DNA of 64,000 bases from the NCBI GenBank assembly GCA_019752015.1, contig JAIEMQ010000001.1:1-64000 (forward strand). Reading direction: 5' to 3'. A program made the translations under genes and the position numbers. The DNA is from Cyanobacteriota bacterium. GTDB lineage: Bacteria > Acidobacteriota > Vicinamibacteria > Vicinamibacterales > UBA2999. Position 1 is the first letter of the stretch. Each line of letters opens with the position of its first letter. The notes under the pieces were generated by a model. It did not search any database. It was not told where the DNA came from and saw nothing but the letters and a program-made list of their open reading frames with translations. Of the stretch, positions 1-64,000 are shown one piece after another.

Positions 1-738
1 CGTGAAACTCTGCTATGAGGTACGGACATTTCGAGCTTTTCGTTTACACGCCGAGCCGCAAACGCGCTTGTACTGGGGCTAGTGGCGCCATTCTTGAAAT
101 CGAACTTCGCTTTCTTGTATTTCTGAATCGACGGCGTCGTCGCGGTGATGACACCGCCGCGCAATTCCATTCGGCCATTTACGACATTCTGCCAGTCCGG
201 CCGGATGGCCACCCCCGCGGCGCTGCCACCGCGGTTGTGGTACTCCTTGAGGGAAGGAATCCATTTCAGGTTCTTCCTCCATTCCGTGTGTTTCTCCGTA
301 TCCACGGGTTCGAGTGGCGCGTCGATGAACTTATCTCGCACCACGGTCAGCGGAAGGTTGGCGGCCTCGATTGCAGGGAACCGGACGACGGCCTGGTCAA
401 GATTGAATTCCCTGTTCCGAGGCAGCTGCTTGGCCTTCGGCTCGTGATCGACAATGTCACCCACGATCACCTTCATCTCGGTGCCGATTTGCTTCACGTC
501 ACACGCAACCTCGAGGCCTGGCTTGGCGGCGTTCCGCGTCGTGCCGCCAGCTCTTGAGATACGCGATGTTCAGGTGATTGTCACCGGCAGTTGGCGACAC
601 ATAGGCGAAGCCGCCGGTGACCTCTATGGTGAGCGTCAGTTTAGGCCCTGATCCCACCGAAGGCTTACATGCCGCAAACGCCGTGGCGACAAACGCGACG
701 ATCGCCAACGCGCCATATATCGATCGACTTCCTGACAT
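1..738 (-). pseudogene. lipoprotein, last gene of the CHAT operon; frameshifted and cut by the window edge
   Basis: The gene opens with ATG at 738, with GAGAGGAG about 8 nt upstream. The N-terminus has a hydrophobic segment ending at a lipobox Cys (residue 24, FAAC). This frame runs to a stop near 499. From about position 555 a second minus-strand frame stays open to the window edge and reads as ordinary protein (for example GLEVACDVKQIGTEMKVIVG). One extra base near 550-556 (AAGAGCTGGCGGC) would join the two frames. The product would be an exported lipoprotein of more than 220 residues; I do not recognise its family. It lies 33 nt downstream of the CHAT gene, so it is probably the last cistron of that operon. 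Its TGGFAYV string recurs in the anti-sigma protein of the same operon. A sequencing indel is as likely as true decay. Confidence 0.6.
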
Positions 739-771
739 GGGACGACTCCTCTCTTCAGTGTGAACGGCCGC

Positions 772-3700
772 TTACTGCGCCGCCGTTCCGATCGCTACGA
801 ATGCGCCCCAGCTCTCAGGCAATGCCAGCACGGCATCGCTGCTGCGCAACAGCGCCAGTTGCGCCGCCTGTAACGCGTGAATTGCATCGCGCGACTTTAC
901 GAGTTCGCGATGGAATGCAAGTGTTAGTTGCTCGGTGGCGCGATCATCGACGTCCCATTGGCTGGCAACGACCAGCGGCACACCGCCGCCGAGAAACGGC
1001 CGCGCGATGCTGACCGCGCCCTCACCACGGGAGATGGCGCCGACGGCTGTGCTGCAAGCAGCGAGCACAACCACGCGAGTCTGCGGGAAGCGCACCCGAG
1101 CGATATCGCGGACGAACAGCGAGCGTTCTCCACCGCGATCGTCCGCAAATACGAGACGCGAGAGCGTTGGGAATTCAGGATTGGCGATCGCGTGTCCACC
1201 GAAATGCACCACATCGAACCCAGCGGCGCGTTCGAGGAACCGCTCCTTCGTTGCGGCCGGTCCCAGCAGCAGCTCATGACGAGGGTATAGTTTCGCGGCT
1301 TGCTCGACTTCCGCCTCCGCTCCGGGAAGAGCGCGCGCGCCGCCGGCGGCCGGATTGCCGATCAACAGTGCCGACGACAGCGGCTGATCTCCGCGCGGCC
1401 TTAACATTGAGCGCGCGTCGACGAAGAAGCTCGCGCTCGGCGATACGAGCAGCGCGTGGTCTTCGACCAGGTAGCGACCTGTTGACGGATTGCGCAGCGT
1501 CCCAAATGGCAATTGCTGGAGCTGGCCATCCGGCACCAGCACGACGATCGCATCCTTCGGTAGTGCCGCGACGGGTTCGACGAGCAGCGCATAAAGCCGA
1601 TCGTTTGCACGCCGATCGCGGTGATCGCGGATCGCCGCGCGATGTTCCGCCACTAAACGCGCGAGATCTGGCTCGCCGACTGCGCGCTCGACCAGGCTCT
1701 CGTGGGACGAAGTGATGGTCCAAATCAGTATCCGATCCGCGAGTACTGTGTAGTGAATCAGCACGGCCGACGCCGGTAGGCTCCCTTGGATTTCGCGCAG
1801 CGTCCGCGTCCGCGACGTCGTGGACCCCTGCGCAGTCGCCAGCAAGGCTCTCGCGCGCGCCCGCTCGGCATATTCAAATGCCTTCGCGGGGTCCTTGCGG
1901 CCAAGCTGGAGAGACACCATTTCTGGGAACAGCGACCACGATTCGTCGAAAAACGAGATCCGCAAGCTTTCGTCGCCGAGGCCCGCTTGCTGTTTCTCCA
2001 GGCTCTCGATGCCGGTTCGCAGAGCGCGTTCAGCCGTAGGCTCAGACTGCCGAGCTTCCGGCATGCGCGCCATCAGCAGGTAAAGGCCGGGCACGCGGCC
2101 CGGGTCCGTTCGACTGAAAAAGTCGATGGCGCTTTGCAGTGGTGCAGTTGACGTGCTGTCGGCGAGTTGTGCCCGAACAATGGCAAGGTCGGCGCTGAGA
2201 TAGGACTTGAGATAACCCTCCGACATTGACGCAAGCCGCTGCTCCGCGTCATGAAGCACTTGGCGCGCTTTGTCGCCGTCACCGCGACGGAGGTAAGCAA
2301 GTCCAAGTTGAATGCTCGCATCGGTCGATGCGTCAGGATTGGCCAACCCCGCTTCGCGCGTCGCCGCTTCCTGGAATAACAGCGCAGCTTCGTTTAGATG
2401 CTGCCGCGCCGCGAAGAGTGCGGCGTTGTACAACATCGAATAGCGGCGAATCGGGCGCCGGATCCGATGAATGTTCTCGAGCGTACGACCGATATAGGTC
2501 CAACTTTCGTTCGGTTCACCAAGCATCCGAAGCGCATCCGCGATCGACGAGTACAGGCTGACGGCAGATTCATATCGGATCGCAGCTTCATGCTGCGCGA
2601 CGCTCTCGCGAAAGGCCTGTAACCCTTCACTCAGTCGCCATTGTTTGTTGAATGACTGGCCGTGGACCTCGAGAGCACGAGCCAACACCCCGGTGTAGCC
2701 ACGAGTGCGCGCTTCGTTCTCGACTCGCGCAAGACGAATGTCCGCCTCCCTGAAGCGTCCTTCGAACCAATCGACCCCCGCGAGCTGCCCTTCGGCTGAC
2801 ACGCGATATGGAGCGCCGAGCTTGGCGAAGGCGTCGATTGCATTCGAAAACGACGTGCGCGCCTCAGCGACGTGAACGGCGGCAAACTGGCGTCGTCCAT
2901 CCATCAACACCGCATGAGCACGAGTCAGAGCGGCGCCATGCTTGCGCCACGCTGCGACCTCGTCGCGCATCATCGGATCTCGAGTCACCTCGAGAATCGC
3001 GTCTGCGACTATCACCGCGTGGGGTAGGGCTTTTTGGTCCGTAAAAAGGTTCTCTTCGAGGAATTCGATCACGGCCTCGGGATAAAGGCGGGTCGTTTCC
3101 TTGACGTAGGCGACGTCACCGGCCTCGAGTCTTGCGAGCAGTTCCTTGCGTCTCGAATCCCATTTGTTGCGCGCGTCGTCGATCGGTCGATCGTTGTTCG
3201 CCTCTTGCGTTGCGGCACTGCGCCATGCCTGATCTTTTTCGCTGGCCGCGTATTCCGACCATGGCGCCGGCGATCCGGTGAACGGCGCCAGCCCGTCCCG
3301 GGCCATCGCACGATTAAAGAGCGCATCGTTCGTACGCGCAATCTTCAACGACTTCTCAGCCGCTTCGAGCGCCCTCGCGAGGTATTCGATCTTCCGGTTC
3401 GGCGTCCGTTCTGCTTTTGCCAGGTATGCCGCGCTTAGATCGCTCCACGGTGCGGCATCAGTCATTTGAGACGCGGCGTCTTCAATGGTCGTGATCGCGC
3501 GATCGATGTCGCCTTGAATCAGGTAGCCAACACCGAGATCAGCTTGTGCTTGAGGAGTGGGATTCTCTGTTGCACGCTTTTCTAGCAGCGCGATCGCAAT
3601 GCGCGTATCGGGCGATAGTTCGGGAACGCGATCGCCGGCCGCTCGCGTGGGGCCCGTCTTCGAAGGTTGGAAGCCGCCGGAGAGGCGTGCGCGGAAGGGG

Positions 3701-3828
3701 AGCGTAGTTGAGACGGCCGCCGCGAGCTCCTGCCGTGTGGACGCAGGCGTATCCGGCCGGCATGCGCTCGACGCCGCGAGCGTAACCAGCCCGGCAATAA
3801 CGAGCGCACTACGACCGGCAAGCCGCAT
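772..3828 (-). CDS. TPR-CHAT (caspase-like) lipoprotein
   Basis: A 1018-residue exported lipoprotein; the signal peptide ends at lipobox Cys 23 (AASSAC). Residues ~60-700 are alpha-helical TPR-like repeats. The C-terminal ~290 residues form a CHAT domain, a caspase/separase-clan protease fold. The expected catalytic dyad is visible: His about 879 in VVHFGGHA and Cys about 925 in VLAACSTAVG, followed by the typical GEGAVSIARPFLGGGVPLVV region. CHAT proteins cleave partner proteins, and the TPRs would bind the partner. The lipobox predicts that it works outside the cytoplasmic membrane. The gene lies 12 nt downstream of the anti-sigma gene, and residues ~45-125 resemble the outer domain of that protein, which suggests a shared ligand or a direct contact. 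Domain assignment is firm; the substrate is unknown. Confidence 0.85.
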   Translation of the reverse strand: MRLAGRSALVIAGLVTLAASSACRPDTPASTRQELAAAVSTTLPFRARLSGGFQPSKTGPTRAAGDRVPELSPDTRIAIALLEKRATENPTPQAQADLGVGYLIQGDIDRAITTIEDAASQMTDAAPWSDLSAAYLAKAERTPNRKIEYLARALEAAEKSLKIARTNDALFNRAMARDGLAPFTGSPAPWSEYAASEKDQAWRSAATQEANNDRPIDDARNKWDSRRKELLARLEAGDVAYVKETTRLYPEAVIEFLEENLFTDQKALPHAVIVADAILEVTRDPMMRDEVAAWRKHGAALTRAHAVLMDGRRQFAAVHVAEARTSFSNAIDAFAKLGAPYRVSAEGQLAGVDWFEGRFREADIRLARVENEARTRGYTGVLARALEVHGQSFNKQWRLSEGLQAFRESVAQHEAAIRYESAVSLYSSIADALRMLGEPNESWTYIGRTLENIHRIRRPIRRYSMLYNAALFAARQHLNEAALLFQEAATREAGLANPDASTDASIQLGLAYLRRGDGDKARQVLHDAEQRLASMSEGYLKSYLSADLAIVRAQLADSTSTAPLQSAIDFFSRTDPGRVPGLYLLMARMPEARQSEPTAERALRTGIESLEKQQAGLGDESLRISFFDESWSLFPEMVSLQLGRKDPAKAFEYAERARARALLATAQGSTTSRTRTLREIQGSLPASAVLIHYTVLADRILIWTITSSHESLVERAVGEPDLARLVAEHRAAIRDHRDRRANDRLYALLVEPVAALPKDAIVVLVPDGQLQQLPFGTLRNPSTGRYLVEDHALLVSPSASFFVDARSMLRPRGDQPLSSALLIGNPAAGGARALPGAEAEVEQAAKLYPRHELLLGPAATKERFLERAAGFDVVHFGGHAIANPEFPTLSRLVFADDRGGERSLFVRDIARVRFPQTRVVVLAACSTAVGAISRGEGAVSIARPFLGGGVPLVVASQWDVDDRATEQLTLAFHRELVKSRDAIHALQAAQLALLRSSDAVLALPESWGAFVAIGTAAQ

Positions 3829-3840
3829 GACTCTCTGCCT

Positions 3841-4677
3841 CTAAGGTTGGCTGAGTATACGCAAGTGCGCGCGCGCTTCGTCGGCCCATCCCGAGCCGTC
3901 GTCCACCGCCAGGTACGCCTGCCATGCAATGCGCGCGTCGTTGTTCTGGCCGGACGCCTGCAGCGCCAGTGCGCGGTTGAAGAGTGCCTCGGGCATCAGC
4001 CGATCGACCTCGAGCGCGCGATTGGCCGCCGCGAGCGCCTTGGACGCATCGTCGGTCGAACCACTCGCCGCCGAACGCGCCAGGTATGCCGCAGCCAGGT
4101 CGCTGAGAATCTTGGAATCGGTGGGCCGGAGTTGCGAGTGGGCTTCGAGGATGTCGATGGCGTGATTCGGATCACCGCTGATGAGCGCCGCGGTGGCCGC
4201 AACGGGCTTCGCGGCATATTGCTTTTCAATCTCCGCAATCGCGATTCGAACATCCGGCGCCAGGTTCGCATCATTGGCGCCGCGCACCGGTCCGCGCACC
4301 GGCGCGTAGGCGAAGCCGCCGGTGAGCCGCGGCTCGAACGCGCGCGTGGTCCCGACCGCGGTGACCAGCGCAGTGAGCGCGCGCTCGTCGCCGTTCGCGC
4401 CGAACGGACGGAACACGTTGACCGCCAGAACGATTACCGCCGCCGCGGCCAGCCCGCCCGCGATTTGCCACGTCTTGCGCCTCGGCCGAAAGGTGACGAC
4501 GTTGGTTTGCGGCGCGGCCGTCACGATCGTGCTCGCCGCCTCGGTGAAGACGAAGTAACACGTTTCGCAGGTCGCGAGATGCTCGGCAATCGTCTCGCGT
4601 TCCCGATCCTTCAGACGGTCCTCGACAAACGCGCCAATCGTCTCGAGCGAGGGGCACGTGCCACCGTTAAGCTTCAT
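3841..4677 (-). CDS. membrane anti-sigma factor, zinc-finger N-terminus with TPR-like outer domain
   Basis: A 278-residue protein. The N-terminus has the zf-HC2 anti-sigma signature H33-x3-C37-x2-C40 (EHLATCETC). One transmembrane helix follows at about 71-89 (IAGGLAAAAVIVLAVNVF), then a ~185-residue extracytoplasmic part made of TPR-like helices. ATG at 4677 overlaps the sigma stop (ATGA), the usual sign of translational coupling; an in-frame GTG at 4692 with AAAGGGA upstream is an alternative start. The expected role is to hold the sigma factor at the membrane until a signal is sensed outside. The segment RLTGGFAYAPVRGP followed by DVRIAIAEIEKQ is closely matched by RLSGGFQPSKTGP and DTRIAIALLEKR in the CHAT lipoprotein encoded next, so the two proteins share a domain. 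Confidence 0.85.
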   Translation of the reverse strand: MKLNGGTCPSLETIGAFVEDRLKDRERETIAEHLATCETCYFVFTEAASTIVTAAPQTNVVTFRPRRKTWQIAGGLAAAAVIVLAVNVFRPFGANGDERALTALVTAVGTTRAFEPRLTGGFAYAPVRGPVRGANDANLAPDVRIAIAEIEKQYAAKPVAATAALISGDPNHAIDILEAHSQLRPTDSKILSDLAAAYLARSAASGSTDDASKALAAANRALEVDRLMPEALFNRALALQASGQNNDARIAWQAYLAVDDGSGWADEARAHLRILSQP

Positions 4678-5654
4678 CGGCTCTGCCGCCACGATGTCCC
4701 TTTCCGGTCGGACGCGTTCCCCTGGGTTGTCAGCCCCGTGTCCGGCTCCTGGTCAGTCTCAAACCATTCCATAGTTGGTGCATTGAGCAGCGCGTCGATG
4801 TCGGCGCGGGAGATGCCTTCCGCCTCCATGGCGACGCGAATCGTCTTCTTGATCTGGTCGACGGTCCGGTAGAGCGGCCGCTGCACCAGATGCAGCGCGC
4901 GCGCGATATCCGAGATGGCGACGCCGTCTTCGAACAACATCTTCACGATCAGCTGCTGGATGGCGGGCAGATCCTGCCGCGCGCGATCGAGCGCGGCCTG
5001 CACGCGCTTGGCGAGAAAATCCCGCTCGGCTTTCAGCACGTTGTCGTCGGCGCCTGGACCGGGGTTCGGTATCTCGGCCGCCTCGTCTTCAGGCACGAGC
5101 CGCCGGGACGGGCCGCGCCCCGACAACGTGTCGCAAAACGCGCGCAGCCTGGCATCGAGCTCGATCTGGTGATTGACGCGCAGCATCTCGATGGTCTGGT
5201 CGATGGTCCAGCCATCACGCACCACGCAGCGCTCGATCAGGATCGCCGTCTTGCCCAGCCGGCGCGCCTCGGTCGACGGCCGCCAGCGTCCCCACATCTG
5301 ATTGCGGAAATCCAGGAACACGCGCTGCACCACCACGTTGATGTAGGTCGGCAGCGCGCAGCGTCCTTCGAACTTGCGCAGCACTTCGTAATTGCGCTCG
5401 ATGAAATGCAGCCGGACCTGCTGCGTGAAGTCGTCGGCTTCGGTGGCGCTGAGACGATGCCGGCGGCACACCTTGCCCGTCACGTCATCGATGACGGGAA
5501 GCGCCGCGAGGAAATTCGCTTCGTCGCTCACAACCGTGGGGCGAGAAGCGGTTGCGGTTGGCGTTTGGGAGGCACCATGTGCTGGCCGCGAATGACCACC
5601 GATCGGCGGCATCAGTGTCGCGCGGGGTCGCTCAGTCCGCAGATTATCCGTCAT
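4674..5654 (-). CDS. ECF-like RNA polymerase sigma factor
   Basis: 326 residues from ATG 5654; an in-frame GTG at 5675 would add seven. A sigma-2-like region (ATEADDFTQQVRLHFIE, then LPTYINVVVQRVFLDFRNQ) and a C-terminal sigma-4 helix-turn-helix (LFEDGVAISDIARALHL) are visible. They are separated by a linker of about 100 residues, longer than in a typical ECF factor of ~190. The protein should direct polymerase to a small regulon under control of the anti-sigma factor, whose start codon overlaps this stop. The kinase gene ends only about 33 nt upstream, so all these genes are probably one transcript. No promoter could be matched, because the target motif of this family is not known to me. Confidence 0.8.
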   Translation of the reverse strand: MTDNLRTERPRATLMPPIGGHSRPAHGASQTPTATASRPTVVSDEANFLAALPVIDDVTGKVCRRHRLSATEADDFTQQVRLHFIERNYEVLRKFEGRCALPTYINVVVQRVFLDFRNQMWGRWRPSTEARRLGKTAILIERCVVRDGWTIDQTIEMLRVNHQIELDARLRAFCDTLSGRGPSRRLVPEDEAAEIPNPGPGADDNVLKAERDFLAKRVQAALDRARQDLPAIQQLIVKMLFEDGVAISDIARALHLVQRPLYRTVDQIKKTIRVAMEAEGISRADIDALLNAPTMEWFETDQEPDTGLTTQGNASDRKGTSWRQSR

Positions 5655-5687
5655 GGGTAAGGCGCTCACAATCACCGCTGCATAGGA

Positions 5688-6575
5688 TTAGACGGACACG
5701 CGATCCTCGTTTTCCACGGCCACCGGCACCCGCCTGCGGCGGAGGGGTCTGAGGGCCGCCTCCAGCTCCTTCGCCGACCGGTACCGGCCGGCCGGATCGA
5801 GCGCCAGGCAGCGATCCACAACCGCGCGAATTGGGCCGTGAACGAGCGATTCCATGCGAGTGCGCTTGTCGACGAGGATGTTGGCGGCAACCTCGTACGG
5901 CGTGCCGCCGATGAAGGGCCGGCGGCCGGCGATCATTTCAAACAGCAGCACGCCCAAGGCCCAGATGTCCGATTGCACGGAAGCCGGCTGTCCGCGAATG
6001 ATCTCCGGCGCCATGTAGGGCACGGTGCCCGCCGCGCCGCTCGACGGAGACAATCTCGTCGACTCGATCTCGGCCTTGCGCATTCCTGCATCGCTTCGAA
6101 CGGCGAGGCCGAAATCGAGAATCGTGACGTGGCCATTGGGGCCGACCATGATGTTCGAGCTCTTCAGATCGCCGTGGATCACGCCGCGGTCGTGGGCGTG
6201 CGACACCGCCGACACGATCTGGCGCGCGAAGTCGAGGGCGGTCGTGATCGAGATCGACCGGCGCCCCCGGATCACCTTCGACAGCGGGATGCCCTTGACG
6301 TGCTCCATTACCAGGAATGGCTCCTCACCGAGGTAGTCCACGCCGTGAATAGTGCAGATCGAAGGGTGATCGAGTGACGCGGCAAGCCGCGCTTCGCGCA
6401 CCAGTTCCTGCGGACGCTGGCGCCGTGGATCGACCAGCTTGATCGCCACGGTGCGCTGCAGGGCCGTATCGCGCGCCAGGTAGACCTGGCCCATGCCGCC
6501 GCTGCCAAGGACACCGTCAATGCGGTAGCGGGCGACACGATCTCCAATCTTGAGGGGCGAGGGGCTCTGCGTCAT
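5688..6575 (-). CDS. cytosolic Ser/Thr protein kinase (Hanks type), non-RD
   Basis: A 295-residue single-domain kinase with no transmembrane or sensor tail. The glycine loop GSGGMGQVYLA, lysine in VAIKL, catalytic loop HGDLKSSNI, DFG, and APE in YMAPEI are all present, and the C-lobe is complete (DIWALGVLLFEM, then RPFIGGTPYE). The usual HRD arginine is Gly, so it is a non-RD kinase, and activation-loop phosphorylation may not be needed. It is the first gene of the minus-strand sigma/anti-sigma/CHAT operon. By analogy with other kinase-linked ECF systems, it may phosphorylate the sigma or anti-sigma factor; that is inference. No strong ribosome-binding site is visible before ATG 6575. Confidence 0.85.
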   Translation of the reverse strand: MTQSPSPLKIGDRVARYRIDGVLGSGGMGQVYLARDTALQRTVAIKLVDPRRQRPQELVREARLAASLDHPSICTIHGVDYLGEEPFLVMEHVKGIPLSKVIRGRRSISITTALDFARQIVSAVSHAHDRGVIHGDLKSSNIMVGPNGHVTILDFGLAVRSDAGMRKAEIESTRLSPSSGAAGTVPYMAPEIIRGQPASVQSDIWALGVLLFEMIAGRRPFIGGTPYEVAANILVDKRTRMESLVHGPIRAVVDRCLALDPAGRYRSAKELEAALRPLRRRRVPVAVENEDRVSV

Positions 6576-6681
6576 GTCCGTGCAACCGATGAGACGGTCA
6601 CTGCACGGTGTTTTCCCAGTTACACTAGGCCTCGAAAACGGCCCGTATTTCTAAGGAAATCTAAGGAAAAAGGAGTCATTC

Positions 6682-7131
6682 ATGTCTTGGATCGCCCTGG
6701 CCTTTGGCGCGGCACTCTCCTGGGGGATGTATGGCGCGTCGCTGCACCGCGGACAGCTCGCGCTCGGCAGCCCGATGCGCGCGTTGTTGTGCGTCGGCGC
6801 CGCGTATTTTCTGATTGGCGTGCTGGTTCCGGTCGGCGTGCTGTCGTCGCAGGGCGAGCTGCGCAATTTCAACGCGACCGGCACGACCACGGCGACGATC
6901 GCCGGCGCGCTGGGCGCGATCGGCGCGGTGTTCATCATCTTCGCGTTCAGGAACGGCGGCTCGCCGACCTACGTGATGCCGATCGTCTTCGGCGTCGCGC
7001 CGCTCGTGAACGTGCTGACCACGATGATCATGCATCCCCAGAAATCTTCGGTTAATCCGTTGCTATACCTCGGATTTTTGTTAACGGCCGCCGGAGCCGG
7101 AATGGTGTTGTACTTCAGGCCACAGAGTTAG
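6682..7131 (+). CDS. small EamA/DMT-like membrane protein
   Basis: 149 residues with four or five hydrophobic helices (for example ALFGAALSWGMYG-like start, ALLCVGAAYFLIGVLVPVGV, TIAGALGAIGAVFIIFAF, LLYLGFLLTAAGAGMVLYF). Length and pattern fit a half-size drug/metabolite-transporter (EamA) fold, which would dimerise. ATG 6682 is preceded by AAGGAG at a good distance. The stop is separated from the next ATG by two bases, so it is probably cotranscribed with the propeller gene. Substrate unknown. Confidence 0.7.
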   Translation: MSWIALAFGAALSWGMYGASLHRGQLALGSPMRALLCVGAAYFLIGVLVPVGVLSSQGELRNFNATGTTTATIAGALGAIGAVFIIFAFRNGGSPTYVMPIVFGVAPLVNVLTTMIMHPQKSSVNPLLYLGFLLTAAGAGMVLYFRPQS

Positions 7132-7133
7132 CC

Positions 7134-8603
7134 ATGAAAAACGTCGTCGCGCTGGTCGTCATCCTGAAGCTGTCCGCCGTCACGGTGGGATTCGCCCAAC
7201 ACTGGCCCCACTGGCGGGGACCGTCTCACGACGGCGTCAGCACGGAAAAGAATCTGCCGGATACGTGGAGCGCCACGTGCGCCGATTCGGCTGATGCATA
7301 TGACGCGACGATGGGCGTGCCCCCCGTAGCCTTGGAGGAGGGAGGCCCGTCTGCGAATGGCGACGCAGAAGACCAGCGCGGCGGCCAACGTCCGGCGGGC
7401 AGTAACTTCGAGGGACGTCCGCTCGTCCCGACCGTCTGCGACAACATCCAGACGAAGGGCATCTCGTGGAAGTTGCCGCTCCCGGCGTATAGCGGCTCGA
7501 CGCCGATCATCTGGGGCGACACGATCTTCCTCAACGTCGCGACTGGAACGAATACCGGCGAGCTCGAGCTGTGGGCGATCGATCGCAACAAGCGCGCGAT
7601 CGCGTGGAAGCGGCCGCTCGCCGCGACCAACAACATGCAGCGCAAGCAGAACATGTCCACGCCGTCGCCGGTGACCGACGGCAAATACGTGTGGGTGATG
7701 ACGGGCGTCGGCATCCTCAAGGCGTTCGACTTTGCCGGCAAGGAAATCTGGATGCGCGACATCCAGGCGGACTACGGCCGCTTCGGCTTGAACTGGGGTT
7801 ATGCCAACACGCCGCTCCTGAAGGGCGACGCGCTCTACGTGCCGGTGCTGCACGGCATGAAGACCGACGATCCGTCGTACATCCTCAAGATCGACAAGAT
7901 GAGCGGCAAGACGATCTGGCGCGTCGAGCGTCCGAATCCGGCTGTCTACGAATCGCCGGATGCCTACATCACGCCGGCGTGGATCGAGGCGAACGGCCGC
8001 GCCGAATTGATCATCACCGGCGGCGATGTTGTTTCCGGTCACGATCCCGCGACGGGCAAGGAATACTGGCGCGCGGACGTGCTCAATCCCCAGCGCAACG
8101 GCGCCTATCGCATTGTCGCGTCGCCGACGATCGTCAACAACGTGATCATCGCGCCGACGCGCGTCAATCCGCTGGTGGCGATGAAGCCCGGTGGCAGCGG
8201 CGACGTGGCGAAGACGCACGTGATGTGGACATTTACGCAGGGACCCGATGTGCCGACGCCGGTCAGCGACGGCAAGCTGCTGTATGTCGTGCGCGACAAC
8301 GGCATCGTGCACGCACTCGACGTCAACACCGGCAACATTGTCTACGGTCCGGTGCGGCTGCCGTCAGGCACCTACAGCGCGTCGCCGATCCTGGCGGACG
8401 GAAAGATCTACGTGACGACGGAAGAAGAGGGATTGACCACGGTGTTCCGCGCCGGTCCGAAGTTCGAAATCATTTCCTCGAACCGGCTGCTCAACGACTG
8501 CGCGCCGTACTGCTTGAGTACCGTCGCGATCTCCGACGGTCAGCTCTTCATGCGCACGTCGTCGTTCTTGTGGGCGATCGGCGAGAGGAAACCGGCGAAG
8601 TAA
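7134..8603 (+). CDS. secreted PQQ-type beta-propeller protein with an inserted segment
   Basis: 489 residues with an N-terminal signal peptide ending near VGFAQ, then HWPHWRGPSHDGV, the common start of secreted PQQ-like propellers in this phylum. WRG/W-type blades recur (IIWGDTIFLNV, YVWVMTGVGILKAFD, LLYVVRDNGIVHALD). No dehydrogenase active-site set is evident, so binding or scaffolding is as likely as PQQ-dependent oxidation. Between LPDTWSA (residue ~46) and GISWKLPLP (~110) lies about 55 residues of unrelated, low-complexity sequence rich in Asp, Gly and Pro. This looks like an in-frame insertion where homologous propellers usually have only a few residues. It is convergent with the second propeller gene. 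Confidence 0.8.
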   Translation: MKNVVALVVILKLSAVTVGFAQHWPHWRGPSHDGVSTEKNLPDTWSATCADSADAYDATMGVPPVALEEGGPSANGDAEDQRGGQRPAGSNFEGRPLVPTVCDNIQTKGISWKLPLPAYSGSTPIIWGDTIFLNVATGTNTGELELWAIDRNKRAIAWKRPLAATNNMQRKQNMSTPSPVTDGKYVWVMTGVGILKAFDFAGKEIWMRDIQADYGRFGLNWGYANTPLLKGDALYVPVLHGMKTDDPSYILKIDKMSGKTIWRVERPNPAVYESPDAYITPAWIEANGRAELIITGGDVVSGHDPATGKEYWRADVLNPQRNGAYRIVASPTIVNNVIIAPTRVNPLVAMKPGGSGDVAKTHVMWTFTQGPDVPTPVSDGKLLYVVRDNGIVHALDVNTGNIVYGPVRLPSGTYSASPILADGKIYVTTEEEGLTTVFRAGPKFEIISSNRLLNDCAPYCLSTVAISDGQLFMRTSSFLWAIGERKPAK

Positions 8604-8631
8604 CTCAAGACCTCAAGACCTCAAGACCTCA
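8604..8631. repeat. tandem 8-bp repeat (CTCAAGAC) between convergent stops
   Basis: Three and a half copies of CTCAAGAC fill the whole gap between the stop of the forward propeller gene (8603) and the stop of the reverse propeller gene (8629-8631). The same unit recurs at 28155-28198. Confidence 0.85.
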
Positions 8632-9852
8632 GTACGACCAGACCGTCAGCTTGTCGACGTCCTTGACGATGATGTTGCGGCCGGCGAATGCGGGATGCGC
8701 CCACATTGCCGAGTCGGCCACCGTGTAGCGCTTCACTTCCTCGAATGCCGTCGTGCTCGGCTTTGCGACGATCAGCTCGCTGTTGGTCGTGCTGATCAAG
8801 AGCTGATTGCCGGCGCGGACGATCGATGCGTTCTCCGCTTCGCGGCCCTTACCCTGCCACAGCGTCTTGCCCGTGGCCGCATCGATCGCGAAGAACTGGC
8901 CGCGGTTCTTGTTCGACAGTCCGAAGATCGTCGAGCCATTCGCGGCCGGCGAGCTCATATACATCGAGATCCGATCGTTGCTCCATCGCGGCGTCGCCGT
9001 CCATTTGCCGCCGCTGTTCGTGATGGCGTAACCGATCGTCGGGTTGTCGAGTCCGGCGGAGATCAACAGGTCGCCGACGATCAGCGGCGTGACGATGTTT
9101 TGTCCGTACGGCGTCTTGAGCGGCGCTTCCCAGAGCAGCTTGCCGTCGGCGGCGGAGACGCCAATCACCTTGTTCTGCGATTGCGTGATGATCTGCCGCG
9201 TGCCGGCGATCGTCGCGATGATCGGCGACGTGTACCCTGGACCGTCGCCGGTCCACTGCCACTTCACCGTGCCGGCCGCCGCATCCATCGCGGTCAACGC
9301 GCCGGCGTTGTTGCCGCCGAGAAATGCGATCACGTTCGCGCCATCGGCGATCGGTGAGCTCGACGTGCCGTACTCCTGCACGGGCTTCTTGGCGGGCTTT
9401 CTCCACAGCAGCTTTCCCGTAGCGAGAGCGTGCGCGGAGAAAATTCCGCTGATGCCGAACGTGAAGACGCGGCCGTTCGCGATCAGCGGCGTGGATTTCG
9501 GCCCGGGGCCGTGACCGGTCGCGGCTGGATTCATCGTGTATGGCGCGTCGACGCCGTCCTGCCACAGCTGCTTGCCCGACTCGAGATCGTACGCCGTCAC
9601 GACCTCGCGATTGGCCTGGCGCGAGTGCACGACCACGCGATTGCCGGAGACGACCGGCGATGCGTGGCCGGCGCCGACGGTGGCCTGCCATTTCTTCGTC
9701 AGCTGCGCGGGCCATGTGGCCGGCGCCGTGAAGCTCGACGCGACGCCATCACGCGCCGGTCCGCGCCACTGCGGCCAGTCCGCTCCAGGCTTCTGAGCAA
9801 GGATCGAAATCGAAAACGTAACAATCGCGAGGACGGTGATCAGTGTTTTCAT
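8629..9852 (-). CDS. secreted PQQ-type beta-propeller protein
   Basis: 407 residues from ATG 9852, which overlaps the stop of the upstream permease (ATGA). The signal peptide is MKTLITVLAIVTFSISILAQ. The mature part begins DWPQWRGPARDGV and shows repeated propeller blades (SGNRVVVHSRQ, LIANGRVFTFGISGIFSAHAL, SGKQLWQDGV, TGKTLWQGKG). It is a paralogue of the propeller at 7134-8603 but lacks that protein's insertion. The longer open frame upstream overlaps the permease and is not coding. Translational coupling to the permease suggests a shared envelope function; no catalytic residues were identified. Confidence 0.85.
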   Translation of the reverse strand: MKTLITVLAIVTFSISILAQKPGADWPQWRGPARDGVASSFTAPATWPAQLTKKWQATVGAGHASPVVSGNRVVVHSRQANREVVTAYDLESGKQLWQDGVDAPYTMNPAATGHGPGPKSTPLIANGRVFTFGISGIFSAHALATGKLLWRKPAKKPVQEYGTSSSPIADGANVIAFLGGNNAGALTAMDAAAGTVKWQWTGDGPGYTSPIIATIAGTRQIITQSQNKVIGVSAADGKLLWEAPLKTPYGQNIVTPLIVGDLLISAGLDNPTIGYAITNSGGKWTATPRWSNDRISMYMSSPAANGSTIFGLSNKNRGQFFAIDAATGKTLWQGKGREAENASIVRAGNQLLISTTNSELIVAKPSTTAFEEVKRYTVADSAMWAHPAFAGRNIIVKDVDKLTVWSY

Positions 9853-12800
9853 TCGCTCTTGATGGCTGTTAGAACCGGTGTGCGAGACGTGATTCTGATC
9901 GCGGCCAGCGCCGCGATCGCCCCCGTCACGAACACCGCGAGGAGCAGTCCTCCTAAATTGATCAGCGGCACCGACTGGGCGCGATCTCGCAACGCTGGAA
10001 CAATCGCGACGATAGCGCAGCCCGCGCCGAGGAGCAATCCTCCTGTGACGAGCGCCAGTCCCTCCGACAGCACCATGCTGCGGACGTCGGCGGGCGAGTA
10101 GCCGACCGCGCGGAGCAGGCCGATCTCGCGACGGCGCTCGAGCACGTTGCGCGCGAGCACCGCGCCGAGTCCGACGGTGCCGAGCAACAACCCGAGTGAG
10201 CCGAGCGCCTGGAACGTTGCGAGGTAGGTGTTCTCGACCTGGTGATACGCCGCCCATCGCTCGCGCGTGTCGATCACGTCGACGCCGAAGTCGGACAGGC
10301 GGTCCTCGAGGTGCGTCGTGAGCGCGGCGCGGTTCTCCGAGGGCGTGTCGATCATCCAGACGCGATAACCCTCCTGCTTTGGAAAGAGTTTGATGAATGC
10401 CGCCTCGCCGATGATCAGCTCCGATTGCAAGAAGCTGTCGGCCAGCGCACCGACAATGCGCAGCTTCACCGGACCGCTGCCCTCCGGCGTGAACGTGAAA
10501 TCGCCGCCGACTCCGAGGTGCAGCACGTACATCAACGTCGTTTGATCGGCGATCGCCGCGATTGCGCCGTCATCGAATGTGCGATTGAGCAGCAGCCACG
10601 GATTCGCGATCTCCTCGGGCGACGTTGCCATCGACGAGGCAAACGAGAAGCGTGGTTGCGAGAAGAAGCGCGGCTCGGGCGCGATGATGCGCGGGTTGGT
10701 CGGGCGGTAGAGCGTGAGACAACTCGTCTCATCGCCGGGGCGCAAGCGGAAGCGCGTGATCGAGGCCATCGAGAGGATCGGATCCGCGCTCTCGAACGCC
10801 AGGCTCTCACGCCCGTCCGGCGTGTTGGGATCGTGCATCAGCGGCGCGACCGATTCGGCCATCAGCGAGAATCCGCCGGTGCCTGCGGCCGGATCGTTGC
10901 TGCCCGACACGTCCTTCTGGAAGGCGCCGACGCTGACGAGGACGAAGCTCGCGAACGCGATCAAGGCGAGGCTGAGGACGGATCGCGCCGGCCGCACCGA
11001 GGTGTGGCGGATGCCGAGGGCGAACATGCCTGCCAGTCCACGACGAAGATTGCCGGACGATCGACGGCGCCGCAGATAGATCGACGCCGCGCACAAGCCG
11101 CCGACGAGCCACGCGCCGCCGGCGCCGAAGAAGCCGCCGGTGGGGTCGATCGCGCCGGAGATCGCGGCGCCAAGCAGCGCCGCGCCGAGAACCAGCATCA
11201 GTAGGGCAATTACCCTTATCGCGACTACATTCGGGGGCTGGCCCCAAACGTAGCCGCCTTTCGGCAAGGCTACGTTTGGGGCCAGCCCCCAGATGTAGTC
11301 GCCCTTCAGGAGTGAGCGTGCGGAGCGTTTGCTCATCGCGCGGACGCCGAGCCAGAGGGCCAGCATGCCGATTGCGAACGCGCCGATCGCGCCGGCCGCC
11401 AGCAACTGCGGCGCAATGTGCAGCGTCAGATCGGTCGTGCCGACCGCGCCGAGCCACCACGTGCGCAGGCCGTAAAGGATCAGGGCGCTGTAACCAACCG
11501 CGGCGACCGTTCCGATCGCCGCGCCGATCGCGGCGAGGATCGCGCCTTCGCGCACGAACACGCCGCGAATCTTCGAAGGCGAGAACCCCATCGACGCGAG
11601 GATGCCGACTTCAGTAGTGCGTTGTTCGAGGCCCACCGCGAAAAACAGATACGCGAGCAGCAGCGCCGAGACGACGAGGAAGAAACTGAAGTAGAGGAAG
11701 TACTCACCGAAGTCGGTGGTGCCCTGCGACGCGGCGATCGCGTCGGCTCGAACGAGCCGCGCCGTGAAGCCGGCGGCGCCCGGATCGAGCGATTGCGCGT
11801 TCAGTTGAAAGTCACCGGAGACGCGCAGCGAAGACGCGTTGCCGTAACGCGATCCCCACAGCCGGCGCCCGTCGCGAAGCGTGACGATCGCCTTCGGCGC
11901 CGCGCGATAGGTGTCCCAGTAGTCTTCGTCCTGCTTCCTGACGCGCTTGAGATCGACCGGGAACGGCGGATCCCAGTCGCCGATATTTTCGGCGTCGGTG
12001 ATACCCGGATAGATCGGGGTCAGCGTCGTGTCTCCGCCGATCCCTTTCATCGGCAGGATGCCCGCACAAACGAACTTCGCACTCGATGTCGTCAGGCCGT
12101 CGGCGTCGGACCACAGAAAGTAGTCGAGCGTCACCTCGTCGCCGACCTTCGCTTTGAGATCGTCGGCGGCCCACTGGTTCAACCAGATTGGCGGCGGCGA
12201 GGCATCGCCGGTCTCGATCGGCAGATCGATCGCCGAGACGACCGAATACGGAATCTCCCGATCGCGGGCGCGGATCGTGTTCGCGACGTAGGTCAGTACC
12301 GGCTGCGTCCTCAGTCCGGCGTCCGCCACCGCCGAGCGGACGCCCTCGGCAAGCGCATCGGGAAGCAGCCCGGCGCGGGTTTCGATGATCGGCGCATTCT
12401 CCGGTGATCGGCGCGTGCGCAGCCCGAAGTCATCGAGGTCTGCCGACGGGCGAACCACTTCGTAAACCAGATCGCCGGCATCTTCGTTGAGCGAGAACAG
12501 CATCATGTTGACGCGGGCGCTCAGCTCGAGATCGTTGAACAGGCGCGACATCGGCACGTAGAGCGCGAGCACCGGCCCCTGCGACGGCGACAGCGAGAAT
12601 TCGCCGAGCGACGATCGATCCAGCACGCCTGCGACCGTCAGGCGAATGCGCACGCCGGTGCCCTCGCGGCGGCCCTGGATCGACGACAACGGAATGTCGG
12701 TCGGCTTGGCGATTCGCAGCATGATCGAATCACCGGTCTTGACGCCCAGCTCGCTCGCCAGTGCCTGGCTGATCAACGCATTGCGATTCGCCGGCGACGC

Positions 12801-13193
12801 CGTGAAGTCAACGGACGGAGGCGTGATGCCGTGGAATGCCCAGAAGCGATCGTTGATGCCGTACACCGACACGGTGCCGGCCGTGCGCCGCGTCTCCTGG
12901 CTCGACACCGCGCCGTTGATCGCGATGAGCGGCACGACGTCCTTTACCCGGGAGCCGGGAGCCGGGAGCCGGGAACCGGAAATATCATCAGCGAGCGCGG
13001 CGCGGAAAAACGTCGGCGACGTGACAATGGCGTCGGTGTTGCCGAGGCGGCCGACGGCAAGGTCGCGCAGGCTCGCGCGCACGGATTCGCCGACCAGCAA
13101 CGCACCGGCGAGCACGGCCACCGCCACGGCCACGCCAAGCACGACGAGCGCATTGGTGGCGGCGTAGTAGCGAAGGCTCGCGCGGGTGAGCAC
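9849..13193 (-). CDS. large FtsX-like ABC permease carrying two in-frame repeat insertions
   Basis: 1114 residues, with an N-terminal signal/TM helix (YYAATNALVVLGVAVAVAVL), a large extracytoplasmic MacB-like domain, FtsX helices in the middle (FLYFSFFLVVSALLLAYLFF) and a second FtsX block at the C-terminus (LGSLGLLLGTVGLGAVLARN, ERRREIGLLRAVG). The architecture is that of a LolC/MacB-type type VII ABC permease with both halves fused. Its ATPase is encoded 9 nt upstream. Two insertions stand out: a REP pair (11225-11298) encodes DYIWGLAPNV/YVWGQPPNV near residues 635-660, and a 7-bp minisatellite (12948-12980) encodes SRLPAPGSR near residue 75. Both keep the frame. Likely role: lipoprotein or outer-envelope substrate export. 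Confidence 0.9.
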   Translation of the reverse strand: MLTRASLRYYAATNALVVLGVAVAVAVLAGALLVGESVRASLRDLAVGRLGNTDAIVTSPTFFRAALADDISGSRLPAPGSRVKDVVPLIAINGAVSSQETRRTAGTVSVYGINDRFWAFHGITPPSVDFTASPANRNALISQALASELGVKTGDSIMLRIAKPTDIPLSSIQGRREGTGVRIRLTVAGVLDRSSLGEFSLSPSQGPVLALYVPMSRLFNDLELSARVNMMLFSLNEDAGDLVYEVVRPSADLDDFGLRTRRSPENAPIIETRAGLLPDALAEGVRSAVADAGLRTQPVLTYVANTIRARDREIPYSVVSAIDLPIETGDASPPPIWLNQWAADDLKAKVGDEVTLDYFLWSDADGLTTSSAKFVCAGILPMKGIGGDTTLTPIYPGITDAENIGDWDPPFPVDLKRVRKQDEDYWDTYRAAPKAIVTLRDGRRLWGSRYGNASSLRVSGDFQLNAQSLDPGAAGFTARLVRADAIAASQGTTDFGEYFLYFSFFLVVSALLLAYLFFAVGLEQRTTEVGILASMGFSPSKIRGVFVREGAILAAIGAAIGTVAAVGYSALILYGLRTWWLGAVGTTDLTLHIAPQLLAAGAIGAFAIGMLALWLGVRAMSKRSARSLLKGDYIWGLAPNVALPKGGYVWGQPPNVVAIRVIALLMLVLGAALLGAAISGAIDPTGGFFGAGGAWLVGGLCAASIYLRRRRSSGNLRRGLAGMFALGIRHTSVRPARSVLSLALIAFASFVLVSVGAFQKDVSGSNDPAAGTGGFSLMAESVAPLMHDPNTPDGRESLAFESADPILSMASITRFRLRPGDETSCLTLYRPTNPRIIAPEPRFFSQPRFSFASSMATSPEEIANPWLLLNRTFDDGAIAAIADQTTLMYVLHLGVGGDFTFTPEGSGPVKLRIVGALADSFLQSELIIGEAAFIKLFPKQEGYRVWMIDTPSENRAALTTHLEDRLSDFGVDVIDTRERWAAYHQVENTYLATFQALGSLGLLLGTVGLGAVLARNVLERRREIGLLRAVGYSPADVRSMVLSEGLALVTGGLLLGAGCAIVAIVPALRDRAQSVPLINLGGLLLAVFVTGAIAALAAIRITSRTPVLTAIKSE
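11225..11298. repeat. inverted pair of 29-bp REP elements inside the permease gene
   Basis: Two 29-bp copies, 11225-11253 and 11270-11298, lie head to head 16 bp apart. Each runs CTAC...GGGGGCTGGCCCC...GTAG or its complement, and is the same family as the arrays flanking the REP transposase at 62317-62492 and 63567-63689. They are translated in frame on the minus strand. Confidence 0.9.
12948..12980. repeat. 7-bp minisatellite (CCGGGAG) within the permease gene
   Basis: About four and a half units of CCGGGAG/CCGGGAA. On the coding (minus) strand it reads SGSRLPAPGSR, a string absent from ordinary FtsX permeases. The same repeat is at 14447-14481 in the glycosyltransferase. Confidence 0.9.
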
Positions 13194-13202
13194 AGCGTTG
13201 CC

Positions 13203-13892
<690 letters not shown>

Positions 13893-14446
13893 CCTGATAC
13901 GCCTTCAACACGCCGCTCGCCATGTGCTGCACGGTGTAGTGCCGCCGCACGCCCTCGGCGCCGGCGCGTCCGAGCGCCGCAGCCTTGGACGGATCCTTCC
14001 ACAATTCGAGAATCGCGTCGGCCACATCCGCGGGTGATTCGGACTTCGACAACACGCCGCCGCGGGTGCGCGCGATCATTTCGGGGAACGCGCCATGATT
14101 CGGCTGCACGACGGGCACGCCGCACGCCATCGCTTCGAGCAGATACAGGCCTTTCGGTTCGCGATACGGGCTCGGCACCGACAGCACGTCGATCTCGTGA
14201 AAGAAGCGCACCTTCTTCGCGCGATCGACGGCACCGCGATACACGAACTCATCGCCGAGTCCCGCTACACGCAGCGACTCCGCGACGCCTTCGAGATACG
14301 GCTTGTGTTCCGGCGCGAGGTAACCGGCCGCGAGCAAACGCGAGGGAGGTAGTCCCTTTTCCGAACGCAGGATTCGATACGCGTCCGCGAGGTTATGCAG
14401 GCCCTTCTCGGGCGCGATACGTGCGAAAAATCCAATCGCGAAGGGA

Positions 14447-14481
14447 TCCGGGAACCGGGAGCCGGGAGCCGGGAGCCGGGG
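14447..14481. repeat. 7-bp minisatellite (CCGGGAG) within the glycosyltransferase gene
   Basis: About five units of CCGGGAG/CCGGGAA, in frame, encoding PRLPAPGSR in the linker between the two Rossmann domains. It is a direct relative of 12948-12980. Confidence 0.9.
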
Positions 14482-15215
14482 AGACACGGAGAGGTCGGCC
14501 GTATTGACGCCCAAAGACGCGACGCGCACCTTCGATTCTGGAATGCGCAGGTAGTCGCGCATGAAGCGCGCGTAGTACTCGCTCACGGCGATGAACAAGT
14601 CGACATCGGCGACCTGCGCGCGAACCAGTTCGAGCGCTTCGGTGCGATACGGTTCCGGCAGTCCCTCGAGAAACAGATCCTCGCCCTGCAGCGTGATCAC
14701 CACCGGACAGCCGAGCGCGCGCTTCAGCGGTGCGGCGAGGCTGATCAACAGCGTGTAGGGGATGTTGACGATGTCGGGAGGGGGATCGGCCGAAACGAAC
14801 TCGATCAGCTTGTCGATCTCCTTGCGCTGATGGCCGTTCGGTCCGCGCAGCGTCGACACGGTCAGCGCGCCGAGCTGTTTCGGATCGACCGCGATCGAGC
14901 CGCTCGTGAAGGCCTTGATCACGTTGGGCGCATCGACGAGCGCATCGAGCAGCCGGCTGCCGCGAAACCACGACATGTGCTGCTCGAGATACACGCTGAT
15001 GCCGCCGAAGAACACCTGCTCTTGCCGGCTGACGTTTTCTTCGTCGGTGAGCGTCGGCGTGTAGAAGGGCAGCAGCGTGACGTCGTGGCCCTGCCGGATC
15101 AATTCCGCCGCCAGCGCGTTGTCGCGCAGGCAGCTGCCGCAGTACATGCTTGCGGCCCCTGCTGTCAGCGACAAAATCTTCATGCGTAATATTTTTAACT
15201 TTTAATTTTTAATTC

Positions 15216-16651
15216 TTACGCGAGCCGCTGAATGGCCCGCCGAGCGTACAGGTGCTCGAACAGATTGCCTTCGTGCGGCTGATCCCACCCGATCTGGGTC
15301 GTCGACAGCGGTCCGAAGTTCAGGCGATCGACGTGCGGCGAGGCGACGAACCGCGCGCGGAACGCAGGGTCGCTCGAGATGCAGGTCACGACCAGCGACG
15401 AGCCGAGGCAATCCGGCAGCGCGGACGCCGGTACTTCGACGACGCTCGCGAAGGGAAACAGGAATTCGCGATTGGCGAGCGGATGGTTCGCATCGCATCG
15501 AATCACGGTCGGCAACAGGTAATTGCCGCCATGTGCTGACGCCACGCGCGCCGAGCCGCGAACCGCCGCCGACACATCGCGGGCCTCGCCGCTCTCGCCC
15601 TTCATGTCTCCATCGATCGTTGCCGAGATCCGCCTGGCGGTTTCCGGATCCGCGAACGGCGCGAGCACCGCATCAGGATCGTCGGCCGCGCGCGGGGTGA
15701 TCGACGTCAGCTTCTTCGCGAGCGCTTCGGCGATCTTGTCGGCGTGCTTCGTGACCCACACGCCGGAGGCGTTCACGCACGACCGTCCGCCGTTGTTCGA
15801 CATCGACTCGGCGATCACGTCGATGTATTGCTCCCACTGATCGGCGAGGTCCGGTCCGATCACGACTTTGCTGTAGCCGGGGCCGTGCACTTCCACGCGG
15901 CCGCCCTCGGCCTTCCATCGCTTCGTCGATCCGACATCGCCGAACACCATGCCGCGGCCGGTCGATCGCAGGATCTCGTTGCCGCCGGCGTGATCGGCCG
16001 GGTAATACGCGAACACGCCCGCGGGCAATCCCGCCTTCACCCACGCGTTGATGATGCGCAGCGGCGTCCACGGCTCGGCGCTGCCCGGCTTCAGCACCAG
16101 CGGCATCTTCAACACCGGCGTCGGCGCCCACAGCGAGTGCACGCCGGGCGAGTTGCTCGGCAGCACCACGCCGAGCGCATCGGTGCGCGGGAAGAAGCTG
16201 AGCATCTGTCCGTTAACGGTTCCGTAACCGGCGTCGAGCACCGACAGATCGAGACCGCGCGTGAGTCCCGCGAGCACTTCCTCGACCCTGTCGAGGACGC
16301 CATGCACCTTGTTCATGTTGCGGCGCACGTTGCTGAACGGCATACCGGTCGTGGCCGACACCTGCTCGATGTACTGCTGCGGCGTTTGCGTGGTCCCGCT
16401 CTCGGGATCGAGCGGCAGCGTGTCGTTGAGGAAATGCCCGGCGGCGCGACCCGCCATTTTCACCAGCTCCGCGACCGGAATCTTCAGCAGCAGCTCACGC
16501 GCTTCGACCTGCTTGAGCAGATCGCGTCGAATCAGGCCGACGTTGGCCTGGCTCATCGACACGAACGGTTGACGCGTGCGGAAGTGCGGCGTCACGACCT
16601 GGTTAACGCTGCGATACGGGACGCCCCAACGCAAAATTGGTAAATGAAGCA

Positions 16652-16652
<1 letters not shown>
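15216..16652 (-). CDS. aldehyde-dehydrogenase-fold acyl reductase (LuxC/EhpG-like)
   Basis: 478 residues from ATG 16652, whose A overlaps the stop of the preceding gene (TGATG). The fold is aldehyde-dehydrogenase-like: a nucleotide-binding region (LGVVLPSNSPGVHSLWAPTP, LVLKPGSAEPWTP, VFGDVGSTKRW) and a candidate catalytic Cys in NNGGRSCVNASGVWV. Such proteins reduce an activated acyl group to an aldehyde with NAD(P)H. The partner encoded immediately upstream is an adenylate-forming enzyme, so the pair would activate and reduce a carboxylic acid. No luciferase or thioesterase genes are nearby. The substrate could be a fatty acid (LuxC type) or an aromatic acid (EhpG type). An AT-rich 32-bp spacer separates it from the glycosyltransferase. 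Confidence 0.75.
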
Positions 16653-17728
<1,076 letters not shown>

Positions 17729-18188
17729 ATCAGGGAATTGTAGTAGAAGACGGCTGCGGAGCCTGAACTCTGGGACAACTAAGGAGCCGATGAAACACCT
17801 TGCGACGACTGCATGCCCCAACGCTCATCATGGTACGAACGGTCTTTTCAACCGAGATAGTTTGACGGTAGAAAGCGACCAGAATCAGAGGCGTACCAAT
17901 TTCGCCTTCTCCGATCGGGTTGGGGTCTTCTTCAAGAATTGCCCGTCGGATGTAGTATCCCGGTGCTGACGGATTACGCCGCCAGTACTGAGGTCCCGGA
18001 TCAGAAGCTTGAAGAGATCTGCTTCCGCCGAGTTTTCCGGTACCGGGGGTGATGTCATCCGCCATGTCGTCGTCCCTAAGCTCGTCCGTGAACTCTCCGA
18101 GCCTGCGTCCGGGGACAGTGATAACATGGCCGTGTTAATTATCAAGGCCACGGTGTGGACTCATATATCGGACGCAATAGGTAAACCT
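17729..18188. other. intergenic gap of 460 bp, lower GC than its surroundings
   Basis: The gap separates the minus-strand LuxE-like gene from the plus-strand nuclease/AbiEi-like gene. Open frames here are short, overlap each other and resemble no family I know. Stretches such as 18130-18188 (GTGTTAATTATCAAG, CATATATCGG) are AT-rich and could hold the promoter of the downstream pair. This may be the left edge of a transferred block; no attachment site or repeat was seen. Confidence 0.4.
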
Positions 18189-19346
18189 ATGGAACACGCC
18201 AAGTTCTCGAACAAATCCGACGGTGCCGACCGCCACGCCAAGGCAGAAGAACTGCTCGTCGGGTCACTCAAAAGTGCTGGATGGCAGGTTTCAAGACGTA
18301 CTGCGGCTCGTAACGGGCATCGCGCCGACCTGCTCATTCGACGGCCCGGCGCTTCGTATGCCGTGGAAATAAAGGTCGGGCCTGAGGGCAGAGGTGACCG
18401 GCTTATTCCGCTCTGGTCCCAGGCTTGCCTCCAGGCCGCACGAGTCGCCGGGCAACACGCACCACTGGCCGTAGTGGCAGCGCCGCAGATCGCTCCGAAA
18501 GTTGCTGAACAGATCATGAAATTCGCCGAGGACTTCGCTCCGGATTCCGCTGCTGGTGTCCTGGATTTTGAGGGACTCATGCTATTCCGCGGTCCGAAGC
18601 TGGACTCCTTGAATCTCCCTGCACCGCACCGACCGTCAGCTCCGCGTCCCAAAGAGCAATCGCAGCTGTTCTCAGACCTTAACCAATGGATGCTCAAAGT
18701 GCTACTCGCACCGGAGATTCCAGATGCACTCCTCTCGGCGCCACGCGGCCGTTATCGAAATGCGTCACAGCTTGCACGAGCCGCCAACGTCTCCGTAATG
18801 AGTGCGTTTCGACTAGTCCAGCAGCTTCAGCGCAAAGGTTACCTTCACGAATCGCCTGCGGCTCTCCGCATCGTACGACGCGAAGAATTCTTCCGACGAT
18901 GGCAGGCTTCTTCTCTACGCATCGCCAATGAGATGCCGATGCGCTTCTTGCTTCGCGGAAGTGATTCAAGTCGCGCTCTTCGGAAAATGCTAGACAGCGG
19001 CCGAGCGTGCTTGGCCCTGTTCGCAGCAGCTGACGCACTCGGACTGGGCCACGTGCGCGGTGTGCCGCCCTATGTTTACGTCCAGAAGCTCGGATCGGCC
19101 AATCTCGCTGCTTGGAAGAATCTCGTACCCGCCGCGCCTGGAGAAGCGCCCGATGTAATCCTCCGCGAGGCTCTCGCTCCGCAATCCATCTTCCGAGGTC
19201 TCGTCCGGCCCGGTGGATTAGCTTCGTGTGACGTCCTTCAAGTCTGGCTTGACGTCTTCGCTCATCCCGCCAGAGGCCACGAGCAGGCTGAATTGATTCA
19301 AAAACGCGTGCTGCAACCAATCCTGCAAGGAAGCGCTCATGAATGA
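18189..19346 (+). CDS. PD-(D/E)XK nuclease-like domain fused to winged helix and AbiEi-like antitoxin domain
   Basis: About 385 residues from ATG 18189; in-frame ATG 18126 and TTG 18009 are alternatives, but the DNA before 18189 is AT-rich and not codon-like. The N-terminal part has the order of a PD-(D/E)XK core: GHRADLLIRRPGASYAVEIK, in which Asp and E-x-K occupy the motif positions. A winged-helix follows (YRNASQLARAANVSVMSAFRLVQQLQRKGYL-like region). The C-terminal part is AbiEi-like, ending with DVLQVWLDVFAHPARGHEQAE. It overlaps the nucleotidyltransferase gene by 8 nt. Order and overlap match type IV toxin-antitoxin pairs, with the antitoxin first, but with an added nuclease-like domain. 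Family match is by eye; moderate confidence. Confidence 0.6.
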   Translation: MEHAKFSNKSDGADRHAKAEELLVGSLKSAGWQVSRRTAARNGHRADLLIRRPGASYAVEIKVGPEGRGDRLIPLWSQACLQAARVAGQHAPLAVVAAPQIAPKVAEQIMKFAEDFAPDSAAGVLDFEGLMLFRGPKLDSLNLPAPHRPSAPRPKEQSQLFSDLNQWMLKVLLAPEIPDALLSAPRGRYRNASQLARAANVSVMSAFRLVQQLQRKGYLHESPAALRIVRREEFFRRWQASSLRIANEMPMRFLLRGSDSSRALRKMLDSGRACLALFAAADALGLGHVRGVPPYVYVQKLGSANLAAWKNLVPAAPGEAPDVILREALAPQSIFRGLVRPGGLASCDVLQVWLDVFAHPARGHEQAELIQKRVLQPILQGSAHE

Positions 19347-20155
19347 TCTGGCTGCGTTCGCGCGATTACTCGATGCCCTTCGTCCCTGGACTAACCAGTT
19401 GGTTATTGTCGGCGGCTGGGCACATCGGCTCCATCGTTTCCATCCTCTCGCACATCCGCCGACTTACGAGGCTATCAGGACGAAGGATGCTGATCTCGCC
19501 TTCTCATCTTCGGCGCCTCTCGAAGGCGACATTGCTGCCCGCGTTGAAGAATGCAAGCTTCGTAGAAGAGTTGTCTGGTGAAGGCGTGCCGCTGGTGACG
19601 CAGTACCGACTCGGGACGGACGACGAGGGGTTCTTTGCGGAGTTCTTAACTCCTCTTCAAGGGAGCGGCACGAAGCGGAGTGGACTACCGGATACGACAC
19701 TGGCCAAAGCTGGGATAACGGCTCAGAAACTCCGTCATTTGGACTTGCTGCTAGTGAAGCCCTGGAGCGTGCGGCTCTCCAGCCCGGTCGGTGTCCCGGT
19801 GCGCGAGCCGGTAGCGATTAACGTAGCGAATCCTGTGAGTTTTATTGCCCAGAAGCTTCTGATCCAGAAGCACCGAAAGCCAAACAAGCAGGCGCAAGAC
19901 GCCCTCTACTTACATGACACGCTCGAACTCTTTGGCGGGGAACTCGGAGTGCTTAGAAAGCTGTGGAACGAAGAAGTGAGACCCACAATGCCGGACACGA
20001 CTGCACGAAGCGTCGATCGGCTTCAGCGGGATTGCTTCGGCTCTATCTCGGATGTCATCCGCAATGCCGCTCGTATCCCTCAGGATCGAGCCGTAACTCC
20101 GGCGCGAATGCAAGCTGTTTGCTCATTCGGGCTCGAAGAGATCTTTGGTGAGTAG
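19339..20155 (+). pseudogene. nucleotidyltransferase (AbiEii/GSU2403-like), frameshifted
   Basis: Translation starts at ATG 19339 (AAGGA 7 nt upstream) and gives LVIVGGWAHRLHRFHPLA and TKDADLAF, the Gly-Gly and D-x-D motifs of a minimal nucleotidyltransferase. That frame stops at 19581. From about 19545 the next frame continues the protein (LKNASFVEELSGEGVPLV) to 20155, with a helical tail typical of AbiEii-like toxins. Removing one base in GCTGCCCGCG near 19549 restores a protein of about 271 residues. The partner gene is immediately upstream and overlapping. Either the toxin has been inactivated in this strain, or the sequence has an indel error. Confidence 0.7.
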
Positions 20156-20218
20156 CGACGAGTAACCCCTGACCTTGGAGGAACCTTAAGTTGTCCAGAG
20201 CGAAGGCCGGCCGACAAA

Positions 20219-20599
20219 TTGACGCGGCAGCAGGACGACAGGCTTGAATCTGTGGGGACCGGATTATTTCTGCGGTTTGGTTCCCGTCAGTTCGTCGCAT
20301 CAGCAGGCCACGTGCTGAAACGACTTCGGGACGAGCGACTGCTGATCGGCGCCGATCGACTGGTTCCAATGGCTGGTCGGTTCTTCACCTCCCCTGGTGA
20401 TGACATCGATTTGGGGTTTTTCCCCTTGAGCGATGAGCAGGCGCGTCGTCAGTTTGACGGCGCGCACTTCCTCGTCACCAATGACATTGACATTGAGGCC
20501 CGCCCATACCTCCGTCAGTTCTATGTCGTCGGGTTCCTCGCAGAAGACAATGCCCACGAGGAGGCGGTGTCGCAGGTCACGTCATCTGCGGTTGGCTAC
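20219..20599 (+). pseudogene. trypsin-like peptidase domain, truncated
   Basis: The reading frame from TTG 20219 gives VGTGLFLRFGSRQFVASAGHV and DIDLGFFPL, which correspond to the beta-strand, His (SAGHV) and Asp (DDIDLG) elements of a trypsin-like serine peptidase. The domain then stops making sense near 20599, before any GxSGG nucleophile motif. The frame stays open to 21058 only because it runs antisense to another broken gene. It is therefore a fragment with no catalytic Ser. It lies directly after the toxin-antitoxin-like pair. Confidence 0.55.
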
Positions 20600-21227
20600 C
20601 TAATGACCCCTGCCGCCAAAGGAAAGTATCCGCGTCGAAACGCACCGTGTGCTTGTGGCTTCCAGATTAGGGCCCTCTCGTACACTCGCTTGCGGGTTAC
20701 CGCCATGGGCGAAAACCCTGATTTCATAGCCACCGGCGTGGCTGGTGCCACGAAGTTCACGCGGCCGCCACTCAGACCAGATGATGGTGGGACCGTTGTG
20801 CCGTTCAGATATCTCCAGTCGATCAGCGTGGAATCCGGTGAACCAGCCGGCGCGAGTCCGATCCAGTCGGTCGGATTCCAGGGACCATCAGCAACGGCCA
20901 CGGTGATGCTGCCTCCCGCGCCCACTGTCGCTGTGGGCGAGACCACTCCGTTCACCGTCAAGACCGCGGTCGATGCGGTGACCGTCACAACGCTGCTCGT
21001 CGCGAGCAGCGTAAAGCCGTCATTCGCAACAGGCGCCACTCGTAGTCCCCCGCGATGATCGGCGCATGGGTCGTCAGGGAGGCGGAGGTCAGGCCGGAAC
21101 TTGGTGGCGATGCGGCACCATTCAGATAACTCCATGCGAGTCCATCGTTCACCGCGATCGATTGCGCGCTCACCGGAACCGCAGTCAAAACAAACACCAC
21201 GAGTGAAATCAATACACGGACAGGCAT
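20600..21227 (-). pseudogene. secreted two-repeat domain protein, broken by two frameshifts
   Basis: ATG 21227 (GGAG upstream) opens a clear signal peptide (VRVLISLVVFVLTAVPVSAQ). Then SIAVNDGLAWSYLNGAASPP is followed after a one-base shift near 21030 by ANDGFTLLATSSVVTVT. A second repeat, DWIGLAPAGSPD...DWRYLNGTTVPPSSGL, follows, and after another one-base shift near 20745 GGYEIRVFAHGGNPQASV ends at a stop at 20600. The repeats share the pattern W-x-YLNG-x-x-PPSSGL ... YE-x-R-x-FA. This is an immunoglobulin-like secreted module of unknown function. Confidence 0.6.
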
Positions 21228-21313
21228 GGGGGGCCACTCCGATTGCAAAACTGTTATTGGGGGTAGAGCCTTCGAATAGATAGACGGCCAGTGATCCGAA
21301 AACTCTCGCTGGC

Positions 21314-23626
21314 CTACGGCCGCACGATCGCTTCGAACGATCCCGGTCTTCCTTTGTAACCGCCGGGCGCGTCGTGCTTCGGCAGCGACAGAAAATATTC
21401 GATCACCGGCTTGTCGTCGGTGAGGACCGGTCCGTCCCCGAGAAATTCGCGAATCTCCTCAGGGCCGGCAACGTAGATGCGCTTCAATGTCGGCACGTCC
21501 CACTGGAATTGCTCGAAGCTGACGCGGCGGGATTCATACGCGCTCTCGCTCAGCGTGAACGGCTTCATGCTGCCCAGCATCAGGCTGCCATCGCCCCAGA
21601 GCGTCGTGTAAGGAAACACCGACGTGAAAGTGCGCATCAGCATTTTGTACTCGGTGTCCGAATCGCCGCCGTTCCACTGCATCGCCAGCCCGCCCTCGGC
21701 AAGCGCATTGCGCACCAGTTGGTAGTACTCGCGCGAATAGAGTGAGCCCGCGCCGGCATGTCTCGGCAAAATGATATCCGCCGTGATCACGTCGTACTTC
21801 TTGCGCGTCATCATCAGGAAGTTCCGCCCATCGTCCACGTGCAGTTTTACGTTCGGGCGCTCGAGCAGGTTGAAGTTGATGTGCTTGAAATGATCCGATC
21901 CGGCGACGACCGCCTTCGACAATTCAACGACGTCGACGGTGAGGTTGTGACGCGCCACCGCGCCCGGCGTGGCCCCGCCGCCGAGTCCGATCACGAGCGC
22001 CGTTGACGGATTCGGATGCAGCATCGCCGGCAGCGCGCCGATGCGGTGATGCACGAACGCGCCGCCGGGCGAATCGTTGGCCTGGTGGTTGCCGTCGAGG
22101 TACATCACTTTCATCGGCGGATTGCCTTGCCGATCGTGCACCGCCACCGTGGTTTGCGCGCCTTCTTCCCGCCACACCATGGCTTCGGATCGGTGAAAGC
22201 GCTCGAAGGCGACGTCGAACGGATCGACCGCCGCGCGCGCGCTGATCAGGAACAGCAACGGCGCCACGACACCGATCGACACCGCCATCGCCGGATTGGT
22301 CTTCCGCTCGGACCACGCGAGCAGCACGCTCGAGATCGTCGCGAGCGCCGCGACGGCGATCAGGCTGGTCCGCGTCCCGAGCTGCGGCAGCAGGATGAAT
22401 CCGGCGAGCACCGAGCCGAGAATGGCGCCGACGACGTTGAGCGAGTAGAACGTGCCGGCCCGGCGGCTGGTCTCCTCACCAGCGTCATCGCCGGTCCACA
22501 GCGTCAGGCCAATTGGAAACGCCAGTCCCAGTAGAATCGTCGTCGGCAACATGGCGATCAGACTCGAGACGACGAGCGGCGCGAGGTAGGCGTTGATACC
22601 GAGCCAGTCGAACCACGGTGTGGCCACCGAGACTGCCGATTGCGCCCGCGACAGCATGTTGAACGAGAGGACGGCCGCGACGCCGATCAGCGACTGGATG
22701 ATCGCGAGCAGCGGAATCCATCTCCGCTGCATTCGCAACAGCGGCGACGCGATCGCGCTGCCGAGCGCAATGCCGGCCAGCACGCAGGCGAGCATGATCG
22801 TGAACGCATAGGCGGTCGGCCGCAGGAAGATGACGAGCGTGCGGAACCAGACGATTTCGAGCGCCAGTGACATCAGCCCCGAGATGAAGAACGTCCACAG
22901 CACCAAATGTTGTTGCCCTTCGACTCGCCTGCGCTCGACGTTGTCGATCGCCGGCGCGCTCAGGGCGGGCGCCTGGGGAGGCAGCGCGGCGCCCGCCGCC
23001 ATCGCAACCATCGCAATGATGATGTTTGTGACGGCAGCGATCTGAAACGACCTGGTGACACCGATCTCGGAAATGAAATAGAACCCCGCGATCAGCGCGC
23101 CGGCAATCGCGCCGGTGGTGTTGATCGCATAGAGCAGGCCGATGCGTCCGCCGATCCGATCCGCGCGCGTCACCGCCGACTTGATCACCAGCGGCAGCGT
23201 GGCGCCCATCATCGACGTCGGCACGATCAGCAGCAGGAACGCGATGACGAAGCGGATCGCGGTCAGCGCCGCGATCGATGTGGGGAGTGCCGGATGGATC
23301 GCAATCCAGACGGCGGTGAGCGCATCGAGAAGAAATGGTGTCGCGAAGGCGGTGATGCCGACGAGCGCCTCGGCGAGGCCGAACGCCACCAGCGGTCGCG
23401 ACATGCGGGCGGCGAGTCGTCCGGCAACCAGGCTGCCGAGACCGAGACCGGCCATGAACGCGGCCAGCACCGTACTCGCGGCGTAGACCGTGACGCCGAA
23501 TACCAGCGACAGCAGCCGCAGCCACATCACCTGGTAGACGAGCGCGCACGCGCCGGAAGCAAAAAACAAGACGAGCAGCAGTGGCAGGAGCCAATGCGGG
23601 TGGCGCCGCCCGCTCCAGTGAGTCAC
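21314..23626 (-). CDS. fused MFS-like membrane protein and spermidine-synthase-like methyltransferase fold
   Basis: 770 residues. The first ~460 form 12 or more transmembrane helices (LLLVLFFASGACALVYQVMW, LAAFMAGLGLGSLVAGRLA, then STVLAAFMAG-type MFS-like repeats). The C-terminal part is a Rossmann domain with the SAM-binding loop VIGLGGGATPG, acidic VDVVELS and DDGRNFLMM-YDVITADI of the spermidine synthase family. Fusions of this kind are common in Acidobacteria and Planctomycetes; whether they make polyamines is not established. It follows the DUF1295 gene by 37 nt on the same strand. Confidence 0.85.
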   Translation of the reverse strand: MTHWSGRRHPHWLLPLLLVLFFASGACALVYQVMWLRLLSLVFGVTVYAASTVLAAFMAGLGLGSLVAGRLAARMSRPLVAFGLAEALVGITAFATPFLLDALTAVWIAIHPALPTSIAALTAIRFVIAFLLLIVPTSMMGATLPLVIKSAVTRADRIGGRIGLLYAINTTGAIAGALIAGFYFISEIGVTRSFQIAAVTNIIIAMVAMAAGAALPPQAPALSAPAIDNVERRRVEGQQHLVLWTFFISGLMSLALEIVWFRTLVIFLRPTAYAFTIMLACVLAGIALGSAIASPLLRMQRRWIPLLAIIQSLIGVAAVLSFNMLSRAQSAVSVATPWFDWLGINAYLAPLVVSSLIAMLPTTILLGLAFPIGLTLWTGDDAGEETSRRAGTFYSLNVVGAILGSVLAGFILLPQLGTRTSLIAVAALATISSVLLAWSERKTNPAMAVSIGVVAPLLFLISARAAVDPFDVAFERFHRSEAMVWREEGAQTTVAVHDRQGNPPMKVMYLDGNHQANDSPGGAFVHHRIGALPAMLHPNPSTALVIGLGGGATPGAVARHNLTVDVVELSKAVVAGSDHFKHINFNLLERPNVKLHVDDGRNFLMMTRKKYDVITADIILPRHAGAGSLYSREYYQLVRNALAEGGLAMQWNGGDSDTEYKMLMRTFTSVFPYTTLWGDGSLMLGSMKPFTLSESAYESRRVSFEQFQWDVPTLKRIYVAGPEEIREFLGDGPVLTDDKPVIEYFLSLPKHDAPGGYKGRPGSFEAIVRP

Positions 23627-23663
23627 CGGCGCGGGAGTGTATCAAAACTCGTGGTGCAGGATG

Positions 23664-24494
23664 TCAGTAGCGGCGCTTGGGAGCAGGTGGCGGCGGTTGG
23701 CCTCTCAATCCGCGCAGCTTCGCCAGCAACTGCATGCGCACCTGCGGAGGCAGCGGCACCAGGGCCGGAGTCCGGCCGACGTATGGGATGTAGCCCGCCT
23801 TCTCAACGAGCGTCGATTCGAGCAGCGCCACTCCCGATACATAGAGCAGCAGATACGTGAGCACCGCGGGCCCGAACAGCCCGACGAGACCGCCGGTAGA
23901 GATGGCGATCACGCCGAAGCCCCACCACAACACGGCTTCACCGAAATAATTCGGATGACGCGAGTACTTCCAGAGACCGGTGTCGAGCACCTTGCCGCGG
24001 TTGGCGCGATTGGCGCGGAAGCGGCGCAGCTGCTCGTCGCCGATGCTCTCGTAGACCAGCCCGCAGATCACGAGCAGCGCGCCGAAGTAATCGATCACCG
24101 TCAGCCTCGCCGGCGCCAGCGAGACGATCGAGAAGTAGATCGGCAGCGACACGACCCACGCGGCCACCGCCTGCAACAGGAACACCTTGAACAGGCTGAC
24201 GAGCCACCACTGCTCGTACTCCTCGCGCCATCGCACGTAGCGAAAATCCTCGCCGAGGAGCCGCATCCGGAAAAACAGGTGAGTGGAGAGCCGCAGCGCC
24301 CACAGCGCGAGCAGCCCCAGCGTCAGCAACGCGCGCGGTTGCGCGCCGTCGCTGGTGAAGTAGTAGATCAGGCCAATGACGAGAATGCCGGGGCCCCACG
24401 CCACATCGGCAATGCTGGAGTTCTCGAGCCGGAGTGAGATCGCCCACAGCCCGATGAACGAGACGACGAGCGCGGCGAGGCCGAGTAGCAGCAA
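23664..24494 (-). CDS. DUF1295 / isoprenylcysteine methyltransferase-like membrane protein
   Basis: 276 residues with about six membrane helices. The conserved C-terminal signature SRHPNYFGEAVLWWGFG places it in the DUF1295 branch of the ICMT/steroid 5-alpha-reductase-like superfamily. Members reduce or methylate hydrophobic substrates in the membrane; the substrate here is unknown. A Pro-rich basic tail (QPPPPAPKRRY) ends the protein. The gene starts 4 nt after the cytochrome c stop, so it is probably in the same transcript as the sulfite-oxidase-like enzyme. Confidence 0.85.
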   Translation of the reverse strand: MLLLGLAALVVSFIGLWAISLRLENSSIADVAWGPGILVIGLIYYFTSDGAQPRALLTLGLLALWALRLSTHLFFRMRLLGEDFRYVRWREEYEQWWLVSLFKVFLLQAVAAWVVSLPIYFSIVSLAPARLTVIDYFGALLVICGLVYESIGDEQLRRFRANRANRGKVLDTGLWKYSRHPNYFGEAVLWWGFGVIAISTGGLVGLFGPAVLTYLLLYVSGVALLESTLVEKAGYIPYVGRTPALVPLPPQVRMQLLAKLRGLRGQPPPPAPKRRY

Positions 24495-24498
24495 ATGA

Positions 24499-24969
24499 TC
24501 ATCGTGGGCCGAAGCGGGATGCCAGGTGATCGATGAGCGGTTGTTTCTCGGCGTCGCTGACGGCGGCGCCCCATCGCAGCATCTTCTCGACCGATCGCGT
24601 CCAGCCCGTGGGGGTGAGCTTTTGTTGTTCCACTATATCGGCATCGTGGCAGGTGAGGCACACCCTCTTGAACGTGGCCGCTCCCGCATCAGTGGCAGCA
24701 TGCGACGCCACGGGCTTTGGCGCGAAATGCTGCGCAAGATACGGCTGCAGCACGTCACGCTCCGCCGGTGTGATCTGCGATCCCCAGCGCACCATCTTGT
24801 TGATCGAGTTCGTCCATCCGGTGAGCGAGAGTTTTTGCGACGTGATGATGTCCGCTTCGTGACAGATCACACAACGGCTCTTCAGCACGTCGGCGCCGGG
24901 ACCGGCGGGTAACTGCTGCGCCGAAATCGAAACACTCGCGATTAGCACCAGCCAGGCGACGTTACGCAC
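24499..24969 (-). CDS. periplasmic dihaem cytochrome c
   Basis: 156 residues with signal peptide MRNVAWLVLIASVSISAQ and two similar halves, each with a haem c motif: CVICH and CLTCH. Each is followed by the pattern L-x-x-TGW-x-x-S-x-x-KM-x-RWG, so the protein is an internal duplication with Met (KM) as likely sixth ligand. It overlaps the upstream sulfite-oxidase-like gene by 8 nt. Sulfite-dehydrogenase systems (SorAB type) pair a molybdoenzyme with such a cytochrome, so it is probably that enzyme's electron acceptor. Confidence 0.88.
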   Translation of the reverse strand: MRNVAWLVLIASVSISAQQLPAGPGADVLKSRCVICHEADIITSQKLSLTGWTNSINKMVRWGSQITPAERDVLQPYLAQHFAPKPVASHAATDAGAATFKRVCLTCHDADIVEQQKLTPTGWTRSVEKMLRWGAAVSDAEKQPLIDHLASRFGPR

Positions 24970-26167
24970 CCTTCACCTCGATGCGAATTGAGTCGTATTG
25001 ATTCCAGAGATACCCCGACGGATTCCACTGCGACACGGCGGGCTGCATGTTGCCCTTGTTGTCCGTCGCGCGCGAGAGGATCAAATACGACTGCGGCCTG
25101 GCCGCGTTGAACGCGTACTCGAACCGCCGCCACGTGAAGCGCGCCTGCTCGCCGGTGAGCCGCGCCGGCTGCCATGTCTGGCCGTTGTCGATCGAGACGT
25201 CGACCCTGGTGATGTCGTTCTCGCCGGCCCACGCGAATCCGCCGACGGCAATCTTGCCCGCGGGCAGCGAGGCGCCGGTGGCCGGCGTCGTGATCAGCGA
25301 CTTCACCGCGAGGCCCTTGAGCGGCTCCATGTCCTTCGCATCAACCGCGGCGCCCGGTGCGACGCGTTTATTCGGATAGCGATACCCGGTTGCGACCCAG
25401 AAGCTCTCCGAATCTTTCGCGATCACGTTGAGCTGATTGAGCCACTTCACCGAGTAGGCGCCTTCCCATCCGGGAACGACCGCGCGCAGCGGCAGGCCGT
25501 GCGGCAGCGGAATCGCTTCGCCGTTCATGTCCCACGCGATGATCGTGTCCGGATGCATTGCCTTCGCCATCGGCACCTGGCGCACGAACGCCGGCATGGT
25601 GCCTGGGGGACGATCGGCCGCGTGCATCTCCACGTTGATGCCGCTGGTCTTGACGCCAACTTTCTTGAGCACCTCCGACATGCGCGTGCCGGTGAAGCGT
25701 GCGGTGCCGACCGCGCCCTTCTCCCACTGGATGCCGGCCAGCGCCGGCTCGAAGAACGCGCGGCCGTTGCCGGCGCACTCGAGTGTCGCGGTGATCGTGG
25801 TGGCGGGCAGCTTTTTGATCTCGTCGAGCGACAACGACACCGGCGAGTTGACCTCGCCGCCGATCTTCAGCGTCCACGAGGCGGGATCGACCTGCGGCAC
25901 CGGCATGTGCGATCGCACGTAAAACAGGTTGTTCGGTGTGATGAACGAGTCGAGCAGCGCCACCGGCGTTTCGAAGTCGGGCGGCCGCATCGAGCGGACG
26001 ATCAGTTTGTCCTTGCCGTAACGTTGCGCGGCGGTTTGTGCCTCCACCCCACCGCGCAAAGTACGCGTGGCGGGGGTCCCGGGCTGCGCGAACAGCCCGG
26101 TGGCCGCGAAGCGGAGCGCCGCTCCGGCTGTCGCCATCCGCGCGATCAGGTATCGACGGGAAATCAT
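24962..26167 (-). CDS. sulfite-oxidase-family molybdopterin oxidoreductase
   Basis: 401 residues. The N-terminus has a twin-arginine signal (SRRYLIARMA), so it is probably exported folded with its cofactor. The molybdenum-pterin domain includes the ligand Cys in TLECAGNGRAFFEP and substrate-side residues in WEKGAVGTARFTG; the C-terminal Mo-co dimerisation domain follows (VDVSIDNGQTW, YAFNAARPQSY). It should oxidise sulfite or a related oxyanion or thiol and pass electrons to the dihaem cytochrome encoded next, with which it overlaps by 8 nt. Sulfite is the default guess; the residues seen do not settle the substrate. Confidence 0.88.
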   Translation of the reverse strand: MISRRYLIARMATAGAALRFAATGLFAQPGTPATRTLRGGVEAQTAAQRYGKDKLIVRSMRPPDFETPVALLDSFITPNNLFYVRSHMPVPQVDPASWTLKIGGEVNSPVSLSLDEIKKLPATTITATLECAGNGRAFFEPALAGIQWEKGAVGTARFTGTRMSEVLKKVGVKTSGINVEMHAADRPPGTMPAFVRQVPMAKAMHPDTIIAWDMNGEAIPLPHGLPLRAVVPGWEGAYSVKWLNQLNVIAKDSESFWVATGYRYPNKRVAPGAAVDAKDMEPLKGLAVKSLITTPATGASLPAGKIAVGGFAWAGENDITRVDVSIDNGQTWQPARLTGEQARFTWRRFEYAFNAARPQSYLILSRATDNKGNMQPAVSQWNPSGYLWNQYDSIRIEVKGA

Positions 26168-26177
26168 GAACCTGATT

Positions 26178-27131
26178 CTACTTCGGTGTCCGCATCGCGA
26201 GCCACCATTGCATCGTCGACGTGACCAGCTCGGCGGCGTCCTGCTGCACGAAGTGGCCCGCGCCAGGCACGGTGACGAGCGTCAGATCTTTCTCGAGCCA
26301 CTTCCACGTCCCCGACAGGCCATCCGAGTGCAGCGCCTGATCGTTGAGGCCATGGAACATCAACACCGGCATCTTCGCCTTCGGCGTCTCCGGTGCGGCG
26401 GGCAGATCGGCCCCGGATGCGCGCGGATAATTGCGCTTGTAGTAATTGAGCATCCCCTCGAAGTCTGATTTCTCGAATGCCTCGACGTAGCGCTGCCGCG
26501 CCGCGGGATCGGTGACCCAGCCGGAGAGCGTCTGCGGCGTCATCGGCATGCCGAAGAACACGGTCGGATCGCCCGGCATCTTCGCCTGGAAGTTGCGCGC
26601 GTACTCGCTGTTCTTGATCTGCTCGGGATTCGTGCGCAGCTCGCGCAATAAACCGTTCGGGTGAGGAAGATTGAGAATGATCAGTCGCTCGACCATCTGC
26701 GGCAGGGCCAGCGCGGTCTGCCATGCGACGATGCCGCCCCAATCGTGTCCGACGACCGTTGCGCGCTCGGCCTTCAGATGGCGGACGACCGCGGCGACAT
26801 CTCCAACCAGTAACTTGAGGTCGTAGTTCTCGACGCCCTTCGGCTTATCGCTCAAGTTGTAGCCGCGCTGATCGATCGCGACCACCTGGAAGTTCTGCGA
26901 CAGCGCCGCCATCTGGTGGCGCCACGAGTACCAGAAATCGGGGAAGCCGTGAATCATCACGACGAGCGGCCCCTTGCCGAGCGACGCGTAGTGGATCTTC
27001 ACGCCGCCTTCAGAGACGGCGTATCCGTGCGTGACGCGATCAAACACGTCGCCCTGCGCCTGCGCGCCGTTGGGAAATGCGAGAACGAGTCCGGACAACA
27101 TGACAATGGCGACGAGTAACGCTCTCCTCAT
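26178..27131 (-). CDS. exported alpha/beta hydrolase, epoxide-hydrolase-like
   Basis: 317 residues from ATG 27131, with CAGGAG upstream. The signal peptide is [17 protein letters not shown]...AQAQ. The oxyanion motif [13 protein letters not shown] and nucleophile elbow [11 protein letters not shown] (Asp nucleophile rather than Ser) are those of epoxide hydrolases and haloalkane dehalogenases; the catalytic His is in GAGHFVQQD. It lies 10 nt before the sulfite-oxidase-like gene on the same strand. A longer open frame upstream is made of the 30-bp repeats and is not part of the gene. Confidence 0.85.
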
Positions 27132-27148
27132 ATCAGCTCCTGGAGGTG

Positions 27149-27238
27149 GGTGCCTGGCACCCGCTGCCACCGGAAATCGGTGCCTGGCACCCGGTGCCAC
27201 TGTAGATCGGTGCCTGGCACCCACTGCCACTGCACATC
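27149..27238. repeat. three tandem 30-bp units with GGTGCCTGGCACC palindrome
   Basis: Exact period of 30 bp at 27149, 27179 and 27209. Each unit starts GGTGCCTGGCACCC, itself a near-perfect palindrome, followed by a variable CTGCCAC tail. Units in the opposite orientation are at 27345-27404. Confidence 0.9.
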
Positions 27239-27344
27239 GCCCCAACTGTTGAGGACTTCTACTGTAGTACGCAATCCGCGACAACCTTAGTCACATAAAC
27301 GTCGAAAAAATTGGAAGGCGGTCGGTGACCGTCCCATCCACTGC

Positions 27345-27404
27345 GGTGGCAGCGGGTGCCAGGCACCCAATATCGGTGGCAGCGGGTGCCAGGCACCCAA
27401 TGCC
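27345..27404. repeat. two tandem 30-bp units, inverted relative to 27149-27238
   Basis: Units at 27345 and 27375 read GGTGGCAGCGGGTGCCAGGC onward, the complement of the left array. About 105 bp lie between the two arrays. The arrays occupy the space between the LytTR gene stop and the hydrolase start. Confidence 0.9.
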
Positions 27405-27413
27405 GGGCATCGT

Positions 27414-28154
27414 CTACGCTTCAAGCTTGTCGAGCAGCAGCCGCCAGCGGCGGCGGGCGACGGGCATGGTCTGCCCGTTCGCCAGCAGAATTTCTCCGGT
27501 GCCGTCGGTGAACGGCTTGGCCTCTTTCACCGCATCCAGCCGGATGATCGCGTTGCGCGACACCGGAAAAAAACTGTCGTCGAGGCGACGGGCGAGTGAC
27601 GCCAGCGTCGGTTGCATCGACAACTGCTCGGTCGTCGTCAGCAAGTGCGTGATGCCCTCGACGAAAATGAACGCGACGACGTCGTTGGCGGGGACGACGC
27701 GGAAGCGATTGCCGCGCTTGGCGAGAAACCGCGTCGGCGCCATGCCGGTGGCCTGCGTCAGCTGCTCGAGCGCTCGATCGCGTCCCGCCGGAGCGTTCGC
27801 GCAGGCGGAGCGAACGCGATCGAGTGCCGACGCGAGACGCGCGCGATTGACCGGCTTCAACAGGTAATCGAGTGCCGACAGCTCGAACGCATCGACGGCG
27901 TACTGGTCGAACGCAGTGCAGAAGATCACCGAGGGGCGCGGCTTGCCGAGCGACGCGGCGACGTCCAGGCCGCTGGCACCCGGCATCTGGATATCGAGCA
28001 GCACGAGATCGGGCGACAGCGCCGCGATCTGCTCCGCGGCCTGCACGCCGTCATCGGCTTCGCCGACGACCTCCACGTCCGGATGCGCGCTCAGCAGTTG
28101 TTTGAGCCGCTCGCGCGCCGGCTGCTCGTCGTCGATGACCAATGTGCGAATCAC
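27414..28154 (-). CDS. LytTR-family response regulator
   Basis: 246 residues from GTG 28154. The receiver domain (residues 1-120) has the acidic pair in VIDDEQPARER, phosphoacceptor Asp in LVLLDIQMPG, and FCTAFDQYAVDAFE with KPV lysine. The C-terminal LytTR DNA-binding domain spans ~145-245 (FLAKRGNRFRVVPANDVV, FPVSRNAIIRLDAV). Phosphorylation should dimerise it on a direct-repeat promoter. It is the last gene of the histidine kinase / REC-PP2C / LytTR cluster and is separated from the preceding stop by a CTCAAGAC repeat. Confidence 0.9.
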   Translation of the reverse strand: MIRTLVIDDEQPARERLKQLLSAHPDVEVVGEADDGVQAAEQIAALSPDLVLLDIQMPGASGLDVAASLGKPRPSVIFCTAFDQYAVDAFELSALDYLLKPVNRARLASALDRVRSACANAPAGRDRALEQLTQATGMAPTRFLAKRGNRFRVVPANDVVAFIFVEGITHLLTTTEQLSMQPTLASLARRLDDSFFPVSRNAIIRLDAVKEAKPFTDGTGEILLANGQTMPVARRRWRLLLDKLEA

Positions 28155-28198
28155 GTCAAGACCTCAGGACCTCAGGACCTCAAGACCTCAAGGCCTCG
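28155..28198. repeat. tandem 8-bp repeat (CTCAAGAC/CTCAGGAC)
   Basis: Five units lie between the LytTR start and the preceding gene, and they also encode the last residues of that gene (ALRS and stop). It is the same family as 8604-8631. Confidence 0.85.
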
Positions 28199-29283
28199 TG
28201 TTTTATTACCATCACCGTCACATCGTCCTGATCCTGGCGCGAGCCTCGATACACGCGAATCGCATCGAGGATGGACGCACAAATCTCCGCGGCGCTGCGA
28301 TCCCGGACGGCGGCGATCAATTCAAGCAGCTGCTGCTCGCCGAACTCATCATCATTCTCATTGCGAGCTTCGCTCACGCCGTCGGTAAACGCCACGAGGA
28401 TGCTGCCGTCGTGGAACTTCAGCGAATGCGAGCCGAACTCGCCGGCCTCGATCAAGCCGAGCGCCGGGCCGCTGGCGGTCAACGTTCGAGCATGGCCGGT
28501 CTTCGAGATGACGAGGGGTGCGGGATGACCGGCGTTGACGAGCAATAACTGAGACGAACTGGCGTCGAGCACGCCGTAGATGCCGGTCGCGTACCGCGCG
28601 CCGTCGGTGGTGGCATACACGTCACGATCGACGGCGGACATGAGCGCTTCGGGATTGAGATGCGCCAGCCGCGCCGCGGTATTGACGCGAGCCTGAACAG
28701 CGGAGGCCACGAGTCCGGCCGCGACGCCTTTGCCGGACGCGTCGCCAAGCAGCATTGCCCAGCGTGATTCGCCGAGCTGAAACAGATCGTAGAAGTCGCC
28801 GCCCACTCCGCGCGCGGCGAGTGAAGCGGCCGAGCAGTCGAAGCCGTCGATCTTCGGCAGCGAACCCGGCCACATGTGCGCCTGCACGCTCGTCGCGGCC
28901 ACGATGTCGCGGGCGACGGACTGCGACGCCAGCCGCGCGCGGACGCGATCGAGCGTGACCGCGAGCGTGGCGCGTGAGACCGGCTTCAGCAGGTAGTCGG
29001 TGGCGTCGACGGCGATCGCGTCGAGTCCGTAATTGTCGTAGGCGGTGGCGAACACGATGAAGGGCCGCGGCTCCGGCAATGACGCGGCGAGCGCGGTGCC
29101 GCGCACTTCCGGCATTTCGACGTCGAGGAAGACGAGATCGGGACGAGCCGTGCGAATCACTTCACGCGCTTCGTCGGCGCTGCCGGCTTCACCGACCACC
29201 GACACGTCGCCGGCGGCATCGAGCAGCTGGCGCATCCGCACGCGCGCCGGCGGCTCATCGTCCACGAGCACGGCGCGAATCAT
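28180..29283 (-). CDS. response regulator with PP2C (SpoIIE/RsbU-like) phosphatase output
   Basis: 367 residues. An N-terminal receiver (VLVDDEPPARVR, LVFLDVEMPE, FATAYDNYGLDA, LKPVSRAT) is joined to a PP2C-type phosphatase: GGDFYDLF, GDASGKGVAAGL, NAGHPAPLV and FTDGVSEARN hold the metal-binding Asp and Gly residues. RsbU-like phosphatases dephosphorylate anti-sigma antagonists, so this may feed a partner-switching pathway; no such partner is encoded nearby. The start overlaps the histidine kinase stop by 4 nt (ATGA). The C-terminal four codons come from an 8-bp repeat array. Confidence 0.9.
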   Translation of the reverse strand: MIRAVLVDDEPPARVRMRQLLDAAGDVSVVGEAGSADEAREVIRTARPDLVFLDVEMPEVRGTALAASLPEPRPFIVFATAYDNYGLDAIAVDATDYLLKPVSRATLAVTLDRVRARLASQSVARDIVAATSVQAHMWPGSLPKIDGFDCSAASLAARGVGGDFYDLFQLGESRWAMLLGDASGKGVAAGLVASAVQARVNTAARLAHLNPEALMSAVDRDVYATTDGARYATGIYGVLDASSSQLLLVNAGHPAPLVISKTGHARTLTASGPALGLIEAGEFGSHSLKFHDGSILVAFTDGVSEARNENDDEFGEQQLLELIAAVRDRSAAEICASILDAIRVYRGSRQDQDDVTVMVIKHEALRS

Positions 29284-31193
29284 GCCGCGATCCTGACGTG
29301 CGGCATCGAGATGCGCGCCACCGTGACCCCCGCGGCTTCGTCGCGGCTCAACTTGAATGTGGCGCGCCCGCCGAAGTGGCCCTTCAGCCGCTCGCGCACG
29401 CTGTGCAGGCCGAAGCCCTCGCCTTCACGCGACCGCAGGCCGTGCGATTCGGCCCCGGGTCCGGTGTTGCGGACCTCCAGCGTCACCTGCTCGGAAGTGG
29501 TCCGCACGATCACGTCGATGCGTCCGGGCCCTCGAGCCTGCGATACGCCGTGCTTGACCGCGTTCTCGAGCAGCGTCTGCAGCAACATCGACGGGATCAG
29601 CGGCGCCGGCGCCGTGTGATCGGAATCGATCGAGCACGTCAGCCGCTGGCCGAATCGCGCCTGCTCGACGTCGAGATACGCGCGCGCGAAGGTCAGCTCC
29701 TGATCGAGCGGCGCCCACTCCGAATGCGATCGGCGCAGTGTGTAGCGGAACACTTCCGCGAGCTGCTCGACGGCTTCATCAGCGCGGGCCGGATCGGTGT
29801 GGATCAGCGACGCGATTGCGTTCAGTGCATTGAACAGGAAGTGCGGATTGATCTGCGCGCGCAGCGCTTTCAGCTCCGACTTGCTGCTTTGCAGCTGCAG
29901 TTCCTGCGCGAGCTGTTCCTGTTCGACGCGTTTGCGCTGCAGCCGGATGTTCTCGAGCATGAAGGCGAATACGCTGCCGAGCGATCGCAGCAGGACCAGG
30001 TCTTCGGACATCAGGCGGCGTCCCGAAGCCTCCTTCAACACGGCGATGCGAACGATCGCTCCCGACACCGGGCTGGTCAGCTTGACCTCGACTTCGACGG
30101 GGGACTCGAAAACGGCGCGGGATCCGACGAGGACGGCGATCCTCGCGCCGAAAATCTCGCTGAGGCGCGCCTCCGCGGCGGCGATTAACGTCGCTTCATC
30201 CGTCGCCGGCTGCATCGCGGCGAGAATGTGTTTGACCGCCTCCACCGGCGTGAATTCACGGCCCAGCCACACGCGATCGAGCAGCCGCTCGGTGCGCGAC
30301 AACAGCCAGGGCATCAGCAGCGCCAGCGGCGCCAGCGCGGCGGCGAACAACCACGGCCGCGCCGCGCCGGTCGGCAGCGCTTCCAGCCATGGCAACGTCG
30401 CTGTCAGGAACAATGCCGCGACGACAATGCTCAAGAGCAGCGTCAGTCCGCGCTTGATGACCAGGTCGTAGAACGCGAACCGATCTTCGAAATAGACCGA
30501 CGCCACCATGAAGAAGACCGGCGAGGACCGCGACAGGCGATCGAGGATCTCCATCAGCAGCTGTTGCTGCCGCATGAAGATCAACGCGAAGAAGGAGGCG
30601 CTGAGCAGGACGAACAGCGAAATCATCACGGTCCGCAGTTTCGCCTGGTCCGCGGTCATGGTCCGCTTCGGCCGCCGCATCATCAGAGCGGTTGAATACG
30701 CGCTGCACAGCACGAACATCGAGCCGATCGAGATCCCGATCCACGCGCCGATCGGTTCCGGCCTCGGCAGCACGCGGAATAGCGTCAGCAGCAACCACAC
30801 GCCGACGGCCGGCGACAGCACATACATGCCTCGCAGCAGGCCGCGGAACAGCGGCGGCGGCATCTCGGCATCGTGATGCGACTCGAGATACACCGTGTGC
30901 ATGATCACCGGCGGATAGAGGAAGACGATGAACACTGCGAGCTCGAGCCAGCTATCGCCGGTATTGCCGGTCAGATTGCGGAATTCCATCAGCGCATTCA
31001 GCACGAACCACACGGTGCTGATCACGAAGATGCCCAGGCTGGCCTTGTTCATCTGCACCTGGACGGCCGGCGCGTAGCTCTTGTCCAGGCCCCACAGCGA
31101 CCGCGCCTGGCCAATGCTGAAGTAGGTCGCCGCGCCATAGGCGTAGGCACCGAACAGCGACAGGAACAGGAACGCCAGGCTGACGATGATCAA
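29280..31193 (-). CDS. LytS-type sensor histidine kinase
   Basis: 637 residues. The N-terminal ~300 residues hold about nine transmembrane helices (for example VSLAFLFLSLFGAYAYGAAT, ISLFVLLSASFFALIF, LTLLLSIVVAALFLTATLPW). A GAF-like region follows, then the His-kinase motif LRAQINPHFLFNALNAI and HATPase N-box LLENAVKHGV with a G-box in EGEGFGLHSVRERL. The H in NPHFLFN is the phosphorylation site. It should phosphorylate both downstream regulators, whose genes follow with overlapping starts. The external signal is unknown. Confidence 0.9.
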   Translation of the reverse strand: MIIVSLAFLFLSLFGAYAYGAATYFSIGQARSLWGLDKSYAPAVQVQMNKASLGIFVISTVWFVLNALMEFRNLTGNTGDSWLELAVFIVFLYPPVIMHTVYLESHHDAEMPPPLFRGLLRGMYVLSPAVGVWLLLTLFRVLPRPEPIGAWIGISIGSMFVLCSAYSTALMMRRPKRTMTADQAKLRTVMISLFVLLSASFFALIFMRQQQLLMEILDRLSRSSPVFFMVASVYFEDRFAFYDLVIKRGLTLLLSIVVAALFLTATLPWLEALPTGAARPWLFAAALAPLALLMPWLLSRTERLLDRVWLGREFTPVEAVKHILAAMQPATDEATLIAAAEARLSEIFGARIAVLVGSRAVFESPVEVEVKLTSPVSGAIVRIAVLKEASGRRLMSEDLVLLRSLGSVFAFMLENIRLQRKRVEQEQLAQELQLQSSKSELKALRAQINPHFLFNALNAIASLIHTDPARADEAVEQLAEVFRYTLRRSHSEWAPLDQELTFARAYLDVEQARFGQRLTCSIDSDHTAPAPLIPSMLLQTLLENAVKHGVSQARGPGRIDVIVRTTSEQVTLEVRNTGPGAESHGLRSREGEGFGLHSVRERLKGHFGGRATFKLSRDEAAGVTVARISMPHVRIAA

Positions 31194-31324
31194 GGCTCTG
31201 AAGGGTTATACGCCAAAGCCGTGCCGGGCGACGGTCGAGAATGGTCGAGCGGTCGAATCGCGCCGTCGAACGGCCCGCCTTCGCTGCGCTACGGCGCGAC
31301 AAGTTGCCGTTATGCTGCTTGCAC

Positions 31325-32134
31325 GTGGTGACACGCTTCGCTCCCGCGCCGACCGGCTTCCTGCACCTCGGCCACGTGGTCAATGCGCTGCACGTCTGGA
31401 ACACCGCCCGCGGGCAGGACGGCGAAGTGCTGTTGCGAATCGAGGATCACGATCGGCAGCGGTCGCGCCGCGAGTACGAGACCGCGATTATCGAAGACCT
31501 GGCCTGGCTCGGCTTCAAGCACGATGGCGACATGGTGCGCCAGAGCGAGCGGCATCCGCTGTATCACCGCGCCCTGCAGCGATTGATCGATCGCGGGCTC
31601 GTGTATGGATGCACCTGCTCGCGGGCTGAGATTCAGGGATCAGGGATCGGGGATCAGGGATCGGGGCATGAAGTTCGCTACGCAAACACCTGTCGCCAAA
31701 AAGCCATACCTCTCAGCGACGGCGTCGGGTGGCGCGTCATCATGGAGCCGGGCGTCGAGCGATTCGTCGACGACATCCTTGGCCCGCAGGAGCAGGATCC
31801 GAGCGAGCAGTGCGGCGATGTGCTGGTGCGCGATCGCAACGCCAACTGGACGTATCAGTTCGCGGTCACCGTTGACGATCACCTTCAACGCGTCACCGAC
31901 GTGATCCGCGGCGAGGATTTGCTGTCGTCGACGGGCCGGCAACTGCGTCTGGCGCGCCTGCTGGGCCGCCAGGAGCCGCCGCGTTTCCGGCACCATTCGC
32001 TGATCATGAAATCGCCGGCGCAAAAACTGAGCAAATCCGATCACGACACCGGCGTGCGCGACCTGCGCGCGTCGGGCTGGACGGCGGAAAATGTCCTCGG
32101 CACGGCGCGGGAACTTGCTAATCTAAAGGAATGA
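31325..32134 (+). CDS. gluQ: glutamyl-Q tRNA(Asp) synthetase
   Basis: About 269 residues from GTG 31325. Class I synthetase core without an anticodon domain: HIGH-like PTGFLHLGH, zinc ligands in YGCTCSRAEI and YANTCR, adenylate loop RIEDHDRQRS, and KMSKS-like AQKLSKSD. The length (~270-300) matches GluQ-RS, which attaches glutamate to queuosine in the tRNA(Asp) anticodon, rather than GluRS (~480). An in-frame CAGGGAT minisatellite (31634-31667) inserts QGSGIGDQGSG between the two zinc-ligand pairs. The stop overlaps an ATG of a gene remnant (ATGA). The start is uncertain; ATG 31241 is in frame, but its added residues do not look conserved. Confidence 0.85.
   Translation: MVTRFAPAPTGFLHLGHVVNALHVWNTARGQDGEVLLRIEDHDRQRSRREYETAIIEDLAWLGFKHDGDMVRQSERHPLYHRALQRLIDRGLVYGCTCSRAEIQGSGIGDQGSGHEVRYANTCRQKAIPLSDGVGWRVIMEPGVERFVDDILGPQEQDPSEQCGDVLVRDRNANWTYQFAVTVDDHLQRVTDVIRGEDLLSSTGRQLRLARLLGRQEPPRFRHHSLIMKSPAQKLSKSDHDTGVRDLRASGWTAENVLGTARELANLKE
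31634..31667. repeat. 7-bp minisatellite (CAGGGAT) within gluQ
   Basis: Nearly five units of CAGGGAT/CGGGGAT, encoding GSGIGDQGSG in frame. The unit differs by two bases from the CCGGGAG units at 12948 and 14447 and is probably the same repeat class. Confidence 0.85.
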
Positions 32135-32238
32135 GGCAACTCATTTTCGCGGTCCTGGCGATCAGCCTGCTCGTGCCGGCGCTGCCGATGGCGCAGCCCG
32201 GCCGGCATGCGCGTGGTCGTCAAGGTTGCCGGCGGCGT
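32131..32238 (+). pseudogene. signal-peptide fragment of a lost exported protein
   Basis: ATG 32131 overlaps the gluQ stop and has AAAGGA just upstream. It encodes RQLIFAVLAISLLVPALP-MAQ, a convincing signal peptide, followed by only about a dozen residues before a stop. Beyond this, no frame is family-like until the permease tail at 32376. A REP hairpin at 32311-32346 lies in the gap. Confidence 0.5.
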
Positions 32239-32310
32239 TGAGCCGTTGAAGGCGAAGGAAGTCCAGTACTCCGCAGCGGCGACTACCGCGAAGCAGTGAT
32301 CGCGGGGCAG

Positions 32311-32346
32311 CCTGCCTCGCCGAAGCGTCTTCGCGGAGGCGGGGTC
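32311..32346. repeat. hairpin repeat (CCTGCCTCGCCGAAG / CTTCGCGGAGGCGGG)
   Basis: The arms pair as GCCTC-x-CCGAAG with CTTCG-x-GGAGGC around a short loop. A relative lies in frame in the S9 peptidase gene at 57998-58031. Confidence 0.75.
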
Positions 32347-32375
32347 CCAACGCGATCAACGCGGGGACGGGCCGC

Positions 32376-32627
32376 GAACGTTTCGATCACTTCCGCAGCG
32401 AAGCGGCATCGTTTCAGCAGCGATGGCGCGCGTACTTCGAGCCGCGCGTCCTCGACGCGGCAACGCTGACGCCTGCGGAATATGCGGCGGCCCCGGGGTC
32501 CGCATACCAGCCGGAGCCTTTCTCGCTCACGCTGCGCCGCGTCGCGGCGCCGATCCTCGCCCTTGCCGTCATCGGCGCCGCGTTGATCGCGATCGGTTTT
32601 CGCGGCTATCGAGGATACGCGTTGTGA
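32376..32627 (+). pseudogene. C-terminal remnant of a DUF3526-like ABC permease
   Basis: The frame ending at 32627 reads FDHFRSEAASFQQRWRAYFE and then a single hydrophobic tail (APILALAVIGAALIAIGF) before RGYRGYAL and stop. This is the end of an ABC-2-type permease whose first part is missing. The stop overlaps a GTG that begins an ABC ATPase remnant. Confidence 0.6.
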
Positions 32628-32860
32628 TTGACGCGATCGATCTCACCAGGACGTTCGGTGCGACGCTCGCCGCCGATCACCTGAACCTGGGCGTCGCCAT
32701 CCTGATGACGCGCACGATCTGTTCCGTGCCAGGGAATCCGGCACGTCTGTCGGTATCATGAAGCACGGCCGGCTGGTCGAGACGCTGAGGACGTCAGAAC
32801 TGGGCCACCGGGATCTCGAACAAGATCTATGTCGCTCACATGGAAGACTAAACCAGGGCC
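32624..32860 (+). pseudogene. ABC transporter ATPase with its core deleted
   Basis: GTG 32624 gives VIDAIDLTRTFGATLAADHL, the start of an ABC ATPase. The next recognisable part, in another frame, is DLFRARESG, GIMKHGRLVETLRTSELG and, after one more shift, a C-terminal VAHMED. Walker A, signature and Walker B are all absent, so about 200 codons were deleted. With the permease tail just upstream, this is a decayed exporter operon. Confidence 0.65.
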
Positions 32861-32965
32861 GCAGAAGGCTCAGAATTTTGCCAGGGCCGCAGAAGGCTCA
32901 GAATTTTGCCAGGGCCGCAGAAGGCTCGGAGTTTTGCCAGGGCCGCAGAAGGCACAGAATGCTCA
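32853..32965. repeat. four tandem 28-bp repeats upstream of the M14 peptidase gene
   Basis: Units at 32853, 32881, 32909 and 32937 (last diverged) begin CCAGGGCCGCAGAAGGC. The ATG of the peptidase (32959) lies within the last unit, so the array forms its leader. Confidence 0.9.
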
Positions 32966-35544
32966 GACTCAATTTCGTTCTCATCATCGTTCTCGGTTCG
33001 GCTGTTCTTACCGCTCAGTCAAGAGTCCCAACGCCCGAATCGGTCGTCGGCTTCGCGCCTGGTGCCGAGCACAAGTTGGCGACCTACGACCAGACCATCG
33101 ACTACTTCAAGAAGCTTGATGCGGCGAGCGACCAGATGATGTTGATGGAGGCCGGGACATCGTCGCAGGGCCGGACCTATTACTACGCGTTGATCTCGTC
33201 GAAGGACAACCTCAAGAAGATCGATCGTTACCGCGAGATCGCGCGGCGGCTGGCGCGGCCCGAGGGGCTGACCGACCCGCAGGCGCTCGCGCTGGCGCGC
33301 GAAGGCAAGCCGCTGGTGCACATCGATGGCGGGTTGCACTCAACCGAAGTCGCCGGTCCGCAGCACACGCTGCTGCTCGCGCACGATCTGCTCGCGAAGC
33401 AGAGCGATCCGCAAATCGCGCGCATTCTCGACAACGTCATCCTGATGCTGTGGCCGACCATCAATCCCGACGGCCACCAGATGGTGGCGGACTGGTACAT
33501 GAAGAACATCGGCACACCGAACGAAACGCTGCCGCGCCTCTACCAGGACTACGTCGGCCACGACAACAACCGCGACGCCTACATGCTCAACATGATCGAA
33601 TCGCGCGTGATGGAGCACACCTGGCGGCAGTGGGAGCCGCAGGTGATCTACGTGCAGCATCAGACGGCGCCGTTCCCGACGCGCATCTGGCTGCCGCCGT
33701 TCGCCGAGCCGATCGCCGCGCACGCGCCGTTCCTGATGTCGCGCGAGGTCAACACCATCGGCATGGCGATCGCGCAGGGGCTCGAGGAGAAAGGCCAGGT
33801 CGGCGCCACCCACATGGGCACCGGCTATGACGCGTGGTACGCCGGGTACATCGACTACACGCCGATCTTCAAGAACATCGCGTCGTTCTGGACCGAGACC
33901 GCGGGGGCGGGGATGGCGAACACGCGCGAATACAAGATCGACGCGTTCCCGCGCGACTATCGCGACTTGCGGCCGCAGGCGCTCTACACGAGCCCGTGGG
34001 AGCCGGGGAAGTGGACGCTGCGCGATTCGGTTGACTACATGCATACGGCGTCGCTCTCGGTGCTCGACTACGCCGCGCGCTACAGGGACAACGTGCTGCT
34101 CAATCGCTATCGATCGGGCAAGTGGCAGATCGAGAAGCATCGCAAGGAAGGCCCGTTCGCGTATGTGATCCCGCAGGAACAGCGCGACAACGTGCTCGCG
34201 GTCGAGCTGCTGCGGCGGCTGGCTTTCGCCGGCGTGCGCGTCGCCACGCTCACCGCGCCGATGACGATCGACGGCGAGACGTTCCCCGCGGGCACCTGGG
34301 TGATCCCGACCGATCAGGAATTCATCGCCCTCGCGCGCGAGGTGCTCGATCCGCAGGTCTATCCCGATCTTCGCGAGTTCGAGGGCGGTCCTCCCGAGCA
34401 GCCCTACGACGCCGCGGGGTGGACGCTGCCGATGACGATGGGTGTGAGGGTGGTGACGGTGACCAAACCGATCGCCGATGGCGATCGAGCGAAGTTCAAG
34501 ATGCTTGTGCCCGACGCGCCGCTCGCGATCAAGCCGACGCCGTACCTCACGGCGAAGACGGACACCGCGCCGTTCGACAGCGCGCCAGGCGACGGCTTCA
34601 ACACGAGTGCGATGGCTGCTGCCATCGTGCCGGCGGCCGGATCGATCAGCGGCAGCGGCGCGCATCTCGCGATCGATCCCGCCGAGACGAACGTGTTCAA
34701 GGCGTTGAACAGGGTGTGGCAGCTCAACGCCCAGGTCAGCAGGGCCGGCGGCCGCTATGTGATCAGCGGCGCGAGCGATGCGCAGTTGAGCGAGATCACG
34801 ACATCATTCGCGATTCGCGGTGAGCGCGTCTCCGCAGCGGGACAGGCGGTCAAGAGGCCGCGCCTGGCGCTGTTCGAGCCGCCGAACAGCATGGATGCCG
34901 GCTGGACCAAGTGGGTGCTCGAGCGCTACGGCTTCGAGTTCGCGAGCCTCAACACGCCCGACATCACCGGCAATCTCCGCGACAGGTTCGATGTGATCGT
35001 CGTCGGCGACGAGCGCCGTGGTGTCCTGCCCGGCGGCGGATTCGGCCGGCCGCCCGCCCCGACCTCAGACGATGACGCGCGCATCAAGGCGCTCGACGCA
35101 TTCGTGCGAGGCGGCGGCACGCTGGTGGCATTGAGTGGCAGCGCGGTGGCGGCGATCGATCAACTGAAGTTGCCGGTGAGAAATGTCCTCAACGGTGTCG
35201 CGCGCGACAAGTTCTTCGCCGGTGGATCGGTGATGCGTGTCACGACCGATCCATTGCAGCCGGTGATGGCCGGCATGCCGAAGGACGCGGACATCTTCGT
35301 GTTCGGCAGCCCGGCATTTGAGACCACCGCCGGATTCGACGGCGCTGTGCTGGCGTCGTATCAGACCGAAGGATCGCCGTTGCGCTCCGGTTATCTTCTC
35401 GGCGAAACGTATTTGAATGGCAAAGCCGCGGCGCTCGACGTTCGCCACGGCGATGGCCACGTGATCCTTCTCGGCTTCCGCCCGCAGTGGCGCGGCCAGA
35501 CGTTCGGCACCTTCCGCGTCCTGTTCAATTCGATTCTTCGGTGA
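32959..35544 (+). CDS. secreted M14-family zinc carboxypeptidase-like protein
   Basis: 861 residues from ATG 32959, chosen because a signal peptide follows at once (MLRLNFVLIIVLGSAVLTAQ). The longer open frame upstream translates only the 28-bp repeats. The catalytic half holds zinc ligands in HIDGGLHSTEV (H-x2-E) and a later His in VIYVQHQTAP, with substrate-binding HDNNRDAYMLN. The second half (~430-861) is beta-rich and probably substrate-binding. Such M14 proteins are frequent in Acidobacteria and would cleave peptides or muropeptides outside the cell. No ribosome-binding site other than repeat sequence is seen before the start. Confidence 0.88.
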   Translation: MLRLNFVLIIVLGSAVLTAQSRVPTPESVVGFAPGAEHKLATYDQTIDYFKKLDAASDQMMLMEAGTSSQGRTYYYALISSKDNLKKIDRYREIARRLARPEGLTDPQALALAREGKPLVHIDGGLHSTEVAGPQHTLLLAHDLLAKQSDPQIARILDNVILMLWPTINPDGHQMVADWYMKNIGTPNETLPRLYQDYVGHDNNRDAYMLNMIESRVMEHTWRQWEPQVIYVQHQTAPFPTRIWLPPFAEPIAAHAPFLMSREVNTIGMAIAQGLEEKGQVGATHMGTGYDAWYAGYIDYTPIFKNIASFWTETAGAGMANTREYKIDAFPRDYRDLRPQALYTSPWEPGKWTLRDSVDYMHTASLSVLDYAARYRDNVLLNRYRSGKWQIEKHRKEGPFAYVIPQEQRDNVLAVELLRRLAFAGVRVATLTAPMTIDGETFPAGTWVIPTDQEFIALAREVLDPQVYPDLREFEGGPPEQPYDAAGWTLPMTMGVRVVTVTKPIADGDRAKFKMLVPDAPLAIKPTPYLTAKTDTAPFDSAPGDGFNTSAMAAAIVPAAGSISGSGAHLAIDPAETNVFKALNRVWQLNAQVSRAGGRYVISGASDAQLSEITTSFAIRGERVSAAGQAVKRPRLALFEPPNSMDAGWTKWVLERYGFEFASLNTPDITGNLRDRFDVIVVGDERRGVLPGGGFGRPPAPTSDDDARIKALDAFVRGGGTLVALSGSAVAAIDQLKLPVRNVLNGVARDKFFAGGSVMRVTTDPLQPVMAGMPKDADIFVFGSPAFETTAGFDGAVLASYQTEGSPLRSGYLLGETYLNGKAAALDVRHGDGHVILLGFRPQWRGQTFGTFRVLFNSILR

Positions 35545-35551
35545 TTCGTTC

Positions 35552-35615
35552 GTAGAGGCGGGACTTCAGTCCCGCCTGCGCCGGCGATCGTAGAGGCGGG
35601 ACTTTAGTCCCGCCT
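35552..35615. repeat. two copies of a hairpin repeat (GAGGCGGGACT...AGTCCCGCCT)
   Basis: Perfect 10-bp stems at 35556-35577 and 35594-35615, 38 bp apart, just after the M14 stop. A variant with compensating base changes is at 42365-42386. They may act as terminators or be REP elements. Confidence 0.85.
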
Positions 35616-35638
35616 GGCGATGCCGAGGGCGGCGCCTT

Positions 35639-35847
35639 TCCCCGGGGACAGCCGGGCGTGACCTCCTGAGAGTGACGCGGGAAACCGCATCTCGTTCGCC
35701 GGATTGCGCGCCTGACGCTGTGACGCGCGATTCCGAACTTCCGGACGCAGCGCGGAATCGCGCGTGCAATCCGTCTCACTCGACGCGGTTTCAGCATCGC
35801 TTCGTCCGCGTCCCTCTAAGTCGGTCACGCCCGGCTATCCCCGGGGA
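35639..35847. mobile_element. 209-bp palindromic element with 25-bp terminal inverted repeats (MITE-like)
   Basis: The ends TCCCCGGGGACAGCCGGGCG... (35639-35663) and its complement (35823-35847) match at 24 of 25 positions. The interior is also partly self-complementary (GACGCGG on both arms) and contains no convincing gene. No target duplication is obvious. It could be a nonautonomous insertion element or a large structured RNA. Confidence 0.55.
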
Positions 35848-35862
35848 GTCGCCGCCTCCGGG

Positions 35863-36030
35863 TTACTCGTCGTCCGGCAATGGTTCACGGCGCCGCCGCC
35901 GAGCCATCGCTTTCTTCACCGCTTTACCGAGCCGTGGCTTGAGGTTCAGGCCAAACGCCCGCCGCGTCCAGTTTGAACACCAGTCTTGCTCGATCCCATT
36001 GCGCTTTTGACGACGACTGCTGTGACGCAT
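35863..36030 (-). CDS. small basic protein (55 aa), unknown
   Basis: ATG 36030 is preceded by GGAGGTG seven bases upstream, an excellent ribosome-binding site. The product is 55 residues, very basic in the middle and end (KPRLGKAVKKAMARRRRRE) with Trp at about 17 and 21. The codon pattern is ordinary for this genome. The ribosome-binding site lies within a palindrome (CACCTCC-TAT-GGAGGTG), so it may be masked by a hairpin. Downstream is the 209-bp palindromic element. No family recognised; a nucleic-acid-binding role would fit the charge but is only a guess. Confidence 0.5.
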   Translation of the reverse strand: MRHSSRRQKRNGIEQDWCSNWTRRAFGLNLKPRLGKAVKKAMARRRRREPLPDDE

Positions 36031-36534
36031 ACGCACACCTCCATAGGAGGTGCGGCGTTGGATAGTGGAAGGTCATTGGTATTTCTTAGAGCCGCCTATC
36101 AACTGTTTCTTTGGAGACGAAAAGCAGGCGATCGTGAGATTGCGAAGGCTTGAGATTCCTTCGATGGTCGGCCCATAGTCTTCCCCTCATGATACGGCGA
36201 ACACGCAGAGGTGCAAATCAAAATCGAGAATGCCGGGAGCACGCCTGCGACGATTCCGGACTGGCGTGTCGGTTGCCTGTATGCGCCAATGGCGTGATTC
36301 CAGGCCAGAAACCGCCGTATCAACGAGACCGAGTAGAAGCGCGGGGCATTTCCTAAAGCGGGATGGGGGCGCGAGTACACCTACGATCCCGCTCGCGTTC
36401 CTCAGGATAATTTGAACGCCACTTCTAAGGGCGGATACAACTACGACGTCGTTCTTAAAGAGCCGTCGTGGTGGTGGCGTCGAAAAAGCTAAACCCAGCG
36501 AAAAGTAGGGCTAACGCTAGACATGGGTTTACCT
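36031..36534. other. intergenic gap of about 500 bp
   Basis: No coding frame here is family-like. The sequence is less GC-rich than its neighbours and contains several TAA/TAG stops in every frame. It separates the small basic ORF from the operator of the membrane/XRE pair. Confidence 0.4.
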
Positions 36535-36590
36535 GCGTCAAGTATGTTGCGTCAAGTATGCTTGACATAAAGACATGTGTGTTTTACAGT
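36535..36590 (+). promoter_or_regulatory. operator and sigma-70 promoter of the membrane/XRE pair
   Basis: GCGTCAAGTATG is repeated exactly at 36535 and 36549. The second copy completes a palindrome GTCAAG-TATG-CTTGAC (36551-36566). TTGACA at 36562-36567 and TACAGT at 36585-36590 are separated by 17 bp, the optimal sigma-70 spacing. The operator covers the -35 box, as expected for repression by the downstream XRE protein. Confidence 0.75.
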
Positions 36591-36612
36591 CTCCCTCGGG
36601 AGCTGGACGAAC

Positions 36613-37083
36613 ATGCTGACGGCTATTTTTCACAGGAAGCGGAAGGCCGCCGAGGCCGCAGCCGAGGCGATCAAACAAGCAGGCGGATCGATCGAACAGA
36701 CCCGCCGCATTTACGGCACGCGCCTGCTGATTCGCGGATTGCTATGGGCCTCGGTCTATCTGTTGTCGCGCGGACTTCTCGAGCTCACGATCCCGTCGAC
36801 GCCGCTGCGCGTTGCGATCGCGCTCCTGCCGACGCCGTTCTTCATCTACTACCTCTGGACGTGGATGAAAGGTGTCAGCGAGATGGACGAGCTCGAGCGC
36901 CGCATCGAGCTCGAAGCGCTCGGCTTCGCATTTCCCGCCGCCGTGGTCTTTCTGATGACGATCGGCCTGCTCGATCTCGCGATCACGCTCAGTCCCAGCG
37001 ACTGGAGCCTGCATCATGTATGGCTGATGCTGCCGCTCTTCTACTACGCCGGTCTATGGCGCGCGAAGAAGCGCTACCTGTGA
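36613..37083 (+). CDS. membrane protein encoded with an XRE regulator
   Basis: 156 residues from ATG 36613 (GGGAG upstream). A basic N-terminus with a short helix (AAEAAAEAIKQAGGSIEQ) precedes about four membrane helices (GLLWASVYLLSRGLLEL, VAIALLPTPFFIYYLWTW, FPAAVVFLMTIGLLDLAI, WLMLPLFYYAGLW). The stop overlaps the start of the XRE gene (GTGA). Pairs of a small membrane protein and a short XRE regulator are common in bacteria; their role is not settled. Expression is predicted to be controlled from the operator at 36535-36590. Confidence 0.75.
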   Translation: MLTAIFHRKRKAAEAAAEAIKQAGGSIEQTRRIYGTRLLIRGLLWASVYLLSRGLLELTIPSTPLRVAIALLPTPFFIYYLWTWMKGVSEMDELERRIELEALGFAFPAAVVFLMTIGLLDLAITLSPSDWSLHHVWLMLPLFYYAGLWRAKKRYL

Positions 37084-37322
37084 AGAACCGGCTGAAGGTA
37101 CTGCGCGCCGAGCGCGACTGGTCGCAACAGGATCTCGCGGACAAACTCGACGTGTCGCGCCAGACCATCAACGCGATCGAGACAGAAAAGTACGACCCGA
37201 GTCTTCCGCTCGCGCTGAAGATGGGCCGCTTGTTTGGGCTCACCGTCGAAGAGATCTTCGAGCTAGCCGAGAAAAACGCCACACCGAAGCACGGAAGCAC
37301 TGAAACACGGAAGAGAGCCTAA
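37080..37322 (+). CDS. XRE-family transcriptional regulator
   Basis: 80 residues from GTG 37080, overlapping the membrane protein stop. The helix-turn-helix occupies residues 1-60: LRAERDWSQQDLADKLDVSR followed by QTINAIETEKYDPSLPLALK, the classic HTH_3 layout of the YgzD/YozG type. It is the natural ligand for the palindrome at 36551-36566. The C-terminal tail (TPKHGSTETRKRA) is encoded by a short repeat that resembles intergenic CACGGA repeats found elsewhere in the window, so the tail may not be functional. Confidence 0.88.
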   Translation: MKNRLKVLRAERDWSQQDLADKLDVSRQTINAIETEKYDPSLPLALKMGRLFGLTVEEIFELAEKNATPKHGSTETRKRA

Positions 37323-37368
37323 TGGTTTTTCCGTGATTCTGTGATTCCGTGATTCTGTGTGCGTTTGT

Positions 37369-38478
37369 TCACTTCTGGAACGTGATGATGTGCTCGCTCT
37401 TTCCGAACATGAAGAAGCGCGGCGAGCCGGCGGCGACCTTGTCGGTGCCGATGTTCGGCGTCGAGCCGATCACCTGCGGATACCAGCCGCCGCCGTTCAT
37501 GATCTTCTGCGGCGCGCTCCACAGCGACGGGTCGTCGAGGCGGGGCGCGAACGACACGTAAATGCCTTCCTGCGTGTAGTTCTCGTCCCTGGCGCGATTC
37601 AGCAGCATCACGTACTGCTCGACCGCCGTGTTCCAGTGCACCGACGGCCCCCAGAACGCATCGACCTTGTCGTCGCCGTCGTGCCACGGCAGCGCCGGCG
37701 CGACCAGCGGCGTCGCTGACGGGTAGACCCACTCGAGCCGCCGGCGCTCGGTGCCCGGTAATCCAGGCAGCAGCGTGCGGCGGCTCGCTTCCGGTTCCCA
37801 GATGCCACCGCGCCACAACTCGATCCGTCCGCCCGGCCGATCGCGATCGGCCCACTGCAGCCGCGCGATCGCCACGCCCTGCGACCGCGGATCACGCCCA
37901 TACTGGCTGTAGAAGAAATAGAGGTACTGCTTCGACTGATCGAGCTGCACGCTGAGATCGCCGACGCCGCCGATCACGTAACGGTTCGTCGATTCGCACG
38001 CGGTCGTGCTCTGAAACGCCTGGATCACCGGCCCGAGATCCGTCCACGTGCGGCCGTGATCCGTAGACTTCGCGCCGCCGATGCGCGGCACCGCGCGATC
38101 CTCGCGTCCGCATCGCGTCGCCGGCCACTCGTTGTGGTAGTAGCCGTACCACGTCTCGACGTCATCCGAGACGACCGCTTCGAACCACACGCCGTAACCC
38201 GGATGCGGCGTGATCGACACTTCGGAGGTCGCACCAAGCCGCGACACGTCGTTGCCCGACGACACCGACGGCACGCCCGCGTGCGAGGTCAGCACGAACA
38301 TCTTGCGCTGGCCGTCTTCGAGGTCCCACATCACCGGGCTGTTCGAATCGACGGCGCCCGGCAACGTGATCGTCGGCGCCGACACGAGCGCGACGCGCGG
38401 CAGGACGACGGCGGCTGAGGTGTGGGCGATGCATGAATAAAGGACCAGCCCGGCCGTGGCCCAAAACGGTGATTTCAT
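37369..38478 (-). CDS. secreted beta-propeller protein, glycosidase-like
   Basis: 369 residues with signal peptide (ATAGLVLYSCIAHTSA). The pattern of beta-blades with an Asp-box-like STDHGRTWTDLG and WGPSVHWNT suggests a five- or six-bladed propeller of the GH43/sialidase type. No complete catalytic triad could be assigned, so binding or hydrolysis of a glycan is uncertain. It is divergent from the PEGA-like gene at 38539. Confidence 0.65.
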   Translation of the reverse strand: MKSPFWATAGLVLYSCIAHTSAAVVLPRVALVSAPTITLPGAVDSNSPVMWDLEDGQRKMFVLTSHAGVPSVSSGNDVSRLGATSEVSITPHPGYGVWFEAVVSDDVETWYGYYHNEWPATRCGREDRAVPRIGGAKSTDHGRTWTDLGPVIQAFQSTTACESTNRYVIGGVGDLSVQLDQSKQYLYFFYSQYGRDPRSQGVAIARLQWADRDRPGGRIELWRGGIWEPEASRRTLLPGLPGTERRRLEWVYPSATPLVAPALPWHDGDDKVDAFWGPSVHWNTAVEQYVMLLNRARDENYTQEGIYVSFAPRLDDPSLWSAPQKIMNGGGWYPQVIGSTPNIGTDKVAAGSPRFFMFGKSEHIITFQK

Positions 38479-38538
38479 GGAGTTCTATTTCTTCTACGGC
38501 TGTCGATGGCGATTCGTTTCAGTTATCCTGTCCGGGTC

Positions 38539-38961
38539 ATGTCTCCGGTTGTCACTACCGTCGATGATGCGCTCGAGCTCCGCAAGGAAATCGAGGCGCT
38601 CGAGCGCGCGTGGCACGGCCCCGACAACACCGCGGAGAAAGCCACCAGCAAGATCAACAGCGCCGTGCTCACCGTGACACGGAACGGCAAATCGGATTTC
38701 CAGGATCGACAGGTCTATCTCTACGTCGACGGCGAGCTGTGGGGGAAGGTGCGATACGGGCGGCCGGTGACGCGCGAGATTCCGCCCGGACACCACAAGG
38801 TCCGGGCGTTCAACACGCTGTTCTCGCACACCATCGAGATCGACGCGGTGCCGGGCGAGCACGTCAAGCTGCGCTGCACCAACGGTCTCGGCAAGGGCGG
38901 CTGGATCATGATGGTGATCTGGCAGGTCGCCGCCCTCCGCGTCACGCTCGAACGCGAGTAG
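38539..38961 (+). CDS. small PEGA-like protein, paralogue A
   Basis: 140 residues from ATG 38539. The core DRQVYLYVDGELWGKVRYG and PPGHHKVRAFNTLFSHTIE has the PEGA-like pattern of a short beta-sandwich (VDG...PPG-x-H). A hydrophobic C-terminal segment (GWIMMVIWQVAALRV) could be a membrane helix. It is clearly homologous to the protein at 44722-45036 (PPGHHKV-x-x-x-NTLFS shared). Function unknown. Confidence 0.75.
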   Translation: MSPVVTTVDDALELRKEIEALERAWHGPDNTAEKATSKINSAVLTVTRNGKSDFQDRQVYLYVDGELWGKVRYGRPVTREIPPGHHKVRAFNTLFSHTIEIDAVPGEHVKLRCTNGLGKGGWIMMVIWQVAALRVTLERE

Positions 38962-39786
38962 TTATTGTCCGGGCTTCAGTCCCGGTCTCTCCACCAATTC
39001 AATACGCGCGCCCGCTGGTCCCGCAACGTAGGAAAAATTAATCGGCGGACCATTCGGCAATGTCAGTGGCCGCGGCTCCGACGTCACTTCCACTTTCTTC
39101 GCGCGCAGGCTGTCGATCGTCGCCTGCAGATCGCCGACCGATCGCCACCCGATGTGATCGATGGCGCGGCCCTGGCTCGGCTCCGCTTCGCCTTTCGTGA
39201 TCAGGACCCACACGCTGGTGAAGCCGTCGTAGTCATAGCGAATGCCGTCGATGGTCCCCTTGAGCCGGTCCCGCTTGCCGCCGAACTTGTCGAGCAGCCA
39301 GGCGTAGCCCTCGTCCGGATTCGGATTCCGCAGGTGCACGTGATGCAGGCCGAGCAGCTCCGGATCCTGCACGACTTCGATCCGCGTCCCCCACGGATCC
39401 TCGAGGAACGCCAGCTTGAAGAGCTTCGGCACATCGCGCACCGGTGTCGTCACCGTGATGCCGGCGGCCTCCCACTCTTTCATCTTCGCGTCGAGATCGG
39501 CGACGGAGAAGCCGATGTGATCGATGGCGCTGCCGGCGCTCGGCTTTGCGGTCGCGCTTCTGAGGAACATCAGGCGCGTGCTGCCGTACATGATGCGGTC
39601 CGGCGCCTCGGTGATGCGCCGCCCGCCCGGAATGTTCTTCTCGTACCAGACCGACGCCACCGCGGGATCGGGCACGTTCAGATGAATGTGATCGTAGGGA
39701 TACGTCGGCGTCTGCGCCGCGGGGCGCCCGCCGGAGAAGGTAATGAGTGTGACGGCAATCAGGCACGAACGAATCGCTATGCGCAT
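38962..39786 (-). CDS. exported two-domain VOC (glyoxalase/dioxygenase-fold) protein
   Basis: 274 residues with signal peptide (RSCLIAVTLITFSGGRPAAQ). Two VOC modules follow: DHIHLNVPDPAVASVWYEKN...HIGFSVADLDAKM and HHVHLRNPNPDEGYAWLLDKF...DHIGWRSVGDLQATI. The His and Glu positions used for metal in glyoxalase-type proteins are present in part (H in DHIHL and HHVHL, E in IEVVQD). Substrate unknown; it lies on the same strand as, and 20 nt from, the SGNH hydrolase gene. GGAG upstream of ATG 39786. Confidence 0.85.
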   Translation of the reverse strand: MRIAIRSCLIAVTLITFSGGRPAAQTPTYPYDHIHLNVPDPAVASVWYEKNIPGGRRITEAPDRIMYGSTRLMFLRSATAKPSAGSAIDHIGFSVADLDAKMKEWEAAGITVTTPVRDVPKLFKLAFLEDPWGTRIEVVQDPELLGLHHVHLRNPNPDEGYAWLLDKFGGKRDRLKGTIDGIRYDYDGFTSVWVLITKGEAEPSQGRAIDHIGWRSVGDLQATIDSLRAKKVEVTSEPRPLTLPNGPPINFSYVAGPAGARIELVERPGLKPGQ

Positions 39787-39806
39787 GTCGGTCTCCGTTA
39801 GGACGC

Positions 39807-40886
39807 CTACCTTACCAGATACGGCTGCAGTCCTGCCGCAACGATGTCGGCCACGGCGGCGGCGCCGGCGTTGCTGAAGTGCATGAAGTCACAGTAGTAC
39901 CGCGTGTCCTTCGGCAACTGCCGCGCGAGGTCGATTAACGGCACGGCGTGGGCCGCGGCATTGGCGCGCATCACGTCATTGTAGATTTCGAGGAGCCGCC
40001 ATTGCGCGAGGCCGTTGAGCTCGCCGTGTTCGACCAGGCGCCGCAGGTCGAGCCCCGTCGCCGGATCGACGGCATCGCCGGCGAGTAGCGGCTGGGTGAT
40101 GAAGACCGGCGCAATGCCGGCGCGGCGCGCCTCGGTGGCGAGGGCAGTCAGCCGCCGGTCGTAGCCGGCGACTTGCGCCGTGAACGGCGCGATCGCGGCG
40201 CTGATTTCCGCGTCGGTCATGTCGCGTTGCGGCAGCCGGGCGAAGTCGACCAGGTCATCGCCGGCGATGGCCAGGCGCGACGCGCGCCACGCCCGATACA
40301 AATTCAGCAGCGAGTTCATGATCTGCGAGTGCCGCGCCATGTCGCTCCACGGCCGGTTGGTATTGTCCGGATCGAACTCGGCGGCGCCGTCATCGGGCAT
40401 GCCGATGTCGTTGACGCCGGCCAGGACCAGCATCATCGACGGCTTAATCTTGACGAGCACGGCGCGGAGCAGCACGAGGTGACCCGCGGTGGAGTGGCCG
40501 TTGAAGCCGGCGTTGTAGACCCAGGTGTCCGGATGCGTCGCGGCCAGCCGGACGCCGAGCAGCTCCGGCCAGGTCCTGCGGTCGCTGAGGATCGAGTTTT
40601 CGGTGGTGCTGCCGCCGACCGCGGCGATCGTCAGGCGCCGGCCGATGTCCGCCGGCGGTTCGGCGCCGCGGAAACCGAGGCTGTTGCGAGTGGCGACCGT
40701 GATCGGATCGACGCGTGGATCAGGCGGATTCTTCCGCCGGTACTGTAGCCCGACCCGCAGATCGATGGCGTTGCCGTGCAGGACGAACGGCAGCGGGTGA
40801 TAGACGCGAAGCAGCGCCTCCAGCAGCAGCACCCTGATAATCAACTGCACCGCCAGGATTTTCGCTCTCCGCATCCCTGCCGACAT
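39807..40886 (-). CDS. membrane-anchored SGNH/GDSL hydrolase
   Basis: 359 residues with an N-terminal membrane anchor (ILAVQLIIRVLLLEALLRVY). SGNH blocks are visible: Ser in VGGSTTENS, Asn in LAGVNDIGM, and the Asp/His pair in DFMHFSNAGAAAVAD. This catalytic set belongs to esterases and acetyl-hydrolases acting on lipids or glycans. ATG 40886 (or 40874) is 35 nt from the divergent FMN-binding gene. Confidence 0.85.
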   Translation of the reverse strand: MSAGMRRAKILAVQLIIRVLLLEALLRVYHPLPFVLHGNAIDLRVGLQYRRKNPPDPRVDPITVATRNSLGFRGAEPPADIGRRLTIAAVGGSTTENSILSDRRTWPELLGVRLAATHPDTWVYNAGFNGHSTAGHLVLLRAVLVKIKPSMMLVLAGVNDIGMPDDGAAEFDPDNTNRPWSDMARHSQIMNSLLNLYRAWRASRLAIAGDDLVDFARLPQRDMTDAEISAAIAPFTAQVAGYDRRLTALATEARRAGIAPVFITQPLLAGDAVDPATGLDLRRLVEHGELNGLAQWRLLEIYNDVMRANAAAHAVPLIDLARQLPKDTRYYCDFMHFSNAGAAAVADIVAAGLQPYLVR

Positions 40887-40921
40887 CTTACGGTGTATCC
40901 TGATCGCTCACGGAGTCCTCG

Positions 40922-41476
40922 TTGAAGCAATTCGGATTGATGTTTGCAGTGCTCGTCGCGGCCAGTGTGGTCACGCTGTCGGCGCAGGCCAAGCGCACGT
41001 TCACGAATCCACGGCCGGAGCCGTACTTCAAGGCGCTGTTCCCGGACGCCGGCGGCTTCTCGCCGTTCGGCGGCACCCCGCTGCATTACAAGGTCTACGG
41101 CGTCGACCCGAAAACGAATCCCGCGGCGCCGCCGATCGGCTTCATCTTCTGGACCACCGACGTGACGCCGAAAGAGTTCGGCTATCACGGGCCGATTCAT
41201 TTCCTGGTCGGCATGGACACGCACGGCATCATCCAGGGCGTGGTGATGGACTACAACTCCGAGCCGTACGGTTACTTCTCCGTCGACCCGCCGAAGTTCG
41301 TGGAGCAATTCAAGAACAAGAGCATTCGCGATCCGTTCCAGATCGGCAAGGACATCGCCGCGGTATCGCGCGCCTCGATCACCATGAATCACGCCGCGCG
41401 CGTGCTGCGTGACTCGACGCGGACGATGGCCAGGACGTTCCTCACGCCGGATCAGATCAAGTCGCCGCAGCAGTGA
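40922..41476 (+). CDS. periplasmic FMN-binding-domain protein (NosR N-terminal type)
   Basis: 184 residues from TTG 40922, with GGAG eight bases upstream. Signal peptide KQFGLMFAVLVAASVVTLSAQ. The body is an FMN-binding domain: FGYHGPIHFLVGMDTHGIIQG and the carboxy-terminal AAVSRASITMNHAARVL, which aligns with the SGAT-type site where ApbE attaches FMN to Thr. Here the conserved Gly is Arg (SRAS), so covalent attachment needs testing. The stop overlaps the start of the Fe-S membrane protein, and together they equal a split NosR. ApbE is encoded 3 kb away. Confidence 0.75.
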   Translation: MKQFGLMFAVLVAASVVTLSAQAKRTFTNPRPEPYFKALFPDAGGFSPFGGTPLHYKVYGVDPKTNPAAPPIGFIFWTTDVTPKEFGYHGPIHFLVGMDTHGIIQGVVMDYNSEPYGYFSVDPPKFVEQFKNKSIRDPFQIGKDIAAVSRASITMNHAARVLRDSTRTMARTFLTPDQIKSPQQ

Positions 41477-42363
41477 TGCTTGTTCAGCAGCCGGATCCGT
41501 GGGGCTTCGACGAAGCACCGGTCGAAACCTGGGCGGACATCCTGCGCCCGCAGTATGTCGATCTCGCGCTGCTCGCCGCGTTCATCGTCCTGGCGATGAT
41601 CAGCTTCCGCCGCAAGAGCGTGCCGCTGAAGTTCGTGACGTTCGCGTTCGCGATCGGCTACATGGGCTTCGCGAAGAGTTACCTGATCTCGATCACCAAC
41701 ATCTTCAGCGTGCTCGACTGGAACTGGCCGGTCTTCAAGTACAGCCTGGCGTGGTACCTGTTCTTCGGGTTCACCGTGGTCTCGACGATCTTGTGGGGAC
41801 GTTTGTATTGCGGCCGCATCTGCGCCTATGGCGCGCTGACGCAGACGCTCGATTCGATGCTGCCGGCGAAGTGGCGCGTGGATGTGCCGCGATCGATCGA
41901 GAAGCGCGCGGCGCTCGTCAAGTTCGGCGTGCTCGCCGGCGTGATCACCTATTACCTGGTGACGCACAATCTGCTGATCTACCAGTACACCGAGCCGTTC
42001 TGGATGTTCAGCCTGCTCGGCACGCCGATGATGTGGACGGTGCTGGCGATCCTGCTGGCGGTGACGCTGTTCGTCCGCAACGCCTACTGCCGCTTCCTCT
42101 GCCCGGTCGGCGCCACCCTCGGCCTGTTGTCGTATGCGACGGTGTTTCGCATCAAGCGCTGGTCGGAGTGCACCACCTGCCGCATTTGCCAGAAGGCGTG
42201 CCAGTGGGGCGCCATCGAAGGGCCGAAGATCCTGATGACCGAATGCGTGCGTTGCGACGACTGCGAGCGCCTGTACGCGGACAAGGAGATTTGCCCGCAC
42301 TGGCGAATCATCGAATATAACGAACGAAAGCTTCGAGTTTTACCGCTGCAACCCGTACGATGA
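41476..42363 (+). CDS. NosR/PceC-like membrane Fe-S protein
   Basis: 295 residues from ATG 41476 (TGATG overlap with the FMN-binding gene; GTG 41473 also possible). Five or six membrane helices, with conserved YCGRICAYGALTQ and YCRFLCPVGATLG motifs between them. Two ferredoxin-type [4Fe-4S] motifs follow: CTTCRICQKACQW and CVRCDDCERLYADKEICPHW. This is the C-terminal half of NosR/PceC/NapH proteins, which move electrons from quinol to periplasmic flavin. It should reduce the FMN-binding protein encoded just before it. Confidence 0.8.
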   Translation: MLVQQPDPWGFDEAPVETWADILRPQYVDLALLAAFIVLAMISFRRKSVPLKFVTFAFAIGYMGFAKSYLISITNIFSVLDWNWPVFKYSLAWYLFFGFTVVSTILWGRLYCGRICAYGALTQTLDSMLPAKWRVDVPRSIEKRAALVKFGVLAGVITYYLVTHNLLIYQYTEPFWMFSLLGTPMMWTVLAILLAVTLFVRNAYCRFLCPVGATLGLLSYATVFRIKRWSECTTCRICQKACQWGAIEGPKILMTECVRCDDCERLYADKEICPHWRIIEYNERKLRVLPLQPVR

Positions 42364-42364
42364 A

Positions 42365-42386
42365 AGGCGGGTCTGAAGACCCGCCT
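42365..42386. terminator. strong hairpin after the Fe-S protein gene
   Basis: AGGCGGGTC-TGAA-GACCCGCCT forms a perfect 9-bp stem immediately after the stop. It lies between the Fe-S protein and the symporter gene and matches the repeat at 35552-35615, with compensating changes (A:T to T:A), so it may be a REP copy that doubles as a terminator. Confidence 0.7.
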
Positions 42387-42408
42387 CTCCATGTAGAATC
42401 CAACCCGA

Positions 42409-43674
42409 ATGTCGACAACCGCCGCCAGCACGCCCCGCATTTCGCCAACGATGCAGATCATGATCGGCCTGGTCATCGGCCTGATCGCCGGCTACATCAT
42501 CAGTGAGATGGACGATCAGGCCAGGCGCGCCTGGTATGTGAGCGTCATCCAGCCGTTCAGCCAGATCTTCATCCGCATGATCCGGATGATCATCGCGCCG
42601 TTGCTGTTCGGCACGCTGGTCGCGGGCATTGCCGGCGCCGGGCACTTCAAGGACGTCGGCCGGATGGGCCTGCGCGCGATCATCTACTTCGAGATCGTCA
42701 CCACGCTGGCCCTGTTGATCGGCCTCTTCACCGTCAACATCATGCAGCCCGGTGTCGGCGTGGCGCTGCCGCCGCCGACCGGCGCGCCGCCCGTCTCCGC
42801 GACCGCACAAACGTGGCAGCAAATCATCCTGCACATGGTGCCGACCTCGGTGATCGAAGCGATGGCCACCGGCGACGTGCTGCAGATCGTGGTGTTCAGC
42901 ATCGTGTTCGCGATCGGTCTCGGCATGGTGGGGGAGAAGGGCCAGCCGTTCATCGCCTGGGCCGAGTCGCTCACCGAAGCGATGTTCAAGGTCACCAACA
43001 TCGTGATGTTGTACGCGCCGATTGGCGTCGGCGCCGCGATCGCGGTGACGATCGGCACGAGCGGCCTCGAGGTGTTGAAAAACCTCGCGCAGCTGGTCGG
43101 CACCCTCTACCTCGCCCTCGCGGTGTTCTACATTACGGTGCTGATCCCGGTGATGCTGATGTTCCGCATCCCAATCGTCGCGTTCTTCAAGGCGATCAAG
43201 GAGCCGGCGCTGATCGCGTTCTCGACCACGTCGAGCGAAGCGGCGCTGCCGCGCGCCATGGAGTCCGTCGAAGCGTTCGGCGTGCCGCGCAAGATCGTGT
43301 CGTTCATCCTGCCGCTCGGCTATTCGTTCAACCTCGACGGCAGCACGTTGTATCTGTCGCTCGCCGCGGTGTTCGTCGCGCAGGCCGCCGGCGTTGAGCT
43401 GACGGTGACGCAGCAGGTCACGATGTTGCTGACGCTGATGTTGACGAGCAAAGGCGTGGCCGGCGTACCGCGCGCGTCGCTGGTGATCCTCGCCGCGACG
43501 CTGGCCAGCTACAACCTGCCTCTCGAGGGCGTCACGCTGATCCTCGGCGTCGACGCGCTGATGGACATGGGCCGCACCATGACGAATGTGATCGGCAACT
43601 GTCTCGCCTCCGTCGTGGTCGCGAAGTGGGAAGGCGAGTTCCGGCCGCCTATGGAGAATCAGTCGGCGGCTTAA
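42409..43674 (+). CDS. dicarboxylate/amino-acid:cation symporter (DAACS family)
   Basis: 421 residues with eight membrane helices and the two re-entrant loops of the GltPh/DctA fold: AFSTTSSEAALPRAM (HP1 Ser-rich tip), SFNLDGSTLY (NMDGT-like TM7) and KGVAGVPRASLVI (HP2). Sodium- or proton-driven uptake of C4-dicarboxylates or Glu/Asp is expected. No ribosome-binding site is obvious before ATG 42409. It lies within the flavin electron-transfer cluster, but no link is shown by the sequence. Confidence 0.9.
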   Translation: MSTTAASTPRISPTMQIMIGLVIGLIAGYIISEMDDQARRAWYVSVIQPFSQIFIRMIRMIIAPLLFGTLVAGIAGAGHFKDVGRMGLRAIIYFEIVTTLALLIGLFTVNIMQPGVGVALPPPTGAPPVSATAQTWQQIILHMVPTSVIEAMATGDVLQIVVFSIVFAIGLGMVGEKGQPFIAWAESLTEAMFKVTNIVMLYAPIGVGAAIAVTIGTSGLEVLKNLAQLVGTLYLALAVFYITVLIPVMLMFRIPIVAFFKAIKEPALIAFSTTSSEAALPRAMESVEAFGVPRKIVSFILPLGYSFNLDGSTLYLSLAAVFVAQAAGVELTVTQQVTMLLTLMLTSKGVAGVPRASLVILAATLASYNLPLEGVTLILGVDALMDMGRTMTNVIGNCLASVVVAKWEGEFRPPMENQSAA

Positions 43675-43707
43675 TGGGTGCCGGGGTGCCTGGGGTGCCT
43701 CGGTGCG

Positions 43708-44760
43708 CTACGGCGCGTTCGTTGGCGCCCGCAGTAAGCGCAAGCGGCCCTTTAGTCCGGTCGACACGCGCACCTGGTTGTCCGACGTTACGATCACACC
43801 CTCGACGTCGGGCAGCGTCTCGATCAGTTTCATTCCTTCATCCGGTCCGAGGATGAAGACGCCCTTCGCGATCGCATCGGCCAGCACCGCCCGGTCGCTG
43901 ATCAGCGTGACGCTGCGGCAGCCGCGCGCCGGCTCGCCGACATCGGGATCGAGGATGTGGTGATACCGCGTGCCGTCCTTCATGAAGGCGCGTTCGTAAT
44001 CACCCGAGGTGCTGAACGTACCGTCCGAGACCTGCACCGTCGCGAACGGATCGTGGCTGCCGCGCGGATCCGCGATCCCAAGCTTCCACGGCTTGCCGCC
44101 ATCGCCGCCGGCGACGTAGAGATCACCACCGGCCTGAATCAGGAAATCCTTGAATCCCTGCCCGCGGAGTAACGCAATCGCGCGATCGACGGCGTAGCCC
44201 TTGCCGATGCCGCCGAGATGGACCTTCATGCCCGGACGATTGATGAATGCCGTCCCCGCGGTTGAATCGATCTCGACCGCGCGGTAGTCGATTCGTTTGA
44301 GCCGCGCTTCAATCAGGTCGCGTTCCGGCACGACGTTGTCCTGATCGTGATCGAAACGCCAGATGTCCGTCAGCGCGCCGAAGGTGATGTCGAACTTGCC
44401 GCGCGTGAGCTCGCTGACGTCGCGGGCCGTGCGCAGCACGGCGATGGTGTCCTGGCTGACTTTGACCGGCCCGACTCCCGCGCTGTTGTTGAGCCGCGTC
44501 ACGTCGCTCTCGTTCCGCCAGTTGCTCAACAGCGCTTCGAGCCGATCGAATTCCCGGAACACGTGCGCAATCGCACCGGTGGCGCGCGCGTCGTCCGTTG
44601 TCCAGATGGCGACACGCAGCAACGAGCCCATCGACTGCCGCGATTGCTCGATGAGCCGTGGAGCGACGGACGGGCTGGCGGCGCACGCCGCGAGCGACAA
44701 GACAGCAAGTATGCTGGGAAGGTGAGCGAGGCCGCGAAGCTGGTGATTGCGCGCGATCAT
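43708..44760 (-). CDS. apbE: FAD:protein FMN transferase
   Basis: 350 residues from ATG 44760; the N-terminus is a lipoprotein signal (ILAVLSLAACAASPS). ApbE hallmarks are present: MGSLLRVAIW, GKFDITFGAL, VHLGGIGKGYAVDRA, GGDLYVAGG, and the metal site HHILDPDVGEPARGCRSVTL with SDRAVLADAIAKG. The enzyme attaches FMN to Thr in FMN-binding domains of exported electron carriers, and the candidate target is encoded at 40922. A longer frame to 44871 runs into the divergent gene. The first 39 nt of this gene overlap the divergent PEGA-like gene head to head. Confidence 0.92.
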   Translation of the reverse strand: MIARNHQLRGLAHLPSILAVLSLAACAASPSVAPRLIEQSRQSMGSLLRVAIWTTDDARATGAIAHVFREFDRLEALLSNWRNESDVTRLNNSAGVGPVKVSQDTIAVLRTARDVSELTRGKFDITFGALTDIWRFDHDQDNVVPERDLIEARLKRIDYRAVEIDSTAGTAFINRPGMKVHLGGIGKGYAVDRAIALLRGQGFKDFLIQAGGDLYVAGGDGGKPWKLGIADPRGSHDPFATVQVSDGTFSTSGDYERAFMKDGTRYHHILDPDVGEPARGCRSVTLISDRAVLADAIAKGVFILGPDEGMKLIETLPDVEGVIVTSDNQVRVSTGLKGRLRLLRAPTNAP

Positions 44761-45036
44761 CCGCAGGACATTCAAGACCGCCCAGTCTATCTCTGGATCG
44801 ACGGCGAGAAATCGGGCCGTGTTCTGAAGTACGGCAAGACCTTCGAACGCGATCTGCCGCCGGGCCATCACAAGGTCAAGGCGAGCAACACGCTGTTTTC
44901 GACGACCGTGGAATTCGACGCCGCGGCCGGCGAGACCGTTCGCTATCGCTGCGAGAACGGCCTCACCGGCGGCGGCATGGTGATGGTGCTGATGATGGGC
45001 GTCGCCTACCTCCGCGTCCGTCTCAAACGGCTCTGA
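44722..45036 (+). CDS. small PEGA-like protein, paralogue B
   Basis: 104 residues from GTG 44722. DRPVYLWIDGEKSGRVLKYG, PPGHHKVKASNTLFSTTVEF and a hydrophobic C-terminus (GGMVMVLMMGVAYLRV) match paralogue A at 38539-38961 along their whole common length. It lacks the helical N-terminal extension of A (VDDALELRKEIEALERAW). The GTG start overlaps the 5' end of the divergent apbE by 39 nt, so the promoters must lie inside each other's coding sequence, or the start is later. Confidence 0.7.
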   Translation: MSEAAKLVIARDHPQDIQDRPVYLWIDGEKSGRVLKYGKTFERDLPPGHHKVKASNTLFSTTVEFDAAAGETVRYRCENGLTGGGMVMVLMMGVAYLRVRLKRL

Positions 45037-45162
45037 CCAGCGGAACCCCCGGAAATTCCGAGGGAAACCATGCGAAAAACTGCTGGTTTGTATTTCTACG
45101 GTTTAGGCCGTATTCTTTGTCGATCTCGTCGGGATATCCTCTGCCTCGAGAAGGAGATAGAG

Positions 45163-46515
45163 ATGAGCCGGATCGTTACCCTCGGACTGTTCGCGGTGCT
45201 CGCTCTGCCGGTTGCCGCAGCCGCGCAAACGCCGACCTTCACCAAAGACATTGCGCCGATTTTCCAGAACAAGTGCGAAGCGTGCCACCGGCCCGATTCG
45301 ATCGCGCCGATGTCGCTCGTCTCGTTCGAGGAAGCGCGTCCGTGGGCGCGCTCGATCAAGGCGCGCGTCGCCGCGCGGCAGATGCCGCCCTGGCACATCG
45401 ATCCGACCATCGGCATCACCGAGTTCGAAAACGATCGATCGCTGTCGGACAAGGAGATCGCCACGATCGTGAAGTGGGTCGATGCCGGCTCGCCGAAGGG
45501 CGATGCCAAGGACATGCCCGCTCCGAAGGTGTGGCCAAACGAGCAGGGCTGGAACTTCGCGAAGCAGTTCGGGCAGAAAGAGCCGGACATGGTGATCAAG
45601 TCGCTGCCGTGGACGCAGAAGGCCGGCGCCAACGACGCGTGGTGGAAGCCCGTGGTCGAAACGCATCTCACCGAGCCGCGCTGGGTGCGCGCGCTCGAGA
45701 TTCGTCCGAGCTCGGTGAAGGGCCGCCGCATCACGCATCACGCGATTGCCCGCCTGCAGCAGCGCGAGACCGATCCGCTGGCGCAGAATCCTGACGACGC
45801 CAACGGCCAGCCGCAGCCCGGCACCTTCATGGAGTGGGCCGTCGGCAAGCAGGGCGAAATGATGCGCCCGAACAGCGGCAAGCTGATGCTGCCCGGCTCC
45901 AAGATCGTGTGGGACATCCACTACTCGAACGGCGGCGAGGACATCACCGACACCGTTGAGCTCGGCATCTATTTCTATCCGAAAGGCCAGGAGCCGAAGT
46001 TCCGCCAGGTGCTGCACCTGATGGGCGGCACGGGCGGCACCGGCGTCGGCGCGCTCGGCAGCGCACTCGACCTGCCGCCGAACACCATCAAGGCGACCGA
46101 GGGTTACTTCCTGATGCGCGAGAACGGCCGCGTCGAGAGCTTCCAGCCGCACATGCACCTGCGCGGCAAGGCGATGACGCTCGAGGCGATTCTCCCGAAC
46201 GGCCAGTCGCAGGTGATCAGCCACGTGGCGGATTTCAATTTCAACTGGCACAACACCTACGTCTACAAGGAGACCGCGGCGCCGCTGCTCCCGAAGGGCA
46301 CGATCATCAAGGTCACCGCGTGGCACGACAACACGACCGCCAACAAGGCGAATCCTGATCCGAACGTCTGGGTCGGCTACGGCGATCGCACGGTCGACGA
46401 AATGGCGCACGCGTGGGTCAACGTCACCTACATGAACGACACCGACTATCGCGTCGCGATCGAAGAGCGCCGCAAGGCTGTCAGCACGACGACCGCCGCA
46501 CAGCAACAGCAATAG
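45163..46515 (+). CDS. cytochrome c / copper type II monooxygenase-like fusion
   Basis: 450 residues from ATG 45163, with GAAGGAG upstream. Signal peptide IVTLGLFAVLALPVAAAAQ. The N-terminal module has one haem c motif (CEACHRPDSIAPM) typical of cytochromes joined to DBH-like proteins. The rest is beta-sandwich: VHYSNGG-like WDIHYSNGG, then FQPHMHLRGKAM (H-x-H copper ligands of the PHM/DBH C-terminal domain) and THHAIAR. It resembles ascorbate-dependent copper monooxygenases, here with a built-in electron carrier. The substrate is unknown. The next gene begins 5 nt after the stop. Confidence 0.8.
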   Translation: MSRIVTLGLFAVLALPVAAAAQTPTFTKDIAPIFQNKCEACHRPDSIAPMSLVSFEEARPWARSIKARVAARQMPPWHIDPTIGITEFENDRSLSDKEIATIVKWVDAGSPKGDAKDMPAPKVWPNEQGWNFAKQFGQKEPDMVIKSLPWTQKAGANDAWWKPVVETHLTEPRWVRALEIRPSSVKGRRITHHAIARLQQRETDPLAQNPDDANGQPQPGTFMEWAVGKQGEMMRPNSGKLMLPGSKIVWDIHYSNGGEDITDTVELGIYFYPKGQEPKFRQVLHLMGGTGGTGVGALGSALDLPPNTIKATEGYFLMRENGRVESFQPHMHLRGKAMTLEAILPNGQSQVISHVADFNFNWHNTYVYKETAAPLLPKGTIIKVTAWHDNTTANKANPDPNVWVGYGDRTVDEMAHAWVNVTYMNDTDYRVAIEERRKAVSTTTAAQQQQ

Positions 46516-46520
46516 ACAAC

Positions 46521-47540
46521 ATGCCAACAAATCGTTTCAACACCGTGACCATGGTCTTCACCATGGTCACGGCTTGTTTTGTACTGGCGACGCACGCGCA
46601 AGTGAAACCGCCAGCCGGCGGCGTGCTCGCCGAGCCCGTCAACAACTCTGGCGGTCCGATCTACGCGACCTTCGAGGGCTGGGGCCCGCTGAAGGACGGC
46701 ACCAACGCGCTGCTGCTGGGCTACTTCAATCGCAATCGCACGCAGGTCGTCGACATTCCGGTTGGCCCCGACAACAGCATCGAGCCTGGCGGCCCTGACT
46801 ACGGGCAGCCGACGCATTTCCTGACCGGCCGCCAGTACGGCATGTTCGCGATCACGGTGCCGAAGGATTTCGGCAACAAGAAGCTGACGTGGACGATCAA
46901 CGCCAACGGTCACAAGACCGCGGTGCAGTTCTGGCTGAACCCGCCGTACTGGATCGAGTTCTTCAAGAACACCGCGAACGGCAACGAGCCGCCGCGGATC
47001 AAGTTCGGCCCGGCGGCGCCCGAATACATCGGTCCGCCGCGCGAGAAGATCGTCGCGACGCTCAATGCGACGGTTGGCGCGCCGCTCGATCTCACCGCGT
47101 GGGCCGCGGATCAGCCGCCAACCATCAAGTTCGAAGAGGGCGCGGAGCCCGCGGCGCCGGTAACGCCGCCGGCGGCGGCGCGCAAGCCCGCGAACGAGCC
47201 TCCGCCCGCATTCATTGGCGGACGCGTCGTCAGCGTCAGCCCGGCGGCTGCCGGCGGCGGTGGTGGCGGCGCAGCAGCGGCTGCGGCGCGCAACCGCGGT
47301 GACATCCAGGTGATCTGGAAAAAGTATCGCGGCCCTGGCGACGTGACGATCGGCGAGGAAACGATCAACCTCAAGAACGACGGCGATGCGAAGAAGTTCG
47401 TCGAGGCGAAGACGACCGCGACGTTCAGCGCGCCCGGCACCTACTGGCTGCGCGCGCAGGTCAACGACAGCTCAGGCAACGGCGGCGGCGGCGATCAGTG
47501 CTGCTGGACGTCGGCGCACATCATGGTCAACGTCAAGTAG
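46521..47540 (+). CDS. secreted protein of unknown function, partner of the copper-monooxygenase-like gene
   Basis: 339 residues from ATG 46521. Signal peptide VFTMVTACFVLATHAQ. A mostly beta-rich protein with an Ala/Gly/Pro-rich linker at about 240-275 (six Gly in a row followed by a run of Ala). The end (DQCCWTSAHIMVNV) holds a Cys pair that could bind metal or form a disulfide. It sits 5 nt after the preceding stop, so the pair is almost certainly cotranscribed. No family recognised. A perfect 13-bp hairpin lies within its signal-peptide codons. Confidence 0.75.
   Translation: MPTNRFNTVTMVFTMVTACFVLATHAQVKPPAGGVLAEPVNNSGGPIYATFEGWGPLKDGTNALLLGYFNRNRTQVVDIPVGPDNSIEPGGPDYGQPTHFLTGRQYGMFAITVPKDFGNKKLTWTINANGHKTAVQFWLNPPYWIEFFKNTANGNEPPRIKFGPAAPEYIGPPREKIVATLNATVGAPLDLTAWAADQPPTIKFEEGAEPAAPVTPPAAARKPANEPPPAFIGGRVVSVSPAAAGGGGGGAAAAAARNRGDIQVIWKKYRGPGDVTIGEETINLKNDGDAKKFVEAKTTATFSAPGTYWLRAQVNDSSGNGGGGDQCCWTSAHIMVNVK
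46543..46572. repeat. perfect 13-bp-stem hairpin inside the signal-peptide codons
   Basis: CCGTGACCATGGT-CTTC-ACCATGGTCACGG, a stem of 13 pairs with a 4-base loop about 20 nt after the start codon, encoding TVTMVFTMVT. It is strong enough to slow initiation or early elongation, or to be a degraded REP. Confidence 0.85.
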
Positions 47541-47541
47541 C

Positions 47542-47559
47542 ATCCGCCTTCAGGCGGAT
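47542..47559. terminator. bidirectional hairpin between convergent genes
   Basis: ATCCGCC-TTCA-GGCGGAT directly after the stop at 47540, followed by TTGTTCTTAT. It sits between two convergent genes and could terminate both. Confidence 0.75.
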
Positions 47560-47564
47560 TGTTC

Positions 47565-48749
47565 TTATCGCCCGAAGATGATCTTCTCGCGGTGGAGCAG
47601 TCCTGAGGCCGCCCTCAGGACTGCCACCGACAGCGTCACGTTAATCACCCCGACAATCACGAACACCACCGGGCTGATCGGCTTGTTGCCGAGCACGTCG
47701 GTGAGCAGTGTCTGCTGGCCGATCCACGGCACGTAATACATCCACGCCTTCGTCGACATGGTGTTCATCGTCGCCATCATGCCCGGCACTATCTGCGCCA
47801 TCATCAGGAAGCTCAGATAGCTCTGCGCTTCCTTGAACGACTTCGCGAAGGTGGCGACGTACAACTGAATTGCGACGATCAGCGGGCAGAGCGGCAGCAC
47901 CACCGACAGCGTGCGGAGCAGCTCCGGCGTGCCGAGGCGGAAGCGGATGCCGAGGTCCTGCAGCGGCAGTTGCTTGAACATGGCGAACAGGAGCGCGCCG
48001 GTGATCAACACGGTGAGCATTCCTGTCAGCGAACCAGCCAGCCACTTGCCTGCCGCGATCGCAATGCGCGGCGCAGGGTTGACGAGCAGCGCTTCGAACG
48101 AGCCGCGCTCGCGCTCACCGGCGGTCGAATCCGTCGAGATCGCCATGGCGCCGGTGAACGCCGAGATCATCACGAACAACGGAATGAAGCCGAGGATCTG
48201 CGCGGCCCGCTGCTGCGAGCTCGACACTTCAACGTCCTCGACCTGCACCGCGGTCGCGACCACGGGACTGATGCCGCGCGCGATCAGGCGCAGGCTGCCG
48301 ATCTCCGCGTTGTAGCGCTGCAAGACCGCTCTGACGCGCTGCACTTTCGGACGCGAGTTCTGGCTCGAGCTGTCGGCGACGAGACGAATCATCGCCGGCT
48401 TCGACGCGGCGAAGTTCTTCGCGAAGTTCTCGGGGATGACGACGATGGCGTCTTCGCGGCGCGTGCGGACGGCGTCTTCCGGATCCTTGGGGCCGTCGGT
48501 CACCGTAACGCCGGGCTGCTGCCGCAGCCAGTCGACGAACGCCGGCGCGTAGGCGGCGCCGACGACCGGGATGCTGACGTCCTCGACCGACCGCTGGCGG
48601 TTGGCCATGCTGTTGAACAGGAAGAAGATCAGGCCCGGCGCCAGCAGCGAGCTGACCAGCACGGTGATGATCGAGCGGCGATCGCGCGACCAGTCGCGCA
48701 GCTCCTTGCGGATGACGACCGCGATCTGGGTGGCTGGAGTCGATCTCAT
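47565..48749 (-). CDS. NatB-like ABC-2 permease
   Basis: 394 residues. An N-terminal helix (IITVLVSSLLAPGLIFFLF) is followed by a large outer loop and five C-terminal helices (IPLFVMISAFTGAMAIS, LTGMLTVLITGALLFAMF, VLPLCPLIVAIQLYVATF, and so on). The GERERGSFEALLVNP motif is the ABC-2 coupling helix. The start overlaps the ATPase stop by 4 nt. NatAB-type exporters move ions or peptides; the substrate is not evident. Confidence 0.85.
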   Translation of the reverse strand: MRSTPATQIAVVIRKELRDWSRDRRSIITVLVSSLLAPGLIFFLFNSMANRQRSVEDVSIPVVGAAYAPAFVDWLRQQPGVTVTDGPKDPEDAVRTRREDAIVVIPENFAKNFAASKPAMIRLVADSSSQNSRPKVQRVRAVLQRYNAEIGSLRLIARGISPVVATAVQVEDVEVSSSQQRAAQILGFIPLFVMISAFTGAMAISTDSTAGERERGSFEALLVNPAPRIAIAAGKWLAGSLTGMLTVLITGALLFAMFKQLPLQDLGIRFRLGTPELLRTLSVVLPLCPLIVAIQLYVATFAKSFKEAQSYLSFLMMAQIVPGMMATMNTMSTKAWMYYVPWIGQQTLLTDVLGNKPISPVVFVIVGVINVTLSVAVLRAASGLLHREKIIFGR

Positions 48750-49483
48750 GAAGGCGATCCCTCCGGCTCCAGGCCGCTGAGCGCGACGAATGCGTCCTCG
48801 AGATTCTGGTGTCCGGTCTGCCGCCGCAGGTCGTCGGGTGAACCAGAGCCCACGATCTTTCCTCGCGCGATGACCACCATCGTGTCGCAGAGCGCCGAAA
48901 CTTCCTGCATCACGTGGCTGGAGAAGAGCACCGTGTGTCCTTCATCCTTCAATCGCCGGATGATTTCGCGCACCGCGCGCGTGCTCATCACGTCGAGGCC
49001 GTTGGTCGGCTCATCGAGCAGCACGTTCTTCGGATTGTGGACAATGGCGCGGGCCAGCGCCGTCTTGGTCCGCTCACCGTGCGAGAAACCGGCGACGCGG
49101 CGATCGGCGATCTCCTTCATGTCGAGCATCGTCAGCAGGTGATCGGTGCGGCTGCGCAGATCGGCGCCGGTCACACCTTGCAGCTCGCCGAAATATTCGA
49201 TGTGTTCGCGTGCCGTGAGTCGTGGATAGAGACCGGACTGATCGGGCAGCACGCCTAGCGCGAAACGCGCGCCCTGGGGATCCGCGACCGCATCGATGCC
49301 GTCGACGAGAATCTGTCCCTCGTCCGGCCGCATCAGCGTGTAGAGCATCCGCAGCGTCGTAGTCTTGCCGGCGCCGTTCGGGCCGAGCAATCCCGTAACC
49401 TGGCCGTCATCGGCGCTGAAGCTGACGCCGTCGACCGCGCGCACGTCGCCAAAGCGTTTGTGAAGGTTGTCGATGCGGATCAT
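48746..49483 (-). CDS. NatA-like ABC ATPase
   Basis: 245 residues from ATG 49483, which overlaps the stop of the hydrolase gene. Walker A GPNGAGKTT, signature FSHGERTKTALARAIV (SHGER in place of SGGQ, the NatA variant), Walker B NVLLDEPTNGLD and switch His in FSSHVMQE. It powers the permease encoded next (4-nt overlap). The upstream extension of the frame is antisense-free but lies inside the hydrolase gene and is not used. Confidence 0.9.
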   Translation of the reverse strand: MIRIDNLHKRFGDVRAVDGVSFSADDGQVTGLLGPNGAGKTTTLRMLYTLMRPDEGQILVDGIDAVADPQGARFALGVLPDQSGLYPRLTAREHIEYFGELQGVTGADLRSRTDHLLTMLDMKEIADRRVAGFSHGERTKTALARAIVHNPKNVLLDEPTNGLDVMSTRAVREIIRRLKDEGHTVLFSSHVMQEVSALCDTMVVIARGKIVGSGSPDDLRRQTGHQNLEDAFVALSGLEPEGSPS

Positions 49484-50991
49484 GGGCGAGCCTGTCTCGC
49501 CGCCGACGGCGAAGGCGGACCCCCCGTTCGATTCGGGTCCGGACCGGCGGGTGAGAGGAAGAATGCCGGCCGCTTGACGCGCGCGACGCACGACGTGTCG
49601 AGGTCGGCGGGCGATCCTTCGTCGATGAACTCGCGCATGATGCGCTGGCCGCAGCCGGTGCCGCCCGCGGTGTGGCCGGTGCCGCCGATCACGACGTGCT
49701 TCGAGTTCGACAGCGTCCTGGCGACCTGTTCGCCCCACGCCGGCGGCGTGACCGGATCGACTTCGCCCGACAGCACCAGCGTCGGGATCGCGGAGGTGAC
49801 GGGTTCGTAGAACGAGTCGTCGACCTTGCCGCGCGGCCAGAATGCGCACGCCTGCTGCTGGATCGACATCACGTACTTGCCGAACAGCGTCGACTCCGAT
49901 CCTTTCAGCAAGTCATCGGGCGTATTGTTCGGCGCGTCCTCGGCGCAGATCACCGAGAGCTGCATGCCGATCGCCATGTTGGGTTCGTCACCGCCGCCGC
50001 CGAGCGCCGCCAGCGCCAGCATGCTTTGAAAATCGTTCTTCTCCGCGGCGGCGACGATTGCCGGCACCAGCGTGGTCATCAGCGGCTGATAGAGCGCCGT
50101 GACGATCACGTTGGCGAGCACGCGCGCGTCGATCCTGATGTCGGCGGTCTCGCCGGTGCGCGGATGCGTCACCTTGACGGTCGGCGGGTTTTTCTCGAGT
50201 CGATCGACGAGCGCGCGCATGCGCTCGAGCAGGTTCGGATACGCCTTGTTGCAGCCGTCGTCTTCGGCGCAGTCCCTGGCGAGCAGCTCGAACGCGCGCT
50301 GCGTATCGCGCGGGAAGTAGAGCGGTAGCCGCATGTCGGGCGGCGCCACGCCGTCGAGGATGGCGGTGCGGATGCGATCGCCGTGCTGCCGCATATACAC
50401 GAGCGCGGCGCGCGTGCCGTACGAGCCGCCGTAGACGTTGATCTTGTCGTAACCGAGGAACGCGCGCACGTCGTCCAGATCGTCCATCGCAATCGGCGTC
50501 GTGTAGAGCGTCAGGTCGGCATCGTACTTCGCCTGGCAGAGCTTGAGTTTCTCGAGCGCCGACTCGTTGCTTTCCATGATCGACTGCAGCGAGTCGTCGC
50601 CGTCGTTGAGGCAGTTGAGCGGGTTCGACTTGCCGGTGCCGCGCTGATCGACGAGCACGATGTCGCGATCGCTCTGGACACGCTGGAAGACCGTGCGCAC
50701 GACCTTGGCCAGCGCCGCGGCGCCCTGTCCGGGTCCGCCGGCGAGGAAGAAGAGGGGATCCGCCTTCGCATCGGACCGCAGCGCCGGCAGGACGACGATG
50801 TTGAGATCGATTTGCCGCCCTTGTTTCGTGGCGCGGTTTTCGAAGACCTTCAGCGACCCGCAATAGGCATCAACCGGCGTGTCGTACCCGCTGCACGGCT
50901 TGAGCTTGTCGAGCGCCGAGACCGCCTGGGTCTGGCTGCAGCCGCTGATGATGAAAATGGCAAGAACTGCGACGAACGCCCGTCCCCACAT
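49480..50991 (-). CDS. TAP-type alpha/beta hydrolase lipoprotein
   Basis: 503 residues from ATG 50991. The N-terminus is a lipoprotein signal (AVLAIFIISGCSQ). The alpha/beta fold shows LVDQRGTGKSNPLNC, nucleophile elbow YGGSYGTRAALVYMRQ, catalytic Asp in LSGEVDPVTPP and His in GGTGHTAGGTG. This is the TAP/proline-iminopeptidase group (Streptomyces tripeptidyl aminopeptidase-like). It would trim N-terminal peptides in the periplasm. It is coupled to the NatAB genes by a 4-nt overlap, which hints at processing of an exported peptide. Confidence 0.88.
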   Translation of the reverse strand: MWGRAFVAVLAIFIISGCSQTQAVSALDKLKPCSGYDTPVDAYCGSLKVFENRATKQGRQIDLNIVVLPALRSDAKADPLFFLAGGPGQGAAALAKVVRTVFQRVQSDRDIVLVDQRGTGKSNPLNCLNDGDDSLQSIMESNESALEKLKLCQAKYDADLTLYTTPIAMDDLDDVRAFLGYDKINVYGGSYGTRAALVYMRQHGDRIRTAILDGVAPPDMRLPLYFPRDTQRAFELLARDCAEDDGCNKAYPNLLERMRALVDRLEKNPPTVKVTHPRTGETADIRIDARVLANVIVTALYQPLMTTLVPAIVAAAEKNDFQSMLALAALGGGGDEPNMAIGMQLSVICAEDAPNNTPDDLLKGSESTLFGKYVMSIQQQACAFWPRGKVDDSFYEPVTSAIPTLVLSGEVDPVTPPAWGEQVARTLSNSKHVVIGGTGHTAGGTGCGQRIMREFIDEGSPADLDTSCVARVKRPAFFLSPAGPDPNRTGGPPSPSAARQARP

Positions 50992-51012
50992 CGCAGAAGA
51001 TTCTACCCGAGG

Positions 51013-51081
51013 GGCATGGTTGGTGCTTCGCACCAACCATGCCTGTGTGGCACACAGGCGCGGTTGGTGCGAAGCACCAAC
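51013..51081. repeat. three adjacent perfect hairpins
   Basis: 51013-51043 is a 14-bp stem with loop TTC (GGCATGGTTGGTGC and complement). 51041-51059 is GCCTGTGTG-G-CACACAGGC. 51063-51081 is GTTGGTGC-GAA-GCACCAAC. They lie in the 96 bp between two same-strand genes and may end the TolB-like transcript or form a REP cluster. Confidence 0.9.
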
Positions 51082-51087
51082 GATGCC

Positions 51088-52026
51088 TCACGGTTTCCAG
51101 TCGGGGAGGCGGTCGTTGCCGGGGCCGGACGTGAGCTTCTGCAGCGGGCGGGAGCCGTCGGCGGGGACGATGGCGAGGTCCCAGTCTTCGCCGTCGTGGT
51201 GCTGAGGGCTCACCGAGAGCGCGATCAGCGTGCCGTCTTTCGAGAAGTCGGGGTAGTAGGACCACAGCTTCGGATCCGCGGCAATCTCGCGCGCGGCGCC
51301 ACCGTTGGCGTTGCGGATCTGAATTGTCGACGGCTCCTTCGCGAGCAGGACATTGGCGATCGATCGGCCGTCCGGCGACCAGCTCGGCCAGCAGGCGCCG
51401 CCGCTGTTGTCGAGCGCGCGCGTCTTGCCGGTCGCGAGGTCGAGGACGTGCACCTGGAACTCCCAGAATTGCAGACGCTGCAGCGTCTGCGCCGCGAACG
51501 CCACCAACTTTCCGTCGGGCGAGACGTTCGGCATGATCGCGCGGCCGACGAAGTGATGCGTGAGCCGATCGACCTTCTTGTCTTTCAACCACACGCGATA
51601 CAGATCGCTGCGGCTGTCGCGCTCCGAGCTGAAGATCAGGCTCTGCATGTCCGGCATCCAGATCGGATCGAAATCGTTGGCCGGATGATCGGTGATGCGC
51701 GTGACGTTGGTGCCGTCCGCATCCATCACGTAGAGGTCGAAGTTGCCGCCGCGCGACGAGACGAATGCAATGCGCCTGCCGTCCGGCGACCACTTCGGAT
51801 GCTGATCGTGATGATTGCGGCCCGAGGTGAGCTGCGAGACCCGGCCCGTGGCGAGATCGATAGTAAAGATGTGATTGCGGGCCGAAGGGTTTTCCGGGCC
51901 GGCCCGGTCTGACATAAAGGCAATGACGCCTGAGAGGCCGGCCGGAAAGGGCGTCACCGCGGAGGGCACCGAGGGCGCCTGGGCGCTCGCGCCCGCGGCT
52001 AACAACAGTACGAACAGCGCTCGCAT
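51088..52026 (-). CDS. exported TolB-like beta-propeller (WD40-like PD40)
   Basis: 312 residues with signal peptide (MRALFVLLLAAGASAQ). Repeated PD40 blades: PKWSPDGRRIAFVSSRGGNF, LYVMDADGTNVTRITDH, PSWSPDGRSIANVLLAKEP, LIFSSERDSRSDLYRV. Six blades are expected for a propeller of this length. It is a likely protein-binding scaffold rather than an enzyme. A shorter relative is at 53177-53547. Confidence 0.88.
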   Translation of the reverse strand: MRALFVLLLAAGASAQAPSVPSAVTPFPAGLSGVIAFMSDRAGPENPSARNHIFTIDLATGRVSQLTSGRNHHDQHPKWSPDGRRIAFVSSRGGNFDLYVMDADGTNVTRITDHPANDFDPIWMPDMQSLIFSSERDSRSDLYRVWLKDKKVDRLTHHFVGRAIMPNVSPDGKLVAFAAQTLQRLQFWEFQVHVLDLATGKTRALDNSGGACWPSWSPDGRSIANVLLAKEPSTIQIRNANGGAAREIAADPKLWSYYPDFSKDGTLIALSVSPQHHDGEDWDLAIVPADGSRPLQKLTSGPGNDRLPDWKP

Positions 52027-52044
52027 GCTTCAACGATAACGGAA

Positions 52045-52064
52045 ACACGGAGTGTTCTCCGTGT
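52045..52064. terminator. hairpin between the DoxX and TolB-like genes
   Basis: ACACGGAG-TGTT-CTCCGTGT, an 8-bp stem with a 4-base loop, lies between the DoxX stop (52087) and the TolB-like start (52026), both minus strand. It could end the DoxX transcript. Related CTCCGTG words continue to 52080. Confidence 0.6.
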
Positions 52065-52086
52065 CTCCGTACTGCTCCGTGACTCG

Positions 52087-52584
52087 TTAGGCGTGAGCCT
52101 GCTGGGGCGCACGCCGGATGGCGAGGTTCGCGAATCCACCGATCACGCCCAGCGCGAGCGCCACCCAGACGACTTCCGCCGGCCACGACAGGCCGAGCAG
52201 CGCGTCGAGCGAATAGGCGCCGTTGCCGATCAGCGCGATCGCCGCGGCGCCGGCGCTATAGAGCAGCGGCACTTCGATGCCGCCGTTCTGCGCGAACAGC
52301 CCGTGCTGCCAGTGCACCGTCGCCATCGCGACGATCATGATCGCGATGATCATCGCCGGGCCGAGCGGGCCCAGCAGTCCGAGCGCCACGAGCAGGCCGC
52401 CGACCAGCTCCGAGGCGCCCGCCGCCATCGCGAAGAACCGTCCCGGGCGGAAGCCCAGCGTCTCGAAGAACCCGCCGGTGCCGGCCAGCCCGTGGCCGCC
52501 AAACCAGCCGAGCAGCTTCTGCGAGCCGTGCGCGGCCATGACCAGTCCAAACACCACCCTGACCAACAGCAATCCAGCGTCCAT
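52087..52584 (-). CDS. DoxX-family membrane protein
   Basis: 165 residues from ATG 52584. Four membrane helices with the DoxX signature GLLLVRVVFGLVMAAHGSQK, FGGHGLAGTGGFFETLGFRPG and EVVWVALALG. DoxX proteins associate with thiol/redox stress and sulfur metabolism, often under an HxlR regulator. The divergent HxlR gene and the operator over the -35 box (52645-52650) fit that. The longer upstream frame is not needed, because GGGAG precedes 52584. Confidence 0.9.
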   Translation of the reverse strand: MDAGLLLVRVVFGLVMAAHGSQKLLGWFGGHGLAGTGGFFETLGFRPGRFFAMAAGASELVGGLLVALGLLGPLGPAMIIAIMIVAMATVHWQHGLFAQNGGIEVPLLYSAGAAAIALIGNGAYSLDALLGLSWPAEVVWVALALGVIGGFANLAIRRAPQQAHA

Positions 52585-52620
52585 GACTCCCTCTTTCCTT
52601 GTCCGACTCAATACTTATCA

Positions 52621-52658
52621 ACTATACAAACTATAGTGACTAATTGTCAATTAGTAAC
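52621..52658 (-). promoter_or_regulatory. DoxX promoter with overlapping palindromic operator
   Basis: On the minus strand, TTGACA (52645-52650) and TATAGT (52621-52626) are 18 bp apart. The palindrome ACTAATTG-T-CAATTAGT (52639-52655) covers the -35 box, with two of the next three flanking pairs also matching. The site lies between divergent DoxX and HxlR genes, so HxlR binding here would control DoxX and probably itself. Confidence 0.75.
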
Positions 52659-52692
52659 TGAGATGCCGTGCTATCCTGAAGGTGTCGCCGCC

Positions 52693-53121
52693 ATGGCCAC
52701 CAGAGATACCGCCAGAAAAGACACTGCCAGAAAAGACACTGCCAGAAAAGACACTGCCAGAAGCGTGCCGCAGCTCTGTACGCGGTTCCACTACGCCAGC
52801 GAGCTGATCGGTCGGCGCTGGAACGGGGCGATCATCTTCATGCTGCTAAAGCAGACCTGCCGGTTTGCCTGGCTGCGCGACAACATTCCCGGCATCACCG
52901 ACCGGATGCTGAGCGAGCGGCTGCAGGAGCTCGAAGGCGAAGGCGTCATCGAGCGGGTGGTGATTCCGGAGACGCCGATTCGTGTCGAATACTCGCTGAC
53001 CAGGAAGGGCCGGGCGCTCGCCGAAGCGGTCGGCGCGATCGCCGAGTGGGCGGAGCGCTACATTCCGATATCGGCGAAACCCGGCAAGCCGGCGCAGCCG
53101 CGCCGCCGCGCGAGTCGCTGA
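52693..53121 (+). CDS. HxlR-family winged-helix regulator
   Basis: 142 residues from ATG 52693 (ATG 52663 also in frame). The HxlR winged helix is clear: FHYASELIGRRWNGAIIFML, ITDRMLSERLQELEGEGVIERVV-like helix pair, and VEYSLTRKGRALAEAV wing. HxlR/YodB regulators often sense thiol-reactive compounds through a Cys; two are present (LCTRF and QTCRF). The N-terminus carries three TARKD repeats encoded by a 15-bp tandem array. It is divergent from DoxX with an operator in between. Confidence 0.9.
   Translation: MATRDTARKDTARKDTARKDTARSVPQLCTRFHYASELIGRRWNGAIIFMLLKQTCRFAWLRDNIPGITDRMLSERLQELEGEGVIERVVIPETPIRVEYSLTRKGRALAEAVGAIAEWAERYIPISAKPGKPAQPRRRASR
52711..52765. repeat. 15-bp tandem repeat encoding TARKD units
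   Basis: Three exact copies of GCCAGAAAAGACACT (52711, 52726, 52741) plus a fourth partial one, in frame, just inside the HxlR coding sequence. A degenerate unit precedes them at 52696. Confidence 0.9.
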
Positions 53122-53176
53122 TCGCGGCGGCGTTTGTTACTATCGAACGTCAAGGCCATTGATTGCGATTCGCACC

Positions 53177-53547
53177 ATGGCGGCGTTAGCTCTGCTGTCG
53201 GTGATCGCCACAGCCGCTGCGCGCAGCCTGCGCCGATGTCGCCGTTTCCGCGCGATCTGACGGGCACGCTCGCATTTCAGTCGGATGCGCGCAGCCCGCT
53301 GAACCCGAACGGCAGCATCAAGCTCTCCACGATCGATCTCTCGTCGGGACGCGTCTCGTCGCTGAACCTCGCCGGCGACTGGAACGACGAGCAGCCGCGA
53401 TGGTCGCCGCATGGGCAGCGCATCGCCTTCAAGTCTTCGCGCAGCGGCAGTTACAACCTGTATGTGATGAACGCGGACGGCACCGACGTCCGTCGCCTCA
53501 CCGATCACGCCGGCAACGACCGACTGCCTGACTGGAAGCCTAGATAA
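53177..53547 (+). pseudogene. short TolB-like PD40 protein with a frameshift in its signal peptide
   Basis: ATG 53177 opens a signal peptide (MAALALLSVIATAAA). About 45 nt later the frame must shift by one base (near 53220) to reach QPAPMSPFPRDLTGTLAFQS and two PD40 blades ([37 protein letters not shown]). The end, [11 protein letters not shown], equals the end of the TolB-like protein at 51088 ([10 protein letters not shown]). It therefore looks like an internally deleted copy of that gene. A one-base sequencing error could also explain the shift. Confidence 0.6.
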
Positions 53548-53648
53548 AGGCAAAACGCAAAAGGCAAAAGGCAAAAGGCAAAAGGCAAAAGTAAGAAGGC
53601 AGAAAACGTTTTGCCTTATGCCTTTTGCCTTATGCCTTATGCCTTATA
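53546..53648. repeat. 7-bp AAAAGGC tandem array facing its complement
   Basis: Seven or so AAAAGGC units (53546-53590) are followed by their complement as GCCTTAT/GCCTTTT units (53609-53648). The halves can pair into a long hairpin. The array overlaps the stop of the TolB-like fragment and forms the leader of icd. Confidence 0.85.
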
Positions 53649-53674
53649 GAATCGAGGTTTCCAGGAGCCCAAGT

Positions 53675-54886
53675 TTGTCAAAGATTAAGGTCAAGAATCC
53701 CGTTGTCGAGATGGACGGCGACGAGATGACGCGCATCATCTGGCACAAAATCCGTGAACAACTCATCCTTCCGTATCTCGACATCGACCTGAAGTACTTC
53801 GATCTCGGCGTCGAGTCGCGCGACAAGACCGGCGATCAAATCACGATCGATTCGGCCAACGCGACCAGACAGTACGGCGTCGCCGTCAAGTGCGCGACCA
53901 TCACTCCCGACGAAGCGCGCGTCAAGGAATTCAACCTGAAGCAGATGTGGAAGTCCCCGAACGGGACCATCCGCAACATCCTCGACGGCACGATCTTCCG
54001 CGAGCCGATCATCTGCAAGAACGTGCCCCGCCTGGTGCCGCACTGGGACAAGCCGGTCGTGGTCGCGCGTCACGGCTTCGGCGATCAGTACCGCGCGCAG
54101 GATTTCACGTTTCCCGGCGCCGGCACGCTCACGATCAGCTGGACGCCCGAGGGCGGCGGCGAGGCGATCTCCCGCGAAGTGATCAGGACCAAGGGCAGCG
54201 GCATTGCGATGGGCATGTTCAACCTCGATTCGTCGATCGAGGGCTTTGCGCGCGCCTGCTTCACCTACGCGCTCGGCCGCAACTACCCGGTCTACCTGTC
54301 GTCGAAGAACACCATCCTCAAGATCTACGACGGCACCTTCAAGAACACGTTCCAGCGCGTCTACGACAACGAATTCAAGTCGCAGTTCGAGCCGAAGGGC
54401 CTGACCTACGAACATCGCCTGATTGACGACATGGTCGCGTCGAACCTGAAGTGGAACGGCGGCTACCTGTGGGCGTGCAAGAACTACGACGGCGACGTGC
54501 AGTCGGACACGGTGGCGCAGGGCTACGGTTCGCTCGGCCTGATGACGTCAGTGCTGATGTCGCCGGACGGCAAGTCCGTCGAAGCGGAAGCCGCGCACGG
54601 CACCGTGACGCGTCACTATCGCCTGCACCAGCAGGGCAAGCCGACGTCGACGAATCCGATCGCGTCGATCTACGCGTGGACGCGCGGCCTGCAGTATCGC
54701 GGCCGGTTCGACGGCACGCCCGATGTGATCGCGTTCGCCGAGAAGCTCGAGAAGGTGTGCGTGGATGTCGTCGAGTCCGGACGCATGACGAAGGATCTCG
54801 CGATCCTGATTCGTCCCGATCATCCGTACCTCACTACCGAGCAGTTCCTCGAGGCGATCAATACCGAGCTTCGTGCGCGAATGTAG
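53675..54886 (+). CDS. icd: NADP-dependent isocitrate dehydrogenase (eukaryotic-like type II)
   Basis: 403 residues from TTG 53675, with CCAGGAG eight bases before; the N-terminus then reads [20 protein letters not shown] as in the family. Key regions: [20 protein letters not shown] (substrate-binding Ser/Asn/Arg), [22 protein letters not shown] (metal Asp) and [16 protein letters not shown] with NADP-binding [13 protein letters not shown]. It oxidises isocitrate to 2-oxoglutarate in the TCA cycle. The alternative start at 53618 lies in the repeat array and is rejected. Convergent with the ORF6N gene. Confidence 0.95.
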
Positions 54887-54909
54887 CTCGGCAGAGACAA
54901 ACGATCCGG

Positions 54910-55455
54910 TCATCGCGAGAAACCAATCGCCCGCCGCTGCCGGAGCGGCGGCGCGATCAACTTCCGCAGGACGCCGAGGATTGTTTTCAGTTCCTCGTCG
55001 TGGTGTGTGACCTTGCGCTCAAGAGCGGTGAGCTTGATGGCCAGCTCGCGATGGGCCGACGACAGATCTCGCAAACGTAGAAACGCGCGCACGACAAAGA
55101 TGCTCATCTCGATCGCGCGCGTTGAGTTCAACACGGTTGCGGCCATGATGGCTCCATGTTCAGTGAAGACCCACGGACGTGTGCGCCTTCCTCCGTGAGC
55201 GCCACTTGAGATCACAAATTGTGATCTCAAGATTCGGCATTCACCTTCGCTCAGGTGGAACGCGAAGTCCTGTGGGAAGCGCCGTGCGTTGCGCTTGACC
55301 GCTTGATTGAGGCGCGCAGTTGAGACTCCGTAGAGTCTGGCGAGATCTTCATCGAGAACAACCTTGGCGCCACGAGTGAAGACAATCCGTGGTGGAGTCG
55401 GCGTCGGCCGGATGGTGCGGAGTCCAGGCATGGCCGAGGCGAGTGCGAACAGCAT
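54910..55455 (-). CDS. ORF6N-domain DNA-binding protein
   Basis: 181 residues (start 55455 or 55431). The ORF6N core is clear: VVLDEDLARLYGVSTARLNQ, NARRFPQDFAFHLSEGE, RPWVFTEHGAIMAATVLNS and the C-terminal coiled coil. The domain comes from phage antirepressors but is often chromosomal. There are no phage genes nearby, so it is an isolated regulator, perhaps with a DNA-damage or anti-phage link; that is a guess. Confidence 0.85.
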   Translation of the reverse strand: MLFALASAMPGLRTIRPTPTPPRIVFTRGAKVVLDEDLARLYGVSTARLNQAVKRNARRFPQDFAFHLSEGECRILRSQFVISSGAHGGRRTRPWVFTEHGAIMAATVLNSTRAIEMSIFVVRAFLRLRDLSSAHRELAIKLTALERKVTHHDEELKTILGVLRKLIAPPLRQRRAIGFSR

Positions 55456-55557
55456 GCCGCGCGGATTTGCGCCAAAATTGGGGGGCGTCGCGCCGGCACC
55501 GGGTGCACTGTTGCGAAAAGTGCGTGCGCGGAGGCTCAGACCGATCGCAAAATTGAG

Positions 55558-57573
55558 CTACGCGGCCGGATGTAGCGCCGGGGCCTTCTGTAACAGGCGG
55601 CGTTCCGCGCCCCACGCGCCGGCTGCGGCAATCACCACCACGATCGTCAGCAGGAAGTTGCTCGATCGCAACAGGTCCTGATCGTGCAGCGATCGCAGCG
55701 CCATTGCCGTTGTCAGCAATCCCGCCGACATTCCCGCCACCCACGCCGCCAGGAATCCCCGTCGTCGATACAACAAGACGATGATCGCCGTCGCGATGGT
55801 CATGCCGGCGGCGAGGACGAGCCCCGGCAGAATCCTGTCCTGATCGTTGGCGGCGAACAGGCCCGCCGTGAGTGAGACGGCGATCGTCGACACCATCGGA
55901 TTGACGCGATAGCGATCGCACACCTCGACGACGAAGATGACGCCGAGCACGAGGAACGCGGCGGTGGTGAGCTGGTCGCCGACCATGGTGCCAAAACTGG
56001 CGTCAACGGCGTTCAGCTCGCGCGAGATCGATGGCTCGAAGCCGGCGACGTTGAGCGCCGCCCAATCTGTAAGCACACGGAGTGCCGCCGCGGCTGCTCC
56101 CGCACAGACGCCCTCGAACAGCGATGCCGACACCGCCGGCAGGAGGACGCGTCCCCGTGTCAGCTGTTCGGCGGCCCACATCCGCGCCGGGCTGCGGCGT
56201 CCAATCCACAGCAGCACGCCACTCAACGCCGGCAACACTGTGCCGATCAGCAGGATGGTCACAGCGAGGACTCCGACGATGCTCTGAAAAATGCCGGAGC
56301 TGCCGATCGAGCTGAGCGCAACCTGAAGGATGACCAGCGCACACAGCGCGAGTGGCAGGCGGCGGGTCAGCGCGTCCCAGTTCCTGGTCTTGAACAGGAA
56401 GTACAGACCGAAGCCCCAGCCGATGACGAACGTCGCGACCAGCACGAACGGCCTGCGCCCTTGAAGATCTGCATCGCCATCGGCGTCTCTGGCGCCTTGT
56501 AACCGCGCGGCTGCTCGAAAGATCGCTCAATCAAAATCAGCTTCTCGCCTTGCAGGCCGGCTTGCAGCTGCTCAACGTGCCCGTACTTGGTGTCCCGGCT
56601 TCGCCACGCCATCTCGGTCTTGCCGGGCGGGTAGTCGCGATCGAGGACTTCGACCTGGTAGCCGGATGCGTCGATGCCGAATGCCTTCTTGATCGCCTCG
56701 AGGCCGATCGATTCGGCTCTCGCGCGATCGGCGTGCGTCACCTTGGCGTCGGTCGCGTAGCCGGTTGCAAATGCGACCAGAGCGCCTTTCGGATCGAGAC
56801 GAACGGCATAATCGCCGGCGGCCATCGCCTCGAGACCGCCGGACGGATTCGCGGTCTGCGTGATGCCCGCACGCCAACAGGCCACGGGTGTGCCCTCGCG
56901 GATCGCGTCGCGCGCAGCGGCGAGGGCTGCCATCTCGGTGATTTCTTCGATGTCGACCGCATCGATGAACGTGACCGAGGTCCGTTGTCCGGTCGCGGTG
57001 TAACCGAAACTCTGAATGGTGTCGCGTGCCTTGGTCAGCACCGCGCCTTCCGGAAGCGTCACGGAATCCTGGGAGCCGGCGCGCCGCGCGAACGTGGCCA
57101 CGCCGAAGTCGAGCACTTTCACGTAGCCGTCGGGCCGCAGCATCAGGTTGTCGGGCTTGATGTCGCGGTGAACGATGCCCGCGGCGTGAGCGGCCGAGAG
57201 CGCCGATGCCGTCTGGATCGTGATGTCGAGAATCTCGCGCAGCGTCAGCGGGCCGCGGGCAACGCGATCGCGCAGCGTTTCTCCATCGACGGAGCTCCGA
57301 GACCAGGAACCGCGAGCCGTCGTGATCGCCGACTTCGTGGATGGTCAGGATGTTCGGATGGTTGAGAGCGGAAGCGGCCCTCGCTTCGTGCAGGAAGCGG
57401 CTCAATCGCTCCGGGTCCGGGCTCAATTCCTGCCGCAGCACCTTCAACGCCACCGGACGGCCGAGCGTGGGATCGACGGCTTTATAGACCTCGCCCATGC
57501 CGCCGCTGCCCAGCAGTCCTTGGATTTGATAGCGGCCGACGTGCCGCCGGCGGTCAGAGACATGCCAGGACAT
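55558..57573 (-). pseudogene. Ser/Thr kinase with large membrane domain, decayed
   Basis: The gene starts at 57573 with [20 protein letters not shown] and VALKVL, and breaks at an extra base near 57291; the next frame continues [25 protein letters not shown] and [10 protein letters not shown]. The kinase then jumps straight to a region unlike any kinase ([19 protein letters not shown]), so activation segment and C-lobe are missing. A second one-base shift near 56463 leads into a long membrane domain ([17 protein letters not shown] to 55558) with about ten helices. In full form it would be a membrane kinase of some 780 residues. It is not functional as read. The divergent S9 peptidase start is only 8 nt away. 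Confidence 0.7.
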
Positions 57574-57581
57574 AATAGAGC

Positions 57582-59858
57582 ATGCATTCCATTCGACGAA
57601 TCAGCGCCACCGCTGTGGCATGCGCGCTCCTGACCGTCAGCCTGGTTGCCCGGCAGGACGAGCGGTGGAAAGCCCTTGAAGCGCAGATCGATCGCATCTA
57701 CGCGCAGAACGAGTACGCGCTGCCGCGATTTGGCCCAGCGCGATGGCTCGCCGACGGCGTGTCGTATACGACCGTCGAGCGCGGCGCCAATGGCGGATCG
57801 GAAATCATCAAGTACGACGCCGCGACCGGCAACCGCAGCGTGCTGATCTCGGCGGCGCAGCTGACGCCGGCGGGTGGACAGTCGCCGCTGACGATCGCCG
57901 ATTACGTGTGGTCGGATGATGATTCGAAGCTGTTGATCTTCACGAACACGCAGAAAGTGTGGCGTCAGAATACCCGCGGTGATTACTGGGTGCTGAGCCT
58001 GCCTCGCCGAAGCTCGGAGAGCGGAGGCGGGCTCAAGCAGGCGGGGACGACACACCCGGCCGCGTCGTTGATGTTCGCGAAGTTCTCGCCCGATGCGACG
58101 CGCGTTGCCTACGTGCGCGGCAATAACATTTACGTGGAGCGGCTCGACGACGGCAGGGTCACGCAGCTGACCAACGACGGCTCCGAGAACATCATCAACG
58201 GCACGTCGGACTGGGTCTACGAGGAAGAGTTCGGCGTCCGCGACGGCTTCCGCTTCAGCCCCGACGGCAAGTCGATCGTGTACTGGCAGTTCGATCAATC
58301 CGGCGTCGGCATTTTCTCGCTCATCAACAACACCGACGCTCTCTATCCAGTCATCACGAAGATTCCCTATCCGAAGGCGGGCACCACCAACTCAGCGGCG
58401 CGAGTGGGCGTAGTCAGCGCCGAAGGCGGTGCGACGACGTGGATCAAGACCGAAGGTGATCCGCGCAACACCTATCTGGCGCGCATCGGCTGGATCGACA
58501 ACAACACCGTGGCGATTCAGCAGCTGAATCGCCTGCAGAACCGCAACGACTTCCTCTCGGCCGACGTGAAGAGCGGCGCGGTCAAGCGCATCTTCCGTGA
58601 CGAATCGCCGCAGTGGGTCGATGTCAACGAGGAAGTGCCGTGGGTCGATGGCGGCCGCACGTTCCTCTGGCAGAGCGAGAAGGACGGCTTCAATAAGGTC
58701 TACCGTGTGCCAAGGGAAGGCGGCACCGGCCAGGTGATCACCAGGTTCGATGCCGACGTGACGGACATTGCGGGCTTCGATGAGAAAGCCGGCTGGATGT
58801 ATTTTCGCGCCTCGCCGGATAACGCCGGCCAGCGCTATCTCTATCGATCGCGTCTCGATGGCAGCGGTACGCCCGAGCGCGTGACGCCCGCGAGCCAGCC
58901 GGGCACGCATCGCTATGACGTGTCGCCGACCGGCAAGATGGCGTTCCATACGTACTCGCAGTTCGAGCGGCCCTCGCTGACGGAAGTGATCGAGCTGCCG
59001 GGCCACAAGCCGGTCCGCGCGCTGACCGATCCGTCGGCGGTGATCGCCAGGGTGAAGCCGCTGCTGAATCCGCCGGCGGAGTTTTTCCGCGTCGAGATCG
59101 GCGAAGGCGTCGAGCTCGATGGCTACATGCTGAAGCCGTCGACGTTCGACGCGACGAAGAAATATCCGTTCATCACGCACGTCTACGGCGAGCCGGCGGG
59201 GCAGACGGTCAACGATTCGTGGGGCGGCTCGCAGCTGCTGTTCCATCGCGCGCTGGCCGAGGCCGGCTACATCATCATCAGCATCGACAACCGCGGCACG
59301 CCGGCGCCGAGGGGAACGGCGTGGCGCAAGATCGTCTACGGCACCGTCGGCGATCTGTCGTCGAAGGATCAAGCCGCCGCGGTGAAAGCGCTCGTGGCGA
59401 CGTCCTCGTTCCTCGACAAGGATCGCGTGGGCGTGTGGGGCTGGAGCGGCGGCGGTACCAACACGCTGAACGCGATGTTCCGATTCCCCGATGTCTACAA
59501 GGTCGGCGTATCCGTGGCGCCCGTGCCGGATCAGCGTCTCTACGACACGATCTACCAGGAGCGCTACATGGGGCTGCCGCACGACAACGCGGCGGGCTAC
59601 AAGGTCGGGTCGGCGATCAACTTCGCCGAAGGCCTCCAGGGGAAACTGCTGATCGTCCACGGCACCGGAGACGACAACGTCCACGCGCAGGGCACCGAGA
59701 AACTGGTCAACCGCCTGATCGAGCTCGGCAAGCCGTTCGACGCGATGATGTATCCGAATCGCACGCACAGCATTTCGGAAGGCATGGGCACGACGCCGCA
59801 CGTCTACAAACTGATCGCGCGCTACTTCTACACCAACCTCCCGCCCGGCCCTCGCTGA
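57582..59858 (+). CDS. secreted S9 (dipeptidyl-peptidase IV-like) peptidase with repeat insert
   Basis: 758 residues with signal peptide ([17 protein letters not shown]). The N-terminal propeller (for example [38 protein letters not shown]) is followed by the catalytic alpha/beta domain: Ser in [14 protein letters not shown], Asp in [11 protein letters not shown] and His in [19 protein letters not shown]-like double Glu (YEEEFGV) is the DPP4-type N-terminus anchor. A hairpin repeat insertion at 57998-58031 puts [15 protein letters not shown] where family members have a short ordinary loop. It should remove N-terminal dipeptides outside the cell. Confidence 0.92.
57998..58031. repeat. hairpin repeat (CCTGCCTCGCCGAAGC...GGAGGCGGG) inside the S9 gene
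   Basis: The arms GCCTCGCCGAAGCTC and GGAGAGCGGAGGC pair imperfectly. The copy is in frame and encodes [11 protein letters not shown]. It is the same family as 32311-32346. Confidence 0.7.
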
Positions 59859-59903
59859 GTGGCAGCCCGCTTGCTTCCTCTATTCGCCACGAATGGAGGA
59901 AGC

Positions 59904-60698
59904 ATGGCGGACACGGCGAAACCCCTGGCGGTTGTGACGGGTGCCTCGAGCGGTATTGGCTTCGAGCTGGCAAAGCTCTGCGCGGAGAGCGGTTTCAATC
60001 TCATCATTGCCGCGGACATGCCCGAGATCGAGCAGGCGGCAGAGGCGCTGCGATCGACCGGCGTTACGGTCGAGCCGTTGCTCACCGATCTGGCGACGCG
60101 CCAGGGCGTTGAACAACTGCACGCTTTGATCGGCGGCAGGAATGTTGACTACTTGCTTGCCAATGCTGGACATGGACTGGGACGGGCGTTTCTCGATCAG
60201 GACTTCGACGAGATCGAGCACGTCATCGATACCAACATCACCGGCACGGTTTATCTGATCCAGCTCGTCACGCGCGAAATGCGCGCCCGCGGCGAGGGAA
60301 AACTCCTAATCACGGGATCGATCGCCGGCTTCATGCCGGGATCGTTCTCCGCGGTCTACAACGGCACCAAGGCCTTCATCAACAGCTTCTCGTTTGCGCT
60401 GCGCAATGAGCTGAAGGATTCCGGCGTCACGGTGACGTGCCTGATGCCAGGCGCGACCGACACGGATTTCTTCGAGCGCGCCGACGAAGTCGATACCAAG
60501 GTCGGCGCCGAGGAGAAAGATCTGGCTTACGACGTCGCCAGGGATGGCTTCGACGCGATGATGGCCGGCAAGGGAGATCTCGTGTCGGGCCTCTACAACA
60601 AGATGACGACCGCGATGGCGAGCGTCACGCCCGCCGGGATGGCCGCCGAGCAGCATCGCAAGCTCGCGGAGCCGGGTACCGACAAGAACGCCACGTAA
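59904..60698 (+). CDS. short-chain dehydrogenase/reductase
   Basis: 264 residues from ATG 59904 (GGAGG upstream); the longer frame from 59859 is not favoured. Classical SDR features: TGASSGIG cofactor loop, DLATRQGV, NAGHG, catalytic Ser in LITGSIAGFMPG and Y-x3-K in VYNGTKAF. NAD(P)H-dependent reduction of a carbonyl is expected; the substrate cannot be read from sequence. It follows the S9 gene by 45 nt on the same strand and is convergent with the phosphatase gene. Confidence 0.9.
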   Translation: MADTAKPLAVVTGASSGIGFELAKLCAESGFNLIIAADMPEIEQAAEALRSTGVTVEPLLTDLATRQGVEQLHALIGGRNVDYLLANAGHGLGRAFLDQDFDEIEHVIDTNITGTVYLIQLVTREMRARGEGKLLITGSIAGFMPGSFSAVYNGTKAFINSFSFALRNELKDSGVTVTCLMPGATDTDFFERADEVDTKVGAEEKDLAYDVARDGFDAMMAGKGDLVSGLYNKMTTAMASVTPAGMAAEQHRKLAEPGTDKNAT

Positions 60699-60699
60699 A

Positions 60700-62250
60700 T
60701 TACTTCGGCAACCTCGCCTGGGCGGCTTTCACTTCATCTTCGGTGAAGGCCGCCTCGAACACCTCGAGGCCGTCCAGGAATGCCGCGACGTCCTTCAGCG
60801 AGAAACCAAGCGTCTGCAGGCGCGCGGTATCCAGATGCAGCTGGTTGTTCGCCGCATCGTCGTAGTAGTTGATGATCTGCCCGGTCGCATCGAACTTCTT
60901 CTTCAATTGATCGATGACCTGATCGAGATAGACGCGCCCTCCGGGCGGCGGCTCTGGCGGCGCGCCGTGATCGGCGGTGATGATCGTGACGCTGCGGCCG
61001 GGGCCGCCAACCTTCTTGTCGACCAACGCCAGGTACGCCGCGATCTGGCGATCGAGCTCGGCCAGCGTCTCACGCTGCTCGTTTGATTGCGGCCCGTACT
61101 CGTGCGCCGTGTAATCGGGGCCTTTCATGTTGACGTAGATGAGGTCGGTCACTTCATCGGCGCCAATCGCCGAGTCGTTGACGACCGCGAGGAGCGCTTC
61201 GGCCTCGTATTTCTGGAACAGCGCCGACGCGCGGAACTTCTGCGTGCTCGCGATATCGTGGCCCATCCACTTGCCGCCGGCGGCTTCCCAGATCTTTCTG
61301 CCGACGAAATGATCGAGCACCTTCGGTTTCGTATAGCAGGTGTCGTTGGTTTCCCAACCGCCGTCGGGACCGCCGTAGCTGGCGGCAAGGATCTTCTTGC
61401 CGCTGATGAGACAAGCGCCGCGGCCGACGAGTCCCGCCACGGCTCTGATCGCGCCGCCCTGGCCGATGATCACGGCCTTGCCGTCGGTCTGGAGGTTCCA
61501 GTTGTCGGCAAGCGTCAGCGTCATCAGCTCCTGCGTGTCGAGGCGGTTGTAGGCTTCCTGGAATCTGCCGGTAGCGCGATTGAACAGGTTGTTGACGGTG
61601 ATGCCGTGGAATCGCGGCTCGCTGCCGGTGCCGATGTTGGCGTGGCCGACGCTCGTCACGGTCGGCAGCACCACCGTGCGTGCTTCTGAGAACCACGCGC
61701 CTTCCTTGCGCATGCGCGTCAGCGTTGGCATCACCGCGGCATAGGTGTCGAAGTAATCCGCGCGCATCGCATCGAGGACGATCACCGAGACGACGCGCGG
61801 ACGGCCCTGACCTGGTGCGATGGCTTCGTTGAGAATGCGTCCCGTATACGTTGGCAGCGACGCTGCGCCGATCATCGACCCGACGGTCGGTGCGATGTCC
61901 TGCTGTTTCGCCGGCACTGAGAAGGATCCGCCCTTCACGAACGGCGCGCCGTGAAACAGGATCGGGATCCGCACGTCGTAGTCCCACGGCGATCCGTGCA
62001 TGAAGACATAGAGCGGGTCGCGCGAGGTCACGAACCAGCCCTGCTTCGGGATGACGTAGACCTGGCCGCTGCGCCCCGGGAAATACGCGCGCGCGAACAT
62101 GTCGAGCCATTGCTGGCGCTGCGACGCCGCCGCTTGGGATCGCTGCTCGATGACCGGCGCCGGTTGCGTCGCGGGCTTCTGCGGCTGCGAGGACTTGCAG
62201 GCGAACACGAACAGCGGTGCCAGAAGGAGAGCAATACGCAGGCGAATCAC
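60700..62250 (-). CDS. alkaline-phosphatase-superfamily lipoprotein with permuted motif order
   Basis: 516 residues with lipobox Cys at about 18 (FVFACKSS). Metal and catalytic motifs of the PafA/NPP type are all present: Asp in VIVLDAMRADYF, Thr nucleophile in LPTVTSVGHANIG, D-x3-H in KGPDYTAHEYG and D-H in TADHG. The last motif of ordinary members, HGSPWDYDVRIPILF and DIAPTVGSMIG, comes first here (residues ~70-140), before the Asp motif. So the chain is circularly permuted, or the C-terminal part has moved. Likely a periplasmic phosphomonoesterase or diesterase. Convergent with the SDR gene. Confidence 0.88.
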   Translation of the reverse strand: MIRLRIALLLAPLFVFACKSSQPQKPATQPAPVIEQRSQAAASQRQQWLDMFARAYFPGRSGQVYVIPKQGWFVTSRDPLYVFMHGSPWDYDVRIPILFHGAPFVKGGSFSVPAKQQDIAPTVGSMIGAASLPTYTGRILNEAIAPGQGRPRVVSVIVLDAMRADYFDTYAAVMPTLTRMRKEGAWFSEARTVVLPTVTSVGHANIGTGSEPRFHGITVNNLFNRATGRFQEAYNRLDTQELMTLTLADNWNLQTDGKAVIIGQGGAIRAVAGLVGRGACLISGKKILAASYGGPDGGWETNDTCYTKPKVLDHFVGRKIWEAAGGKWMGHDIASTQKFRASALFQKYEAEALLAVVNDSAIGADEVTDLIYVNMKGPDYTAHEYGPQSNEQRETLAELDRQIAAYLALVDKKVGGPGRSVTIITADHGAPPEPPPGGRVYLDQVIDQLKKKFDATGQIINYYDDAANNQLHLDTARLQTLGFSLKDVAAFLDGLEVFEAAFTEDEVKAAQARLPK

Positions 62251-62282
62251 CCCGCCATTTTCCTCGAAACCGCGTCGCTGCT

Positions 62283-62492
62283 GCTACATCCAGGGGCCGA
62301 AACTGCGTCGCCGCTGCTACATCCGGGGGCTGGCCCCAAACGTAGTGTCGTGGCTACATCCGGGGGCTGGCCCCCAACGTAGCGTCGTGGCTACATCCGG
62401 GGGCTGGCCCCCAACGTAGCGTCGTGGCTACATCCGGGGGCTGGCCCCAAACGTAGTGTCGAGCTACACCCGGGGCCTGGCACCTAACGTAG
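62283..62492. repeat. REP array, left of the transposase (29-bp palindromes, 37-bp period)
   Basis: Copies start at 62317, 62354, 62391, 62428 and 62464, plus a decayed one at 62283. Each is CTACATCCGGGGGCTGGCCC-type. Spacers are only 8 bp and nearly identical (TGTCGTGG), so the whole is a 37-bp tandem repeat. It lies between the phosphatase start and the transposase stop. Confidence 0.95.
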
Positions 62493-62520
62493 TTGTTACT
62501 CGGAAATTGGCCGCAACCGG

Positions 62521-63405
62521 CTATCCGCGTCGGGGGCGGAATTCGTCGCCGGGATGCCGTGAGCGGCTATGGTCGCGAAACAGCTTGCTGATCGTTACGC
62601 GATGCATTTGAACGTGACGTGCGATCTCGACAATCCGGTACCCATGTTCAACGCGCGCCGCATACACGGCCTCCGGCAGATCCGCTCGCGGCAGTGTGCT
62701 GGGAAGCAGTTCCGAAAGCGGCGCTCGCAGAATCGACCGATAACGTCGTGGCATCGCGCCTACGCGGAGACTATCCCCCACGTAGGAACGGATCACGCGT
62801 CTCGCGGCTTCGGCGTCAACGTCCAGCCCGAACTGGTCGAAATACGCGACGACCGGCTTTGCTTCTTGCATCAGCGTGTGGAACCGCCATTGCGCGTCAA
62901 TCAGCGGAATCCCGTCAAATAGCGTTTCGAGCCATCGCAGGGACAAGTGGCGCGGGGTTGGCAGCAAGCCGACCGTCGCTCGATAGGTACTCCACGGATA
63001 ATCCTCGATCTTGCTGACCAGGCCAGCGCTCACAGGATTGAGAAAGACATAGCACAGCGCAATCAAGAGGTGGATGTCGTTCTCGATTACGACCGGGATA
63101 TAGCGGCGCTGAAACAAGTGCCCGACGTGACCATAGCGATTGTTCACGTAGGTTGCATAACGGCTCTCCACGGCGCCGACGAAATCGGCGAGGTTGCCAA
63201 AGGGCGTTGTGATGATCATGTGGAAGTGGTTGCCCATCAAACACAGCGCGCACAGAACAACGCCGTGCGTCGTAAGTTCCTCGCAGATGATTCGCCAGAA
63301 GACCCAGCGATCCTGTTTATGTTCGAAGATGATTACTTTCCGGTTTCCCCGGTTAGTAATGTGAAAGGTCCCACCAGCGATTTCTTCCTGAAGCGGTCGA
63401 CTCAT
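62521..63405 (-). CDS. REP-associated tyrosine transposase (RAYT, Y1/IS200-like)
   Basis: 294 residues from ATG 63405. Y1-type features: the HUH metal site in MGNHFHMII and a Tyr-rich helix YATYVNNRYGHVGHLFQRRY with the probable catalytic Tyr, then LNPVSAGLV and PWSTYRA, all typical of RAYTs. A C-terminal helix-turn-helix (GYRIVEIARHVQMHRVTISK) is added. Such enzymes nick and join REP hairpins. REP arrays in opposite orientation flank the gene, the standard REPtron layout. A longer frame reaches 63459. Confidence 0.93.
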   Translation of the reverse strand: MSRPLQEEIAGGTFHITNRGNRKVIIFEHKQDRWVFWRIICEELTTHGVVLCALCLMGNHFHMIITTPFGNLADFVGAVESRYATYVNNRYGHVGHLFQRRYIPVVIENDIHLLIALCYVFLNPVSAGLVSKIEDYPWSTYRATVGLLPTPRHLSLRWLETLFDGIPLIDAQWRFHTLMQEAKPVVAYFDQFGLDVDAEAARRVIRSYVGDSLRVGAMPRRYRSILRAPLSELLPSTLPRADLPEAVYAARVEHGYRIVEIARHVQMHRVTISKLFRDHSRSRHPGDEFRPRRG

Positions 63406-63566
63406 GCGGCGATCAGGATCAACTTTGATGCCGACCAAGCATTTGCAGGAAACCGTCACAAATCTTTCGGGATCACGGGAAAGCGAGTTTGCGAGTGGCA
63501 GTAGTTGCGATGCGAATGGCCGGCAAGCGTTGAGATTCTTGCGACGTTACCGCGATGACGAGTGAG

Positions 63567-63745
63567 CTACGGTAGGGGCCAGCCCCCGAAGGTAGCTCTA
63601 GCGATTGCGAAGGCTACGGTAGGGGCCAGCCCCCGAAGGTAGTTCTAGCAATCACGAGGACTACGTTTGGGGCCAGCCCTCGAATGTAGCCGATACAAAT
63701 GGAGACGAGCGATGCGTAGCCAGCAGTTGGGGCCAGCCCCCCGTT
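63567..63745. repeat. REP array, right of the transposase (29-bp palindromes, 47-bp period)
   Basis: Copies at 63567, 63614 and 63661 (orientation opposite to the left array: CTACGGTAGGGGCCAGCCCC-type), and a partial one near 63708-63745. The 18-bp spacers resemble each other (CTCTAGCGATTGCGAAGG, TTCTAGCAATCACGAGGA). Confidence 0.93.
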
Positions 63746-63764
63746 GAGAGTTATGATTCAGCGC

Positions 63765-64000
63765 ATGAAAAATCGCCTTGTCCTGGCAGCCCTTGCGATT
63801 CCCGTGCTCGCGATGGTGGTCTCGGCCCAGCGTCCGGCCGACGCGCCGCCCACCGCTCCGTCGGGCAAGCCGCCCGACTCCGTCTTCATCGAAGACCTGA
63901 CGTGGGCGGAAGTGCGCGATCTGATCGCGGGCGGCACGACCAACGTCATCATCGGCACCGCCGGCACCGAGCAGAAGGGGCCGCACATGGTCGACGGCGA
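63765..64000 (+). CDS. creatininase-family protein, exported (N-terminal part only)
   Basis: ATG 63765 opens a signal peptide (VLAALAIPVLAMVVSAQ). The mature start VFIEDLTWAEVRDLIAGG and the metal-binding GTAGTEQKGPHM are those of creatininase-like amidohydrolases. The gene is cut by the window end after about 79 residues. ATG 63753 is in frame as well. The right REP array forms its upstream region, so its promoter may lie there. Confidence 0.8.
   Translation, partial: MKNRLVLAALAIPVLAMVVSAQRPADAPPTAPSGKPPDSVFIEDLTWAEVRDLIAGGTTNVIIGTAGTEQKGPHMVDG

Follow-up and report, generated by a model that had tools for sequence, protein, structure and literature searches.

A probable split DdvA-type anti-sigma/CHAT module beside an ECF-like sigma factor gene

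We analyse a window of 64,000 nucleotides (annotated over positions 1-16000) whose first genes very probably encode, judging from profile matches and structure models, a split DdvA-type module. The DdvA/DdvS pair of Myxococcus xanthus consists of an ECF sigma factor and a transmembrane CHAT anti-sigma factor (PDB 8rot, 8rw5), and the portion of PMC4374960 available to us describes DdvS as active once DdvA has been inactivated. As the overall explanation of the locus we favour a DdvA-like sigma/anti-sigma switch of the envelope, here in split form, to which we assign a probability of roughly 0.7. The sequence-only reading knew of no example of this exact arrangement; because DdvA is a membrane anti-sigma factor with a CHAT domain, the arrangement has a precedent, and the matches to it by profile, Foldseek and structure alignment rule out an unprecedented one.

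Genes of the locus and their counterparts in DdvA

The features, in order of transcription, are:
5688..6575, minus strand: Ser/Thr kinase, 295 aa (Pfam Pkinase, 3.9e-49)
4674..5675, minus strand: sigma factor, long-linker ECF-like, 333 aa (TIGR02937, 2.2e-10, under its cut-off)
3841..4692, minus strand: predicted anti-sigma factor (Pfam zf-HC2 and TPR matches)
772..3828, minus strand: TPR-CHAT lipoprotein, 1018 aa (CHAT, 2.3e-55)
3199..3822, minus strand: residues 3-210 of the CHAT protein, a module homologous to the outer part of the anti-sigma factor (anti-sigma HMM)
787..1602, minus strand: CHAT domain (PF12770)
3..738, minus strand: P-family gene, broken, here a lipoprotein (frames 738-499 and 497-3)

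The proposed minus-strand order of kinase, sigma, anti-sigma, CHAT and lipoprotein genes holds, as do the claimed gaps of 12-33 nt (12, 12 and 33 nt in the ORF list). The fifth gene does open as the further lipoprotein that had been expected (738-499) but is not intact: it carries on in another frame (497-3) and is truncated, because base 1 of the window is the first base of its contig (C25). The anti-sigma gene starts with GTG at 4692 or with the alternative ATG at 4677, the latter producing the claimed ATGA overlap of its start and the sigma stop. The host is described as a soil-type bacterium.

The sigma gene gives no Pfam sigma match up to E 1. Its NCBIfam TIGR02937 match scores 40.4 bits, under the cut-off of 42.9, and a profile of its relatives matches solved sigma factors with a best E of 1.7e-7. 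The claimed long-linker sigma factor keeps the acidic sigma-2.2 motif EADD. In the next gene, the zf-HC2 match (2.2e-4, 21.7 bits) lies just below its cut-off of 22.2 and the Pfam TPR matches are weak and below theirs. The HxxxCxxC motif is present, with zinc residues H38, C42 and C45 invariant across a six-row alignment of the window protein and five relatives. One membrane segment is predicted at about residues 74-92 (hydropathy peak at residue 83), and the part beyond it is an RLTGGF-TPR segment, as expected for a zinc-finger anti-sigma factor with an outer TPR-like domain. A profile of the six rows finds DdvA chain 8rot_B at E 1.2e-14 over DdvA residues 6-281, and 3hug_B, which we take to be the anti-sigma factor RslA, at 4e-5.

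The fourth gene agrees with its first description as a TPR-CHAT lipoprotein with a His/Cys dyad. It has a lipobox at Cys23, an RLSGGF-TPR segment to about residue 210, a helical TPR superhelix (73-667) and then the caspase-like CHAT domain, which scores 188.5 bits against a PF12770 cut-off of 24. The catalytic pair is His879 (codon 1194-1192) and Cys925 (codon 1056-1054); each of these columns is at least 90% conserved in a 27-row alignment (A5), and both residues are kept in 43 of 47 distinct CHAT domains, so the suggested check of homologues speaks for their conservation. By these matches the protein is a member of PF12770 with an intact dyad, and peptidase activity is predicted. Placement outside the membrane is likewise predicted, from the lipobox and from the split CHAT proteins, of which 17 of 18 show a segment for export or anchoring; several of these segments require an upstream start, often TTG or GTG. 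In E. coli, Asp at position +2 keeps lipoproteins in the inner membrane. The window CHAT protein has Arg and not Asp at +2 after the lipidated Cys, so it may be located on the outer membrane, apart from the anti-sigma factor.

The two proteins share a module. An anti-sigma HMM, iterated and already including such CHAT segments, matches CHAT residues 3-210 at an i-E of 3.9e-46, and by sequence the RLTGGF/TPR segment is duplicated, present in both the anti-sigma factor and the lipoprotein. The likeness to DdvA extends over both: sequence and fold agree along the whole length, the anti-sigma factor corresponding to DdvA 6-281 and the lipoprotein to DdvA 95-991. The CHAT profile finds DdvA at 2.6e-40, and the AF2 model of the window CHAT protein (pTM 0.85) finds 8rw5 by Foldseek at 5.6e-18 and aligns with 8rot_A (VIA) at Z 25.1, with an rmsd of 6.4 over 865 residues. 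Both systems have an N-terminal zinc-type domain, one membrane segment, a TPR superhelix and a CHAT domain whose His and Cys are, in the alignment, kept in DdvA as in the window, and in both an ECF-type sigma gene adjoins (here 4674-5675). Unlike DdvA, the window divides the chain between two proteins, each of which has a copy of residues ~95-281 and the outer of which is a lipoprotein, and it adds a P gene after CHAT and a kinase gene before sigma. Because there are two genes and not one polypeptide, we speak of a split DdvA-type module and not of a DdvA. Sigma inhibition is stated for DdvA in the available part of PMC4374960, whereas for the window anti-sigma factor it is predicted; no paper on the DdvA structure appeared among the literature matches listed.

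In the switch that we favour, the zinc domain of the anti-sigma factor would bind sigma in the cytoplasm, and the chain would cross the membrane once and end outside as the RLTGGF-TPR module. The outer arm, part of the same chain in DdvA and in many relatives, would here be a separate lipid-anchored TPR-CHAT protein, whose own copy of the module most likely serves docking of the two halves. An outside signal, for which P is the strongest ligand or substrate candidate, would act on the CHAT arm, and its passage to the anti-sigma factor would free sigma. That the outer CHAT arm controls sigma seems to us likely; that CHAT cuts the anti-sigma factor itself is conceivable, and we hold it to be doubtful.

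Recurrence of the arrangement in two phyla

Homologues of the window sigma factor are present in 20 of 297 genomes of the phylum. Among 90 distinct related sigma genes, drawn from Acidobacteriota and Gemmatimonadota, a CHAT gene lies within four genes of 37: as a fused zf-TM-TPR-CHAT protein behind sigma in 13, as a separate module-bearing CHAT encoded downstream on the sigma strand in 12, and in another order in 12. The 53 without CHAT at this distance comprise 18 with an anti-sigma gene alone, 27 with none of these arrangements and 8 at a contig edge. All seven sigma genes that went into query A3, used on the genome collection, have CHAT within four genes, which inflates the CHAT share derived from it. 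In a sample freer of this bias, with the window sigma alone as query, CHAT lies within four genes in 14 of 33 (L056, L071 and L076 yielded no sigma gene call and are scored as misses), and another count gives 30 of 55 sigma loci.

Approached from the CHAT side, a survey scoring two candidates per genome covered 31 places (L171 lacks a CHAT gene call; L161 and L173 are cut by contig ends). By our own tally a sigma gene lies within five genes in at least 17 of the 31, and in 11 none was seen by the window-sigma HMM and by eye. When 10 of the 14 listed upstream genes were compared with NCBIfam, all ten matched TIGR02937, four above the cut-off. Gene calls come from our own coding score, with uncertain start positions, and in the 12 split same-strand loci the anti-sigma HMM missed the middle gene in four (L100, L103, L104, L134).

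The order thus recurs in two phyla with several kinds of sigma gene, behind which stands either a single zf-TM-TPR-CHAT chain (15 of 33 module-bearing CHATs, our tally) or two chains. The tree requires at least two to three switches between fused and split forms by firm branches and six by parsimony; it has long branches, and the position of the window beside fused L047 (94/71) is not firm. The fused relatives and DdvA lend sequence support to the view that the CHAT protein and the anti-sigma factor belong together. The earlier idea of a conserved gene order therefore stands for CHAT near sigma (the 37 of 90 genes above) and for the CHAT/anti-sigma partnership, and falls for the kinase, which recurs at one other locus.

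The P family, catalytically dead relatives and alternative explanations

P is the next gene downstream in 29 of 33 CHAT genes of the kind found near related sigma genes; the P set was at first taken to be whatever gene follows CHAT. P occurs within six genes in 33 of the 37 sigma loci that have CHAT within four genes, in 0 of the 53 that do not, and in all 25 loci where CHAT follows sigma on the same strand; across the 297 genomes, matches to the P profile adjoin CHAT in 16 of 18 places. With L103p removed beforehand, a leave-clade-out test recovers 28 of 32 members at E of 0.0021 or below and gives no match for L014p, L013p, L051p and L086p; the window P, read through its break with X, is recovered by a profile built without it (E 2.5e-6, 1525 proteins). 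L184 has a P gene without CHAT. So does L149, outside the 90 loci, where the P gene (L149_11), without a recognised CHAT, follows a disrupted sigma frame continuing into TPR-CHAT sequence; this locus, a relative of the dead clade described below, is apparently a deletion or misassembly.

The family is mainly beta and fast-diverging, with an invariant C-terminal cysteine, and has no match in Pfam, NCBIfam or the PDB. We dropped the idea that P has a known fold, since its model gives a best Foldseek E of 2.8e-3 with TM of at most 0.21 among the best 50 matches listed and finds no chain with Z of 2 or more among 997 aligned, which is no proof of a new fold. Identity with Csx30 likewise found no support: the P profile run on PDB sequences found no Csx30 chain and had a single match, ResA, at E 0.82. 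By eye, export signals are twin-arginine-like in L013, L014, L015, L060, L061 and L138, a lipobox in L051 and the window, and a signal peptide in L117. The P proteins of many other loci lack such a signal while their CHAT is predicted outside, which argues against P as a direct CHAT substrate at those loci, and a uniformly exported substrate is not supported. P next to CHAT is the best candidate for its ligand or substrate; that CHAT acts on P is possible, if somewhat doubtful. We tentatively imagine P as a dedicated partner of the membrane CHAT, recognised or cut by it, in an envelope caspase pathway that would report via the CHAT-bearing anti-sigma factor, one clade's protease being a dead receptor of the same partner. 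Besides CHAT and P, such a pathway would in some genomes include a further caspase-like protein that is exported.

The same counts can be read another way, in that P tracks CHAT and not sigma, as would be expected if CHAT and P formed an effector pair (a protease with either its substrate or a guard) acting in stress or conflict whose expression is merely turned on by the sigma/anti-sigma pair. An exported caspase-like protein would then join in some genomes as in a protease cascade: in L185 and L187, next to a further ECF-like sigma/anti-sigma pair, the genes run CHAT, P, small protein, exported caspase-like protein, and a C14 caspase (Pfam 4.5e-11) stands beside P in L053. We think this possible but rather improbable, because the covalent fusion of CHAT to the anti-sigma factor in 15 of 33 module-bearing CHATs indicates a role in signalling and not only in output; PADLOC, moreover, matches neither the window CHAT, sigma and anti-sigma proteins nor the one P protein scanned.

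Both catalytic residues are gone from four fused relatives (L014, L015, L060, L061), which form one clade (support 100/100); two belong to the genome of the window and the other two to further genomes of the genus. All four keep the anti-sigma part, with zinc domains visible only after start extension, and, by the full P profile, the P gene; the sigma genes of L060 and L061 are free of internal stops. Cutting is therefore not required everywhere, and these genes fit an ectodomain that senses its ligand by shape change, with the caspase fold as a scaffold and sigma released without cleavage by CHAT. As a general account we regard a non-cutting arm as unlikely, because 43 of 47 CHAT domains retain the dyad, which is hard to account for without catalysis; among them are the window's own domain, that of L013 in its genome, and that of L138, which branches in the tree as sister to the dead clade.

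The kinase has no predicted membrane segment, and HGDLKSSN in place of HRD (with DFG present) makes it non-RD, as claimed. Among the relatives' loci compared, a comparable stand-alone kinase directly precedes sigma in the window and in L077 only, where the pair is 55% (kinase) and 51% identical to the window's and the contig ends within the sigma gene; the kinase directly upstream in L054 has a membrane segment. The kinase is accessory and no conserved part of the module, and a conserved kinase-sigma-CHAT cassette is ruled out. Its position 12 nt upstream of sigma, as in ECF43/EcfP where a kinase also adjoins, might suggest that it controls sigma by phosphorylation (EcfP/PknT type) with CHAT a bystander. 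This is very unlikely: the stand-alone pair recurs in no locus beyond L077, the window has a dedicated zinc anti-sigma factor, and its sigma factor retains EADD, while EcfP and its group are described as lacking an acidic, DAED-type sigma-2.2 motif in the part of PMC8999054 consulted. A chance meeting of unrelated genes in a CHAT-rich genome (about ten CHAT frames in the window's genome) is negligible, given the CHAT/anti-sigma fusion, the order recurring in two phyla, the shared module and an expectation of about 2% (our estimate from about ten CHAT genes per 5.9 Mb within four genes) against 14/33 and 30/55. By these conservation counts the neighbourhood, the kinase excepted, is beyond chance.

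Relation to known systems and significance

The split DdvA-type switch that we favour shares its TPR-CHAT architecture with Craspase/CASP (Csx29, Csx30, CASP-sigma; type III-E CRISPR), and the window CHAT model aligns with Craspase 8eey_B at Z 31.2 (rmsd 12.7, 554 residues). Csx29 is cytosolic, whereas the window CHAT (lipobox Cys23) and its relatives with export or anchor segments are predicted to be exported. The Craspase pathway also ends in sigma relief, with Csx29 as the partner of Cas7-11, and the excerpt of PMC10028731 seen does not describe Csx30, the inhibitor there, as a membrane anti-sigma factor. In CalpL/CalpT/CalpS (type III CRISPR) a protease cuts an anti-sigma factor and is thought to free an ECF sigma factor, but CalpL is a Lon-type protease with a SAVED domain binding cyclic oligoadenylate, according to the sections of PMC11417357 at hand. 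For ECF54, CHAT and other peptidases near the sigma gene led to a proposal of proteolytic regulation, and the accessible text of PMC8999054 describes this group as having no anti-sigma factor. Anti-sigma factors of the RseA/RsiW type are controlled from outside by proteolysis (PMC10028731, in part), with DegS as the RseA protease and no caspase-fold arm belonging to the anti-sigma factor. Our literature search, with partial coverage that leaves absence from print unproven, found a CHAT domain together with an extracytoplasmic function or anti-sigma factor in PMC10028731 only.

Proteolytic cutting of a sigma factor's inhibitor is known from two CRISPR systems, according to the available parts of PMC10028731 and PMC11417357. 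For DdvA the trigger was still missing as of 2015, as far as the available text of PMC4374960 goes. Acidobacteriota and Gemmatimonadota show the DdvA design repeatedly, with fused, split and catalytically dead forms, and P would be a first candidate for the ligand or substrate that is missing. Because the split form leaves the anti-sigma factor untouched when the protease half is deleted, mutated or restored, it makes this testable.

Gene layout of the window and its match to DdvA

The window is the opening 64 kb of contig C25 in a genome of 5.9 Mb, and five genes follow one another on its minus strand:

5688-6575, minus strand: kinase
next, minus strand: sigma factor
next, minus strand: anti-sigma (ATG 4677, if this is its start)
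next, minus strand: TPR-CHAT lipoprotein
3-738, minus strand: short lipoprotein; broken gene of the P family (frame change near 500-560, and contig end)

The ORF calls reproduce the five-gene order and the spacing of the sequence-only reading; the intergenic stretches measure 12, 12 and 33 nt, and an ATGA overlap of sigma and anti-sigma is present if ATG 4677 starts the latter. The domain assignments likewise agree with hits in Pfam and NCBIfam. The fifth gene, read there as a further lipoprotein, is not intact: the frame is broken and runs past the contig end, and the break may be a sequencing error or real decay. It belongs to P, the family of proteins encoded beside CHAT (E 2.5e-6 against a profile that leaves it out).

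Residues 6-281 of DdvA, the Myxococcus xanthus CHAT anti-sigma, are hit by a profile made from six anti-sigma domains (E 1.2e-14), and DdvA 95-991 compares with the model of the window CHAT protein at Z 25.1 and rmsd 6.4 over 865 residues; entry 8rot is taken as the M. xanthus protein because its title names DdvA. Because the anti-sigma fits the first of these stretches and the CHAT model the second, we read the window pair, with a probability of about 0.9, as DdvA cut in two: a split DdvA-type module in which the region of roughly 95-281 is present in both halves. Within the window CHAT protein, residues 3-210 are matched by the anti-sigma HMM (i-E 3.9e-46).

We take the M. xanthus pair that drives a type III-B CRISPR-Cas system to be DdvS/DdvA. 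That one sigma/anti-sigma pair does so is stated in a review citing a 2018 paper (PMC8156234), and according to PMC4374960 DdvS becomes active once DdvA is inactivated, the DdvA trigger being unknown as of 2015. Among other systems, a protease acts on a sigma inhibitor in Craspase (PMC10028731) and CalpL (PMC11417357), and in ECF54 CHAT genes adjoin sigma but without an anti-sigma (PMC8999054).

Split and fused forms in other loci

Relatives of the window sigma occur in 20 of the 297 genomes of the phylum, and a CHAT gene lies at most four genes away from 14 of the 33 sigma genes in that set.

Surroundings of 90 distinct sigma genes (297-genome set plus 80 more loci; HMM E 1e-40 or better), and how many have P within six genes; the P profile was built from CHAT-adjacent genes, and P/CHAT counts show tracking, not independence
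Fused anti-sigma-CHAT: 13; P in 13
Module-bearing CHAT downstream, same strand: 12; P in 12
CHAT nearby, other order: 12; P in 8
Anti-sigma without CHAT: 18; P in 0
None of these features: 27; P in 0
Contig edge: 8; P in 0

The CHAT-side sample comprises 31 places in 24 of the 297 genomes: at least 17 lie no more than five genes from a sigma gene, none was seen at 11 and 3 could not be judged. Because several of the sigmas in this sample resemble that of the window only weakly (E 1e-4 to 1e-13) yet do score with general sigma models, CHAT-bearing anti-sigmas have been paired with sigmas of more than one kind. In three loci (L068, L069, L072) the gene directly upstream of sigma encodes another CHAT protein, of 1120-1133 aa and lacking the shared module; a protein of 601 aa with a stretch like the anti-sigma module is encoded downstream of the anti-sigma, and no P was found.

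The window's own genome holds about ten CHAT frames. Three further CHAT proteins (L013, L014, L015) carry the window's anti-sigma-like segment in a single chain of zinc domain, membrane segment, TPR and CHAT; a sigma gene lies directly upstream in L013 and L015, and none was found beside L014. The L015 sigma gene (5208-6041 on contig C37), beside a catalytically dead fused CHAT, has in-frame stops; its counterparts in L060 and L061 are without them. At L010 and L011 the CHAT gene is preceded by a different ECF sigma gene, and a gene for a membrane protein, zf-HC2-like in L011, stands between the two.

On a tree of 40 CHAT proteins with tips labelled split or fused, the labels change six times each by parsimony, and firm branches force two to three changes. 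By our own count all 10 Gemmatimonadota rows are split and all 15 fused rows are Acidobacteriota, a phylum that also includes split ones. Fused forms place the zinc domain N-terminal and CHAT C-terminal of one membrane segment; among 18 split CHATs, 16 begin with a hydrophobic stretch for export or anchoring, L103 has a lipobox-like start and L098 has neither export nor anchor segment. From these hydropathy and pattern predictions, CHAT is predicted to lie outside the membrane by two routes, fused and split, and its proposed outer location thus gains support from the fused topology and from 17 of the 18 split proteins. The fused protein of L132 has apparently lost its N-terminal zinc ligands.

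The P family

P proteins are very divergent, about 250-370 aa long, and encoded directly after CHAT. In an alignment of 24 rows (A4; numbering of the L100 member) they share the N-terminal pattern hh-F-x-G, invariant Gly11 and Cys283, and nearly invariant His50 and Gly137. None of the 24 matches Pfam or NCBIfam at E 0.01, and the profile finds no convincing relative among PDB sequences. A confident AF2 model of the L100 protein is mainly beta (pTM 0.86, mean pLDDT 82); Foldseek gave nothing at E 1e-3 or better among the matches listed, and a second structure comparison nothing at Z 2 or more among the chains aligned.

Of 33 module-bearing CHATs, 29 have P as the next gene downstream. A search of the 297 genomes found 18 P places in 11 genomes, of which 16 adjoin CHAT, one is two genes off (L058) and one is without CHAT: L184:7107-8063, on contig C6 of the window's genome, with no CHAT or sigma within the 11.4 kb read. 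Outside the 90 sigma loci, L149 has P downstream of a broken sigma/CHAT remnant (9986-12497), in which the sigma frame runs into TPR-CHAT sequence, an apparent internal deletion or misassembly. At L048:10240-11823 a protein with a metallopeptidase-like HEYGH motif, with at most a weak PepSY match in Pfam, is encoded downstream of CHAT and P, in their orientation.

In L185 and L187 the gene series runs from CHAT through P and a small protein to an exported protein whose start is caspase-like, beside another sigma-like/anti-sigma-like pair; L186 resembles them, its sigma-like pair and caspase being assigned by eye, and L053 has a C14 caspase (Pfam) beside P. Caspase-like genes near CHAT and P in these four loci make a two-protease chain possible. 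Those of L185-L187 have signal-peptide-like starts.

Catalytic pair and proposed mechanism

Of 47 distinct CHAT domains, 43 retain both His and Cys; among the 33 that have an anti-sigma-like segment, 29 do. The dyad is absent in L014, L015, L060 and L061, which form one clade (100/100) inside the window's genus; all four keep a P gene (full P profile), and the sigma frame of L060 and L061 remains open, so that catalysis, judged by sequence, is kept in most members yet is not indispensable for the module. The proposal that CHAT cleaves the anti-sigma is reasonable but unproven, and such a cut is not required in every member, since the dead-dyad clade keeps the module.

The kinase is accessory in the module, because the same kinase-sigma pair recurs in L077 and not in other loci, and because the window sigma keeps its acidic sigma-2.2 motif. 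The kinase matches the PADLOC defence-kinase models PD-T4-6 and mad6 (6e-72 and 9e-72), probably through general kinase similarity.

Beyond the anatomy, every step of the mechanism is one that we infer. The anti-sigma would hold sigma, and an outer TPR-CHAT arm, joined to the anti-sigma in DdvA and docked on it here, would receive a signal, after which the arm would cut the anti-sigma, or cut P, or merely change shape. The intact window dyad favours a cut, and the dyad-less clade shows that such a step can be lost. The system is real and recurrent, and what is new relative to the DdvA kind is the split, lipid-anchored form with P.
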